Shown here: positions 1-50,966 of the stretch, piece after piece
How the letters are laid out: every line of letters starts with the position of its first letter
How positions within the stretch are numbered: the first letter of the stretch is position 1
DNA from: Actinomycetota bacterium
GTDB taxonomy: Bacteria > Actinomycetota > Coriobacteriia > Anaerosomatales > UBA912
DNA length: 50,966 bases
Direction: 5' to 3'
NCBI GenBank assembly: GCA_023488435.1
Contig: JAMDCK010000019.1
Span: forward strand, 1 to 50,966
The notes under the pieces: generated by a model
The model's database searches: none
Told to the model about the DNA's origin: nothing
What the model saw: the letters and a program-made list of their open reading frames with translations, nothing else
Translations under genes and position numbers: made by a program

Positions 1-65
1 GCTCCGCCGGCATAAAGAGCGGCGGCCAAAGCACTTAGCAGAACAAGAATGCGTGTCATTTTCAT
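1..65 (-). CDS. N-terminus of a secreted or membrane protein (partial)
   Basis: Only the first 21 codons lie in the window. They read as a Lys/Arg-containing start followed by a hydrophobic run rich in Leu and Ala, which looks like a signal peptide or first membrane segment. The start is supported by a strong ribosome binding site (CCTCC on the plus strand at 76-80, AGGAGG-type on minus) about ten bases upstream of the ATG. The product cannot be named from this fragment. Confidence 0.55.
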   Translation of the reverse strand, partial: MKMTRILVLLSALAAALYAGG

Positions 66-201
66 GATGAGAAGACCTCCTTTTAGGAACTGTGGTCCTC
101 TCCCATTCCGCTAGTGATGGAAGAACTCTGTCCGCTCCGCTCAAAGTTTGGCGTACAGTGTTCGGTTCACTTTTCACAGCATCAGCCTGTTACGTAATCC
201 G

Positions 202-873
202 CTATGTGACTGTCAAGAAATGTCCAAGACGGCGATTGATCGCATCCAGAGTAGCTTTGACTATCGAGTCCTTGTCGTTCTGATGAACAAGCGCAGAGCC
301 AGAGAATGACTCCTCCCCATTGGTGGAGACCATGGTCACGCAAGACACAGCGACCCTCTGACGGCCAAGCGGGATGATCGCAACGTCCTCGAGGCCGAAG
401 CACCGCGCATCGCTTATATATTTGTTAATCGCGTCCAGCGTTGCCATCGCCACAAGGCGAACACGCCCTGTCTGGCTCGCCGGGCCGAATGCCTCTCCCA
501 AGCAGGTCTCGCCATCTATATCCAGAGAGACCGTGACGGTGGAGTGGACTCCGCTCACATGAGCGTTTATCGAAAGAATTTTTACCCGGAATTCTGGCCT
601 GACCGGCTCTGTTCCTGTCGGTCCGACGACATCGCCGCCAAGTTGAGCGATGGATATCTTCTTGTGATCGATCGCAATTCCAAAGCTCGCCATCAACGTC
701 GACTCTATGTCGCGAACCAATTGCTTGGGTGACTTATTGGGAAGTGCTAGGACGTGAATCTCCTCGATTAGCCCCTCGGAAGAAACCACAACGCGCGCGG
801 CCTGAATCTCAGCTACCTGCCCCAGGGTATTCTCGATATCCTCGATGGATACTTGAGACGCACGCCTCTCCAT
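202..873 (-). CDS. Uncharacterised conserved-looking protein
   Basis: A 223-residue protein with no signal peptide or membrane segment. Residues about 5-75 look like a small alpha/beta domain (SIEDIENTLGQV, IEEIHVLALPN, VRDIEST). The rest contains two similar beta-rich stretches, each ending in a helix with a DAIN motif (TLDAINKYI and TLDAINRRLG), which suggests an internal repeat. I do not recognise the family. A longer reading begins at a TTG at 909 without a ribosome binding site. I chose the ATG at 873 because AGGGG sits about seven bases upstream. A good sigma-70-type promoter lies upstream (949-977), so the gene is probably transcribed alone. Base composition matches its neighbours. Confidence 0.7.
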   Translation of the reverse strand: MERRASQVSIEDIENTLGQVAEIQAARVVVSSEGLIEEIHVLALPNKSPKQLVRDIESTLMASFGIAIDHKKISIAQLGGDVVGPTGTEPVRPEFRVKILSINAHVSGVHSTVTVSLDIDGETCLGEAFGPASQTGRVRLVAMATLDAINKYISDARCFGLEDVAIIPLGRQRVAVSCVTMVSTNGEESFSGSALVHQNDKDSIVKATLDAINRRLGHFLTVT

Positions 874-948
874 ATATAGCCCCTGACTTGATCGATCTGC
901 CGGTATCAACCAATTGTCGGATACACATTCAAAGCACGCTTCCGCACA

Positions 949-977
949 ACTCTATTAGCCAAGCCACCAAGTGTCAA
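949..977 (-). promoter_or_regulatory. Sigma-70-type promoter for the gene at 202-873
   Basis: On the minus strand a consensus -35 box TTGACA (plus positions 972-977) is followed after exactly 17 bases by TAGAGT (949-954), a good -10 box. The predicted start point is near 942, giving a leader of about 70 bases before the ATG at 873. Seen in sequence; activity is inferred. Confidence 0.6.
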
Positions 978-982
978 CACTT
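969..982. promoter_or_regulatory. Perfect inverted repeat over the -35 box (candidate operator)
   Basis: The 14-base sequence AAGTGTCAACACTT has perfect 6-base arms (AAGTGT/ACACTT) around a two-base centre. It contains the -35 box of the promoter at 949-977, the position expected for a repressor site. No regulator is identified. Confidence 0.4.
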
Positions 983-1014
983 CTCGGCAACTGCATAATG
1001 GGTCGCCTAAAGAC

Positions 1015-1044
1015 TGAGGGGCCAGGCAATCGCCCAGCCCCTCA
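1015..1044 (-). terminator. Stem-loop terminator after hpf
   Basis: The arms TGAGGGGC (1015-1022) and GCCCCTCA (1037-1044) pair perfectly, and an inner GGC/GCC pair can extend the structure. It starts 17 bases beyond the hpf stop. The T-tract that follows on the minus strand is short (GTCTTT), so termination may be incomplete. Confidence 0.6.
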
Positions 1045-1061
1045 ATGGATGACGCACCCTA

Positions 1062-1613
1062 TCAGCCGATCTTTGGTTCGATAAGCCCGTAATCGCCGTC
1101 TTTGCGGCGATACAGGACGTTCACCGCCTCGGTCTCTGCCGAAGTGAAGACAAAGAAGTCGTGACCCAGCAGCTCGAGTTGCAATATCGCCTCTTCGGGC
1201 ATCATCGGTTTCATGTCGAGCACCTTGGTCTTGACGATACTGGGGTCATCCTCCACTGGGAGGACTGGATCGACTGGCACCATGGGCTCAGCAGCTCTCC
1301 TGCCGGAGTGCCTGTCCAGTATCTTGCCCTTGTACTTGCGAAACTGGCGCTCTAGCTTCTCGGAAACCAGGTCGATTGCAGCATACATGTCTGTTGCTGC
1401 CTCTTTAGCCCTGATGACCGGACCTTTGGTCCACACTGTCACCTCGGCGACGTGATTGTTCTCGATCGATGGGTTCTTCTCAACATAAAACTCGATCTCA
1501 GCTCGGACGTGATCGCCATCCATGATTCTGGAGTTTCTGCCGATCTTATCCTGTGCATAATCGCGAATTGGGTCTGTGACTGCCATATTGCGAGCTTTGA
1601 TTATCAATTCCAT
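1062..1613 (-). CDS. hpf: Ribosome hibernation promoting factor, long form
   Basis: A 183-residue HPF/RaiA-family protein. In this family the N-terminal domain binds the 30S decoding region and silences ribosomes in stationary phase, and the C-terminal domain of the long form dimerises ribosomes into 100S particles. The N-terminal domain (about 1-105: MELIIKARNM, ERQFRKYKGK) is followed by a variable acidic linker and a C-terminal domain (about 125-183) ending in FFVFTSAETEAVNVLYRRKD. The length fits the long form. AAGGAGG precedes the ATG. The gene lies 31 bases downstream of the amino-acid transporter ATPase, so read-through from that operon is possible. A terminator follows. Confidence 0.95.
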   Translation of the reverse strand: MELIIKARNMAVTDPIRDYAQDKIGRNSRIMDGDHVRAEIEFYVEKNPSIENNHVAEVTVWTKGPVIRAKEAATDMYAAIDLVSEKLERQFRKYKGKILDRHSGRRAAEPMVPVDPVLPVEDDPSIVKTKVLDMKPMMPEEAILQLELLGHDFFVFTSAETEAVNVLYRRKDGDYGLIEPKIG

Positions 1614-1644
1614 AGCGGACCTCCTTCAGAACCGGGGTTATAGT

Positions 1645-2391
1645 TTAGCTGATATGACCCAGAAAATCCCGGGTACGTTCATGTGACGGAGCGTCGAAGA
1701 CTTGAGCCGGTGGCCCCTGCTCCACAATCAGTCCTTCGTCCATGAACACGACTCTGTCGGCAACCTCGCGGGCAAATCCCATTTCGTGGGTGACTACGAG
1801 CATGGTCATCCCCCCGCTTGCCAATGACTTCATGACGTCCAAAACGCCCCGGACTAGCTCTGGATCCAATGCCGAAGTTACTTCATCGAACAGCATCACG
1901 TGAGGGTCCATAGCTAGCGACCTGGCGATGGCCACCCGCTGTTGTTGTCCCCCGGAAAGCTGGGACGGGTAGTTGTCGATCTTGTCGGCGAGTCCTACGC
2001 GAGTGAGCTGTTCACGTGCAACACGCTGGGCCTCATCCTTGGACCTGCCCAAGACGGTGCGCTGCGCCAGCATGACGTTGCCCAGAGTCGTCAGGTGCGG
2101 GAACAGATTGAACGACTGGAAGACCATCCCGATGTGCTCGCGCATCTTGTTGATGTTCGTCTTGGGATCGTTGACCATGACGTCCTCGAACCATATCTCT
2201 CCGGAGGTTGGTTCCTCCAGTCGATTGATGCAGCGAAGTAGCGTCGACTTGCCCGAACCACTGGGGCCTAGGATCACAACGACCTCGCCCTTTGTGACCT
2301 CGAAATCCACTCCTTTGAGCACTTCGAGTGATCCGAATGCCTTCCGAAGCGCTCTGATGCGGACGATGGTCTGTGATCCGTCGGTGTTCAT
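1645..2391 (-). CDS. Polar amino-acid ABC transporter ATPase (GlnQ/ArtP type)
   Basis: A 248-residue cytoplasmic ATPase that powers uptake by the adjacent permease. Walker A is [20 protein letters not shown] (about residues 42-61), followed by the Q-loop ([12 protein letters not shown]), signature LSGGQQQR, Walker [13 protein letters not shown] and the switch His (VVTHEMGFA). The RCINRLEEP and FNLFPHLT variants are typical of the polar amino-acid (PAAT) branch. The ATG overlaps the permease stop by four bases (ATGA), so the two are translationally coupled. Substrate cannot be told from the sequence. Confidence 0.95.
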
Positions 2392-3209
2392 GTTGACTCC
2401 CTCTTGGGCCTGCCAACCGATCTTCCGCCCTCGGAACGCTCGAGTCTCTCCTCGAGGACGGCGACGACACGACCTAGGGGAATCGTGAGTAGCAGGTAAA
2501 AAACAGCCGCCACCACGTAGGCGGACATATTGAATTCGACAGCGGCGAACTGCCTCGCACGCTGAGTGATCTCATTGATGCCGACAGCCGCCAACAGTGC
2601 GGTGTCTTTGAACAGCAGGATGAACTCGTTCATCATCGTTGGGAGGAGACGCCTGACGGTCTGCGGGATGATTACGAAGATCATCGCCTTGGGTATCGTC
2701 ATTCCCAATGAGCGAGCCGCCTCCATCTGCCCCTTGTGGATGGATTGTATCCCCGCGCGGAATATCTCAGCCATATACGCCGAGGAGTTCAGGGACAACA
2801 CGAACAGTCCTCGCATATAGACGGTGTAATCGACGCCGAAAAGGAACGGTTCCTTGAGGAAGGGGTTGGCTCGAACGAACTCTTGGTATTCGGGAATCAA
2901 GGGGATGCCGAGATAGATCACCATCACCTGCATGAACAACGGGGTGCCCCTGACGATGTCAACGAACACGGTAGCCGGCCAGCGGAACAGGCGCGACTTG
3001 GACATCTTCATGAATGCGAGAGCCAGGCCCCAGGGGATCGCGATCAAAAACGAGATCAGGCCGAATGTGACAGATACCGGAAACGCCTCGGCGATGATGG
3101 GAACGGCGCGTTCCATTACATCGAACGAGAAGAATATGCGGGTGAGTGGGTTGGTTTCCCACCACTGGATGAGAGCTTCCAAATGCATCTCCGAAACCAT
3201 CGTTGGCAT
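2388..3209 (-). CDS. Amino-acid ABC transporter permease (His/Glu/Gln/Arg/opine type)
   Basis: A 273-residue inner-membrane permease with about five to six hydrophobic segments. The EAA-type loop ([20 protein letters not shown], about residues 165-184) contacts the ATPase, and [12 protein letters not shown] just before it is characteristic of this permease family. It is likely a homodimer, because only one permease gene is present. The longest start at 3209 has no clear ribosome binding site, since the stem-loop at 3216-3250 occupies that region. In-frame ATGs at 3200 and 3188 are alternatives. The gene lies between the binding-protein gene and the ATPase. Confidence 0.93.
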
Positions 3210-3215
3210 GAATAT

Positions 3216-3250
3216 AAGGACCGACGCACCGACCAGTGCGCCGGTCCCTT
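3216..3250 (-). promoter_or_regulatory. Intercistronic stem-loop between binding protein and permease
   Basis: Long arms of about 14 bases (AAGGACCG-CGCAC pairing with GTGCG-CGGTCCCTT, one mismatch and one bulge) surround a six-base loop. It lies between the solute-binding-protein stop and the permease start. Such elements often protect the upstream mRNA or cause partial termination, so the binding protein is made in excess. The T-run after it (TTATATT) is weak. The role is inferred. Confidence 0.5.
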
Positions 3251-3282
3251 GAAGGCTAACTAGACTTGTTCGCTTTCAAGAA

Positions 3283-4122
3283 CTAAGGGATGGAAAGCGG
3301 CGGGGCGCCGAACCACCTCTCGTAGATCTCGACGTACGTGCCGTCTTCCTTGATCTCAGCCAGCGCACCGTTCACTGCATCGCGAAGCGCGGTGTTCTCA
3401 AGATTGAAGCCAAAACCGTACTGCTCATCGGTGGGGATCTCGTAGACTACGGCCATGCCGCGGGCAGGATCCCTGGCGATGTCCTGAGAGATGGGGGCAT
3501 CGTTGATGACGGCAACGACGTCACCAGCCTGGAGTGCACCGAATGCCGCTAGGATGTCGGTGTAGGTCACGATCTCGATCCCTCTGGGTACCAAGTTCTC
3601 CTGGGCCCACATAGCACCAGTTGTACCCGACTGCACACCGATCTTGTCGCCCGACTCCAAGTCATCGACGGTGGTGATCGCCGATTCTGCGTCCACTGTC
3701 AGGGACTGGTTGCTGTTGATGTACGGATCCGAGAATGCAATCTTCTCGGCGCGCTCTTCGGTAATCGTCATTGCCGAGGCTATCATGTCGAACTCGGTGG
3801 CTGTCTGCATCGCCGCGATGAGCGCATCGAAGTTGTAGCTCTTGAACTCGACCTCATACCCGATCCGCTCACCAACAGCTTTCATAAGATCCACATCGAA
3901 CCCGACGATCTCGCCATCGACCACGCTCTGGAACGGGGGGAAAGCCGTGTCGGAGCCGACGATTATCCTGCCGGGAGTCAACGTACCGAGGTCTGCTGGC
4001 TCCTCGACTGCAGGCTCCTGTGGCTCCGGTTCTGGGGTCGTTCCGCATCCAACGACACCGAACATCGTCGCCATCAGCATCAGCGCCAAAACCAATGAAA
4101 GGTACTTACGGGTTTTGCCCAT
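3283..4122 (-). CDS. Amino-acid-binding lipoprotein (SBP family 3)
   Basis: A 279-residue extracytoplasmic binding protein. A signal peptide with lipobox VVGC puts the lipidated Cys at about residue 26, followed by an acidic Pro/Glu linker. The mature part has the family-3 pattern: VGSDTAFPPF, GFDVDLMKAVGERIGYEVEF, then FDALIAAMQT and MTITEERAEKIAFSDPY. The ATG is preceded by AGGGAGG. The gene lies upstream of the permease and ATPase and presumably feeds ligand to them. The ligand is not predictable; family members bind polar amino acids. Confidence 0.93.
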   Translation of the reverse strand: MGKTRKYLSLVLALMLMATMFGVVGCGTTPEPEPQEPAVEEPADLGTLTPGRIIVGSDTAFPPFQSVVDGEIVGFDVDLMKAVGERIGYEVEFKSYNFDALIAAMQTATEFDMIASAMTITEERAEKIAFSDPYINSNQSLTVDAESAITTVDDLESGDKIGVQSGTTGAMWAQENLVPRGIEIVTYTDILAAFGALQAGDVVAVINDAPISQDIARDPARGMAVVYEIPTDEQYGFGFNLENTALRDAVNGALAEIKEDGTYVEIYERWFGAPPLSIP

Positions 4123-4219
4123 CTACGCCTCCCTATTCTCCATTACGCACGGCCCTGGACGATTCCATTGCCGATCCTTCAACTTGCAAAGCCAAGATAC
4201 ACTATCTGCCGAACAGATT

Positions 4220-5110
4220 TCATCTGGGGATAGCCAGGCGTGGGAAGGTTCCGGCCCAGGTGGTCCGGATCGCCTCTATGGCGCCACCTGCCGCAAGATC
4301 CTCCAACACGCTCCTGAGTTCGTTACCGAGCTCTTCGGCGTCGGGTGCAACGGCAACACCCAAAGCAGTCGGCGCACCGTATTGGCCTGCGAAGACGACA
4401 TCATCGAAGTCACGGACAACATATGCGGTGACCGCTGCACCTCCGGCAACGACATCGATCTCGCCTGCAGACAGGGCCTCTATCGCCTCACGAATCGTGG
4501 GAAAAACTGTGAAGGCACCCTCGCCGAGATCGTGGTAGAGCGCCCAATACGCAGCCGACTCCTGCTGGGCTCCTATTCTCTTGCCAGAGAAATCGAAAGG
4601 AGTGAGCATGTCAGCGGTTACGGTAGGTGTCGTCGTTCCGGCTGCCGGAGTCTCCAGCGTGGCAGGATCCTGCTGCCCGCTGCTGAGCTCCTCGGCATCG
4701 GTGGCCCTTACGAAAAATGCGGGGCCGTCGGTCATGTAGACGCCGGCCATGCTGAAGCCACCGGTGGCCAGCTCGTCGAGCGGAACGGACATCACCACGT
4801 CAACGCGTCCCGCCTCCAGAGCCGAAGCGGCATCTGCAGGCGTTACCTGCACCGTCTGCAGCTCAAGACCGAGACTCGCCGCCACAGCGGACGCCACATC
4901 AATGTCGATGCCCGCCTCTGTGCCCTCATCGACTCCGGCGAACGGCGGATGCTCAAGGTCGACACCGACTCGAAGCACACCCGCTTCGGCAATCAGGGGT
5001 GGTTCGATCTTTGGCTCGAGCTGCGTAACTTCAGGCTCGGGCGCACAGCCGACGAGTAGTGCCAGCGTGCAAATCGACGCCAATACCAGAGTTGCTCTTG
5101 TATACCTCAT
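4220..5110 (-). CDS. Second family-3 solute-binding lipoprotein
   Basis: A 296-residue lipoprotein with lipobox LLVGC near residue 22. The family-3 core begins at VLRVGVDLEHPPFAG and continues through AGIDIDVASAVAASLGLEL and AGRVDVVMSVP. A less conserved stretch around residues 135-170, rich in Thr and Pro, interrupts the usual fold order. That is unusual and may be a loop specific to this protein. AGGAGG precedes the ATG. It sits 97 bases upstream of the first binding-protein gene in the same direction, so two binding proteins may share one permease/ATPase. A duplicated, diverged paralogue with another ligand is the simplest view. Confidence 0.87.
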   Translation of the reverse strand: MRYTRATLVLASICTLALLVGCAPEPEVTQLEPKIEPPLIAEAGVLRVGVDLEHPPFAGVDEGTEAGIDIDVASAVAASLGLELQTVQVTPADAASALEAGRVDVVMSVPLDELATGGFSMAGVYMTDGPAFFVRATDAEELSSGQQDPATLETPAAGTTTPTVTADMLTPFDFSGKRIGAQQESAAYWALYHDLGEGAFTVFPTIREAIEALSAGEIDVVAGGAAVTAYVVRDFDDVVFAGQYGAPTALGVAVAPDAEELGNELRSVLEDLAAGGAIEAIRTTWAGTFPRLAIPR

Positions 5111-5394
5111 ACAGCGTGCCTCCTGATGTGATCAGCGCTTTCACCCGGCTGACCTGGTCTTTGACCCCACACTCGCGTACCGGGGCTTCTGCTCGATACT
5201 ATCTCACTACCGACCCTCTCGCCCGGGGCCACCCGATGTGGCCCTGCTCGGACGGTACGACTTACCCCTAAGATGCGCCATGCTCGCGCGGCGGTGAACG
5301 CCGGCTTACGTGGGTCCTTTAGGCCGCATCTACCATGGACTAGGACGCCGGATGGCATCCGCAACCACAAACCCGGGTGAAAGCAAGGTGCATT
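5111..5394. other. Non-coding stretch between binding-protein gene and comF
   Basis: I found no convincing gene here. It must hold the promoter of the transporter operon reading leftward, but I could not find a well-spaced -35/-10 pair. I saw no tRNA or recognisable riboswitch. Confidence 0.4.
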
Positions 5395-6072
5395 CTACCA
5401 CGCGCGCGCCAGTGCACCGACACGCACCTCCGTAGCCCCCGCTGCGATCAATGCCGAGGCGGCCGCATCCACCGTCGCTCCGGTAGTGATCACGTCGTCG
5501 AGCAGCAGTATCCGCTCGGGGAGCCTAACATCCGAAGACACTCGAATCGCTTCGGCGGTATTGGTCTTGCGCGCACTCCTGCCCAGAAGTCGCTGGTCCT
5601 TTAGCGCTGAGGACTCCAGAGGCTTGAGGCTCGGAACCGCCCAGGCATCCGAAATCCGCTGCGCGATCAGCTCGACATGGTCGAAGCCCCTTCTGGCTAC
5701 CGCCTTGCTCGAAGCCGGTATCGCCACTATCGCATGGGGCCAGGTCTGCCACGCTTCAAGGTTTTCTGCCAGCAGGCCTGCAGCCACTTGCGCAAGACGC
5801 ACCTCTCCCCCGTCCTTGTACATGGTCACGATCCGAGAAAGGGGTCGGGCCAGCGAACCGACGCATGCTGCCTGGGTGAAAGCGAATTCGATCTCCCAGC
5901 ACTCGGTGCAGGTCAGGGCACCATGGGGGGCACCACACCTGGGGCAGGTATCGGGTGGCATCATCGCCTCGATGGCGGCCCTACAACCTGCACACAACAG
6001 CCAGCCCGGGAGGTCACATCCCGCGCATCGGGTCGGGTATATCGCTTCTAGCAGCCCTTGGAGCCACATCAT
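5395..6072 (-). CDS. comF: ComF family protein (phosphoribosyltransferase-like)
   Basis: A 225-residue protein related to ComF/GntX, needed for DNA uptake in competent bacteria. The N-terminal zinc-ribbon-like region has paired cysteines (CAGC, CAGC, CPRC, CTEC, residues about 17-58). The C-terminal phosphoribosyltransferase domain contains the PRPP-loop motif ILLLDDVITTGATVDAAASA near residue 190. A longer reading to 6456 has no family similarity and covers the next gene, so I chose the double ATG at 6072/6069. GGGGGA lies directly before it, which favours the second ATG (6069). It follows the transporter gene at 6111 by 38 bases. Confidence 0.88.
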   Translation of the reverse strand: MMWLQGLLEAIYPTRCAGCDLPGWLLCAGCRAAIEAMMPPDTCPRCGAPHGALTCTECWEIEFAFTQAACVGSLARPLSRIVTMYKDGGEVRLAQVAAGLLAENLEAWQTWPHAIVAIPASSKAVARRGFDHVELIAQRISDAWAVPSLKPLESSALKDQRLLGRSARKTNTAEAIRVSSDVRLPERILLLDDVITTGATVDAAASALIAAGATEVRVGALARAW

Positions 6073-6110
6073 TCCCCCAGTGATGCGCCGACGAGTCCAC
6101 GAACGACCCT

Positions 6111-7025
6111 TCAGCCCATCAACAGTCGCATCACAGGGATCGTGACGACAGAGAACGTAGTCGTCATCAATATCGCTGCTGCGATGAATCCGGTATCCAG
6201 GCCGAATCGTGAGCCAATAACCAACGTCAGCATCATCGAAGGCATTCCCGCCGACAGCACCAATAGATCGAGGGCGCCCGCGCCTTCGAGCACCATCGAG
6301 CCCACGATAAATGCCGCCGCCGGAGCCAATGCAAGGCGGATACCCGACAGCACCATCAACGGCCTGATGTGCTCCCGGAGACTGCCCATACTCAAAGTCA
6401 GTCCAACGGAGATCATGATCAGCGGCGTAACCAGTTTCGCAAAAGTGTCCAACCAATCACTTACCAAAACCGGAATCTCGATTCCCTGCAGCAGCAGCGC
6501 AATGACCACCGCTATCACAGCAGGAAACGTGAGTATCTCCCGTGCCGGCCTGATGGGTCGGCCATCCGATCTTCCGAACCTCTCGGCGATGAGTAGGCCA
6601 ACTAGCAGCATCGCCCCCACGGTGCCGAAGATATCGTAGAAGATTGCTCGAGAAAGCCCTTCTTCGCCGAAAAGGGCAAGTGCCATCGGGTAGCCGAGAT
6701 AAGCCGTATTGCCCAGAGCCGACGTGAGGATGAAGCCGCCCGCAACCGGTCGCGACAGAGCCATCAGGCGAGCAGCGCCCCATGCCACCAGGGCCGTTAC
6801 GCCGAAGACTACCCAAGCAGAGACGGCGATTAGCACCATGTCCCGCTCCAGGGTGGCGGTTTGAATCGACCGAAACACGAGGGCCGGCAGGCCGATGTAG
6901 ACGATCAGGACGTTCAGTGGCTTAGCGTCATCGGCACTCAGGAGCCCAGTCCACCGCAGAAGCCACCCAAAGGCCACCATCCCGATGAAGCCGAGAGTGA
7001 TCCCGGCAGTTCCCAGCGCGTCCAT
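6111..7025 (-). CDS. AEC-family transporter (auxin efflux carrier-like permease)
   Basis: A 304-residue membrane protein with about ten hydrophobic segments in two halves, as in the AEC family. Matching features are FGWLLRWTGLLSADDAKPLN near the start, NTAYLGYPMALALFGEEG in the first half and SVGLTLSMG in the second. Bacterial members export or import carboxylates such as malate or malonate; the substrate here is unknown. It starts three bases after the mtnA stop, so it is probably in the same operon. Confidence 0.88.
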   Translation of the reverse strand: MDALGTAGITLGFIGMVAFGWLLRWTGLLSADDAKPLNVLIVYIGLPALVFRSIQTATLERDMVLIAVSAWVVFGVTALVAWGAARLMALSRPVAGGFILTSALGNTAYLGYPMALALFGEEGLSRAIFYDIFGTVGAMLLVGLLIAERFGRSDGRPIRPAREILTFPAVIAVVIALLLQGIEIPVLVSDWLDTFAKLVTPLIMISVGLTLSMGSLREHIRPLMVLSGIRLALAPAAAFIVGSMVLEGAGALDLLVLSAGMPSMMLTLVIGSRFGLDTGFIAAAILMTTTFSVVTIPVMRLLMG

Positions 7026-7028
7026 CGT

Positions 7029-8261
7029 CTAGTCGATCAGCACCTCGTGCAGGGCACCCGAGCCCATACCCATGAGGCCCAGCGAGGTCTCGAAATCCGG
7101 GCGGGCCACACCGCGCTCGGTGATGATGGCCGTAATGTACTTGGCCGGCGTGATGTCGAATGCCGGGTTGTAGACCGGAACGTTGAGCGGTGCGATCCGC
7201 GCCCATCCATCGAGCTGGAATGCGCCGCCCTTGCGCGCAACCATGAGTTTGTGTCCGCGTGTGAGGCTGAACTCGTGCGGTCCTTCGCTGGTGAGTGCCT
7301 CGAAGGCCCGGATCTCTGCAGGATTGGTCGTCTCGAACACGGCCGCCCACGAGACGCCGGTGACTTCTTCTTCCGAGCGCTGCTCGATGACCATCTCGGC
7401 ACCGGTGCTGATCGTCAGGTTCACCGTCGACGATGGAGCCGCAACGTAGAACGGTATCCCGTGCTCGTGCGCGAGAACCGCAAGTCCGTAAGTGCCGATC
7501 TTGTTGGCCGTGTCGCCATTGGCTGCAATGTGATCAGCGCCGACGATGACCGCATCGACTCCGCCCTGCTGCATCACCCAGGCCGCCATGTTGTCGGTGA
7601 TGAGCGCACACGGGATGCCCGCCATCATGAGCTCCCAGGAGGTGAGGCGCGAGCCCTGCATCACCGGACGGGTCTCATCGACCCAGACATGCTCGATCTT
7701 GCCTTGCTCATGTGCGGTGAAGATCACGCCCAGCGCAGTGCCGAAGAATGCGGTCGCCAGCGAGCCGGCGTTGCAGTGTGTCAGTATCCGCGACTCGGGG
7801 TTGATGAGCTCGGCACCGTTCTCACCGAGTACGCGGTTGATTTTCTCGTCTTGGGAGATCATGGCAAGCGCTTCTTGCAGCAATATCTCGCGCAGCTCGG
7901 GTAGGGGCAGATCGGACTGGTCGTAAGCCAGGCGGCGCATGCGCTGTGCGCCCCAAGCAAGGTTCACGGCGGTGGGCCGAGTGGATACGACTGTCTCAAC
8001 GACCTCTTCGAGCGCGGCGAAGAAAGCGCCGTGGTCTTCTATATCAGTCGACTCGTTTACGGCCCACGCTGCAATCGCGAGTGCGGCGGCGACGCCCAGT
8101 GCGGGCGCGCCTCGAACGGCCATTCCCTTTATCGCCCAGCAGACTCCGCCGTGGTTATCGCACTCCAGAATGTCGCCGACCAGCGGAAGCCTCGACTGAT
8201 CGATGAGTCGGACTTTGCCGTCTTCCCACCAGATAGTGCGGGGAATGTCCTCGATTGCCAT
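7029..8261 (-). CDS. mtnA: S-methyl-5-thioribose-1-phosphate isomerase
   Basis: MtnA isomerises 5-methylthioribose-1-phosphate to methylthioribulose-1-phosphate in methionine salvage. Seen: RGAPALGVAAA (about 50-60), the catalytic Cys in THCNAGSLAT (C163), the catalytic Asp in GADHIAANGDTANKIGTYGL (D243) and the C-terminal YNPAFDITPAKYITAIITE. At 410 residues it is about 50-60 longer than usual. The extra segment lies about residues 302-352, between EEEVTG and RIAPLN, and is not part of the family core as I know it. The gene starts one base after the ahcY stop, with GAGGAGG upstream. The only other likely salvage-pathway gene here is the nucleoside phosphorylase; the later dioxygenase steps are absent. 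Confidence 0.95.
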   Translation of the reverse strand: MAIEDIPRTIWWEDGKVRLIDQSRLPLVGDILECDNHGGVCWAIKGMAVRGAPALGVAAALAIAAWAVNESTDIEDHGAFFAALEEVVETVVSTRPTAVNLAWGAQRMRRLAYDQSDLPLPELREILLQEALAMISQDEKINRVLGENGAELINPESRILTHCNAGSLATAFFGTALGVIFTAHEQGKIEHVWVDETRPVMQGSRLTSWELMMAGIPCALITDNMAAWVMQQGGVDAVIVGADHIAANGDTANKIGTYGLAVLAHEHGIPFYVAAPSSTVNLTISTGAEMVIEQRSEEEVTGVSWAAVFETTNPAEIRAFEALTSEGPHEFSLTRGHKLMVARKGGAFQLDGWARIAPLNVPVYNPAFDITPAKYITAIITERGVARPDFETSLGLMGMGSGALHEVLID

Positions 8262-8262
8262 A

Positions 8263-10380
<2,118 letters not shown>

Positions 10381-10430
10381 TCACAGGCGGCAACAAGCGT
10401 ATGGACCGCCGAGGGTTGGCGGGCGAAAAC

Positions 10431-11267
10431 TCAGAGTCGTGACAGTATACCAGCGAACAGCCGAGACAGAGCGGGGGCCTTTTGGGCAGCGACCTCCAAC
10501 ACCCCTTCGTGGCCGGCGTCGTCGCTGGCAGCGATGTTCGTGACGAGAGCGATCCCTAGCACGTCCATCCCAGCGTGAACCGCCGAGATGACCTCGGGGA
10601 CCACCGACATGCCCACGACGTCGGCGCCGAGTGTGCGCAGCATCCGGGCTTCGGCAGGCGTCTCGAACGCTGGGCCGCGCATGCCCGCGTAGACGCCCTC
10701 GCGCATGTCGATCCCGAGCGGGGCTGCGACCTGGTGGGCGAGCGCACGCAGGCGAGGGGTGTAGGCGTGCGCCATCGCAGGGAAGCGCGGCCCGAACTTC
10801 TCGGCATTGGGGCCGCGAAGCGGGCTTGAGCCTGTGAGGTCGATGTGATCCTCGAGGAGAACGACGTCGCCGGCGGAAAGCCCAGGGGCGATGCCGCCGG
10901 CCGCCGCCGTCACGAAGAGTGTGTCGGCGCCGAGTAGGCGGGCGGCCCGGATGGGCGTGGCGAGAGTGGCTGGCGAGTGGCCCTCATATGCGTGCAGTCG
11001 ACCCTGCATGACGAGCACCGGAGTGTCGCCGGCATGACCGAAGATGAAGTGCCCGGAGTGACCCTCGACACTGGGCTGAGGTATGCCGGGGACGTCGGTA
11101 AAGGGTAGCGAAGCGGCGACTTCGATGTGCGCAAGCGCAGAATGAAGACCGCTGCCTAGGATCACGAGCGCACGGGGTTGGATGTCGCCGGCGGCGGCAC
11201 GGAGAGCATCGGCTGCGCAGAGGGCGGCAGCTTGAAGGGCGATGGCTTCGGCCTTGGGGTTCAGCAT
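10431..11267 (-). CDS. punA: Purine nucleoside phosphorylase, trimeric type
   Basis: A 278-residue PNP/MTAP-family enzyme that cleaves purine nucleosides with phosphate. Seen: phosphate-site ILGSGLHSAL (about 36-45), GHSGHFIFG, MQGRLHAYEG, the purine-site Glu in GPAFETPAEAR and GMSVVPEVISA. LVTNIAAS carries Asn at the residue that distinguishes 6-oxopurine PNPs (Asn) from MTA phosphorylases (Asp), so inosine/guanosine are the likelier substrates. A longer reading to 11582 lacks family similarity there. The chosen ATG overlaps the stop of the upstream glycosyltransferase by one base (TGATG). Next to ahcY and mtnA it fits recycling of nucleosides from methylation by-products. Confidence 0.92.
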   Translation of the reverse strand: MLNPKAEAIALQAAALCAADALRAAAGDIQPRALVILGSGLHSALAHIEVAASLPFTDVPGIPQPSVEGHSGHFIFGHAGDTPVLVMQGRLHAYEGHSPATLATPIRAARLLGADTLFVTAAAGGIAPGLSAGDVVLLEDHIDLTGSSPLRGPNAEKFGPRFPAMAHAYTPRLRALAHQVAAPLGIDMREGVYAGMRGPAFETPAEARMLRTLGADVVGMSVVPEVISAVHAGMDVLGIALVTNIAASDDAGHEGVLEVAAQKAPALSRLFAGILSRL

Positions 11268-12388
11268 CAGGGCAGCATCCTTTCGAGCGCGGCGAGGAAC
11301 TGTGCGGCCTTGGCCTTCGAGTCGTGAGGCGCGGCATTGGCGATACACGCGGCTTCGAAGTGATTCCTGCCGAGGCCCACGACCTCTTCGAGGGCAGCGG
11401 CGAGCGCATCGGGATCCTCCGGTGGCACGATCCGACCGCAGGCCGGTGCCGTCAAGACCTCGGGGATGCCCCCGACTCGCGTGCCGACGCACGGAGTGCC
11501 GCACGCCATAGCTTCGAGCAGCACAAGGCCGAGGCCCTCGTTGCGGCTGGGCAGCGCGAGCACGTCGGCTGCGGCCATCCACGAAGCGAGCGTGGCCTGG
11601 TCGACAGCGCCGGGGAACGCGATGCGCCCGTGGGCGTCAGTGCGGCCGGCGCGCTCGAAGTGAGCGGCGGCGACCGCAGGGGTCATGAAGTCGGACGGAC
11701 CCGCGCCGATGAACACTAGGCGGTCCGCCGAGTCGCGCTCCCGCAGGCGGAGGAACGCCTCTAGCAGCACGTCGACGCCTTTGCCCTGCGTGAGGTTGCC
11801 GACGAAGAGCACGACGCGCTCGTCAGCAGGGATGCCCAGTCGCTCGCGAGCTTGCGGGTCGGGGCGAAAGACGTCGGAGTCGAAGCCCATGTTCACGACC
11901 GCAGAGGGCACTGACGCAGGAAGCGTCCCACTCTCGCGGAGGTAGCCCTCGAGCGCCGAGGAGACCGCGACCACCAGCCCGGCGCTCCCCACGGCCGCGC
12001 GCGACGCCCTAGCGATCGTGTCGCCGCGAGTCACACTGGTTGCATCGGTGCCGTGCGACACGAGCGCGTAGGGCGCGCCAGCGACGCGCGCCGCGATGCG
12101 CGCTATGGCCGCGGCCGGATAGAGGTAGTGGCCCACGACAGCGTCGTACCGGCCGCGGCCTACAGCCGCCGCCACGATAGCGCGTGCAAGCAGCGAGGAA
12201 TACTTGGCGGCGGCTGCGGCTTTGCCGGCGCGAGGGTCGGTATTGGCCACGACGGTGACTTGTGCGCCGGCAAAGCGTAGCGCGCTCACGTGGCGCGCGA
12301 CGAAGCCGCCGAAGACGGCGGCTGGCGCGGCCGGCCACAGGCCGCTGATCACGAGGAGCTTCAGGGGCTTGGGCTGCTGGCGCGACAT
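11267..12388 (-). CDS. Glycosyltransferase family 4
   Basis: A 373-residue GT-B enzyme that transfers a sugar from a nucleotide donor, presumably to a lipid-linked glycan at the cytoplasmic face. The N-terminal acceptor domain begins with LLVISGLWPAAPAAVFGGFV. The C-terminal donor domain has VLFVGNLTQGKGVDVLLEAF and the EX7E-type motif (PSRNEGLGLVLLEAMACGTP). The ATG overlaps the upstream DUF4330 stop by one base, and its own stop overlaps the nucleoside phosphorylase start. It is therefore at the end of the glycan operon, coupled to a metabolic gene. Donor and acceptor are unknown. Confidence 0.92.
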   Translation of the reverse strand: MSRQQPKPLKLLVISGLWPAAPAAVFGGFVARHVSALRFAGAQVTVVANTDPRAGKAAAAAKYSSLLARAIVAAAVGRGRYDAVVGHYLYPAAAIARIAARVAGAPYALVSHGTDATSVTRGDTIARASRAAVGSAGLVVAVSSALEGYLRESGTLPASVPSAVVNMGFDSDVFRPDPQARERLGIPADERVVLFVGNLTQGKGVDVLLEAFLRLRERDSADRLVFIGAGPSDFMTPAVAAAHFERAGRTDAHGRIAFPGAVDQATLASWMAAADVLALPSRNEGLGLVLLEAMACGTPCVGTRVGGIPEVLTAPACGRIVPPEDPDALAAALEEVVGLGRNHFEAACIANAAPHDSKAKAAQFLAALERMLP

Positions 12389-12828
12389 CAGTCGCTGTCC
12401 GCGGCCCGGATCCCGGTGATCAGCCCCGCGAATTGAACCGCAGTGGTTCCGTAGCGAAGGTCGTTGTTCACATAGACCAGCTGTTCACCGAATTTGAAGC
12501 CCTGGTCGGTCAGAGCGGCCTCTCCTTCGATGGTGACCTGAACATCCACAAGGATTGGCGAACGCGCCTCACGCAAGACTCCCTTGTTGTCGGGCAACGC
12601 AAGCAACGCCGGTTCCACGTTGACTTCTGATATTGTGCCCAGCACAGTTCCTGTGTCAGAGATGCGAACTTCATCTCCCACGACCAGGGACTGCTCGGTC
12701 GGTGGCATCAGTCCTCGAACCAGGATCTGAACCTCGACAGGTTCAGGGGATACGGTCGGAGTGCTTGGAGCACATCCGATCGTCAGCAGCATAGCCAAGG
12801 TCATGACCATTCCAAGTACTATTCTCAT
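12388..12828 (-). CDS. DUF4330-like lipoprotein
   Basis: A 146-residue protein with a signal peptide ending in lipobox LTIGC (Cys near residue 19), so probably membrane-anchored outside the cell. The remainder is beta-rich, with VVGDEVRISDTGTVLGTISE followed by VNVEPA and FKFGEQLVYVN. That pattern (KVGD-x-V...G-x-I...V) resembles DUF4330. A second protein of the same design lies just beyond the polymerase gene. Family function is unknown. It overlaps the polymerase gene by four bases. A role in glycan polymerisation or export is inferred only from position. Confidence 0.65.
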   Translation of the reverse strand: MRIVLGMVMTLAMLLTIGCAPSTPTVSPEPVEVQILVRGLMPPTEQSLVVGDEVRISDTGTVLGTISEVNVEPALLALPDNKGVLREARSPILVDVQVTIEGEAALTDQGFKFGEQLVYVNNDLRYGTTAVQFAGLITGIRAADSD

Positions 12829-14138
12829 TTTGTCCTCCGGTGTGCGCTAATCGAATACAACCATGGCATTCTGCGAACAGCAATGGCATCAAGCACGCAC
12901 ACTCCTATCGCTAGCGCCAAATATGCCAATGCGTAGGGATTGTGTACCCCCGCATTGACACCGTTGATCACATAACTCGCCATTGTCACGAATGGGGCGA
13001 TGAGCCAGGCGGCCCTGTCTGTCCTCTTCTGCATATATCCGAAAAGAAGTCCCAGGAGAAGCATCTGGCCTACAACTCCCAAGATTCCCCAGTCTGCGTA
13101 TGGGGCGCCAAGGAGCGTCGGCGCAAGGCTCACAGATCGCTCTATATGCACGCCGTCGATTACAAAGTATTGACGCCCGCCCAGATAGTTCCCCAGTTGA
13201 AAATTGGCATATTCGGCGTCCAACCCAGGAAGCAACGCCAGCGCACTGTCTTTCAGCAGCGCACCTCCGTACACTCCATCCGATGGGGTCAGGGTCACTA
13301 TTCGATCAAGGTTATATGTCGTACCGACGCTGTCGGAATAGATCAGTGCTACTGCAGCCTGCCAGGTCGCATCCGATCCGTAGATGCCTGCTTTGGAAAT
13401 GGCTCCGATGACCCCCATCACAAGAACCAGAATAAGAAAGAACCCGACTCCAATCTTGACCATCATCCGCGGCTTCAGAACCCAAGTGAGGGCAAGGAAG
13501 GTCGAAACAATCAGCTTCGCCGGGATGTTGCGTGCACCGAACAAGCCTAATGTGACCACTGCGAAGCAGAAGAGTACTGCCGCAAGAATTCGCTGGCCGC
13601 GCGTGCGTGCAAAAATAAACAGCCCTGGCACGAACATTATGTTGAGTGCCGAGATGAACACAAGCACCGGACTTTGCTCCCAGCGCGTGGCAATGTCGAA
13701 CAGACTCAGGCGCCCTATGTATAGCTGTATCAAGTTGGCTGACATGGCCACCATGTAACCGGATAGCATTGCGACGAACCCCACTCCGTAGCGCTGGAAT
13801 ATCGCCAAGGAGCGCACCCTCTCAATGAGCGATCTTAGGGGTGATCCTCCGTCAATCTTACTCTGCTGAATGGGTGCTTTCTCGGCCCTCTCGGCGATGG
13901 TTTTGCCCAAAAGATAGCCGAACACAAGAACCACCGCGGCATATGCGTAGAGCAGCAGAGTCTTCTCGCTGGGGTAAAAACCGATGATGCTCGTACCCAG
14001 ACTTGAAAGCTCCGGATAGACGAACCCATAGATGCTGGTCAATCCAATCAAAAAGTAGATCACATAGACGTAGAGCAGCACCGCGAATGGGGAGAGCAGT
14101 CGCTTCGTTAGTGAGTTTGGCTCCGTGTTAGCGAACAT
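12825..14138 (-). CDS. Wzy-like polysaccharide polymerase (O-antigen polymerase type)
   Basis: A 437-residue polytopic membrane protein with about ten to twelve hydrophobic segments and a large extracytoplasmic loop around residues 245-340, the layout of Wzy polymerases that join lipid-linked repeat units outside the membrane. Sequence similarity within that family is low, so the call rests on topology and context. The loop contains TYNLDRIVTLTPSDGVYGGA and a Gly/Tyr-rich stretch. It lies between two DUF4330-like genes and overlaps both by a few bases. An uncharacterised membrane transporter is the alternative. Confidence 0.65.
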   Translation of the reverse strand: MFANTEPNSLTKRLLSPFAVLLYVYVIYFLIGLTSIYGFVYPELSSLGTSIIGFYPSEKTLLLYAYAAVVLVFGYLLGKTIAERAEKAPIQQSKIDGGSPLRSLIERVRSLAIFQRYGVGFVAMLSGYMVAMSANLIQLYIGRLSLFDIATRWEQSPVLVFISALNIMFVPGLFIFARTRGQRILAAVLFCFAVVTLGLFGARNIPAKLIVSTFLALTWVLKPRMMVKIGVGFFLILVLVMGVIGAISKAGIYGSDATWQAAVALIYSDSVGTTYNLDRIVTLTPSDGVYGGALLKDSALALLPGLDAEYANFQLGNYLGGRQYFVIDGVHIERSVSLAPTLLGAPYADWGILGVVGQMLLLGLLFGYMQKRTDRAAWLIAPFVTMASYVINGVNAGVHNPYALAYLALAIGVCVLDAIAVRRMPWLYSISAHRRTK

Positions 14139-14586
14139 CTATTTGCGCAATCCTCCCGCGAACCTGATACTCCCTAGAGGAAACTGTGAACGGCATACCG
14201 ACCTGCACCACCTGTGTACCGATAGCGATGAAATCGGGGCTCTCGCGACCCTGCGTCACAATGACGAGTGTGATATCCCTAGTAAGCGGGTCGGGTGACG
14301 CCTGGAGAACCCCTGCTGCGTCAGGATTAGCCCGCATTGTCGGGGTGGCTGTGGCCTCCAGTACCTCGCCTACGAACATGCCCGCGGGCTGGCCGTAAAC
14401 TCGATCACCAACGGATACGGCTTGTGCAACATCAGGATGGGCGCCTGACACGACGACGGTGATGCGCACCTCTCTCTCATCGGAGACGCCGTCGGCTAGG
14501 CCGTCTAGGATGAAGGCGGCAGCTCCGCCGATGGTGATGACAGCAAGCACAATCAAAGCAATTGTTCTATTCGATGGGGGATTCAT
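14128..14586 (-). CDS. DUF4330-like membrane-anchored protein
   Basis: A 152-residue protein with one N-terminal membrane segment (about 9-28) and a beta-rich outer domain. VSVGDRVYGQPAGMFVGEVL matches the DUF4330 pattern of a 'VGD' strand followed by a 'GEV' strand, and the C-terminal half repeats it (IGTQVVQVGMPF). A longer reading to 14976 lacks this character and runs into the next gene, so I chose the ATG at 14586, with GTGGAG upstream. It overlaps the polymerase gene by 11 bases. Function unknown; see the sister gene at 12388. Confidence 0.7.
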   Translation of the reverse strand: MNPPSNRTIALIVLAVITIGGAAAFILDGLADGVSDEREVRITVVVSGAHPDVAQAVSVGDRVYGQPAGMFVGEVLEATATPTMRANPDAAGVLQASPDPLTRDITLVIVTQGRESPDFIAIGTQVVQVGMPFTVSSREYQVRGRIAQIDVR

Positions 14587-14719
14587 GAATCGTTGACTCC
14601 ACTTCGAGGTATTGTGACTTGCAGGTCGACCGCTGAGCAGGTACCGGTGAGATTTGCCATCATACCAACTCCGGCATCGTAATTCCAAGAACAGAAACAT
14701 GTGGCCCGCCGACAAGTGC

Positions 14720-16960
14720 TCACTCCAGCACCTGCTCGATCTGCCCTTGGACCCATCCGGACAGAGCCCCTTCGCCGCCAGCAATGAATACGCGATTGAT
14801 GACAGCAGACCTTGCGTCGATCTCCGAGCGTGTAGCGGGTGGCAACCGGTAGTCACTTGCGAACAGCAGCGGATTCCGATTGTGCCCCGTGAGGGGGCCG
14901 AAAACCAACGCATCAACAAGCGTATCCCCAGAAGCGACATATACCGTTCTAGCATTGAATCCTTCGTTGGCCACAAGATGCCGGGCCAGAAGCGAAGCCG
15001 TCTCGAAGCGATTCGCTCCCGCCGCTATCCTCCTAGCCCCAGTCAGCTGGTTTGTCACAGAATTGGATACGACCCCTGTGCCGCCAATCACCAGACTCAC
15101 CGAGGGCGTGATCGACGCTAAAGCTTGCGCCGAGTGGACTGGAATCAATCCTGGTCGGACCAAGATGACGGGAAGTCTGCACGCGTAAGCCAATCCGGCC
15201 GCAGCGATACCGTCCGGCACACTCTCCCCGCTGACTACGATCGCCCTGTTGGTGGGTGCCAGGCGATGCACCTCTCGGGCCACATTCGCAGCCGTCTCGA
15301 AGCGATCTACCCCTGCGAATCGATCAACTCTGCTGACACCTTGGATGCGAGCCAACTCGGAGCTTACCGATTGGCTTACCACACCGGTACCGCCCACAAC
15401 TATCACCCTGGATACACCTAATCGTCTGATCTCTGCAGCTGTCGAGGCCGGAACGCTGTCTTGTTCCACCATCAAGATCGGCGCACCACCGACAGCGCCT
15501 GCCAGGGAGGACGCAGGCAACATATCGGCAGGAGCATGTCCGTTGACGATGATCGCAGCCCTAGCAACAATGTGAGGTGTGGCTGCCACTGGAGCGAAGA
15601 CCCGTCTCGATGCCTCCACCGCTGTCCCGAATCGATCGGGTCCAGCTATCCGCGAGGTCTTTGGATTCACGTAGAACCAGTGATCCCCCCAGGCGAATGC
15701 ATTCCTGAATCGTTGGGTCTGGGCGTTGGTGCTGAACGTGCCGACGGCTGTCGGGCTCCTGAACTCAACCCGGGTTGGCCTACCCGACACCCCGCGCGCT
15801 GTGACCCTCACGCTCACGAGCGGGGTCGGGATCTGCGAAGCGGTTGCACCCGCGCGCATGAGTTGGTCTCTGACTTGTGCGGCAGTGAAGGTCTGACGCG
15901 TCCAAGAATGCCGAGATGCACCGGTGGTAACCTCATACGGGTCAGGAACGCCACGAAGGTGTGGCAGCGCCGCTACCCAAACGTTCTCGCTGTTCTCCGT
16001 ATGCCCACCTGAGGTGGAGTGGTAGAAGGTGCGAGCGATCTGGGCGGCACTGGTGCCCCCATAGGTGACTACTCGGCCAACCGTGGCATCGACCGCGCTG
16101 CTAGACCTTGGATGCTCGTGTGCTGTCGGATTGGCCCTATTCTCCCCGCGGGAATGCCCCCCGTAAACCTGACTCTCAGTCGTGCTATACAGCTCGTCCG
16201 TTCCTGAAGTCCATGAATAGGCTCGCGCTGCCACGGCCTGAGCTTTCAGCGCTTCGAGATGCCAACTGGCCGGCATCTCGCGGGGAACAACCCCGTAGAG
16301 ATATTCCGACATGTTGACGCGGTTGATGAGTTTTATCCTGCCGCCAGATGCGGTCAATCGCAACTCACCCCGGAAGCGCACGAATGTGTGCCCGTACTGG
16401 CCCGTACCTTCCCTAACCTGCGTCAACTGTGGTGTTCCCGAAGCCCCCCGGACGGCGATTGTGCCTGTGAATGTTTGCGGTGCGCGCCCCGGACCTCTAA
16501 AGATGATACTGGATCCCGACGCCTCGAAACTCGACCATCCGTCGGGGACAGTAGTGGTGGCATTACCGCCGCGAACCGTTAGCCCAGAGCCGACATTCCC
16601 CGGTCGCAGAGTCCACACCTGCCTTGTGAATCCGGCGTTGCCACCGCTATCGTAATTGGCCGCTCTATCCAGATTGACATCCCGAGAGGGCTCCGGCAGG
16701 ACCGTCGAAACTGCAGTGTTAGAATCGGTGCCTCCCGAACCGTAATAGTGCCTCAGGATATGCACGTAACCGTAGCCGGCCTCGGCAAAACCTCTCGCTC
16801 CCCATTGACTCATTCCTACGCCATGCCCGAAGCCCCTGCTTATGAAAGTGAATGTCGGCTGCGCATACGATGCAGCAGGCATGGAGCTCGAAAGCAACAG
16901 CAACGCCATGAGGGCGCCAAGGACACTTCTCCATCGAAATACACTCAGCCGGGCAGTCAT
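14720..16960 (-). CDS. Secreted SpoIID/LytB-domain protein with three CWB2 repeats
   Basis: A 746-residue exported protein. A signal peptide covers about residues 1-33 (ALMALLLLSSS). The SpoIID/LytB domain, about 38-430, carries GFGHGVGMSQWGARGFAEAG, the core MSEYLYGVVPREMPASW and the sequence LEALKAQAVAARAYSW. In SpoIID itself this fold is a peptidoglycan lytic transglycosylase. Residues about 445-746 form three cell-wall-binding type 2 repeats (RIAGPDRFGTAVEASRRVF; DRFAGVDRFETAANVAREV; RIAAGANRFETASLLARHL), which in Clostridioides bind an anionic wall polymer. GGAGTGATGCG precedes the ATG. It lies downstream of the LCP gene, suggesting a wall hydrolase held on the glycan made by this locus. 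Confidence 0.9.
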   Translation of the reverse strand: MTARLSVFRWRSVLGALMALLLLSSSMPAASYAQPTFTFISRGFGHGVGMSQWGARGFAEAGYGYVHILRHYYGSGGTDSNTAVSTVLPEPSRDVNLDRAANYDSGGNAGFTRQVWTLRPGNVGSGLTVRGGNATTTVPDGWSSFEASGSSIIFRGPGRAPQTFTGTIAVRGASGTPQLTQVREGTGQYGHTFVRFRGELRLTASGGRIKLINRVNMSEYLYGVVPREMPASWHLEALKAQAVAARAYSWTSGTDELYSTTESQVYGGHSRGENRANPTAHEHPRSSSAVDATVGRVVTYGGTSAAQIARTFYHSTSGGHTENSENVWVAALPHLRGVPDPYEVTTGASRHSWTRQTFTAAQVRDQLMRAGATASQIPTPLVSVRVTARGVSGRPTRVEFRSPTAVGTFSTNAQTQRFRNAFAWGDHWFYVNPKTSRIAGPDRFGTAVEASRRVFAPVAATPHIVARAAIIVNGHAPADMLPASSLAGAVGGAPILMVEQDSVPASTAAEIRRLGVSRVIVVGGTGVVSQSVSSELARIQGVSRVDRFAGVDRFETAANVAREVHRLAPTNRAIVVSGESVPDGIAAAGLAYACRLPVILVRPGLIPVHSAQALASITPSVSLVIGGTGVVSNSVTNQLTGARRIAAGANRFETASLLARHLVANEGFNARTVYVASGDTLVDALVFGPLTGHNRNPLLFASDYRLPPATRSEIDARSAVINRVFIAGGEGALSGWVQGQIEQVLE

Positions 16961-17004
16961 CGCATCACTCCGTCCTGATCAACCCTTTTCTCCACCTGAA
17001 ACCA

Positions 17005-18444
17005 TCAATCCTGAGTTGCCCCTCGGCTTGGCGGAGTTCGACCCATTTGCCAGTCTTTGCCAACGACGACGAGCACGTCGGTGTCGAATGCGTACATACC
17101 GCGATAGTGAAGGACTCTACCCTGCCCGATCGTGGCAAGAACCATCTGGGCCAGTTGCTCGTTCTCGGCTTTGTACACTACCAAGGTCTCATCGTAGACG
17201 AACTGGTTCATGTTCCCGACATCGGCAACATTGTAGCGACCAGCCCTCAAGCGGGCGGCTGCATCATTTGCAACACCAGCAATGCCTGCACCATTTCGCA
17301 CAGCGACAGACACCTCTTCGGGGGCTACTTGTGTGGCCGGAGCACTCGCAGGATCCTCGAGCGGCTGTCCAGCCTTGACTCTAGCTAGGATCGCAGCGAA
17401 TGCCTCTTCATCAGCAACAATGAACGAGCCATTTCCGATGCGCTTCGGGGCACCAGGCATCGTCACCGTCTGAAACGCTGAACCTTGCATGCCTCGCATC
17501 TGGTTGGCTAGGCCGACGAGTTCTCCCACAGACATGTCGGTTGTCACCTGCTGGGCTACCGCATTGGCCATAAATGGTATCCGCAGGGCATTCTGCGCTT
17601 TGAAGAACTCATCCAAGAGGGCACGCAAGAAGACCTGCTGGTTCTCGATGCGCTGAAGATCACCCGTGGGGAAGTCTCGTGTCCTTACAAAGGTAAGCGC
17701 TTTCGCTCCGTCCAGACGCTGCTCCCCTGCTTCAATCACGGCCGCTGATCTGACGTAGCTGGCCGCCTCCATATCATTGACACGACTAGGGACATTGACC
17801 GTGACTCCGCCGACTGCATCGACGACCTCTTTGAAGCCGGCGAAGTCGACCTCGATGTAGTGGCTTATCGGTAGCCCTGTGAAATCGCGTACGGTCTCGA
17901 TGGCAAGCGATGCTCCACCATAGGCGGTAGCTGCATTTATCTTAGTTTTGCCGTGTCCGGGGATGTCGACATAAGTATCACGAGGAATCGAGATCAGAAC
18001 TGCGGACTGCTGTATCGGGTCGATTCTGGCCACGATGATCGTATCTGCTCGTGCACGTTCGCCTTCCTGACGGCTGTCGACTCCGATCATCAATGCGTAG
18101 AAGGGATCGTCCCGCTCAATGGTCTTGCTTTCCTCAAGCAACTCAACGGCGCGTTCATCGGTTGTCATCCGTGCCTGCAGGCGATCGTTGATGCCAGAGA
18201 TGAACAGCAATCCGGCCGCCAGCCCAACGAGCAGAACGACACCTAGGGCGACACCGGAAACGATAATCCTTCGCCGAAGCCGCATCGACCTCCTACGGCG
18301 CTCACCGTAGTCTCGCTTGCCGGTCCTGCGGGATTGCTCCGCGGGAGATTCGAACGATCGCGTTTTGGGCTGAAGCCTGTCGATTCGGCCAGGGCGTCTG
18401 GCTCTGCGCCCGCGAGGTGGGCGACCTATGTAATCGTCACTCAT
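17005..18444 (-). CDS. LytR-CpsA-Psr (LCP) glycopolymer ligase with LytR_C domain
   Basis: A 479-residue membrane-anchored enzyme of the family that transfers lipid-linked glycopolymers to peptidoglycan. A basic cytoplasmic tail (Arg-rich, 1-55) precedes one membrane segment (about 58-80). The LCP catalytic domain (about 110-280) contains MIGVDSR, RADTIIVARIDP, VLISIPRDTYVDIP and the closing FVRTRDFPTGDLQRIENQQV, with the expected Asp and Arg residues. The C-terminal LytR_C-like domain (about 375-470) has VAVRNGAGIAG. The ATG overlaps the stop of the upstream DUF354 copy by four bases. The first 27 codons are part of the 707-bp tandem duplication. This copy is complete. Confidence 0.93.
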   Translation of the reverse strand: MSDDYIGRPPRGRRARRPGRIDRLQPKTRSFESPAEQSRRTGKRDYGERRRRSMRLRRRIIVSGVALGVVLLVGLAAGLLFISGINDRLQARMTTDERAVELLEESKTIERDDPFYALMIGVDSRQEGERARADTIIVARIDPIQQSAVLISIPRDTYVDIPGHGKTKINAATAYGGASLAIETVRDFTGLPISHYIEVDFAGFKEVVDAVGGVTVNVPSRVNDMEAASYVRSAAVIEAGEQRLDGAKALTFVRTRDFPTGDLQRIENQQVFLRALLDEFFKAQNALRIPFMANAVAQQVTTDMSVGELVGLANQMRGMQGSAFQTVTMPGAPKRIGNGSFIVADEEAFAAILARVKAGQPLEDPASAPATQVAPEEVSVAVRNGAGIAGVANDAAARLRAGRYNVADVGNMNQFVYDETLVVYKAENEQLAQMVLATIGQGRVLHYRGMYAFDTDVLVVVGKDWQMGRTPPSRGATQD

Positions 18445-19776
18445 GTACCGCTCTTTTCGGGCCTGGATGTCTTTCTTGCGACAGCTGCGATCCTATCCAC
18501 CAGTTCTCCGACATCACGAGAAACACGGGAGCCTGCGTGCCGCTTCTTCACTAATTCGATCTGGCTTGCGTTGGCGGGCAGACTCATCCTGCCCTGTGCG
18601 ATCAAATCCTTGTCGACCGCACCCATGACTCCACTGAATACAGTATAGGCGGGGGTGCCAAGTGCAACGGCTTCACGGTTGAGTGTTCCGCCGCCTGATA
18701 CAACGAGGTCGGCGTAGTATATCAAGCTCTGCGCATCGACCACCTTGTTCGGGATTATGAGGTTGTCGGCACCGATAGCGGCGACGCCATCCCGCTGTTC
18801 AGGGGTGCGAAGGAGCACGACTCCCTGTACATCAGGACGGGCAGCCACAATGTGCAAGAACTCATCGAACAGCGTGTTCTCCATGCGATGATACGCGGCA
18901 AGTGACGGGGGTGTCCGAAGAACCACGATGATCTTGTCGGTATCCAGTCCCAGTTCGTCCACGACCTTTGAATCCGGCTCGAAGTCAGCCAGATAGTACT
19001 CTTCTTTGAGTCCCGGATACCGGTCCACCTTCTGGGGCCTTCCTCCGTATTGGAGCAGCGCGTCGGCGGTTTTGGGCTGAAGCCTGTCGATTCGGCCAGG
19101 GCGTCTGGCTCTGCGCCCGCGAGGTGGGCGACCTATGTAATCGTCACTCATGTACCGCTCTTTTCGGGCCTGGATGTCTTTCTTGCGACAGCTGCGATCC
19201 TATCCACCAGTTCTCCGACATCACGAGAAACACGGGAGCCTGCGTGCCGCTTCTTCACTAATTCGATCTGGCTTGCGTTGGCGGGCAGACTCATCCTGCC
19301 CTGTGCGATCAAATCCTTGTCGACCGCACCCATGACTCCACTGAATACAGTATAGGCGGGGGTGCCAAGTGCAACGGCTTCACGGTTGAGTGTTCCGCCG
19401 CCTGATACAACGAGGTCGGCGTAGTATATCAAGCTCTGCGCATCGACCACCTTGTTCGGGATTATGAGGTTGTCGGCACCGATAGCGGCGACGCCATCCC
19501 GCTGTTCAGGGGTGCGAAGGAGCACGACTCCCTGTACATCAGGACGGGCAGCCACAATGTGCAAGAACTCATCGAACAGCGTGTTCTCCATGCGATGATA
19601 CGCGGCAAGTGACGGGGGTGTCCGAAGAACCACGATGATCTTGTCGGTATCCAGTCCCAGTTCGTCCACGACCTTTGAATCCGGCTCGAAGTCAGCCAGA
19701 TAGTACTCTTCTTTGAGTCCCGGATACCGGTCCACCTTCTGGGGCCTTCCTCCGTATTGGAGCAGCGCGTCGGCGG
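18362..19776. repeat. Exact tandem duplication, period 707 bp, across the LCP/DUF354 boundary
   Basis: Copies run 18362-19068 and 19069-19775, with one shared base at 19776. They appear identical. The unit includes the 5' end of the LCP gene and the last two thirds of the DUF354 gene. The period is not a multiple of three. No transposon ends are seen. Confidence 0.9.
18441..19151 (-). pseudogene. Chimeric reading frame: LCP start fused to DUF354 C-terminus
   Basis: The 236-residue frame starts with the first 27 residues of the LCP protein (MSDDYIGRPPRGRRARRPGR...) and then enters the DUF354 protein at ADALLQYGGRPQ, about residue 146 of the intact version, through to its end. It is a by-product of the 707-bp duplication, in frame by chance. 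It lacks the N-terminal half of the glycosyltransferase-like fold and is unlikely to work. Intact LCP and DUF354 genes lie on each side. Confidence 0.85.
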
Positions 19777-20209
19777 GTATCGCATCCGGTATCAGGGATT
19801 TGGTCGAGAATCTGACGTTGATCGAGTGCGAGAGTTTAGCGAACTCGTAGTCGAACATCGTCACGTGCGGAATGCCGAGAAGGCGCGCGGCCACGGGTAG
19901 GTCGTTGCTCGCATGTGACAGCGCCAGATCGTACCCTCGGCCGGCGCCGAACGAAAGCATCTGGGCCGAGCGGGCTGCCATGCCCCAAGCTTTGGCGACC
20001 ATCCGCTTACCGCGGTGTCTGCCAATAACCGTATGCTCGATCTCGAATCGCTCAAGCAACGGGATGGTCTGGGCGAATTCGCGCGCTGTGACCGACACGT
20101 CCCACCCGCGCCTCTTGAACTCATCGATGATCGGGCGCAACACAAGGACGTGTGGAGAGTTGGTCATGTCGATCCACAAACGCGGACCGCCGGAGGAGCC
20201 TGCAGACAC
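19148..20209 (-). CDS. DUF354 protein, glycosyltransferase-like (GT-B fold)
   Basis: A 353-residue protein related in fold to UDP-GlcNAc 2-epimerases and GT-B glycosyltransferases. The N-terminal domain begins LWIDMTNSPHVLVLRPII. The C-terminal domain has IIVVLRTPPSLAAYH and the donor-site-like VSGGGTLNREAVALGTPAYT. DUF354 genes are often next to nucleotide-sugar epimerases, as here, and a glycosyltransferase role is plausible but unproven. The GTG start at 20209 is preceded by GGAGG and lies two bases after the epimerase stop. This is the full-length copy; its last two thirds are duplicated downstream. Confidence 0.85.
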   Translation of the reverse strand: MSAGSSGGPRLWIDMTNSPHVLVLRPIIDEFKRRGWDVSVTAREFAQTIPLLERFEIEHTVIGRHRGKRMVAKAWGMAARSAQMLSFGAGRGYDLALSHASNDLPVAARLLGIPHVTMFDYEFAKLSHSINVRFSTKSLIPDAIPADALLQYGGRPQKVDRYPGLKEEYYLADFEPDSKVVDELGLDTDKIIVVLRTPPSLAAYHRMENTLFDEFLHIVAARPDVQGVVLLRTPEQRDGVAAIGADNLIIPNKVVDAQSLIYYADLVVSGGGTLNREAVALGTPAYTVFSGVMGAVDKDLIAQGRMSLPANASQIELVKKRHAGSRVSRDVGELVDRIAAVARKTSRPEKSGT

Positions 20210-20211
20210 TA

Positions 20212-21294
20212 TCAGCCTCCGAACCTTGCTTCAATCGCTTCCACGATCTGCACCGCAGCATTGCCGTCACCGTAAACCGAGGGCTTCGCCGCAGGCTTGG
20301 ACATCGCGGAAACCGCCGCGACGATCCTGTCGCTGTCTGCTCCGGCAAGCGTGTTCCAGCCCAGCTCGACAGTCTCGGTCCACTCGGTCTCCTCGCGCAT
20401 GGTCACACAAGGCACGCCGAAGAAGTATGCCTCTTTTTGCATCCCGCCCGAATCGGTGAGAATTCCCTTCGCGCTTCGTAGCAACGAGACCGTGTCGATA
20501 TATGAGATCGGGGGTACAACGATGAGGTTTTCTGCGGATGCGACACTCTCACCAAGACCGAAGTCCTCAAGATTCTTGCTGGTTCGGGGATGGATCGCCC
20601 ACAGCACCGGCAGCTCAAGACGCGAAAACGCCGAGATGATCTCTTGGAGGCGTGACTTGCTATCACTGTTGCCAGCGCGATGTACCGTGGCGAAGTAATA
20701 CTCGCCGGCTTTCACCCCATATTGCTCCAGCGCTTGCGATGGATCCACGTGCTCGGCAAAGAACTTCGCTGTATCCAGCATCACGTCACCGACCAGATGG
20801 ACTCCATTGGTGATGCCTTCGGCCGTTAGATTGGCTACGGATACACGGGTGGGACAAAGAAGAAGCTCCGAGACGTGATCGACCAGAACGCGGTTTATCT
20901 CCTCTGGCATCGAGCGGTTGAACGAGCGCAATCCTGCCTCGACATGTGCCACGGGGATGCTAAGCTTCGCCGCTGCTAGTCCTGCTGCCAGGGTCGTGTT
21001 GGTGTCGCCATAGACGACCACCAGGTCGGGGTTCTTCTCGATGAAAAGCTCCTCTAGCATAGGCATCATCTCGCCGGTCTGTCTGGCGTGTGAGCCAGAC
21101 CCGACCGCAAGATTGAAGTCGGGCTTTGGAATGCCTAGCTGCTCGAAGAACACATCTGACATCGCATAATCGTAGTGCTGACCGGAGTGGACAAGCAGCT
21201 CATCGTGAGCCTCTCGCAGAGCGCGGCAGACCGGTGCGGCCTTCACGAACTGCGGTCTGGCTCCTACAACCGATATGACCGAAAGTCGCCTCAC
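20212..21294 (-). CDS. wbpI: Non-hydrolysing UDP-N-acetylglucosamine 2-epimerase family (WbpI/WecB)
   Basis: A 360-residue GT-B-fold epimerase that inverts C2 of a UDP-GlcNAc-type sugar. Seen: GARPQFVKAAPVCRAL at the start, SGQHYDYAMSDVFFEQL, VVVYGDTNTTLAAGLAAAKL, HVEAGLRSFNRSMPEEINRV and the C-terminal DSGGMQKEAYFFGVPCVTMR. A longer reading to 21387 adds unrelated residues; the GTG at 21294 overlaps the aminotransferase stop by four bases (GTGA). With WbpA, B, E and D-like genes nearby, UDP-GlcNAc3NAcA (WbpI activity) is the likelier substrate than UDP-GlcNAc (WecB activity). Sequence alone does not decide. Confidence 0.9.
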   Translation of the reverse strand: MRRLSVISVVGARPQFVKAAPVCRALREAHDELLVHSGQHYDYAMSDVFFEQLGIPKPDFNLAVGSGSHARQTGEMMPMLEELFIEKNPDLVVVYGDTNTTLAAGLAAAKLSIPVAHVEAGLRSFNRSMPEEINRVLVDHVSELLLCPTRVSVANLTAEGITNGVHLVGDVMLDTAKFFAEHVDPSQALEQYGVKAGEYYFATVHRAGNSDSKSRLQEIISAFSRLELPVLWAIHPRTSKNLEDFGLGESVASAENLIVVPPISYIDTVSLLRSAKGILTDSGGMQKEAYFFGVPCVTMREETEWTETVELGWNTLAGADSDRIVAAVSAMSKPAAKPSVYGDGNAAVQIVEAIEARFGG

Positions 21295-22406
21295 GCTACC
21301 GCCGCCTTCACCACTGCCACGACTTGCTCGATCTGGGCTCGGGTAATCCCCGGGAACGCGGGAAGAGCGAAAGTCCGGGCATCGCACGACTCCGCCACGG
21401 GCAAAGAAGGCTGGATGTAGTCCGGCTTCTTCGTGAACACCTCTTGCTCGTGCAAGGCTAGTGGATAGTAAAGTGCGGTACCGATTCCCGCAGCAGCCAA
21501 GGCCTGCATGACCTGCTCTGCAGCCTCGGCCGTTTGGGTTTTGACGATGTAGAGGTGGTATACCTGCTCGCCGAACTCACGCGTCACCGGTAGCTCCAAC
21601 GCCGACACGTCGGCCAGAAGCTCGTCGTAGATCGCTGCGGCTTCTCGGCGCTGCGCATTCCACACATCCAGATGCGGCAACTTGACCAGTAATATCGCAG
21701 CCTGCAGGGAATCGAGTCTGCTGTTGGTGCCAAAGGTGTCATGGAAGTACTTCTTCGTCGTCCCATGCTGCGCGAGGTTGCGGATCTTCTTGGCCAGCGC
21801 CTCATCATCGGTGGTAACAATCCCGCCGTCTCCGGCACAACCGAGGTTCTTGCTGGGGAAGAAGGAGAACGCCGCAGCATGTCCTAGAGAGCCCGCCTTC
21901 TTTCCCTTGTACGTCGCGCCGATAGCCTGGCATGCGTCCTCGATAACGAGCAGGTCGTGTGCGCGGGCTAAATCGAGCAGCGGATCCATGTCCACGCACT
22001 GCCCGAAGATGTGGACGGGCATGATGGCCTTGGTGCGCTCGGTAATGGCCGCCTCGAGCTTCGAGACGTCCATGTTGTAGGTTCCGGGCTCGATATCGAC
22101 AAAGACCGGGGTGGCGCCTACATGTGCGATCGCCTCAACCGTGGCGAAGAATGTGAATGGAGTCGTAATGACCTCGTCGCCCTTGCCTACCCCCATGGCA
22201 GCCAATATCAGGAAGAGAGCGTCGGTACCGTTCGCGCAAGCAACGGCGTGCTTGGTGCCGCAATAGCTAGCGATCTGGTCCTCAAGTTCTTTGACCTTCG
22301 GGCCGCCGATGAACGCTGCATTGGCCATTATCTCGCCGATAGCTGAGTCCAGCTCGGGCTTGAGCTCCATGTATTGAGCTTTCAGGTCAAGAAGGGGTAC
22401 TCCCAT
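21291..22406 (-). CDS. wbpE: DegT/DnrJ/EryC1-family sugar aminotransferase (WbpE-like)
   Basis: A 371-residue PLP enzyme that aminates a 3-keto (or 4-keto) nucleotide sugar. Seen: VPLLDLKAQYMELKPEL, CANGTDALFLILAAMGVGKG (PLP phosphate site), PVHIFGQCVDMDPLL, VIEDACQAIGATYKG and FSFFPSKNLGCAGDGGIVTT with the Schiff-base Lys. In the WbpA-B-E-D-I route this enzyme converts the 3-keto-GlcNAcA made by WbpB to the 3-amino sugar. An upstream ATG at 22430 exists, but AAGGAG lies nine bases before the ATG at 22406. It overlaps the epimerase start. Confidence 0.9.
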   Translation of the reverse strand: MGVPLLDLKAQYMELKPELDSAIGEIMANAAFIGGPKVKELEDQIASYCGTKHAVACANGTDALFLILAAMGVGKGDEVITTPFTFFATVEAIAHVGATPVFVDIEPGTYNMDVSKLEAAITERTKAIMPVHIFGQCVDMDPLLDLARAHDLLVIEDACQAIGATYKGKKAGSLGHAAAFSFFPSKNLGCAGDGGIVTTDDEALAKKIRNLAQHGTTKKYFHDTFGTNSRLDSLQAAILLVKLPHLDVWNAQRREAAAIYDELLADVSALELPVTREFGEQVYHLYIVKTQTAEAAEQVMQALAAAGIGTALYYPLALHEQEVFTKKPDYIQPSLPVAESCDARTFALPAFPGITRAQIEQVVAVVKAAVA

Positions 22407-22572
22407 ACGGCGATTCTCCTTATTCGACAAAAGTGCAGCTTACATCTTAGCCCATCACAGCGCAGGGCATGCCAGCTCGTCATCGGGCTGTAATAAAATA
22501 GTAGCATCAAAAGTGACGTGGCATCTCGGCAACGAAAATCCCCGACATTGTCAGGAGTGCCCCGCCTCGCTC

Positions 22573-25002
22573 TTATCTACCGAGAGCGATACGAACCTGT
22601 CCCCGCACGTAGTCGCTTATCGCACCAGTGCCCCCGATGAATATGCAGGTTGGTGGTGTTGCTCGGCGGCTCATCAAGTAGTTCGCGACCGTCGGAGAGC
22701 CACCGATCTCGGTGCCATCGATGAGTATAGCAGCGTTACCCTGCCTAGCAGCAACCGGTCCCAGTGCCAGAGCATCAGGCCAGTTGCGTCCTGTCGCGAA
22801 AAACAGTGTCTGATCGCGTAGCCCGCCGAATGCCACGGAGTACCTCTTCACGGCAAGAGCTGTGTTATACCTGTTCGCTCCAGCCAGCCGGGTGTTGACG
22901 TTCAGTGAGCCGTCGGCGACTCCGGGTCGCCTATACCCGTTGGTTTCAAGCCACTGCTCAACCGCAGGACTCACCGCAGCCGACCCGCCGACGATCGTCA
23001 CATTCTGGATTCCGAGTGTTTGGAGGGCGCTCTCTATGTCGCTAGGAACCGAGTTGGGCCTTACCGGCAGCAAGGGGATTCCGTGCTCGGCAGCGAGTGC
23101 GCCTACAGCAAGCGCGTCGGGGTAATTCTCGCCGCTCACTACTATGGCAGTGCGCGCGAATGCGCCTTGAGAGGGCGTGCCCACACGCTGAGCGATCGCC
23201 CGGGCGGTCCCGTAACGGTCGTTGCCCCACAACCGATCTATAGTGACTGTGGTGCCAGCGGCCGCCAGCACCTGTCGGGCTGCATTGACGGCACTTTGCG
23301 ATACGGCCGCCTCTCCGCCAACCACCAATAGGGTTGCATTCTGCCTACCGGAGAACAAGCGTCTGAGTTCTCCAGAAATCTCGCTGGTGAGACCTGTCGG
23401 AGGAAGCAAGAGCAGGGGCGCGTCAAGCCTTCCGGCAAGCGGCGCCGCCGCAAGAGCATCCGCATAGCCAGCACCGGTGGCAAGAATCACCGTATTGCTG
23501 GTCGAGGCGCCATTGGGCCACCCGTGATTCGCTAGTGCGATGGTAGTCGTGTACCGGTTGTTCCCGGCGATACGGCTACCGATTACAGGTCTGTTCCCGG
23601 CATTCGTCAGAGCTTGCGCCCCTAGGCGTGAGCCCGACATGGCCCTTCCTGTCGAATCAATGAACAGGGTTCGCTCGGCGATAGGCCAGCCTCCTCGGAA
23701 GTAATCGAAGTATTGATAGGTCATCCGGATTCTCCAAGTACCCGGACGCGGGTTGCGCAGCGGAATCTGATAGCTCCTGTGAGTGTAGGACCAACCAGGA
23801 GGCAACGGTGTCAGATCGTCGTATGCCTGACCGCGATAGACAACTTGGCCCGCCGGATCACGCACCTCGACGCGAAGGGGTCCGCGCAGCGAAACACCGC
23901 CCCTGTTTGTGACTGTCTGGTTGATGAACAGCGTCTCCCGCGTGTACCACGCAGATCCCGTCATGGAAACCGCCTTGGGCAGGTGAAAGTAAGTGCTACG
24001 CGTGCCCGCCCATCGCACCGAGTTGACCAAGACCCGTCTTGCGACGCTCGCTGTCCTCGCATCAGCTGACTGGCCTTCAACGATGAGGTCGTGCATGTGG
24101 AATCCAAAGTAGACGAATCGACCGAAGTAGTACTCCGATGTCCATGCAGCAAGGTGCCCCGACTGCACATCATCCGTAGTCACCCGGTCGACTCGCGTAT
24201 TGTAGCGGTAAAGCGGGGTTACATTTCTTGCCCCAGGCATGGTGTAGAGAATCTCATTGAACCGATTGAGTCTATCCACCAGCCGGCGTGATTCTCCGGC
24301 TGCAAAACCGTTAGTGAGGATCCAGTGCGAGCTGGCTGACTCGAGATTGTAAGGGCCGTACATGCGCGGATCATCTCGGAACTTGACGTTGTATATCTCG
24401 GAGATCTCTCCCCACTCCCAAGGCTTGAGAGCAGCTGTACTGGCCGGCCAGTAGAAGACCCCGGGATAGCCGTGCATGCCGAGAAATGGCAGGTATCCGA
24501 ACCTGTAACTGGGGCTGGCATCCCACCGTGACAATGCGAAGCTACCTACAATCCCTCCGCCTTCACTTGCGTACGCAAGGATAGCGGTGCGCTGAGCGGG
24601 GGTGGTGGCTAGCGTCATGGTGAAGACAAGAACGTCAAATTGTCTGAGGGTGGCCAGAGAAGCAAGTCCTGCATCATCAACGTAAGCTGTGACGAATCCC
24701 TGCGAGTCAAGGAGCCTTTTGACCTGGTCGACCCTGCCTGTGTAGTAGTTGTTGAGCCGGGTTCCGCTACGGTAGTTGCGAGTGTTTGCCGCAGTGACCG
24801 TGTGGACTATGCCGACACGTAGGGCGGCTGGCTGGGCCACGACACTCTGTGCGGTTACAGGATTAGCGTGAGCAGGCTCGGTGCCCAAAGTGGCAGTTCC
24901 GGAAGCCGATTGTGCGATGAGAATGCAAGCGACAGCCAGTGCTACGAGGCGTAAGTGCGGAACGAGCGGTCTTTGAGGGGTTCGTGTCCGATGCATGTCC
25001 AT
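22573..25002 (-). CDS. Secreted protein with three CWB2 repeats and a GATase-like N-terminal domain
   Basis: An 809-residue exported protein. A signal peptide covers about residues 1-48. Residues about 60-160 alternate strands and helices (LRVGIVHTVTAANTRNY, FDVLVFTMTL, AILAYASEGGGIVGSFA), resembling the ThuA/glutamine-amidotransferase-like fold; no catalytic triad is evident. A beta-rich region (about 345-450) follows. Three CWB2 repeats (RIAGNNRYTTTIALANHG; RLWGNDRYGTARAIAQRV; RLAGANRYNTALAVKRYS) run from about 475 to the end. Two close ATGs exist; the second (24996) has the better ribosome-binding spacing. It lies inside the sugar-nucleotide gene set, between the acetyltransferase and aminotransferase genes, so it may bind the polymer they help make. 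Confidence 0.85.
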   Translation of the reverse strand: MDMHRTRTPQRPLVPHLRLVALAVACILIAQSASGTATLGTEPAHANPVTAQSVVAQPAALRVGIVHTVTAANTRNYRSGTRLNNYYTGRVDQVKRLLDSQGFVTAYVDDAGLASLATLRQFDVLVFTMTLATTPAQRTAILAYASEGGGIVGSFALSRWDASPSYRFGYLPFLGMHGYPGVFYWPASTAALKPWEWGEISEIYNVKFRDDPRMYGPYNLESASSHWILTNGFAAGESRRLVDRLNRFNEILYTMPGARNVTPLYRYNTRVDRVTTDDVQSGHLAAWTSEYYFGRFVYFGFHMHDLIVEGQSADARTASVARRVLVNSVRWAGTRSTYFHLPKAVSMTGSAWYTRETLFINQTVTNRGGVSLRGPLRVEVRDPAGQVVYRGQAYDDLTPLPPGWSYTHRSYQIPLRNPRPGTWRIRMTYQYFDYFRGGWPIAERTLFIDSTGRAMSGSRLGAQALTNAGNRPVIGSRIAGNNRYTTTIALANHGWPNGASTSNTVILATGAGYADALAAAPLAGRLDAPLLLLPPTGLTSEISGELRRLFSGRQNATLLVVGGEAAVSQSAVNAARQVLAAAGTTVTIDRLWGNDRYGTARAIAQRVGTPSQGAFARTAIVVSGENYPDALAVGALAAEHGIPLLPVRPNSVPSDIESALQTLGIQNVTIVGGSAAVSPAVEQWLETNGYRRPGVADGSLNVNTRLAGANRYNTALAVKRYSVAFGGLRDQTLFFATGRNWPDALALGPVAARQGNAAILIDGTEIGGSPTVANYLMSRRATPPTCIFIGGTGAISDYVRGQVRIALGR

Positions 25003-25101
25003 ACCCTATGATATCGGCTCGCGTCCCAAGATGCTTGACGGGTTCTCCGATGGCCGCGACGGGAAAACCCGCCGACGCGCCGGTGCACGCCCGCTAGCCC
25101 G

Positions 25102-25908
25102 CTAGCCCTCAGCGCTTTCCAGCAGCTCCTCGGCGGGTACCGGGCGTACTGGCTTGGCCGGAACCCCCATCACGATGGTATTGGCGGGCACGTCCTTGGT
25201 GACGACAGCGCCGGTCGCAATGAACGCCTCGGCACCGATCTCGATGCCGGGGAGGAGGTGAGCGCCGCCGCCCACACGGGCGCCTCGGCGGACGGTACAG
25301 CCGCGAAGGTGCTTGAACCGCTCCTGCGTCCGGCCCATGAAGTTGTCGTTGGTGGTGACCACCATTGGCGCGATGAAGACGTCTTCCTCGAGGGTGACGT
25401 AGGCGGTGATGTATGCGCCGCTCTGGATCTTCGTGCGCGAGCCGATCGTGGTGTCGTTCTCGACGGTGACGGAGCGGCCGATGACGACGCCGTCGCCCAT
25501 CGTGCACCGCTCGCGGACGCCAGCGTTGTCACCGACGATGCACCGCTCGCCGAAGGTGGTACCGGCCATCAGCACGGTGTGGCTTCCTACCGAGCAGCCC
25601 GCGCCGAGCCGCACGCCCGCGAGTTCCTCGCGCTTGGCTGTCGATGACGCCGCTAGCCGGGGTCGGCGACCGATAACCGCAAAGTCCGCGACGTGGACTC
25701 CGTCGGCGAGCCTCGCCCCGGAGCAGATCGTGACGTGATTACCAATCGAGCATCCGTCGGCGATGTGTGCGCCGGCTTCGATGACCACGAACGAGCCGAC
25801 CGTGACGCCGTCGCCGATCTTGACATCCTCGCCTATTGCAACGCCTAGGCCGTGTGCGAAGCCCCCACCGATGGTAGCGCTATCTGCGGAGTGCAAGCCG
25901 TGACCCAT
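25102..25908 (-). CDS. wbpD: Left-handed beta-helix N-acetyltransferase (WbpD-like)
   Basis: A 268-residue hexapeptide-repeat acyltransferase. Repeats such as VAIGEDVKIGDGVTVGSFVV and IGNHVTICSGARLADGV run from about residue 10, pause about 95-110 (ASSTAKREELAG), and resume to about 245, ending in TGAVVTKDVPANTIVMGVPA. WbpD acetylates the 3-amino group of UDP-GlcNAc3NA. WbpD-type enzymes are nearer 190 residues; here about 80-100 extra N-terminal residues add a second short helix. GGAGG precedes the ATG, overlapping the end of the oxidoreductase gene (three-base gap). The specific substrate is inferred from neighbours. Confidence 0.85.
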   Translation of the reverse strand: MGHGLHSADSATIGGGFAHGLGVAIGEDVKIGDGVTVGSFVVIEAGAHIADGCSIGNHVTICSGARLADGVHVADFAVIGRRPRLAASSTAKREELAGVRLGAGCSVGSHTVLMAGTTFGERCIVGDNAGVRERCTMGDGVVIGRSVTVENDTTIGSRTKIQSGAYITAYVTLEEDVFIAPMVVTTNDNFMGRTQERFKHLRGCTVRRGARVGGGAHLLPGIEIGAEAFIATGAVVTKDVPANTIVMGVPAKPVRPVPAEELLESAEG

Positions 25909-25911
25909 CGT

Positions 25912-26937
25912 TCAGACCTCCAGCTTGGTCGAGACTGGCGCGCCGAGGTTCTGCATCGACTCATCGACGGCTTCGAGCACTCGCACGACGCAAAGACCTG
26001 CTCGGCCATCGCTCCTGGGCGTCTGCCCATTACGGCAGCAGTCTAGGAAGTGCTGGACCTCTGTGGCCAGAGGCTCTTTGAGCGGAACCCAGGGCACGTT
26101 GATGTCCCCGAACCGCAACGTGAGATCCTCGCCGTAGGCCATAGCGCTTTCGGGCTCACCGAGGCCACGGTCGTATATCCAGATCTTCTCGGTGGCCTCC
26201 ATGTCATCGAACACGAGCATCTTCTTGGTGCCTACGACCGTGAGCTTCCTCACCTTGTGCGGATCGAGCCAGCTCACGTGGATGTTGGCCATCTTGCCGC
26301 TGGGGAAATGCAGGTTCGCAAAGACGGTGTCCTGCACGCCGTTGGTGACATAAGCGGCACCACTTGCGCTCACATAATCAGGGCTCTCGCCCAGTAGATA
26401 AAGTGCGATCGAGACATCATGGGGTGCCAGCGACCAGAATGCGTTCTCCTCGGTGCGGACTTTGCCGAGGTTGAGGCGCTGCATGTACAGATAGAGCGGA
26501 TCGCCCAGCTCCCCCGACTCGATGTAGTTCTTGATCCAGTCGATAGCCGAGTGGTAGACCATCAGGTGCCCGACCATCAGGATGACTCCTGCGGCATCGG
26601 CAGCGAGCACGAGCTTCTCGGCGTCTGCGCTGGTAAGCGTGAGCGGCTTCTCAACGAAGCAGTGCTTCCCAGCTTCGATGACCTTGCTCGCGACAGCGAA
26701 GTGGCTCGGCGCGCTGGTGACGACGAGCACGGCGTCGATATCGTCGCGTGCAAGCATTGCGTCGAGGTCGGTGGTGGTGTCGGCGTATGGGTAGAGCTCG
26801 GCGAATCGCGCAAGGTTGGCCTCGCTGGCGTCGACGGCTGCCACGATCTGGGCATCCGCCAGCCTGTCAAGGTTGCGCACAACGTTGGGGCCCCAGTACC
26901 CGAAGCCTACGACACCGACCCGCACAGGCGCGCTCAC
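25912..26937 (-). CDS. wbpB: Gfo/Idh/MocA-family oxidoreductase (WbpB-like 3-dehydrogenase)
   Basis: A 341-residue NAD-dependent dehydrogenase. The N-terminal Rossmann domain starts VRVGVVGFGYWGPNVVRNLD, followed by VLVVTSAPSHFAVASKVIEA and HCFVEKPLTLTSADAEKLV with the family Lys. The C-terminal domain has HDVSIALYLLGESP. WbpB oxidises C3 of UDP-GlcNAcA to feed the aminotransferase. A longer reading to 27525 is the wrong protein for its first 196 residues; the GTG at 26937 overlaps the UDP-sugar dehydrogenase stop by four bases. The gene order A-B-D fits the pathway. Confidence 0.9.
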   Translation of the reverse strand: MSAPVRVGVVGFGYWGPNVVRNLDRLADAQIVAAVDASEANLARFAELYPYADTTTDLDAMLARDDIDAVLVVTSAPSHFAVASKVIEAGKHCFVEKPLTLTSADAEKLVLAADAAGVILMVGHLMVYHSAIDWIKNYIESGELGDPLYLYMQRLNLGKVRTEENAFWSLAPHDVSIALYLLGESPDYVSASGAAYVTNGVQDTVFANLHFPSGKMANIHVSWLDPHKVRKLTVVGTKKMLVFDDMEATEKIWIYDRGLGEPESAMAYGEDLTLRFGDINVPWVPLKEPLATEVQHFLDCCRNGQTPRSDGRAGLCVVRVLEAVDESMQNLGAPVSTKLEV

Positions 26938-28229
26938 AGGAGCACCACCTTCGGGTCGCCATCGATCTTCAGGGCGTTGCGGGTATCGAGCACGAGCGCC
27001 GCCTCTCTCAGCACGAGGTCGTAGTCGACCCCGGAGTGGTTGGTGATCACGAGCACGACATCTGCCGAGGAGACCTCCTCGGCGGTCAGCTCGACCTTGG
27101 GGATTGTCACTCCGCCTGCCGAGAAGGTCGGCACGTGCGGGTCGTGGTAGACGACTTCGGCCCCTTTTTGGGCGAGTAGCTCGGTGACGATGATCGCGGG
27201 TGATTCGCGCATATCGCTGATGTCGGGCTTGTAGGCGACCCCGAGTACGAGCACGCGCGAGCCGTTGAGCGACTTGCGGTGACGGTTGAGCGCGTCCATC
27301 AGGCGCTCGATCACGTAGTAGGGCATCGACTCGTTGATCCTGCCCGACAGGTCGATGAACTCGGTCCGAAAGTCGTACTGCCGGGCCTTCCATGACAGGT
27401 AGAGCGGGTCGATCGGGATGCAGTGTCCGCCCAGGCCGGGACCAGGGTAGAACGGCATGAAGCCGAAGGGTTTGGTCTTCGCGGCGTCGATGACCTCCCA
27501 CAGGTTGATCCCCATGCGGTTGCACAGGAGCAGCAACTCATTGACGAGCGCGATGTTCACTCCGCGGAATGTGTTCTCGAGCAACTTGGTCATCTCGGCA
27601 GCTTGGGTTGAGGATACCGGCACGAGCGTGTCGATGAAGCGCCCGTACATGGCCACCGCAAGTGCGGTGCACTGCTTGGTCACGCCGCCGACGACCTTGG
27701 GCGTATTGCGGGTCTGAAAGACTGGGTTGCCGGGATCGACCCTCTCGGGCGAGAAGGCTAAGAACAGGTCGACGCCGACCTTGCGGCCGCCGGACTCGAG
27801 TATCGGGCGGATGACCTCCTCGGTCGTGCCCGGATACGTTGTGGACTCCAGCGTCACGAGAGCGCCGACTTTGACGTGCGGGGTGATTGAGCGGGCGGCA
27901 GACTCCATGTAGGAGGTGTCGGGCTGCTTCATCTCATCGAGAGGGGTGGGAACGCAGATCGCGATAGCGTCACAGACCGACATCGCCGAGAAGTCCGTGG
28001 TTGCGCTGACAAGCCCCTTCCCAACTAGGCTCGCAAGCTCGCATCCATCGACGTCTGGGATGTAGTTCTCGCCTCGGTCAAGCTGCGCCACCCGCTGCGC
28101 CGAGACATCGACTCCGATGACTCTGTAGCCCGCCTTGGCCATCTCGACTGCGAGCGGAAGTCCTACATAGCCCAATCCCACAACGCCGAGAACCGCCGTG
28201 CCGTCATTCAAACGCTCATCCAAACCCAT
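26934..28229 (-). CDS. wbpA: Nucleotide-sugar 6-dehydrogenase (WbpA/WecC type)
   Basis: A 431-residue enzyme of the UDP-glucose/UDP-GlcNAc/UDP-ManNAc dehydrogenase family, which oxidises the C6 alcohol to a carboxylate with two NAD. Seen: VVGLGYVGLPLAVEMAKAGY, CVPTPLDEMKQPDTSYM, LVTLESTTYPGTTEEV, the active-site region GLGGHCIPIDPLYLSWKA with the catalytic Cys, and LVLGVAYKPDISDMRESPA. GGAGAGCA precedes the ATG. It is the first gene of the sugar-nucleotide set, 31 bases after fabZ. UDP-GlcNAc is the likely substrate from context. Confidence 0.92.
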   Translation of the reverse strand: MGLDERLNDGTAVLGVVGLGYVGLPLAVEMAKAGYRVIGVDVSAQRVAQLDRGENYIPDVDGCELASLVGKGLVSATTDFSAMSVCDAIAICVPTPLDEMKQPDTSYMESAARSITPHVKVGALVTLESTTYPGTTEEVIRPILESGGRKVGVDLFLAFSPERVDPGNPVFQTRNTPKVVGGVTKQCTALAVAMYGRFIDTLVPVSSTQAAEMTKLLENTFRGVNIALVNELLLLCNRMGINLWEVIDAAKTKPFGFMPFYPGPGLGGHCIPIDPLYLSWKARQYDFRTEFIDLSGRINESMPYYVIERLMDALNRHRKSLNGSRVLVLGVAYKPDISDMRESPAIIVTELLAQKGAEVVYHDPHVPTFSAGGVTIPKVELTAEEVSSADVVLVITNHSGVDYDLVLREAALVLDTRNALKIDGDPKVVLL

Positions 28230-28260
28230 TGCTCTCCGATCATCTCCGCCGTGAACCGAA

Positions 28261-28683
28261 CTATTTTATCGCAAACATCAACTCTCCACTGCATGCGATT
28301 TCATCCCCGACGTAGGCCACTGCCTCGCCGAAGCCGATCGGGCCTCGGCTCTTGGTTATACGGCACTCGAGACGAAGCGTGTCGCCGGGCACAACCTGAC
28401 GCTTGAAGCGCACTTTATCGATGCCTGCGAAGTAGCCGATCTTGCCGGCATTCTGGGGCAACGCAAGAAGCGCAGCCGCGCCCACCTGGGCCAGCGCCTC
28501 GATGATGAGCACGCCTGGCATGACTGGATGGCCGGGGAAGTGCCCGGGGACCCAGAAGGCGGCTTCGGCGACCTCGAGTCGGCCGGTCGCCTGCTCCCCG
28601 GGAACCAGGTCGGTGATCTCGTCAACGAGCAGGAAGGGCTCCCTGTGCGGGATGATGGCCTTGATGGCATCTCTATCGAGCAT
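28261..28683 (-). CDS. fabZ: 3-hydroxyacyl-ACP dehydratase
   Basis: A 140-residue hot-dog-fold enzyme that dehydrates 3-hydroxyacyl-ACP in type II fatty acid synthesis. The catalytic His lies in GHFPGHPVMPGVLIIEALAQ (about 48-67), with IPHREPFLLVDEI at the start. GAGGGAG lies before the ATG, and the gene overlaps the end of murA by 11 bases, so they are co-translated. The murA-fabZ order joins wall and membrane synthesis. Confidence 0.95.
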   Translation of the reverse strand: MLDRDAIKAIIPHREPFLLVDEITDLVPGEQATGRLEVAEAAFWVPGHFPGHPVMPGVLIIEALAQVGAAALLALPQNAGKIGYFAGIDKVRFKRQVVPGDTLRLECRITKSRGPIGFGEAVAYVGDEIACSGELMFAIK

Positions 28684-29953
28684 GTTTTTCTCCCTCTTCC
28701 TCGATCACTTTGATGTCAGCGCCGAGAGCCGCCAGCTTCTCGACGAATCTCTCGTAGCCCCGCTCGATGTGGTGGACGTCCATGACCTTCGTGGCGCCGT
28801 CTGCAACGAGTCCTGCGATTACGAGCGCAGCACCGGCGCGCAGATCCGGCGAGCTCACGGGTGCCCCCGAGAGTGCGCCAGCACCCCTGACCAGGGCATG
28901 GTGGCCTTCGATGCGGATGTCCGCTCCCATCCTACCCAGCTCGTCGGCGAACATGAAACGGTTCTCGAAGACGTTCTCGGTGATCACGCAGCTCCCGTCG
29001 GCAATCGACATGAATGCCATGAACTGGGCCTGCATATCGGTGGGAAAGCCTGGGTGCGGCAGTGTCTGGATGTCCACGCTTCTGGGCCGCGCGGGTCCGG
29101 TCACCGTCACGCCGTCACTGTGGACATCGAGCTGGCAGCCAGCCTGTCCGAGCTTGAAGAGCAGCATCTCGAGGTGAGCCGGGTCGAATCCGCGTACCGT
29201 GACTGGGCCACGCGCCATCGCGCCGGCGACGAGGAAGGTTCCGGCTTCGATGCGGTCTCCGACCACCGAGTGACCTTCGGCGGGGCTCAGGCGCTCGACG
29301 CCCTCGACGGTGATTTCTCCGCTGCCCGCTCCTTCGATACGCGCGCCCATCGAGCTGAGGAAGTCCGCGAGATCGGCGATCTCGGGCTCGCGCGCGGCGT
29401 TCTCGATCGTGGTGGTTCCTTCGGCGAGTACAGCGGCCATGAGGAGGTTCTCTGTGGCGCCCACGCTGGGGAAGTCGAGCACCACCGGTGCGCCGCGCAG
29501 GCCCTCGGGTGCGGTGGCGTGGATGACGCCGTGGTCGTATGCGACGCGCACGCCAAGACTCTCCAGCCCGCGAACGTGCATGTCGATCTTGCGAGAACCT
29601 ATCGCGCATCCGCCGGGCATCGCGACTTTCGCCTGCCCGTACCGCGCGATGAGCGGGCCGAGGACCACGATCGATGCGCGCATCTTCGCGACCATCTCGT
29701 AGGGTGCCTCGAATGAGGTCACGCCCGAGGTGTCGATGGCGAGCTCGTGGTCGGTGCGTGTCACGCGCGCTCCGAGTCCGGCCAGCACCTCGGCCATCGT
29801 GTGCACGTCACTGATGTCGGGCACGTTGCGCAGCCGAGAAGTCCCGGTCGCGAGCAGTGCCGCCGCCATGAGCTTGAGTGCCGAGTTCTTCGCACCCTCC
29901 ACCCTGACTTCTCCTGCCAGAGGGCTGCCGCCCTCAATGATGATCGAACGCAT
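28673..29953 (-). CDS. murA: UDP-N-acetylglucosamine 1-carboxyvinyltransferase
   Basis: MurA transfers enolpyruvate from PEP to UDP-GlcNAc, the first committed step of peptidoglycan synthesis. The 426-residue protein has IEGGSPLAGEVRVEGAKNSA at the start and MPGGCAIGSRKIDMHVRGLE with the catalytic Cys. Cys, rather than the Asp of resistant forms, predicts fosfomycin sensitivity. LPHPGFPTDMQAQFMAFMS and FENRFMFADELGRMGADI are also family-typical. A longer reading to 30109 runs over lpdA and is rejected; the ATG at 29953 follows GGAAAGGGATAGG, one base after the lpdA stop. Confidence 0.97.
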   Translation of the reverse strand: MRSIIIEGGSPLAGEVRVEGAKNSALKLMAAALLATGTSRLRNVPDISDVHTMAEVLAGLGARVTRTDHELAIDTSGVTSFEAPYEMVAKMRASIVVLGPLIARYGQAKVAMPGGCAIGSRKIDMHVRGLESLGVRVAYDHGVIHATAPEGLRGAPVVLDFPSVGATENLLMAAVLAEGTTTIENAAREPEIADLADFLSSMGARIEGAGSGEITVEGVERLSPAEGHSVVGDRIEAGTFLVAGAMARGPVTVRGFDPAHLEMLLFKLGQAGCQLDVHSDGVTVTGPARPRSVDIQTLPHPGFPTDMQAQFMAFMSIADGSCVITENVFENRFMFADELGRMGADIRIEGHHALVRGAGALSGAPVSSPDLRAGAALVIAGLVADGATKVMDVHHIERGYERFVEKLAALGADIKVIEEEGEKHAR

Positions 29954-29954
29954 C

Positions 29955-31349
29955 CTATCCCTTTCCATCAATCTTGCTTGCACACTCTGTCGCAGCGTGC
30001 CTGACGACCTCGCTAACAGTCGGGTGCGCGTGCACTGCCCGCGCGATGTCGCCGACGACTCCGTCGTTGCGCATGCAGGTGGCGACCTCGTGGATGATCT
30101 CGACCGCATGAGGGCCGACGATCTGACATCCTAGCACCCGCCCCGTGGTGCGCTCCGCCACAAGCTGCACGAATCCTTCGGACTCACCTTCGGCGATAGC
30201 CTTACCGTTCGCCGAGAACTTCGCGATTCCTACGACTGGATCGAGCCCCTTGGCTTGTGCGCTGTCGCGACTAATGCCGACAACAGCGATCTCAGGGAAA
30301 GTATATACACAAGCCGGGATGCACTCCGCGCGCACAGTGTTGGAGGGCTCTTCGCCGCGCAGGGCCTGGACCGCATTGCGGGCTGCAGCCACACCTTCCT
30401 CCTCGGCGACGTGCGCAAGCATCATGCCGCCGATGAGATCGCCCACCGCCCACACACCGGGCACCGAGGTCCTGAAGAACCCGTCGACCTCGACGGCTGC
30501 GCGCAGCACCGCCACGCCTGCCTCGGCAAGGCCAGCCTGCGAGCTGTGCGGCACTCGGCCCACGGCGGAAAGCACCACGTCGGTCTCGATCGCTTCACCG
30601 CTGCGCAGCGCCGCACGCATGCGCCCGTCGGCGAGTCGCTGTACGCTCTCGACCGCTTCGCCCAGGCGGAATTCGATGCCGAGACGCCCGAGCGCATCCT
30701 TGGCGACGCGCCCGACGCGCTTGTCGATCCCGGGCAAAAGCTGGTCGGTCAGCTCGACCACGACGACGCGCGAGCCGAAAGCCGCATACGCGCAGGCGAA
30801 TTCGAGCCCGATGACGCCGCCGCCGATGACGAGGACCTCTGCGGGGATCTCCGTGAGCGCTACGGCTTCGTCGCTGGTCCACACACCTTCGAGTGCGTGG
30901 TCAATCCCGGGCAGCCGCAGCGTATCCGAGCCGCAAGCCAGGATCACGGCATCGCTAGCGATCCTCTGCTCGCCGCCTTCAGCAAGCAGCACTCGCGTTG
31001 CGGTCGCGTCTATCAGGTGCCCGGTGCCGTGGAGTATCTGGACGCCAAGGCGCTTCGCTTGGGCGTGTAGCTGTCCGGCCAACTCGGCGACGACCGCGTC
31101 CTTGCGCGCACGCAGGGCCGCGACGTCGACTCGGGCCACCTCGGCTTGTAGGCCGAACTCTGCGGCCGCTCGCGTGTCGGCCACGATCCTCGCCGACCGT
31201 AGGATGGTCTTCGTCGGGATGCAGCCGCGGTTCAAACACGTCCCGCCGAGGCGATCCTTCTCCACCAGCGTGACCACCGCCCCGAGGCGCGTCGCCTCGA
31301 AAGCCGCCGCGTATCCGGCGGGGCCGCCGCCGATCACTGTGATCCTCAT
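29955..31349 (-). CDS. lpdA: Dihydrolipoyl dehydrogenase-like flavoprotein disulfide reductase
   Basis: A 464-residue FAD enzyme. Seen: ITVIGGGPAGYAAAFEATRL (FAD), redox-active disulfide GGTCLNRGCIPTKTILRSAR, NAD site VLVIGGGVIGLEFACAYAAF, the second FAD motif WAVGDLIGGMMLAHVAEEEG and the C-terminal active His-Glu (HAHPTVSEVV). These are all hallmarks of Lpd. GGAGGG precedes the ATG at 31349; the ATG at 31373 has no such site. It follows metF by 79 bases. A partner role for the folate enzymes, or the L-protein of glycine cleavage, is possible. No lipoyl-protein gene is in the window. Confidence 0.9.
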   Translation of the reverse strand: MRITVIGGGPAGYAAAFEATRLGAVVTLVEKDRLGGTCLNRGCIPTKTILRSARIVADTRAAAEFGLQAEVARVDVAALRARKDAVVAELAGQLHAQAKRLGVQILHGTGHLIDATATRVLLAEGGEQRIASDAVILACGSDTLRLPGIDHALEGVWTSDEAVALTEIPAEVLVIGGGVIGLEFACAYAAFGSRVVVVELTDQLLPGIDKRVGRVAKDALGRLGIEFRLGEAVESVQRLADGRMRAALRSGEAIETDVVLSAVGRVPHSSQAGLAEAGVAVLRAAVEVDGFFRTSVPGVWAVGDLIGGMMLAHVAEEEGVAAARNAVQALRGEEPSNTVRAECIPACVYTFPEIAVVGISRDSAQAKGLDPVVGIAKFSANGKAIAEGESEGFVQLVAERTTGRVLGCQIVGPHAVEIIHEVATCMRNDGVVGDIARAVHAHPTVSEVVRHAATECASKIDGKG

Positions 31350-31428
31350 CGCATTCCCTCCTTGGGTCGCCAAGCGGCGGCGGGTAATCGCCTTACAGCC
31401 GCTGGCGCGGTGTTTCGCTCACGCTCGT

Positions 31429-32292
31429 TCACTGGTTGCCGACGATCCGGGCCACAGCCTCATCGAGACCGAGTGGCATGATGTGGACGCCGTCGCAGAT
31501 ATCCCGACAAGCCACCACCTGCTCTGCCGCTAGCGCAAGGCCTTCGGCAAGAGGGTCCTCGGCGGTCTTTATGCGCTGCTCGATGTGTGGCGGGATCATC
31601 AGTCCCGCGAGCTTGTTGTTCACGAAATCGACGACCCGCGGGCTCTTGAGCAGGAGGATCCCCGCGATGACCCACGCCCCTTCGGCGCGCAGGGCCTGCG
31701 TGGCTCGCTCCAGCTTGTCCAGGTCGAAGATCGCCTGCGTCTGGAAGTAGCTCGCGCCCGCCGCAATCTTGCGACTCGCGCGAAGCATCTGGACATCGTA
31801 AGGCTCAGCCTCAGGGAAAGCCGCAGCGCCGATGAAGAAACCTGTACCGCCGACAAGCGGCCTTCCGAGCATATCGGTGCCTGCGTTCATCTGGGCAGCT
31901 ATATGTATGAGCTGCGTCGAATCGAGGTCGAACACGCCCTTGGCCTGCGGATGGTCGCCCGCCCGTGGGTCGTCGCCTGTGACGATGAGCAGGTTCTCGA
32001 GCCCGAGTGCCCACGCCGCCAGCAGGTCGGATTGGAGTGCGAGCCTGTTGCGGTCCCGGCAGGTCTGCTGGAAGATCGGCTCGAACCCAGCATCGAGGAC
32101 GAACTTCGATGCGCCCAGCGATGACATGTGCAGAGTCGCGCCCTGGTTGTCGGTGACGTTGATGGCGTGACACGCGCTGCCGAGCAGATCGACGCTTTTG
32201 CGCATGGCTGCGACGTCCGTGCCAAGCGGCGGCGACAGCTCACCCGTAATCACGAACTCCCCGGCCTCGAGTGCGGTTCTGAGTCTGCTCAT
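31429..32292 (-). CDS. metF: 5,10-methylenetetrahydrofolate reductase, catalytic subunit
   Basis: A 287-residue TIM-barrel flavoprotein that reduces methylene-THF to methyl-THF. Seen: VITGELSPPLGTDVAAM at the start, INVTDNQGATLHMSSLGAS, ENLLIVTGDDPRAGDHP and AGASYFQTQAIFDLDKLERA. The ATG overlaps the metV stop by four bases. Paired with metV and metH it supplies methyl-THF to methionine synthase. In acetogens the same MetF-MetV pair serves the methyl branch of the Wood-Ljungdahl pathway; no other gene of that pathway is here to support it. Confidence 0.95.
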   Translation of the reverse strand: MSRLRTALEAGEFVITGELSPPLGTDVAAMRKSVDLLGSACHAINVTDNQGATLHMSSLGASKFVLDAGFEPIFQQTCRDRNRLALQSDLLAAWALGLENLLIVTGDDPRAGDHPQAKGVFDLDSTQLIHIAAQMNAGTDMLGRPLVGGTGFFIGAAAFPEAEPYDVQMLRASRKIAAGASYFQTQAIFDLDKLERATQALRAEGAWVIAGILLLKSPRVVDFVNNKLAGLMIPPHIEQRIKTAEDPLAEGLALAAEQVVACRDICDGVHIMPLGLDEAVARIVGNQ

Positions 32293-32975
32293 GCGGGACC
32301 GCCCTCAGCCTGCGAGCGCCGCGATCGCTCTGCACGCAGGTCGACCGCACCCGGCCTCTGCTTCGCCGAGTGGTCCTTGGGCGACATCGTGTCGCCCTGA
32401 GCCCTGCCCTGCGAGGCGAGTCGCTGCACGATCCGCACGTGCACGCACTCCTTCTCGGCAAGTACCTCGCACTTGCCATCCCACATCCCTCCGCATGGCC
32501 CGTTGAGGAGACCCTTCGGGCACGTGGTGACGGGGCAGATCCCCGCCGTGGTGTCGAGAACGCAATCGCCGCACATCTGGCAGCGCTCCTCGAAACGGCC
32601 CTGTCGGATCACGTTGCCCAGGAAGACCGATTCGGCGCCGGGCAAGACCGGCAGGCCGGTCAGCTCTGCGATAGTCTGGGTGCCTGCGCCGCAAGCGAAC
32701 ACGATGACGGCGTCGGCCGAGTCCAGCTCGGCTTTGCGCTCGCGGAGTCGGACTCCCATGTTCGCCTGGTGGCACGAGGACTCGCCGATCATCGAGCCGG
32801 TGACCTGCATGCCCTCGGTCTCGAGCCTCTGTGCAGCCTGGGCGACCTCTTCCTCGCCGCCGGTCTTGCCCACAGTGGCGCACTGTCCGCAACCAACAAG
32901 GAAAACCCTGCGCGCACCGATATCCTCGAGCACGCCCATGAGCATGCCCCACTCGCGAGGTCGCGTGACGATCAT
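32289..32975 (-). CDS. metV: MetV-like zinc-site subunit of methylenetetrahydrofolate reductase (MTHFR_C)
   Basis: A 228-residue protein of the family that pairs with MetF in anaerobes. The C-terminal half is Cys-rich: CQMCGDC, ICPVTTCPKGLLNGPCGG and KCEVLAEKECV (about 135-185), fitting the MTHFR_C zinc/iron-binding domain. The N-terminal half has GCGQCATVGKTGGEEEV, CxxC-like, and a redox-like fold (VIVFACGAGTQT). GGGAGG precedes the ATG, which overlaps the metH stop by four bases. The highly basic tail beyond residue 205 is unusual and may be an unstructured extension. Confidence 0.9.
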   Translation of the reverse strand: MIVTRPREWGMLMGVLEDIGARRVFLVGCGQCATVGKTGGEEEVAQAAQRLETEGMQVTGSMIGESSCHQANMGVRLRERKAELDSADAVIVFACGAGTQTIAELTGLPVLPGAESVFLGNVIRQGRFEERCQMCGDCVLDTTAGICPVTTCPKGLLNGPCGGMWDGKCEVLAEKECVHVRIVQRLASQGRAQGDTMSPKDHSAKQRPGAVDLRAERSRRSQAEGGPA

Positions 32976-35464
32976 TCGCCAGCACCTCCCCCCGCTAAGG
33001 AGGCTATTGCCACCCGGACGGCCGACACACAGCCAGGCGCATCATCGGAGTATCCGGCGCCGATGCTAGCCGCCCATTCGGCGGTCACGACCGCGCCACC
33101 CACCATGACGGGCAGCGACGGGCGATGCTCTGCAAGCAGCGCAACGGTCTCGGCCATCGCCGGAAGCGTAGTGGTCATCAATGCCGAGAGGCAGACGACC
33201 TGCGGCCCGCTCGCCAGGACCGCATCAAGCACTTGAGTAGGCTCGATGTCGACCCCGAGGTCCTGGACCTCGAAGCCCTGACTCTCGAGCAAAGATACAC
33301 ATATGTCCTTGCCAATCGAGTGGATGTCGCCCTTCACGGTAGCGAACACCACGGTGCCTTGTGGCTCCATATCGCCTGCGGGGAGGTGCGCCTTCACCTG
33401 CGCCACGGCGGCCTTCATCGCCTCGGCTGCGACTATGAGCTGCGGCAGGAACACCTCGCCACGCCCGAATCTCTCGCCGAGGCCCTCGATCGCTGGGGCG
33501 AGTATCTCGGGGATGACCTGCTCTGGCCCGGTACCTGCGGCCACGAGCGCATCGACGAGGTCCCGAGACCCGGGTGCATCCCCGCGCCTGATCGCGGCAG
33601 CCAGGAGCTCCGGTAATGCCGGGTGAAGGGCGGCTTCGTGAGCGTTGCGGCCGGACGCAGGTTGAGTATCGGCGGCTGGCTGCGACTTCACGCCCTCGTC
33701 GGCGAATGTCACAGCCTCGCGATACACTGCGTCCCAGGCGTCCCAAGCGGCGCCGTGCGCCGTCGCGTCGACGCCTTTGGCGCGCGCCGAATCGGCGAGC
33801 TTGATGGCTTCTGCGACGACCGCGTCGGCCGGGTTGGCGATCACGGCGTCGAGCCCTGCGGCCGCGGCAACGCCGATGAAGGCGGCGTTCAGGGCCGGCC
33901 TCATCGGCAGTCCGTGGCTTACGTTGCTGATTCCGAGGACCGTCGTCAGTCCCTGCTCCTTCAGCGAGTGGAGTGTGCCGACCGTGATCCTGGGGGCGTC
34001 TGGATCGATCGCCGATGTCATCACCAGCGAGTCCACGACGAGGTCGGCGGTCGCGATACCGGCGCGCGTCGCCTCTGCCTGGATGCGCGCGACGACTTCG
34101 AGCCTGCCGCGCTCTGTCTCGGGGATCCCGGATTCGTCGAGTGCGAGCACGACGACTGCGGCGCCGTACTTCCTGACCAGCGGCAACACGCCTGCGAGCG
34201 ACTCGGGGGTGCCGTTGACCGAGTTCACCAGGGCCTTGCCCGGGTACACGCGCAAAGCCGCTTCGAGTGCGGAGACGTCGGTGGTATCGAGCACCAGCGG
34301 CAAGTCGCAGGAGCCAGCCAGCGCGATGGTCGCCTCCTTGAGCATCGCGACCTCGTCGACACCCGCGGCTCCGACATTCACATCAAGCAGGTCCGCGCCG
34401 GCCTCTGCCTGTTCCTCGGCGAACTGCCGCACGAGCGAGGTCGAGCCCTGGCGCAACGATTCTGCGAGGTCGGGTTTGCCCGTCGGGTTGATCCTCTCGC
34501 CGATGACCGCGAGCGGTCGTCCTTGGCCGAGGACCACCGATCGCCGAGGTCCGGCCAGCGACGTCCCCGCGAGCCCTGAGCGAGCGGGTGCCAGCGGCAC
34601 GAGGCGCGCGAAATCGCCGATCGCACCCGTGAACGCCGGGGTCGAACCGCAGCACGAGCCCACCAGCGCGGCACCGGCTTCGACGAAGCGTGCGGCATAC
34701 TCGCCCATCTCGTCTGGTGTGCCTGGGAAGACCGTCTTGCCGTCCACAAGCTGGGGGATACCTGAGTTGGGCTGCACGATGAGCGGCAGCTTCGTCGCCG
34801 AAGCCATCTGCGATACCAGCGGAAGCACCTGCGCAGGCCCAAGGCCACAGTTGATGCCGACAGCCTCGGCGCCTGCGGCCTCCAAGACGATCGCTGCTGT
34901 AGCTGGGTCGGTTCCCGAAACATCCATCCGTCCCGAAAGCGCGAACGTGCACGTCGCAAAAACCGGCAGGTCACAGACGCTGCGCGCGGCCAGGACCGCA
35001 CATCTAGCCTCGGCGATGTCGGTCATAGTCTCGATCAGGATGGCGTCCGGACCCCCGGCTGCCAGCGCACGGATCTGCTCGGCGAAAAGCTCGAAGACTT
35101 GCTCGAAAGCGGTGCCTCCGAGCGGTTCGATGAGTAGCCCCGTCGGGCCGACGGACGCCAGGATGTGCTTGACGCCCGACTCCCGCGCGATACGCACTGC
35201 CGCAAGATTGAGCTCGTGGACCTGGTCACCCAGACCGTACTTGTCGAGCTTGGCCCGCGTTCCGCCGAAGGAGTTGGTGGCAACGCAGTCGGCACCCGCT
35301 AGTACATAGTCGCGATGAATTCCGGCTATCAAGTCATCTGCAAGGATGTTGAGTTGCTCGGGGCACTGCTCGGAGGGTATCTCATATCGCTGCAGCATCG
35401 TGCCAAGCGCCCCGTCGAGCACGAGCAGCTCCTGGCCCAAACGCTTGCGGATATCCGGCATCAT
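32972..35464 (-). CDS. metH: Cobalamin-dependent methionine synthase without reactivation domain
   Basis: An 830-residue enzyme that methylates homocysteine from methyl-THF via cobalamin. Domains in order: homocysteine-binding (1-300) with zinc cysteines in GINCGLGPAQ and GSCCGSTPAF; pterin-binding (about 315-590; IGERINPTGKPDLAES, DLLDVNVGA); B12-cap helical domain (about 625-710); B12-binding Rossmann domain with the axial His motif GDIHSIGKDICVSLLESQGF (about 715-735). The C-terminal AdoMet reactivation domain is missing, as in many anaerobes, so another protein must reactivate oxidised cobalamin. The double ATG at 35464/35461 follows AAGGGG. No cobalamin or SAM riboswitch fits the 46-base gap upstream. 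Confidence 0.96.
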   Translation of the reverse strand: MMPDIRKRLGQELLVLDGALGTMLQRYEIPSEQCPEQLNILADDLIAGIHRDYVLAGADCVATNSFGGTRAKLDKYGLGDQVHELNLAAVRIARESGVKHILASVGPTGLLIEPLGGTAFEQVFELFAEQIRALAAGGPDAILIETMTDIAEARCAVLAARSVCDLPVFATCTFALSGRMDVSGTDPATAAIVLEAAGAEAVGINCGLGPAQVLPLVSQMASATKLPLIVQPNSGIPQLVDGKTVFPGTPDEMGEYAARFVEAGAALVGSCCGSTPAFTGAIGDFARLVPLAPARSGLAGTSLAGPRRSVVLGQGRPLAVIGERINPTGKPDLAESLRQGSTSLVRQFAEEQAEAGADLLDVNVGAAGVDEVAMLKEATIALAGSCDLPLVLDTTDVSALEAALRVYPGKALVNSVNGTPESLAGVLPLVRKYGAAVVVLALDESGIPETERGRLEVVARIQAEATRAGIATADLVVDSLVMTSAIDPDAPRITVGTLHSLKEQGLTTVLGISNVSHGLPMRPALNAAFIGVAAAAGLDAVIANPADAVVAEAIKLADSARAKGVDATAHGAAWDAWDAVYREAVTFADEGVKSQPAADTQPASGRNAHEAALHPALPELLAAAIRRGDAPGSRDLVDALVAAGTGPEQVIPEILAPAIEGLGERFGRGEVFLPQLIVAAEAMKAAVAQVKAHLPAGDMEPQGTVVFATVKGDIHSIGKDICVSLLESQGFEVQDLGVDIEPTQVLDAVLASGPQVVCLSALMTTTLPAMAETVALLAEHRPSLPVMVGGAVVTAEWAASIGAGYSDDAPGCVSAVRVAIASLAGGGAGE

Positions 35465-35510
35465 GACCCCTTACAGTAGCGAAGAACGATAGGTTCGGAT
35501 TCTGGAAAGA

Positions 35511-35957
35511 CTACCACTTACCATTGGATCTCAATACCGAGATCGCATCTGAGACGATCGTTTGATGATCGAAGGCCAACGGCGGCAAAGCATCGACTGG
35601 ATGCCACTGCGCCAAGCTTGCATCGTCTCCGCCAACAACCTCGGGAGCATCCTCACCGAAGAACGCGGAAAAGACGACGCTCACCGTCCAGCCGCGTGGA
35701 TCACGGCCTGGATCCCCATAGCCGCCTACCATCTGCAGCGGGCCCTCCCACGAAAGACCGGTCTCCTCGGCGAGTTCACGTCTGGCCGCAGATTCAACCG
35801 GCTCCCCCAGATCGACGAAACCGCCAGGTAGCGCCCACTGTCCTGCGAAGGGGTCACGCGCACGGCAAACCAGCAGTACCGTTCGGCGGGTGGTAGGTCC
35901 GGCGAAAAGCGCGATATCGGCAGTTACGGCAGCTTTCGGGTGGGAGTGATTCGACAT
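35511..35957 (-). CDS. Nudix hydrolase
   Basis: A 148-residue Nudix enzyme that cleaves nucleoside diphosphates linked to other groups. The Nudix box GX5EX7REUXEEXGU is complete, beginning at GGFVDLGEPVESAARRELAE and ending ETGL (about 45-68). LPGGFVDLGE is typical of ADP-ribose pyrophosphatase-like members, but the substrate cannot be assigned. It lies 46 bases before metH in the same direction. The ribosome binding site is weak. Confidence 0.88.
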   Translation of the reverse strand: MSNHSHPKAAVTADIALFAGPTTRRTVLLVCRARDPFAGQWALPGGFVDLGEPVESAARRELAEETGLSWEGPLQMVGGYGDPGRDPRGWTVSVVFSAFFGEDAPEVVGGDDASLAQWHPVDALPPLAFDHQTIVSDAISVLRSNGKW

Positions 35958-35996
35958 AGTGGGATTGTAGCGACGTGCACGGCCGATGCCAACTTG

Positions 35997-36317
35997 TTAG
36001 CCGCGATCCCCATTCTTGTATATAGACACGAGATCGGCTCCGTCGACAAAGTCAAGTCCTTCTTCAACAGCCACACGTTGCATGAAGGCGCATTTTCGGC
36101 AGGTCCGAGCCTTCTCCTCGAAGTCGCCAGCCGCATCGCCGTCGCACATCGTACCAGCGATTACCCAGCACGATCTTCCGCCGTTGAGCCCGCCGTTCGC
36201 ACCGTTTAGCACCGACTCGGTCACCGAAGGGCATGCGCAGGAGCCCGTTTCGCCGTTGTGGCTTGCATCGAAACCACAGCCTTGATACTCCCAGCAGTTC
36301 AGTTTTCTAGAAGCCAT
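35997..36317 (-). CDS. Two-CW-type cysteine-rich small protein
   Basis: A 106-residue protein with two Cys-Trp motifs (NCWEYQGCG near residue 8 and SCWVIAGTMC near 49) plus CACP and CRKCAF, about ten cysteines in all. The pattern matches small 'two-CW' proteins common in anaerobes and delta-proteobacteria, whose function is unknown. A metal or iron-sulfur site is plausible. No signal peptide. The ribosome binding site is weak (GAACGAGA). It is the first gene of the long minus-strand block, in divergent orientation to the SHOCT gene. Confidence 0.75.
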   Translation of the reverse strand: MASRKLNCWEYQGCGFDASHNGETGSCACPSVTESVLNGANGGLNGGRSCWVIAGTMCDGDAAGDFEEKARTCRKCAFMQRVAVEEGLDFVDGADLVSIYKNGDRG

Positions 36318-36495
36318 AACACGAATCTCGTTCCTAGGCCGGACCGCAGCTGTCTGCGAGGTGTACGAGCGCTAGCGTTGGTACCGTATTGAAAGCACAT
36401 CGCGTGCCAACAAACTACACGAAGTCTCCACAACTTCTCCACGCCCAATGCCCAACCGTCGGCGATACTCTTTTTAGCTCGAATCGAGGAAAGGG

Positions 36496-36723
36496 GTGAT
36501 TGCAGTGACGATGTTCGCGGTTCCGACAGTGCTGATGATGGCAGGCTTCGTCGCCTTAGCCTTGCTCGCTCTCAAAACCGTCGCCGACATCCAAGCCGCC
36601 GCCAAGCCCTCGTTCGCCGACTCTCCCGCCGAAGGTGCGATTGCGGTGGCCAGAAAGCGGCTTCGAGCTGGCGACATCGACAGGCAGGACTTCGACCGGA
36701 TTTTGCGCGTACTCACTAGCTGA
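36496..36723 (+). CDS. Small SHOCT-domain membrane protein
   Basis: A protein of at most 75 residues. One hydrophobic segment (FAVPTVLMMAGFVALALLAL) comes first, then a C-terminal SHOCT-like helix pair (VARKRLRAGDIDRQDFDRIL), a domain of unknown role at the ends of many small proteins. Start candidates are GTG at 36496, GTG at 36505 and ATG at 36511. AAGGGG eight bases before 36505 makes that one likely, with 72 residues. A terminator follows, so it is probably a single-gene unit. Confidence 0.7.
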   Translation: MIAVTMFAVPTVLMMAGFVALALLALKTVADIQAAAKPSFADSPAEGAIAVARKRLRAGDIDRQDFDRILRVLTS

Positions 36724-36763
36724 GTCAGAACATGTAAGACCCAAAATAGCCCTCCCTCCCTTC

Positions 36764-36797
36764 GAAACGGGACCTCGCCTCAACCGGGTCCCGTTTC
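36764..36797 (+). terminator. Stem-loop terminator after the SHOCT gene
   Basis: Perfect 11-base arms GAAACGGGACC (36764-36774) and GGTCCCGTTTC (36787-36797) enclose a 12-base loop, followed by TCTTGTCC. The stem is strong but the T-tract is weak. It separates the SHOCT gene from the ABC exporter operon. Confidence 0.65.
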
Positions 36798-36867
36798 TCT
36801 TGTCCTGTCGCTTATGCTATCTATGTGTCACCCAAACACTGCCAGTCAACTTTGGACTCGGAGCCCC

Positions 36868-38652
36868 ATGGTCTCCACCCTCATACGCATCATCAGGTTC
36901 ATACGCGGATATCGGACGACCGCATTGCTGGCTCTTATCGCTATTGTCGCCAGCATAGCCGCCGAGCTCTACGCCCCGCAGGTTCTACGCACACTTATCG
37001 ACGACGGAATCATTGGAGGAAACAGCGACCATATCTGGCGCAATGCGGGCTGGCTTACTGCCCTAGCAGTACTCTCCGGCCTAGCCAGATTTGCTTACGG
37101 CTACCTTTCCGCCCGGGTGAGTCACGGCGCAGCGTTCGGCCTTCGCAAGGAGATATTCGCGAAACTCCAGAGTTTGTCGTTTTCCTACTACGATCGCGTC
37201 CAGACGGGCCAACTAATGACCCGGGTCACTAGCGATGTCGATCTGGTTCGAGATTTCATCGGCGGTGGAATGGTGCAGATGATCAGCGCCGTTCTCATGC
37301 TTGTCATCACCGCGGCGATCCTGCTGTCGATGAATCTGGTGCTGGCATTGATCGCACTTTCAGTCATTCCCGTGACCTTGCTCATCCTGCTTCTCTTCGT
37401 TGGCCGACTCGGCCCGATGTTCAGGTCGTTCCAAGAGAGGCTGTCGCGCCTGAACGGCATCTTTGGCGAGAACATTTCGGGTGTCCGTGTAGTCCGCACC
37501 TTCACCGCCGAGGAGACCGAGACCGAGCGATACCGCCGAGCGAACCAGGACCTGCTCGATTCCGGCCTTCAGATCCGCAACTCGATCGCGAATGCCTTCC
37601 CGCTACTCTTCAGCGTCGGCTCCTTCGGCGTGGTGCTGATCACCTGGGTTGGGTCATCGATGATCGTCGAAGGAACGCTGACCGTCGGCGAACTAGTGGC
37701 TTTCACTTCCTACCTCGTGCTGTTGCTGCAGCCGCTCTTCATGCTCGGCTTCGGTGCGCAGCAGATCGCGCGGGCTGGTGCCGGTGCTCAGCGCATCTTC
37801 GAGATCCTCGACGCTAAGATCGACGTTGCCGAGGCAGAGGATGCGATTGTCTTGCCCGAATTGCAGGGACGCATCACCTTCGAAGGTGTGACATTGCGAT
37901 ATCCCGGCGACACGCGGGACATCCTCAAGGAGCTGACCTTCTCCATCGATACCAAGACGACCGTCGCCGTTGTCGGCTCCACTGGCTCAGGCAAAACCAG
38001 CCTGGTCAACCTCATCCCGCGCTACTACGATCCCGTTGCAGGAGTCGTAGCGATCGACGGACACGACACCCGCACCCTCAAGCTCGACTTCCTCCGGCGG
38101 CATATCGCGATGGTCATGCAAGACGCAGTCCTTTTCAGCGGGACGGTAAGCGACAACATCTCCTACGGACGACCCGACGCCACACAGGAGCAAATCGAAG
38201 CGGTCGCACGGATGGCGCAAGCTCACGGATTCATCTCGGCGCTTTCCGAAGGCTACATGACGCACATCGGTGAGCGTGGTGTCACCTTGTCAGGCGGTCA
38301 ACGTCAACGCATCTCCATCGCCCGTGCGCTTCTTGTTGATCCCAAGATCCTCATCATGGACGACTCGACTTCGGCTCTGGATTCCCAGACGGAAAGCGCA
38401 CTGATTGAGGATCTTGACGAGCTGATGCGCACCCGCACCACGATTATCATTGGCCAACGCCCTTCGGCACTGGCACGAGCTGACAAAGTCCTACTGATCG
38501 AGGACGGACGAATCGCCGATGAGGGCACACACCTCGAGCTCCTCGAAAGGAACTGCACCTATGCCGAAATTCTGGCGGCCCCACCAGGATCTGAGTCCGA
38601 GGACCCGCCCGGTCAGTGCGAGATGAGTGGACTCGAAGGGCGTGATGGTTAG
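36868..38652 (+). CDS. ABC exporter half-transporter with degenerate catalytic site
   Basis: A 594-residue fusion of a six-helix membrane domain (about 1-310) and ATPase (about 335-575). Walker A is VVGSTGSGKTSLVNLI (about 370), signature TLSGGQRQRISIARALL (about 473). Walker B reads ILIMDDSTSALDS, with Asp (about residue 499) where the catalytic Glu is normal. That substitution marks the degenerate subunit of heterodimeric exporters such as TM287/288 and BmrC/D. The canonical partner follows directly, its start sharing one base with this stop (TAGTG). GGAG precedes the ATG at 36868, so I preferred it to the ATG at 36814. It is likely a drug or lipid exporter; the substrate is unknown. Confidence 0.93.
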   Translation: MVSTLIRIIRFIRGYRTTALLALIAIVASIAAELYAPQVLRTLIDDGIIGGNSDHIWRNAGWLTALAVLSGLARFAYGYLSARVSHGAAFGLRKEIFAKLQSLSFSYYDRVQTGQLMTRVTSDVDLVRDFIGGGMVQMISAVLMLVITAAILLSMNLVLALIALSVIPVTLLILLLFVGRLGPMFRSFQERLSRLNGIFGENISGVRVVRTFTAEETETERYRRANQDLLDSGLQIRNSIANAFPLLFSVGSFGVVLITWVGSSMIVEGTLTVGELVAFTSYLVLLLQPLFMLGFGAQQIARAGAGAQRIFEILDAKIDVAEAEDAIVLPELQGRITFEGVTLRYPGDTRDILKELTFSIDTKTTVAVVGSTGSGKTSLVNLIPRYYDPVAGVVAIDGHDTRTLKLDFLRRHIAMVMQDAVLFSGTVSDNISYGRPDATQEQIEAVARMAQAHGFISALSEGYMTHIGERGVTLSGGQRQRISIARALLVDPKILIMDDSTSALDSQTESALIEDLDELMRTRTTIIIGQRPSALARADKVLLIEDGRIADEGTHLELLERNCTYAEILAAPPGSESEDPPGQCEMSGLEGRDG

Positions 38653-40445
38653 TGGCTCACCCACACGGAACGGGTCCGCAGATTCCGGTTGAAAGCGTGG
38701 CCGCCGCTACTGCGCTTGCGAGCGTGCGCAGACTGATCGAATACGTGCTCAAGTATCGTCGAAATGTCATTTTTGCCGTGGTGTGGCTGCTGGTCTCCTC
38801 GGCAACCGCTGCGGCGGTTCCTGCCTTGATCGGCTACGTGGTTGACCAAGCGGTCAGGCAAGCAGCAGGTGCGGGCGAAGTGAGTGCCCTCAATGCACCG
38901 ATCGCACTGCTTGCAGCGGTCACTATCGCAGGATGGTTCGCTCAGCGTGCCCAAATCATCCACCTCGGAAATGCAGGTCAGAGGGCTCTTTTCGTTCTTC
39001 GGCAGGAAGTATTCGCAAAGCTCCATGTGCTCCCAGTTGCGTATTTCGAGTCTTCGGCCGCAGGAGACCTGATGAGTCGACTGGTCAACGACATCGAGAC
39101 GGTGAATTCATTCATGTCCCAGGGCCTGCGCCGACTGATCGGGTCGATGCTCGTTGTGGTTGCAACGGTCGTCGCAATGTTCATCGTGGATGCCCGTCTT
39201 GCATTGGTCACGCTCTTGGCCTTGCCGTTCCTAATGGCAACCGCATGGGTGTTCGGAAAGGTCTCCCGGAGGGTGTTTCGGCAGCGCCAGGTTGCAATCG
39301 GAAACGTAAGCGCACTACTTGCCGAAGAGTTGGCGGGAATCAAGGTCGCCCAGTCGTTCGCAAGGTCTGGAGCTAGCAGCGAAGCATTCGATGCCCGTAA
39401 CGCCGCAAACAGGGATGCCAGTATCAACGCCTCGGCGATCTCGTCAGCCTTCGAGCCTGCCCTGACCCTGATATCAACGATTGCGACCGTACTGGTGGCC
39501 GGCTATGGCGGAATGCTGGCTGCTGGAGGAGTGATCACTGTGGGCGTAGTGGTGGCGTTCTTCAACTACGCACGCCAGTTCTTCAACTCGATATCGCAGA
39601 TCTCCACTCTTTGGGGAGAAACTCAGTCGGCTATTGCTGGCAGCGAGCGCGTCTTCACCCTTTTGGATGCTCAGACCGGGATGACCGATCCTCCAGACGC
39701 CGTTGACCTCATGGACCCCCAGGGTTCCTTGGGTTTCAGCAAAGTTAACTTCGGCTATGCCGAAGGACCCCAAGTACTGTTCGACGTCAGTTTCCAGGTC
39801 CTTCCGGGCGAGACCGTGGCTCTGGTGGGGATGACCGGAGCGGGCAAGTCCACAATCCTGGACCTCATCTCCAAGATGTATGCGCCCGACTCAGGCGAGA
39901 TCACTATCGATGGAGTGGATATACACAAGGTCACCACCCCTTCCTTGCGAAGGATTCTCGGTGTCGTTGGGCAAGAACCCTTTTTGTTCACTGGGACCGT
40001 GGCCGACAACCTCAGGTATGCGCGGAGCGGCGTGACCGACGATGAAATCCGCTCGACTCTACTCGACGTCGGTGGCCCAGTACTTCTGGAAAGCCTGCCG
40101 GAAGGTATCGATACACGGATTGGCGAACGCGGACTCACGCTCTCCGGTGGTCAACGGCAATTGCTCGCACTAGCCAGAGTGATGCTTTCGGATCCCTCCA
40201 TCCTACTTCTCGACGAGGCCACCTCAGCAGTGGACTCACGTACCGAGACCCAGATCCATGTTGCCTTGGACAAGGTTTTCTCTGAGCGCACCGCAATCGT
40301 CATCGCCCATCGGCTGTCCACAGTAAAAAGGGCCGACAGGATAATCGTGATAGAGGATGGCCGTGTTGTTGAGAGCGGCACGTATCGCGAGCTGATGGCG
40401 GCGGGCGGATACGCCTCGAATCTCTTCTGCGCTCAGATAATCTGA
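38652..40445 (+). CDS. ABC exporter half-transporter with canonical catalytic site
   Basis: A 597-residue partner of the preceding gene, with a six-helix membrane domain (about 30-330) and ATPase (about 355-595). Walker A ALVGMTGAGKSTILDLISKM, signature TLSGGQRQLLALARVML and Walker B SILLLDEATSAVDS have the normal catalytic Glu, as expected of the consensus subunit of a heterodimer. The GTG start shares a base with the upstream stop. The last 70 codons are in the 1390-bp tandem duplication, and a stray second copy of them lies at 41621. The PadR regulator downstream may control the pair. Confidence 0.93.
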   Translation: MAHPHGTGPQIPVESVAAATALASVRRLIEYVLKYRRNVIFAVVWLLVSSATAAAVPALIGYVVDQAVRQAAGAGEVSALNAPIALLAAVTIAGWFAQRAQIIHLGNAGQRALFVLRQEVFAKLHVLPVAYFESSAAGDLMSRLVNDIETVNSFMSQGLRRLIGSMLVVVATVVAMFIVDARLALVTLLALPFLMATAWVFGKVSRRVFRQRQVAIGNVSALLAEELAGIKVAQSFARSGASSEAFDARNAANRDASINASAISSAFEPALTLISTIATVLVAGYGGMLAAGGVITVGVVVAFFNYARQFFNSISQISTLWGETQSAIAGSERVFTLLDAQTGMTDPPDAVDLMDPQGSLGFSKVNFGYAEGPQVLFDVSFQVLPGETVALVGMTGAGKSTILDLISKMYAPDSGEITIDGVDIHKVTTPSLRRILGVVGQEPFLFTGTVADNLRYARSGVTDDEIRSTLLDVGGPVLLESLPEGIDTRIGERGLTLSGGQRQLLALARVMLSDPSILLLDEATSAVDSRTETQIHVALDKVFSERTAIVIAHRLSTVKRADRIIVIEDGRVVESGTYRELMAAGGYASNLFCAQII

Positions 40446-40534
40446 CGTCTGTCCAACACTCATGTGCAGGTTCATGGTACTTTCTACCGCCCCTACCTGT
40501 GCTTTTTTACCAAACCTCGATCTTGGGTTTAGGC

Positions 40535-40563
40535 TTGCATTTATATGGGACATGTCATATAGT
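40535..40563 (+). promoter_or_regulatory. Sigma-70-type promoter of the PadR gene
   Basis: A -35 box TTGCAT (40535-40540) and a -10 box TATAGT (40558-40563) are exactly 17 bases apart. The start point is expected near 40570, giving a leader of about 30 bases to the TTG at 40599. Confidence 0.6.
40542..40561. promoter_or_regulatory. Palindrome in the promoter spacer (candidate PadR operator)
   Basis: TATATGGGACATGTCATATA is a near-palindrome centred on the perfect 8-mer GACATGTC, lying between the -35 and -10 boxes. PadR proteins commonly repress their own promoter from such sites. Binding is inferred. The copy at 41932-41951 is identical. Confidence 0.5.
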
Positions 40564-40598
40564 TGTGTTCACATATATGCGCAAATCGGGGTGAAAAG

Positions 40599-41177
40599 TT
40601 GTCTTTGGAGCATGCGATCATGGGTTTCCTCGCCGAGAAGGGCTCGACAGGATACGACCTGAAGACACGAGAGTTCTCGAAGGCGTCACCTCTCTGGCCT
40701 GCTGACCAAGCGCAGATATATCGAACCCTGGAGAAGCTGCGAACCAAGCGCTTGGTGTCCGTCAGGAAGATCCGACAATCGGACCGCCCGGATCGCCGCG
40801 AGTACGCACTGACACCTGCCGGCCGAAAAGCCCTCTCATCGTGGCTAGCGACCCCTTCTGCTCCCGCCACAGTCCGCGACCCCCTCATGCTTCAGCTCAA
40901 CTTCGGCGAGTACGTGCCGGAAGAGGATCTTTACGCTGTGCTTGCCGCGCGTCGAGAGCTTATGCAATCCCAGCTTGAAACGCTTCGATCCCGCCTATCG
41001 GCTCATGAGGGTATGGGGCAAGGACACAGCACACGGGCACACGCCCTTAGAAGAATGGTGCTGCTCGGGCGCCTCTCGCAGATCCGTGCTTCGATCGACT
41101 GGTTGGATGATTGCATAGATTCTCTGGATGTCGCCGAAGGTCAGGCTTTACAGTCCGACCTCTTTGATGCAACATGA
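40599..41177 (+). CDS. PadR-family transcriptional regulator (first copy)
   Basis: A 192-residue DNA-binding protein. The N-terminal winged helix (LSLEHAIMGFLAEKGSTGYD, then QIYRTLEKLRTKRLV and DRREYALTPAGRKAL, residues 1-85) is followed by an all-helical Vir_act_alpha_C-type dimerisation domain (about 95-180). I chose the TTG at 40599 because GGGGTG lies seven bases upstream and the family start LSLEHAI fits; a GTG at 40563 lies in the promoter. The stop overlaps the next start region. In this family the regulator often represses a multidrug exporter, and the heterodimeric ABC pair lies upstream. Confidence 0.88.
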   Translation: MSLEHAIMGFLAEKGSTGYDLKTREFSKASPLWPADQAQIYRTLEKLRTKRLVSVRKIRQSDRPDRREYALTPAGRKALSSWLATPSAPATVRDPLMLQLNFGEYVPEEDLYAVLAARRELMQSQLETLRSRLSAHEGMGQGHSTRAHALRRMVLLGRLSQIRASIDWLDDCIDSLDVAEGQALQSDLFDAT

Positions 41178-41194
41178 GCGAAGGGAGTCGCCCG

Positions 41195-41716
41195 ATGAAG
41201 ATTGTGGCAATCGACGCGAGCAGACATTTCGGGGCCGTAAGTAGGTCCGTCGAGGCAGCGGCACTAGCTGCCGAATCAGTTGGCGCCACCGTTTCTAGGG
41301 TAAGTCTCAGGGATCTTGAGATTAGAACTTGCACCCACTGCTGCATGTGTCACGCATCTGGCGTCTGTAAGATCCAAGACGGCCTTCCAGAACTCGCGCG
41401 GCTGATCAACGAGGCCAACGGCATCATATTCGGAACTCCTGACTCGTCCCGGCAAGCCAGTGATGCAACTAACGCGATTCTCGACAGACTCTCTGGCTAT
41501 TTCAATTCGGATCAAATGTGTCTCCCGGGCATCGGGAGTTCGGCAGCACCTCAGACTCGATCAGCGAAACTTGCCAAGCGAGCGATAATCATCACTGCGT
41601 GCCGATCATCTCAGCTCCTATGGACTCACGTACCGAGACCCAGATCCATGTTGCCTTGGACAAGGTTTTCTCTGAGCGCACCGCAATCGTCATCGCCCAT
41701 CGGCTGTCCACAGTAA
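41195..41716 (+). pseudogene. Truncated flavoprotein gene (broken at duplication junction)
   Basis: This copy has the first 142 residues of the flavoprotein at 42585-43190, then at 41620/41621 jumps into the duplicated ABC-gene fragment in the wrong frame and adds 31 unrelated residues. It lacks the C-terminal third of the flavodoxin-like fold and is unlikely to work. Confidence 0.85.
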
Positions 41717-41835
41717 AAAGGGCCGACAGGATAATCGTGATAGAGGATGGCCGTGTTGTTGAGAGCGGCACGTATCGCGAGCTGATGGCGGCGGGCGGAT
41801 ACGCCTCGAATCTCTTCTGCGCTCAGATAATCTGA
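41621..41835 (+). pseudogene. Stray C-terminal fragment of the second ABC exporter gene
   Basis: The last 70 or so codons of the ABC gene at 38652-40445 repeated without the rest (DSRTETQIHV to NLFCAQII). It includes only the region after Walker B. It is a by-product of the 1390-bp duplication and has no start of its own. Confidence 0.85.
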
Positions 41836-41924
41836 CGTCTGTCCAACACTCATGTGCAGGTTCATGGTACTTTCTACCGCCCCTACCTGTGCTTTTTTAC
41901 CAAACCTCGATCTTGGGTTTAGGC

Positions 41925-41953
41925 TTGCATTTATATGGGACATGTCATATAGT
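41925..41953 (+). promoter_or_regulatory. Second copy of the PadR promoter and palindrome
   Basis: Identical to 40535-40563, with TTGCAT and TATAGT 17 bases apart. If real, it gives the second PadR copy and the intact flavoprotein their own promoter. Confidence 0.55.
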
Positions 41954-41988
41954 TGTGTTCACATATATGCGCAAATCGGGGTGAAAAG

Positions 41989-42567
41989 TTGTCTTTGGAG
42001 CATGCGATCATGGGTTTCCTCGCCGAGAAGGGCTCGACAGGATACGACCTGAAGACACGAGAGTTCTCGAAGGCGTCACCTCTCTGGCCTGCTGACCAAG
42101 CGCAGATATATCGAACCCTGGAGAAGCTGCGAACCAAGCGCTTGGTGTCCGTCAGGAAGATCCGACAATCGGACCGCCCGGATCGCCGCGAGTACGCACT
42201 GACACCTGCCGGCCGAAAAGCCCTCTCATCGTGGCTAGCGACCCCTTCTGCTCCCGCCACAGTCCGCGACCCCCTCATGCTTCAGCTCAACTTCGGCGAG
42301 TACGTGCCGGAAGAGGATCTTTACGCTGTGCTTGCCGCGCGTCGAGAGCTTATGCAATCCCAGCTTGAAACGCTTCGATCCCGCCTATCGGCTCATGAGG
42401 GTATGGGGCAAGGACACAGCACACGGGCACACGCCCTTAGAAGAATGGTGCTGCTCGGGCGCCTCTCGCAGATCCGTGCTTCGATCGACTGGTTGGATGA
42501 TTGCATAGATTCTCTGGATGTCGCCGAAGGTCAGGCTTTACAGTCCGACCTCTTTGATGCAACATGA
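41989..42567 (+). CDS. PadR-family transcriptional regulator (second, identical copy)
   Basis: Identical in sequence to 40599-41177, including the TTG start and GGGGTG site. This copy is followed by the intact flavoprotein gene, with its stop overlapping the ATG at 42564 by four bases. If the duplication is real, regulator dosage is doubled; if not, only one PadR gene exists. Confidence 0.85.
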   Translation: MSLEHAIMGFLAEKGSTGYDLKTREFSKASPLWPADQAQIYRTLEKLRTKRLVSVRKIRQSDRPDRREYALTPAGRKALSSWLATPSAPATVRDPLMLQLNFGEYVPEEDLYAVLAARRELMQSQLETLRSRLSAHEGMGQGHSTRAHALRRMVLLGRLSQIRASIDWLDDCIDSLDVAEGQALQSDLFDAT

Positions 42568-42584
42568 GCGAAGGGAGTCGCCCG

Positions 42585-43190
42585 ATGAAGATTGTGGCAA
42601 TCGACGCGAGCAGACATTTCGGGGCCGTAAGTAGGTCCGTCGAGGCAGCGGCACTAGCTGCCGAATCAGTTGGCGCCACCGTTTCTAGGGTAAGTCTCAG
42701 GGATCTTGAGATTAGAACTTGCACCCACTGCTGCATGTGTCACGCATCTGGCGTCTGTAAGATCCAAGACGGCCTTCCAGAACTCGCGCGGCTGATCAAC
42801 GAGGCCAACGGCATCATATTCGGAACTCCTGACTCGTCCCGGCAAGCCAGTGATGCAACTAACGCGATTCTCGACAGACTCTCTGGCTATTTCAATTCGG
42901 ATCAAATGTGTCTCCCGGGCATCGGGAGTTCGGCAGCACCTCAGACTCGATCAGCGAAACTTGCCAAGCGAGCGATAATCATCACTGCGTGCCGATCATC
43001 TCAGCTCCTAGCAACCTTCTTCGGCTATACGAACGGCCCCATACGCCAGCTCAGGTCGACCCTTGCCGCCAGTGGGATTCGCACGATAGGCACGCTCGAG
43101 GTCAGAGGCGCCACGCCAAAGGGAGAGTACTCTCCGCCCGATATCGAGATTGCATCGAGCCTAGGCCGCCTGGTGGCAGGCAAGATCTGA
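42585..43190 (+). CDS. Flavodoxin-like NADPH/FMN reductase with iron-sulfur-type cysteine motif
   Basis: A 201-residue protein of the NADPH-dependent FMN reductase/iron-sulfur flavoprotein group. The flavodoxin fold starts MKIVAIDASRHFGAVSRSVE. CTHCCMCHASGVC (about 46-58) fits the compact CX2CX2CX4-7C cluster motif of Isf proteins, and GIIFGTPDSSRQASDATNAI follows. It may bind FMN and a [4Fe-4S] cluster and reduce quinones or other electron acceptors; the substrate is unknown. I chose the ATG at 42585, with AAGGGAG upstream, over 42564, which overlaps the PadR stop. Co-transcription with PadR suggests a response to redox-active or toxic compounds. Confidence 0.8.
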   Translation: MKIVAIDASRHFGAVSRSVEAAALAAESVGATVSRVSLRDLEIRTCTHCCMCHASGVCKIQDGLPELARLINEANGIIFGTPDSSRQASDATNAILDRLSGYFNSDQMCLPGIGSSAAPQTRSAKLAKRAIIITACRSSQLLATFFGYTNGPIRQLRSTLAASGIRTIGTLEVRGATPKGEYSPPDIEIASSLGRLVAGKI

Positions 43191-43201
43191 CTTCGGAGAG
43201 C

Positions 43202-44401
43202 TTAATCGGCGGGTTTTCCGATGAGCAGGTCCATGATCCTGCGCCCAGGATCCACTAGCAGCCCCGACTGCTTTGCGGCGACTTCGTCATAGCCAGCGAT
43301 CCCACTGGCATCCACTCCCCGACCCCAGATCACGAACGGAACCGGATCCCCGACGTGGGCTCTCAGGGTGATGGGCGTGGCATGGTCCGGCATCGCCAAG
43401 ACCCTGATGTCCTGCGTCGCTGCGAGCTCGCGAACGCGCGCGACGACCCGCTCATCGATTGCCTCGATAGCGGCGATCTTGCCTGCCAGGTCGCCAGCAT
43501 GACCGGCTTCGTCGGGCGACTCGACGTGGATGACCACTAGGTCGCCCTCACCGAGCGCTTCAATGGCCCCCTTGGCCTGAGCGTCGTAGTCATTGTCAGG
43601 TCCATCGGTGACGCCGTCGATCTGCAGCCTGCGGATCGATGTCAGCGCTGCGAGTCCCCCTAGGAGATCGACACCCGAGGTCATCGCAGCGGACACCCCA
43701 TGTCGCTCGGCGAACGAGGTGACTGCGAGTGGCCGGATCCCCGGCCAGAACGGCCAGACATCGGTCACGGGCAGCTCTCCTCGGCTACGCCTGTCAGCGT
43801 TCACCGACACTGCCGACAAGACCGCCCGCGCCCGCTCCATGTAGTCGAGGAGCAGCGCGGCCCCATCGCCCCTGGGCACATGCAGCGCTACGAGTTCGTC
43901 GGGGATGTCGTGGGGCGGAGTGTAATCCAGATCGACAAGCTCCGGATGACCTGTGACCACAAGGATATGACGGTAGGCCACGCCGGGGTACAGGCGGAAA
44001 GTGTCGTCGTCGAGTGCAGCCGCGAGCTCCGAGATCACCTCACGAGACTGAGCGGTTGGGATGTGTCCGCCAGAGTAGCTCGCCATCCGGTCATCAGCTA
44101 GCGCCACCAGGTTGAGTCGGAGCGCGACCTGATCGGGCCTCAACTCGATTCCCATGCTGGCAGCTTCAATCGCTCCTCGGCCGATGTATTCCGCGAGCGG
44201 ATCGTATCCCAGGATCGACATACAAGCTGCCGAGGAGGACGGCTCGACCCCCTCGGGAACGGTACGAGCAAGGCCGATCATGCCTTCGGCGGCCATTGCG
44301 TCCAGGTTGGGCGTCGCTGCGACTTGTAGGCATGTTCGCCCACCGAGCTCCTCAAGCGGAAGGTCGGAGGCGCCGTCGAGAATGATGACAACATATTTCA
44401 C
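43202..44401 (-). CDS. Phosphoglycerate-mutase-like protein, proposed alternative homoserine kinase
   Basis: A 399-residue member of the archaeal-type cofactor-independent phosphoglycerate mutase (ApgM) group in the alkaline-phosphatase superfamily. Seen: VVIILDGASDLPLEELGGRT, the catalytic Ser in EPSSSAACMSILGYDP, GPDNDYDAQAKGAIEAL, and the metal-site motifs VIHVESPDEAGHAGD and VLAMPDHATPITLRAHVGDP. One subfamily (TIGR02535 as I recall it) is proposed to act as homoserine kinase. The neighbouring, divergent thrC supports this. The GTG at 44401 has GGGGA upstream; an ATG at 44437 is possible. A longer reading to 45247 is antisense to thrC and rejected. Confidence 0.85.
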   Translation of the reverse strand: MKYVVIILDGASDLPLEELGGRTCLQVAATPNLDAMAAEGMIGLARTVPEGVEPSSSAACMSILGYDPLAEYIGRGAIEAASMGIELRPDQVALRLNLVALADDRMASYSGGHIPTAQSREVISELAAALDDDTFRLYPGVAYRHILVVTGHPELVDLDYTPPHDIPDELVALHVPRGDGAALLLDYMERARAVLSAVSVNADRRSRGELPVTDVWPFWPGIRPLAVTSFAERHGVSAAMTSGVDLLGGLAALTSIRRLQIDGVTDGPDNDYDAQAKGAIEALGEGDLVVIHVESPDEAGHAGDLAGKIAAIEAIDERVVARVRELAATQDIRVLAMPDHATPITLRAHVGDPVPFVIWGRGVDASGIAGYDEVAAKQSGLLVDPGRRIMDLLIGKPAD

Positions 44402-44443
44402 TCGGTATCCCCATTCTGGAGGTGTTTCAGGTACCATGCGCAC

Positions 44444-45997
44444 ATGGGACATCATACACGTTACCTGGATACGCGCGGGCTCGACCTCTCGATGCCGACC
44501 TTCTCGGCTGCTGTGGTGAAGGGGATCGCAGCCAGCGGCGGCCTCTACGTGCCAGATTCGCTGCCGAGTCTGTCGCTCCAGCAGATCGCCCGATTCGCCG
44601 AGTGGCCCTATTCGCAGCGCGCCGCCGAGGTCTTCAAGTTGCTCGGTGTGGACCTCGACGAAGCCACGATACAAGACCTCATGCAGCGGTCGTATGGTCC
44701 CCAGTGGAGCGACCAGCGCATCGCCCCGGTCGTCTCGCTTGGCTCGGGCATGCACGTGCTGGAGCTTTGGCACGGCCCGACCAGCGCGTTCAAGGACATG
44801 GCGCTGCAGTGCATGCCGCTGTTCTTCTCGGCATCCGTGGAGTCCATGCGGGAGCGCGGGCAAGCCACCGATGACTTCCTGATCCTGGTCGCAACCTCTG
44901 GCGACACCGGCAAGGCCGCCCTTGATGGATTCGCCGACCGCGCGCACATCAAGATCGCCGTCTTCTACCCTGACCAGGGTGTATCCGACATCCAACGCAA
45001 ACAGATGGTGACGCAGACAGGCGAGAACGTGAACGTCTTCGGGGTCAGGGGCAACTTCGACGACTGTCAGACCGCTATCAAGGATGCCTTCGCTGACGCG
45101 CCCTTCAACACGATTCTCGCCGATGAGCATGGCTTCGTGTTGTCCTCGGCGAACTCGATCAACTTCGGCAGGTTGGCCCCACAGATCGTCTACTACATCA
45201 GCGCCTATGCCGATCTGCTCGCCGAAGGGTCGCTCAATCCCGGTCAACCCATGGACGTCTGCGTCCCGACTGGGAACTTCGGCAACATCCTTGCGGCATA
45301 CTACGCAAAGCTCATGGGAGTCCCGATCGGACGCCTTGTGTGCGCAAGCAACGAGAACCGGGTGCTCGCCGACTTCATCGAGACTGGCATCTACGACATC
45401 GCCGAGAGGGACTTCGTGACCACGCCCTCACCCTCGATGGATATCCTCGTGTCGAGCAACCTCGAAAGGCTGCTCTACCACCTTGCCGGTCCCGAGCGGG
45501 TGCGCGAGTGGAGTGAGGCGCTACGCACCCACGGACGCTTCGAGGTCGATCCGGACACCCTCAGCCAGCTGCAGGAGCACTTCTGCGCCGGCTGGGTCGA
45601 CAACGACTCTGCGCTTCTGACGATCAAAGAGGTGCTCGACGAGTCCGGCTATCTGATGGATCCCCACACCGCCGTCGCTTGGCGCATCGCACATGCCGAG
45701 AAGTCCGACAACCCCATGCTGGTCGTTTCGACAGCGGCGTGGGCGAAGTTCGGGGACAGCGTGCTCAAGGCCATCCTGGGGGTACCATACAGCGCCCCGC
45801 TTCCCGAGGACTATGCCCGCCTCGGCGGTGTCGGTATGCTGAAAGCGGTCCAGAAGCTGACCTCGGCATCGATAGCTCCTATCCCCGACTCGCTCGCGCG
45901 GCTTGAAGAGACACCGGAGCGCTTCACCGCAGTCGTCGACTCCGGGCACGAGGCCGTTGAGACAGCGGTCCTCGATTGGCTACGATCCGCCGAATAG
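44444..45997 (+). CDS. thrC: Threonine synthase
   Basis: A 517-residue PLP enzyme that converts O-phosphohomoserine to threonine and phosphate. Its size and the N-terminal YLDTRGLDLSMPTFSAAVVK match the longer class of threonine synthase. The PLP lysine is in LWHGPTSAFKDMALQCMPLF (about 106-125), with ATSGDTGKAALDGFAD and VPTGNFGNILAAYYAKLMGV for phosphate binding. It lies 42 bases from the divergent homoserine-kinase-like gene. The gap is so short that promoters must overlap the coding region or be shared. Confidence 0.96.
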   Translation: MGHHTRYLDTRGLDLSMPTFSAAVVKGIAASGGLYVPDSLPSLSLQQIARFAEWPYSQRAAEVFKLLGVDLDEATIQDLMQRSYGPQWSDQRIAPVVSLGSGMHVLELWHGPTSAFKDMALQCMPLFFSASVESMRERGQATDDFLILVATSGDTGKAALDGFADRAHIKIAVFYPDQGVSDIQRKQMVTQTGENVNVFGVRGNFDDCQTAIKDAFADAPFNTILADEHGFVLSSANSINFGRLAPQIVYYISAYADLLAEGSLNPGQPMDVCVPTGNFGNILAAYYAKLMGVPIGRLVCASNENRVLADFIETGIYDIAERDFVTTPSPSMDILVSSNLERLLYHLAGPERVREWSEALRTHGRFEVDPDTLSQLQEHFCAGWVDNDSALLTIKEVLDESGYLMDPHTAVAWRIAHAEKSDNPMLVVSTAAWAKFGDSVLKAILGVPYSAPLPEDYARLGGVGMLKAVQKLTSASIAPIPDSLARLEETPERFTAVVDSGHEAVETAVLDWLRSAE

Positions 45998-46046
45998 CGC
46001 CTCGCGGTTAGATTTGCGACAGCATGCGCGGCCGGACGACCGAAAC

Positions 46047-47105
46047 CTACATGGTAGCCATCTGGGCATTCGAGAAGCGGCGCTTGTAAGAGGTCATGTA
46101 TGCGGTCTTGCGCTCAAGTGCATCTATCACCGCGTTGGAGAAGTTGACCTTCTCGAACTTCTGAGCGCTTCCGAGTCCGCCCGGCGAGAACACGTTGACC
46201 TCCATCAGCTTGTCTCCGACGATATCGAGGCCGACCAAGAACATCCCATCGGCAACAAGTTTGGGCCGAACGATCTCGGCGATCCTAAGGTGCGCTTCAG
46301 TGATCTCGGCTGGCGCGATTGCACCTCCCGCATGGACGTTTGAACGGATGTCGTCACCGGTCCTCACGCGCCGAAACGCTGCGTACTTGCCTTTGTATCG
46401 CAACGGCTGCCCGTTCATCATGAACAATCTAGTGTCGCCTTCTTCTGCGCCAGGTAGATACTCCTGTACGATCACATAGCCGTCCCGGGTAAGTGCGTCG
46501 ATCATCTGATTGAGATTCCGGGTGGTTGCATGGTCGACTAGAAACACTCCTTTGCCGCCCGATCCCTGCAACGGCTTGATGATCGCTCGGCCATCCTCCT
46601 GTTTGACGAATTCCTTGATTTCATGACGATCCCGCGTAATCAAAGTACGGGGCCGGACCTCCTCCGGGAACTGCTGGAAGTACATCTTGTTCATGGCCTT
46701 GCCAAGCCCATTGGGGTCGTTCAAGACGATCACCCCGTTACGCATAGCGAGTCGGCCGAAGTCGACACCGGCGTTTTGCTTCCAGCCCTCTTCCACATCT
46801 TGTGCGGGGTCGTTCCTGAGCATCAGCACATCGAGTTCGTCGACTGTGATCCTGCGGGTCCTCGCTTTGCTCGATCGAAGTCCTGCTACGTATGGTTCGC
46901 CCGACTTGTACTTGTCCTTTGGCGCATGGCGAGCACGAGCGCGTATCTTCTCATCCGGATCGTAGGCGAAATCTCCCGGGGTCATCACCCAGGCCTCATG
47001 ACCTCTGTTGATTGCGGCCATGGCCAACCTTGTGGTTGTATATCCCGCTTGTTCGGTCTCGATATCATTGACTAAGAAACCGATCTTGAGTCGATCCACG
47101 TTCAT
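46047..47105 (-). CDS. ATP-grasp ligase, glutathione-synthetase-like
   Basis: A 352-residue ATP-grasp enzyme. The N-terminal domain (LKIGFLVNDIETEQAGYTTT; MLRNDPAQDVEEGW) resembles GshB. The ATP-grasp domain has AIIKPLQGSGGKGVFLVDHA (ATP-binding loop), VIVQEYLPGAEEGDTRLFMM and FLVGLDIVGDKLMEVNVFSP with the metal-binding Glu/Asn. GshB joins glycine to gamma-glutamylcysteine, but no gamma-glutamylcysteine synthetase is nearby and actinobacteria usually lack glutathione, so another amide-forming ligase is likely. The ATG overlaps the upstream amidohydrolase stop by four bases. Confidence 0.8.
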   Translation of the reverse strand: MNVDRLKIGFLVNDIETEQAGYTTTRLAMAAINRGHEAWVMTPGDFAYDPDEKIRARARHAPKDKYKSGEPYVAGLRSSKARTRRITVDELDVLMLRNDPAQDVEEGWKQNAGVDFGRLAMRNGVIVLNDPNGLGKAMNKMYFQQFPEEVRPRTLITRDRHEIKEFVKQEDGRAIIKPLQGSGGKGVFLVDHATTRNLNQMIDALTRDGYVIVQEYLPGAEEGDTRLFMMNGQPLRYKGKYAAFRRVRTGDDIRSNVHAGGAIAPAEITEAHLRIAEIVRPKLVADGMFLVGLDIVGDKLMEVNVFSPGGLGSAQKFEKVNFSNAVIDALERKTAYMTSYKRRFSNAQMATM

Positions 47106-47902
47106 CCCTTCTTCGTTCGTACCGAGCGGCTACCGCTATGCGCATGCACGGCACGAGTGATCGAATGTGAAGCTGCTATCAGGGCCTGTCGTCGCCTCTC
47201 CAGCTCTAGCTCATCCGTCAATCCAGTCCACTCATCCATGTAGTTCTTCTTGAATTCGATCGCCAGAGCGCATCCCGCTCCCGAAAAGCCTTCGTTCACC
47301 CAGGTCGGGAAGTGCCCGCCCATGAATTTGACGTTCTCCCTTACGTCGAGATCGAGCGATGCGACTGCCTCACTGAAGGCCTGAACCACATGGCCCCATC
47401 TTGCCGAATCGACCGATCTAGTTCCTAAATTCACCTCGGGATTTCCCTCGATTTCGGCAGGGTCTCCCATTGGGCCATTGCGTCTGTGGTTATACGAATG
47501 CACATCGAACACTACGCAGTATCCGTGTGCATCTATGGTCCGCTCGATCAACTCGCGAGCGACTCGATAGAAGGCATCATAGTACTCGAGAGAGCGGGCG
47601 ACTATCTCTGGCTCCAGTGGCTCGGACCATAGATCTAGCCCCCAAGAGTCTTCAGGACCCTGATAGATAGCGCGGTTTCGATCTCGGTTCAAATCGGCCT
47701 CGAACCGAGATCGCGCTGCTGTAATCGTGCTGCACCCGATGTCCATGATGCGGTCGGTGCCGGGATCTTCTTCGTACGCAAGCTCTTTGCGCTGCAACTG
47801 CACTCGACCGAGCAGCTCCTCACGCATGTATGTTCCTGCGTGAAGGGCTACCGCAATGATTGGGGTCCCGCGATCGATGACCTTCGCTACTGAGGGTTCC
47901 AT
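47102..47902 (-). CDS. N-formylglutamate-amidohydrolase-family protein
   Basis: A 266-residue putative zinc amidohydrolase. HAGTYMREELLG (His near 22), FEADLNRDRNRAIYQGPEDS and VFDVHSYNHRRNGPMG (about 146-161, metal His) match the FGase family. FGase itself releases glutamate from N-formylglutamate in histidine breakdown, but no hut gene is present. Its stop overlaps the ATP-grasp start, so the two act together. It begins 29 bases after pstB in the same direction and may be transcribed with the phosphate operon. The ribosome binding site is weak. Confidence 0.8.
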   Translation of the reverse strand: MEPSVAKVIDRGTPIIAVALHAGTYMREELLGRVQLQRKELAYEEDPGTDRIMDIGCSTITAARSRFEADLNRDRNRAIYQGPEDSWGLDLWSEPLEPEIVARSLEYYDAFYRVARELIERTIDAHGYCVVFDVHSYNHRRNGPMGDPAEIEGNPEVNLGTRSVDSARWGHVVQAFSEAVASLDLDVRENVKFMGGHFPTWVNEGFSGAGCALAIEFKKNYMDEWTGLTDELELERRRQALIAASHSITRAVHAHSGSRSVRTKKG

Positions 47903-47931
47903 GGAGTCGACTCTGTGGCTCTCTGCAGCTC

Positions 47932-48720
47932 TTAGCCGAAACGACCCGTGATGTACTCTTCGGTCCGCTTATCCGAAGGGTTGGTGAACATCATCCGGGT
48001 CTCGCCCATCTCGATTAGCGATGCCGGTCTTTCCATGCTGTCGCGAAGCATGAATGCGGTTTGATCGGATACGCGAGCCGCCTGCTGCATGTTGTGCGTA
48101 ACGATGACGATCGTTACCGATTCCTTGAGAGTAGCGATAGTATCCTCGATCTGCTGGGTCGAGATTGGGTCAAGAGAGGATGCTGGTTCGTCCATCAAGA
48201 GCACCTCGGGATCGGTCGCCAAAGCCCTTGCGATACACAGTCTCTGCTGCTGGCCACCGGAAAGCTCGAACGCATGCTTCTTGAGCAGATCCTTGACTTC
48301 CTTCCACAGTGCAGCCCTACGCAGTGAGTCCTCGACGATCTGATCCAGTTCGGCCTTCTTCTTGACGCCATGCGTGCGCGGGCCGTAAGCAACATTGTCG
48401 TAGATGGTCATCGGGAAGGGGTTGGGCTTCTGAAAGACCTGCCCTACACGCTTTCTGAGCTCCACCGGATCGACGGCTCGACTATCATAAATGTCGACTC
48501 CATCGAGTAGCAGTTTGCCCTCGATAGTCACGTTGCCGATCTCATCGTTCATGCGGTTGAGACACCTGAGCAGCGTGGACTTCCCGCAACCGGAAGGGCC
48601 GATCAGGGCGGTCACGGATTCTGCCGGTATGTGCATGGAAACACCTGCAACAGCCGTCTCCGTGCCGTAGGTGACCGCGACATCGGTCAACTCGAATGAG
48701 CCGAGATTATTGCTTACCAT
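47932..48720 (-). CDS. pstB: Phosphate ABC transporter ATPase
   Basis: A 262-residue ATPase of the high-affinity phosphate importer. Seen: [20 protein letters not shown] (Walker A plus PstB-typical RCLNRMND), [52 protein letters not shown] and [17 protein letters not shown], all strongly PstB. A longer reading to 48810 is rejected because GGAG precedes the ATG at 48720. The start overlaps the pstA end by seven bases. No phoU follows; the next genes are the amidohydrolase/ATP-grasp pair. Confidence 0.97.
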
Positions 48721-49577
48721 CTCATCTTTCTCCTCTGATTCGATCGCCAAGTGGCGATGATCACATTCAATATGCTGATTCCAGCAACCAAGACCAGTGC
48801 TGTTCCCCAAACCATCTGCGGTGCATCTTTAGTTGCTTGGGTCGCCATGATGAACAAATGATACGGCAGCGCCATCGTCTGCGACATCGGGGATGTGGCG
48901 ATAGGGGCGAAGAAGGCCACCGCTGTTAACAGGATTGGTGCCGTCTCCCCAGCAGCTCTAGAGAGCCCAAGTATCGAGCCGGTCACAATCCCTGGTGCTG
49001 CCGCTGGCAACACCACCCGGCCAATCGTTCTCAGCCTAGTAGCACCAAGCGCCAGCGAAGCCTGCCTCAAGTCGCTTGGGATCTGCCGAAGTGCCTCTTC
49101 GGTTGCCGTGATGATCACGGGCAGAGTCAGGCACGCCAGAGTTGCTGCACCCGCCAGTACGGACCGGCCCCACCCGAATACGCTCACGAACAGAGCTAGG
49201 CCGAACAATCCGTAGACCACCGACGGAACTCCAGCCATGTTGGCGATCGCCAGTCTGATGATCCTCGTTCTTCTGGTGCGAGGGGCGTATTCGGCGAGGT
49301 ATATGCCCGCCATCACTCCAATAGGAATGGTGAACAGAGCGGTCCCCAGCGTAAGAAGGAATGTGCCCACTATGGCGGGCAGAATCCCGCCCTCGGTCAT
49401 GAACCTTCGTGGAGGCTCGGTAATGAACTCGAGGCTCACAAAGCCGATGCCCCTGCTGAAGATATAGCCTACGAAGAGCAGTGCCACACCAAGCGAGAGA
49501 ACGGCGCACGCACCAAGAACGATCTTGGCGATCATCTCGTTGGCGCGAGCGCGCTTTATCCTGGTTCTGACGTTCAT
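48714..49577 (-). CDS. pstA: Phosphate ABC transporter permease PstA
   Basis: A 287-residue membrane protein with about six hydrophobic segments. [40 protein letters not shown], the EAA-like loop ([20 protein letters not shown]) and [14 protein letters not shown] are PstA-typical. I chose the ATG at 49577, which overlaps the pstC stop (ATGA) and has AAGGAG nine bases upstream. The ATG at 49586 has no spacing to that site. It forms the channel with PstC. Confidence 0.95.
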
Positions 49578-50500
49578 CGGCGCCATCTCCTTCGCTGACG
49601 CTCAAGAACGATGTCTGCAGCAAGGTTGACAATGAAGGTCACTGCGAACAAGAAAAAGCCCATGAAGAACAGTGCCGAGAAGTGCAAGCCACCCCGAACC
49701 GTCTCGCCCATCTCGTTGGCGATGGTGCCAGGCAGGGTCCTTACCGAGACCAGTGGGTCGGTCGGTATGATGCCCGCATTTCCCGCCAGCATCAAGACGA
49801 CCATCGTCTCACCGATAGCCCGACCCAAGCCGAGCATGACAGCGGCGAAGATGCCCGACGACGCCGCGGGGATTACAACCTTGTAAGTAGTTTGCCAGCG
49901 GGTATTCCCTAGTGCGGCCGAGCCCTGACGCAGCTCGTTCGGGACTGCATGGAGGGCATCCTCGGAAATCGAGATGATTGTAGGGAGGCACATGAAGCCA
50001 ACCATCATCCCGGCGGTCATGGCTGTGAGCCCTGTTGCAGTTCCAAAAGTCTCCCGCACCCAGGGAGCCAGTATCGCAAGACCGATCAGCCCTAGGACCA
50101 CCGAAGGGATGGCGGCCATGAACTCGATGATCGATTTAGCGATTTCCTTGACCCGTTTGCCTGTGAACTCCGAGATGAACACCGCCGACATGATCCCGAG
50201 AGGTACGGATATCGAAAGTGCTACCAAGGTCGCCCAAAGAGAGCCTGTGATCGCTGGCAAGAATCCAAACTGCTGATTCTTGGAGGTCGGGAACCAGCTT
50301 TCGCCGAACAGCATGTTGAGTACGCCAACCTCCTGCATCGCACGCATCCCACTGAGGAAAAGGAACACGGCGATGGCAGCAAGAACTATTATTGCGGTCC
50401 ATCCCGAGGCGGTGATCAAAAATTTGATCAACAGTTCGACCGCCCGGGATGAGCCCGGGCGGTCGTTACGCCTCACATTTGAAATTGTGGGGTTTTTCAT
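49574..50500 (-). CDS. pstC: Phosphate ABC transporter permease PstC
   Basis: A 308-residue membrane protein with about six hydrophobic segments. FGFLPAITGSLWATLVALSI, AVFISEFTGKRVKEIAKSII, AIPSVVLGLIGLAILAPWVR and the coupling loop GSAALGNTRWQTTYKVVIPA identify PstC. The ATG at 50500 is preferred to a TTG nine bases upstream; the ribosome binding site is weak. It begins 12 bases after the pstS stop. Confidence 0.95.
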   Translation of the reverse strand: MKNPTISNVRRNDRPGSSRAVELLIKFLITASGWTAIIVLAAIAVFLFLSGMRAMQEVGVLNMLFGESWFPTSKNQQFGFLPAITGSLWATLVALSISVPLGIMSAVFISEFTGKRVKEIAKSIIEFMAAIPSVVLGLIGLAILAPWVRETFGTATGLTAMTAGMMVGFMCLPTIISISEDALHAVPNELRQGSAALGNTRWQTTYKVVIPAASSGIFAAVMLGLGRAIGETMVVLMLAGNAGIIPTDPLVSVRTLPGTIANEMGETVRGGLHFSALFFMGFFLFAVTFIVNLAADIVLERQRRRWRR

Positions 50501-50512
50501 CAATCTCAATCT

Positions 50513-50966
50513 CTATTGGATCGGAACAAAGCCCTGGTCTGAAACTACTGCATCGCCAGCCTCACTCGCAACCCAATCAAGGAAGGCCTGAACGACTCCA
50601 CTAGGAGCACCATTGCTGTACATGTACAGGTAACGAGAGAGAGGATAACTCTCATCCTTTGCTGTTTCAATACTTGCCAAGACACCGTCAAGCTCGAGCA
50701 CCTTGGTTTCTGCCGTGGCGTAGCCCAGTCCGATGTACCCGATCGAGGCTGCATTCTGGCTTACCTCTGTGACGATTGCGCGATTCGAAGGCAGCAACAT
50801 GGCTTCCTTGGCGAACTCCGCATTCTCGTCCTCAGCCGCTACAACTTCCTCCTTGAAGTACTCGTAGGTTCCGGAGGCGCTGTCGCGTGATAGAAGAACG
50901 ATAGCCAAGTCGGGACCGCCGACCTCATTCCAGTTCGTGATCTCGCCTCTGTAGATGGCCCCAAGC
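50513..50966 (-). CDS. pstS: Phosphate-binding protein PstS (C-terminal part)
   Basis: The gene runs off the right edge, so only the C-terminal 150 residues are seen. The fragment opens with LGAIYRGEITNWNEVGGPDL, then VLLSRDSASGTYEYF (phosphate-binding Ser/Arg/Asp/Ser-Gly-Thr loop), SQNAASIGYIGLGYA and ends VSDQGFVPIQ. These are standard PstS features. It is the first gene seen of pstS-C-A-B. Signal peptide and promoter lie outside the window. Confidence 0.95.
   Translation of the reverse strand, partial: LGAIYRGEITNWNEVGGPDLAIVLLSRDSASGTYEYFKEEVVAAEDENAEFAKEAMLLPSNRAIVTEVSQNAASIGYIGLGYATAETKVLELDGVLASIETAKDESYPLSRYLYMYSNGAPSGVVQAFLDWVASEAGDAVVSDQGFVPIQ

Follow-up and report, generated by a model that had tools for sequence, protein, structure and literature searches.

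A ThuA-like protein with CWB2 repeats co-occurs with polymerase type in wall-polymer clusters of Anaerosomatales

The window analysed here is the whole 50,966-nucleotide stretch of contig JAMDCK010000019.1 (assembly GCA_023488435.1), from a bacterium of the order Anaerosomatales. The gene of interest lies between a wbpD-like and a wbpE-like gene, within a set of wall-polysaccharide genes. Relatives are numbered; G000 is the window genome, G001 is from the same genus, G002 and G003 are from the same family and G037 is from a different family. All genomes are drafts, mostly metagenome-assembled, and presence or absence was scored by similarity search, such that absences may be gaps. The features discussed are as follows.

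11267–12388, reverse strand: GT4 glycosyltransferase
12360–14717, reverse strand: polymerase segment (DUF4330, O_anti_polymase, DUF4330), unmatched at the DNA level in G001
12825–14138, reverse strand: O_anti_polymase (PF01901) polymerase, type A
14720–16960, reverse strand: SpoIID/LytB domain protein with three CWB2 repeats, 5.6 kb from the ThuA-CWB2 gene
17005–18444, reverse strand: LCP (LytR-CpsA-Psr) family glycopolymer ligase
19148–20209, reverse strand: DUF354 protein, glycosyltransferase-like
20212–21300, reverse strand: UDP-GlcNAc 2-epimerase family protein (wbpI/wecB-like; similarity search)
21291–22430, reverse strand: wbpE-like DegT/DnrJ aminotransferase (solved relatives include WbpE)
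22494–25101, reverse strand: segment absent from G001, where the site is empty and the wbpD stop codon adjoins the wbpE leader
22573–25002, reverse strand: exported protein with ThuA-like, Ig-like and three CWB2 domains (open reading frame of 809 amino acids, ATG start; orthologues found)
22606–23574, reverse strand: its three CWB2 repeats (placed by PF04122)
23638–24849, reverse strand: its ThuA/GH42M-like Rossmann domain followed by an Ig-like sandwich, residues 52–455 (alignment, Pfam, model and Foldseek)
25102–25908, reverse strand: wbpD-like hexapeptide N-acetyltransferase (solved relatives)
25912–26910, reverse strand: wbpB-like dehydrogenase of the Gfo/Idh/MocA type (within a longer mechanical open reading frame)
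26934–28229, reverse strand: wbpA-like UDP-sugar 6-dehydrogenase (similarity search)

Elsewhere, the window holds a raiA RNA at 5140–5381 on the reverse strand (161.8 bits; Rfam RF03072) and three perfect tandem duplications, a number that is suspicious in one window. The first (8631–10322, unit 846 bp) falls in the S-adenosylhomocysteine hydrolase gene, which encodes 701 amino acids compared with 419 in relatives, and its 100% identity suggests an assembly artefact. The second (18362–19775, unit 707 bp), probably also an artefact, gives a chimeric open reading frame (18441–19151) of LCP N-terminal and DUF354 C-terminal parts that is absent from G001; the third (40231–43010, unit 1390 bp) doubles two reading frames, one regulator-like and one flavodoxin-like (named by eye).

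A sequence-only reading of the window had described an exported protein with three CWB2 repeats between wbpD and wbpE, and the open reading frame, the Pfam matches and the neighbouring genes confirm this. An N-terminal signal peptide was recognised by eye (a basic start, the hydrophobic stretch LVALAVACILIA and then AHA/N). CWB2 (PF04122) matches at 167.9 bits (E = 7 × 10−50; Pfam cut-off of 24.9) in three stretches, at residues of about 477–571, 590–682 and 705–799. A PILL-type motif is expected in each CWB2 repeat (PMC4973711), and the corresponding positions read PLLL, PLLP and AILI in repeats 1, 2 and 3, respectively. The CWB2 module resembles those of Clostridioides difficile Cwp6 and Cwp8 (5j72 and 5j6q; phmmer E = 1 × 10−20 to 2 × 10−22), although the alignment is restricted to this region and the remainder of the protein is unaligned. 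Membership of the C. difficile SlpA family (NF033435) was rejected at 63 bits, from the CWB2 region only, against an equivalog cut-off of 650. Modelling the full-length structure from the single sequence gave no useful information (pLDDT of 40).

Homologues of all five enzymes of the UDP-2,3-diacetamido uronic acid pathway (WbpA, WbpB, WbpD, WbpE and WbpI) are encoded in the window, and the solved relatives of the wbpD-like and wbpE-like products include WbpE and other sugar-nucleotide acetyltransferases. The product of the pathway is given here as an inferred one because the 2-epimerase alone passes its NCBIfam equivalog cut-off. In relatives, the recurrent order around wbpB is murA, fabZ, wbpA, wbpB, wbpD, wbpE and wbpI, and many continue with DUF354, LCP, SpoIID-CWB2, ThuA-CWB2, DUF4330, polymerase, GT4, PNP, SAHH and mtnA. 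The suggestion that CWB2 proteins are encoded beside wall-glycopolymer genes is borne out for the cluster across the order; 23 CWB2 genes fall in 34 cluster regions compared with about 6.8 expected from genome-wide density (Poisson P of about 8 × 10−7, which is optimistic for homologous regions taken from CWB2-bearing genomes). At cluster level, therefore, CWB2 genes do lie together with those for polymer synthesis. The SpoIID proteins of the cluster carry CWB2 in CWB2-rich genomes and lack it in G054 and G035. Several genomes without the ThuA-CWB2 protein have, in the same cluster, a protein with BNR_4 and three CWB2 domains (L106 5436–7835, L146 7838–10234, L148 7747–10062 and others); strict replacement of one protein by the other was rejected, as the window genome has both (BNR_4-CWB2 on contig C20).

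Such co-location is not new. The CWB2 repeats of C. difficile bind PSII, an anionic wall polymer (PMC4973711), and the PSII (AP) locus adjoins the slpA/cwp locus, with Cwp19 inside the AP locus (PMC4973711, PMC5842191). The window holds an arrangement of this kind in a different phylum, with CWB2 genes, including one for a protein with three repeats, beside an anionic wall-polymer cluster and an LCP ligase. It differs in its wbp-type sugar genes, where C. difficile has mannose-type genes, and in the ThuA-like/Ig-like effector region; a link to polymerase type is not described for C. difficile in the excerpts available of these sources. In the open-access literature searched, no study of CWB2 ligands from Coriobacteriia came to light, nor did any CWB2 ligand outside Clostridia.

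The distribution of the ThuA-like domain follows the polymerase. The domain occurs in 14 of the 69 genomes of the order, and the same 14 were the only ones among 398 genomes drawn from the class. Two sequence types can be distinguished. Type A is found in six genomes (G000, G037, G005, G010, G006 and G013), five of which are the five genomes with an O_anti_polymase (type A) polymerase (G000, G037, G005, G010 and G013; P = 5 × 10−7), and all eight genomes with type B have a Wzy_C polymerase, which is present in 14 genomes (P = 4 × 10−7). No cross-association of either type with the other polymerase was seen in the 69 genomes. Overall, the ThuA-like protein is associated with a polymerase at P = 3 × 10−9 and with wbpB at P = 0.03, in counts that ignore kinship among genomes that are not phylogenetically independent. 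DUF354 belongs with the same set (P = 4 × 10−7 with ThuA). The ThuA-like protein is present in 13 of the 14 genomes that combine either polymerase with four or more CWB2 repeats, in none of the four with a polymerase and no CWB2, and in 1 of the 38 with CWB2 and neither polymerase. All four within-genus contrasts are concordant, with ThuA type and polymerase co-varying (G000 with G001, G005 with G020, and G013 and G064 each with its genus). Against the link, G001 has a Wzy_C polymerase and the ThuA-like protein was not found, in G006 the ThuA-like gene is present and the polymerase was not found, on a contig that ends inside the ThuA gene, and the ThuA gene lies away from the cluster in G064, G032 and G013. 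G037 is instructive; its ThuA-CWB2 gene shares contig C32 with wbpA, LCP, polymerase, DUF354 and C5-epimerase genes, with wbpB, wbpD and wbpE on another contig. This D-glucuronyl C5-epimerase gene (PF06662; L061 8121–9227) adjoins the ThuA-CWB2 gene in the G037 wall-polymer cluster.

Comparison with G001 bears on how the gene came to stand where it does. Between 11.3 and 30.8 kb, the two genomes align at 82–91% outside two non-aligning segments, 12360–14717 and the ThuA-CWB2 insert, which are 8 kb apart. At the first, G001 has DUF4330 and a Wzy_C polymerase instead; at the second, its wbpE leader directly follows the wbpD stop codon, where the window carries an extra 2.6 kb. G002 and G003 also have adjacent wbpD and wbpE genes, with a distant type B ThuA-CWB2 gene after SpoIID-CWB2. 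The proposal that ligand and binder are encoded together was to fall if the gene order occurred only in this assembly, and that is the outcome; across the clusters surveyed in relatives, the order wbpD, ThuA-CWB2, wbpE was found in the window assembly alone. The closest relative of the ThuA-like protein (76%), the polymerase (67%) and DUF4330 (59%) is G037, whereas the wbpB of the window matches that of G037 at 66% compared with 73–77% for those of G013 and G005. Because both segments differ from G001 and, unlike wbpB, are closest to G037, this reads as an exchange of the polymerase together with its surface partner, in one event or two. We also considered, and did not adopt, a mobile element as the source of the insert; apart from GGCTAGC, a short repeat at the stop codon of wbpD, no repeats stand out by eye at the junctions.

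Polysaccharide loci are recombination hot spots, and a gene with an unrelated surface function might have inserted beside wbpE by chance. The clean insertion, the low GC3 of the gene (0.63 compared with 0.78–0.83 in wbpA, wbpB, wbpD and murA) and the unlinked ThuA copies of three relatives are in keeping with such hitch-hiking. We nonetheless consider it unlikely, given that each of the two ThuA types matches its own polymerase type even where the genes are not adjacent.

Somewhat less probable still is the model of the sequence-only reading, in which the CWB2 protein is a receptor for the product of wbpABDEI, an acidic diamino-uronic sugar. Speaking for it are the location of the gene, flanked by wbpD and wbpE, the full complement of wbp homologues and the anionic polymer bound by CWB2 in C. 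difficile (PMC4973711), but the position is private to one assembly and a link specifically to the genes for the acidic sugar is not supported, the polymerase being tracked far better than wbpB. Moreover, wbpB was not detected in the CWB2-rich G060, G057, G045, G059 and G011, the clusters of which run in the order murA, wbpA (where read), LCP and CWB2 genes; only a wbpB fragment is present in G025; and wbpB occurs without any CWB2 in six genomes (G054, G036, G041, G030, G046 and G029). With so many exceptions, a strong rule that CWB2 richness follows wbpB was rejected, although wbpB and the presence of at least 10 CWB2 repeats are correlated (odds ratio of about 5; P = 0.003 in all genomes and P = 0.07 in those at least 90% complete). 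Because CWB2-rich relatives without wbpB exist, CWB2 does not in general have the acidic diacetamido sugar as its ligand or depend on it. The wbpA dehydrogenase is widespread (56 of 69 genomes), and a uronic acid derived from it is a possible part of the ligand.

The receptor model also has to accommodate the abundance of the anchor. The 1.7-Mb draft genome of the window has 46 CWB2 repeats on 12 contigs, eleven of them beyond that of the window; in this genome CWB2 commonly serves as a surface anchor, the ThuA-CWB2 gene being one of many. In the CWB2-poor G013 and G032, the ThuA-like protein lacks CWB2, and on a contig of a metagenome-assembled Acidimicrobiia genome (L128 9905–11950) the ThuA-like/Ig-like module is joined to SLH repeats instead and adjoins amidase-SLH, M23-SLH and GT2 glycosyltransferase genes. 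Because the anchor varies by host (CWB2, SLH or none), CWB2 is the standard, exchangeable anchor of the host and by itself does not mark a special receptor.

The distinctive part of the protein is its N-terminal module. The label ‘ThuA/amidotransferase-like’ given to it earlier is apt for the fold at most. ThuA (PF06283) reaches 27.5 bits with the full-length protein and 29.8 with the isolated domain, below the curated cut-off of 33.4, and this domain contains no cysteine in the window protein, nor is one conserved among 14 relatives; because of this score and the missing catalytic cysteine, a class I glutamine amidotransferase was ruled out. The 14 module members match ThuA (14 of 14) and Glyco_hydro_42M (11 of 14) weakly, with which they share a Rossmann-type domain; unlike those families, the window module is exported and fused to Ig-like and wall-anchor domains. 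A model built from eight sequences (mean pLDDT of 60) has a Rossmann-like core and a β-sandwich, and its top Foldseek neighbours, with low whole-model TM-scores, are GH42 and GH3 enzyme domains and Ig-like domains including that of Wzt. The likeness of the Ig-like domain to the Wzt carbohydrate-binding domain is weak (one member at E = 3 × 10−4, with Wzt structures among distant fold matches). Antibody heavy-chain and scFv matches around a GGGLV stretch in a PDB profile search were judged spurious. That the module is an enzyme, a glycosidase or deacylase acting to remodel or release wall polymer, as the enzyme fold neighbours and a WEWG..SE motif, E199 and R244 (domain numbering) nearly invariant across the two types might suggest, is the least probable alternative, since the matched GH42 region is the trimerisation (GH42M) domain and not the missing catalytic barrel, the module has no cysteine nucleophile and model confidence falls below 50 in the motif region.

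Our preferred reading, to which we assign a probability of roughly 0.55, is that the protein is exported and held by CWB2 on the glycopolymer of the cluster, where its N-terminal module works with the polymer type defined by the polymerase. The wbpABDEI enzymes would supply acidic sugar nucleotides, DUF354, GT4 and the polymerase would assemble the chain, and the LCP enzyme would attach it to peptidoglycan. The three CWB2 repeats would keep the protein on the wall non-covalently, most likely, by analogy with C. difficile, by binding the polymer made by the same cluster, and the ThuA-like/Ig-like module may contact this polymer at the surface, either to bind or to remodel it. The 809-amino-acid protein is therefore probably a surface partner of the polymer of the polymerase and not a dedicated acidic-sugar receptor. 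More tentatively, the exported module could be a dedicated partner of the polymerase itself, with two types that match two polymerase families, that move between lineages together and that take a host-specific anchor.

These results also indicate that immediate gene neighbours can mislead, as the telling partner here is 8 kb away. The order offers natural contrasts, both among close relatives that do not share the polymerase and the ThuA-CWB2 protein and in CWB2-rich genomes without wbpB, which allow us to ask which part of the wall polymer is recognised by CWB2 and whether surface proteins match polymer type.
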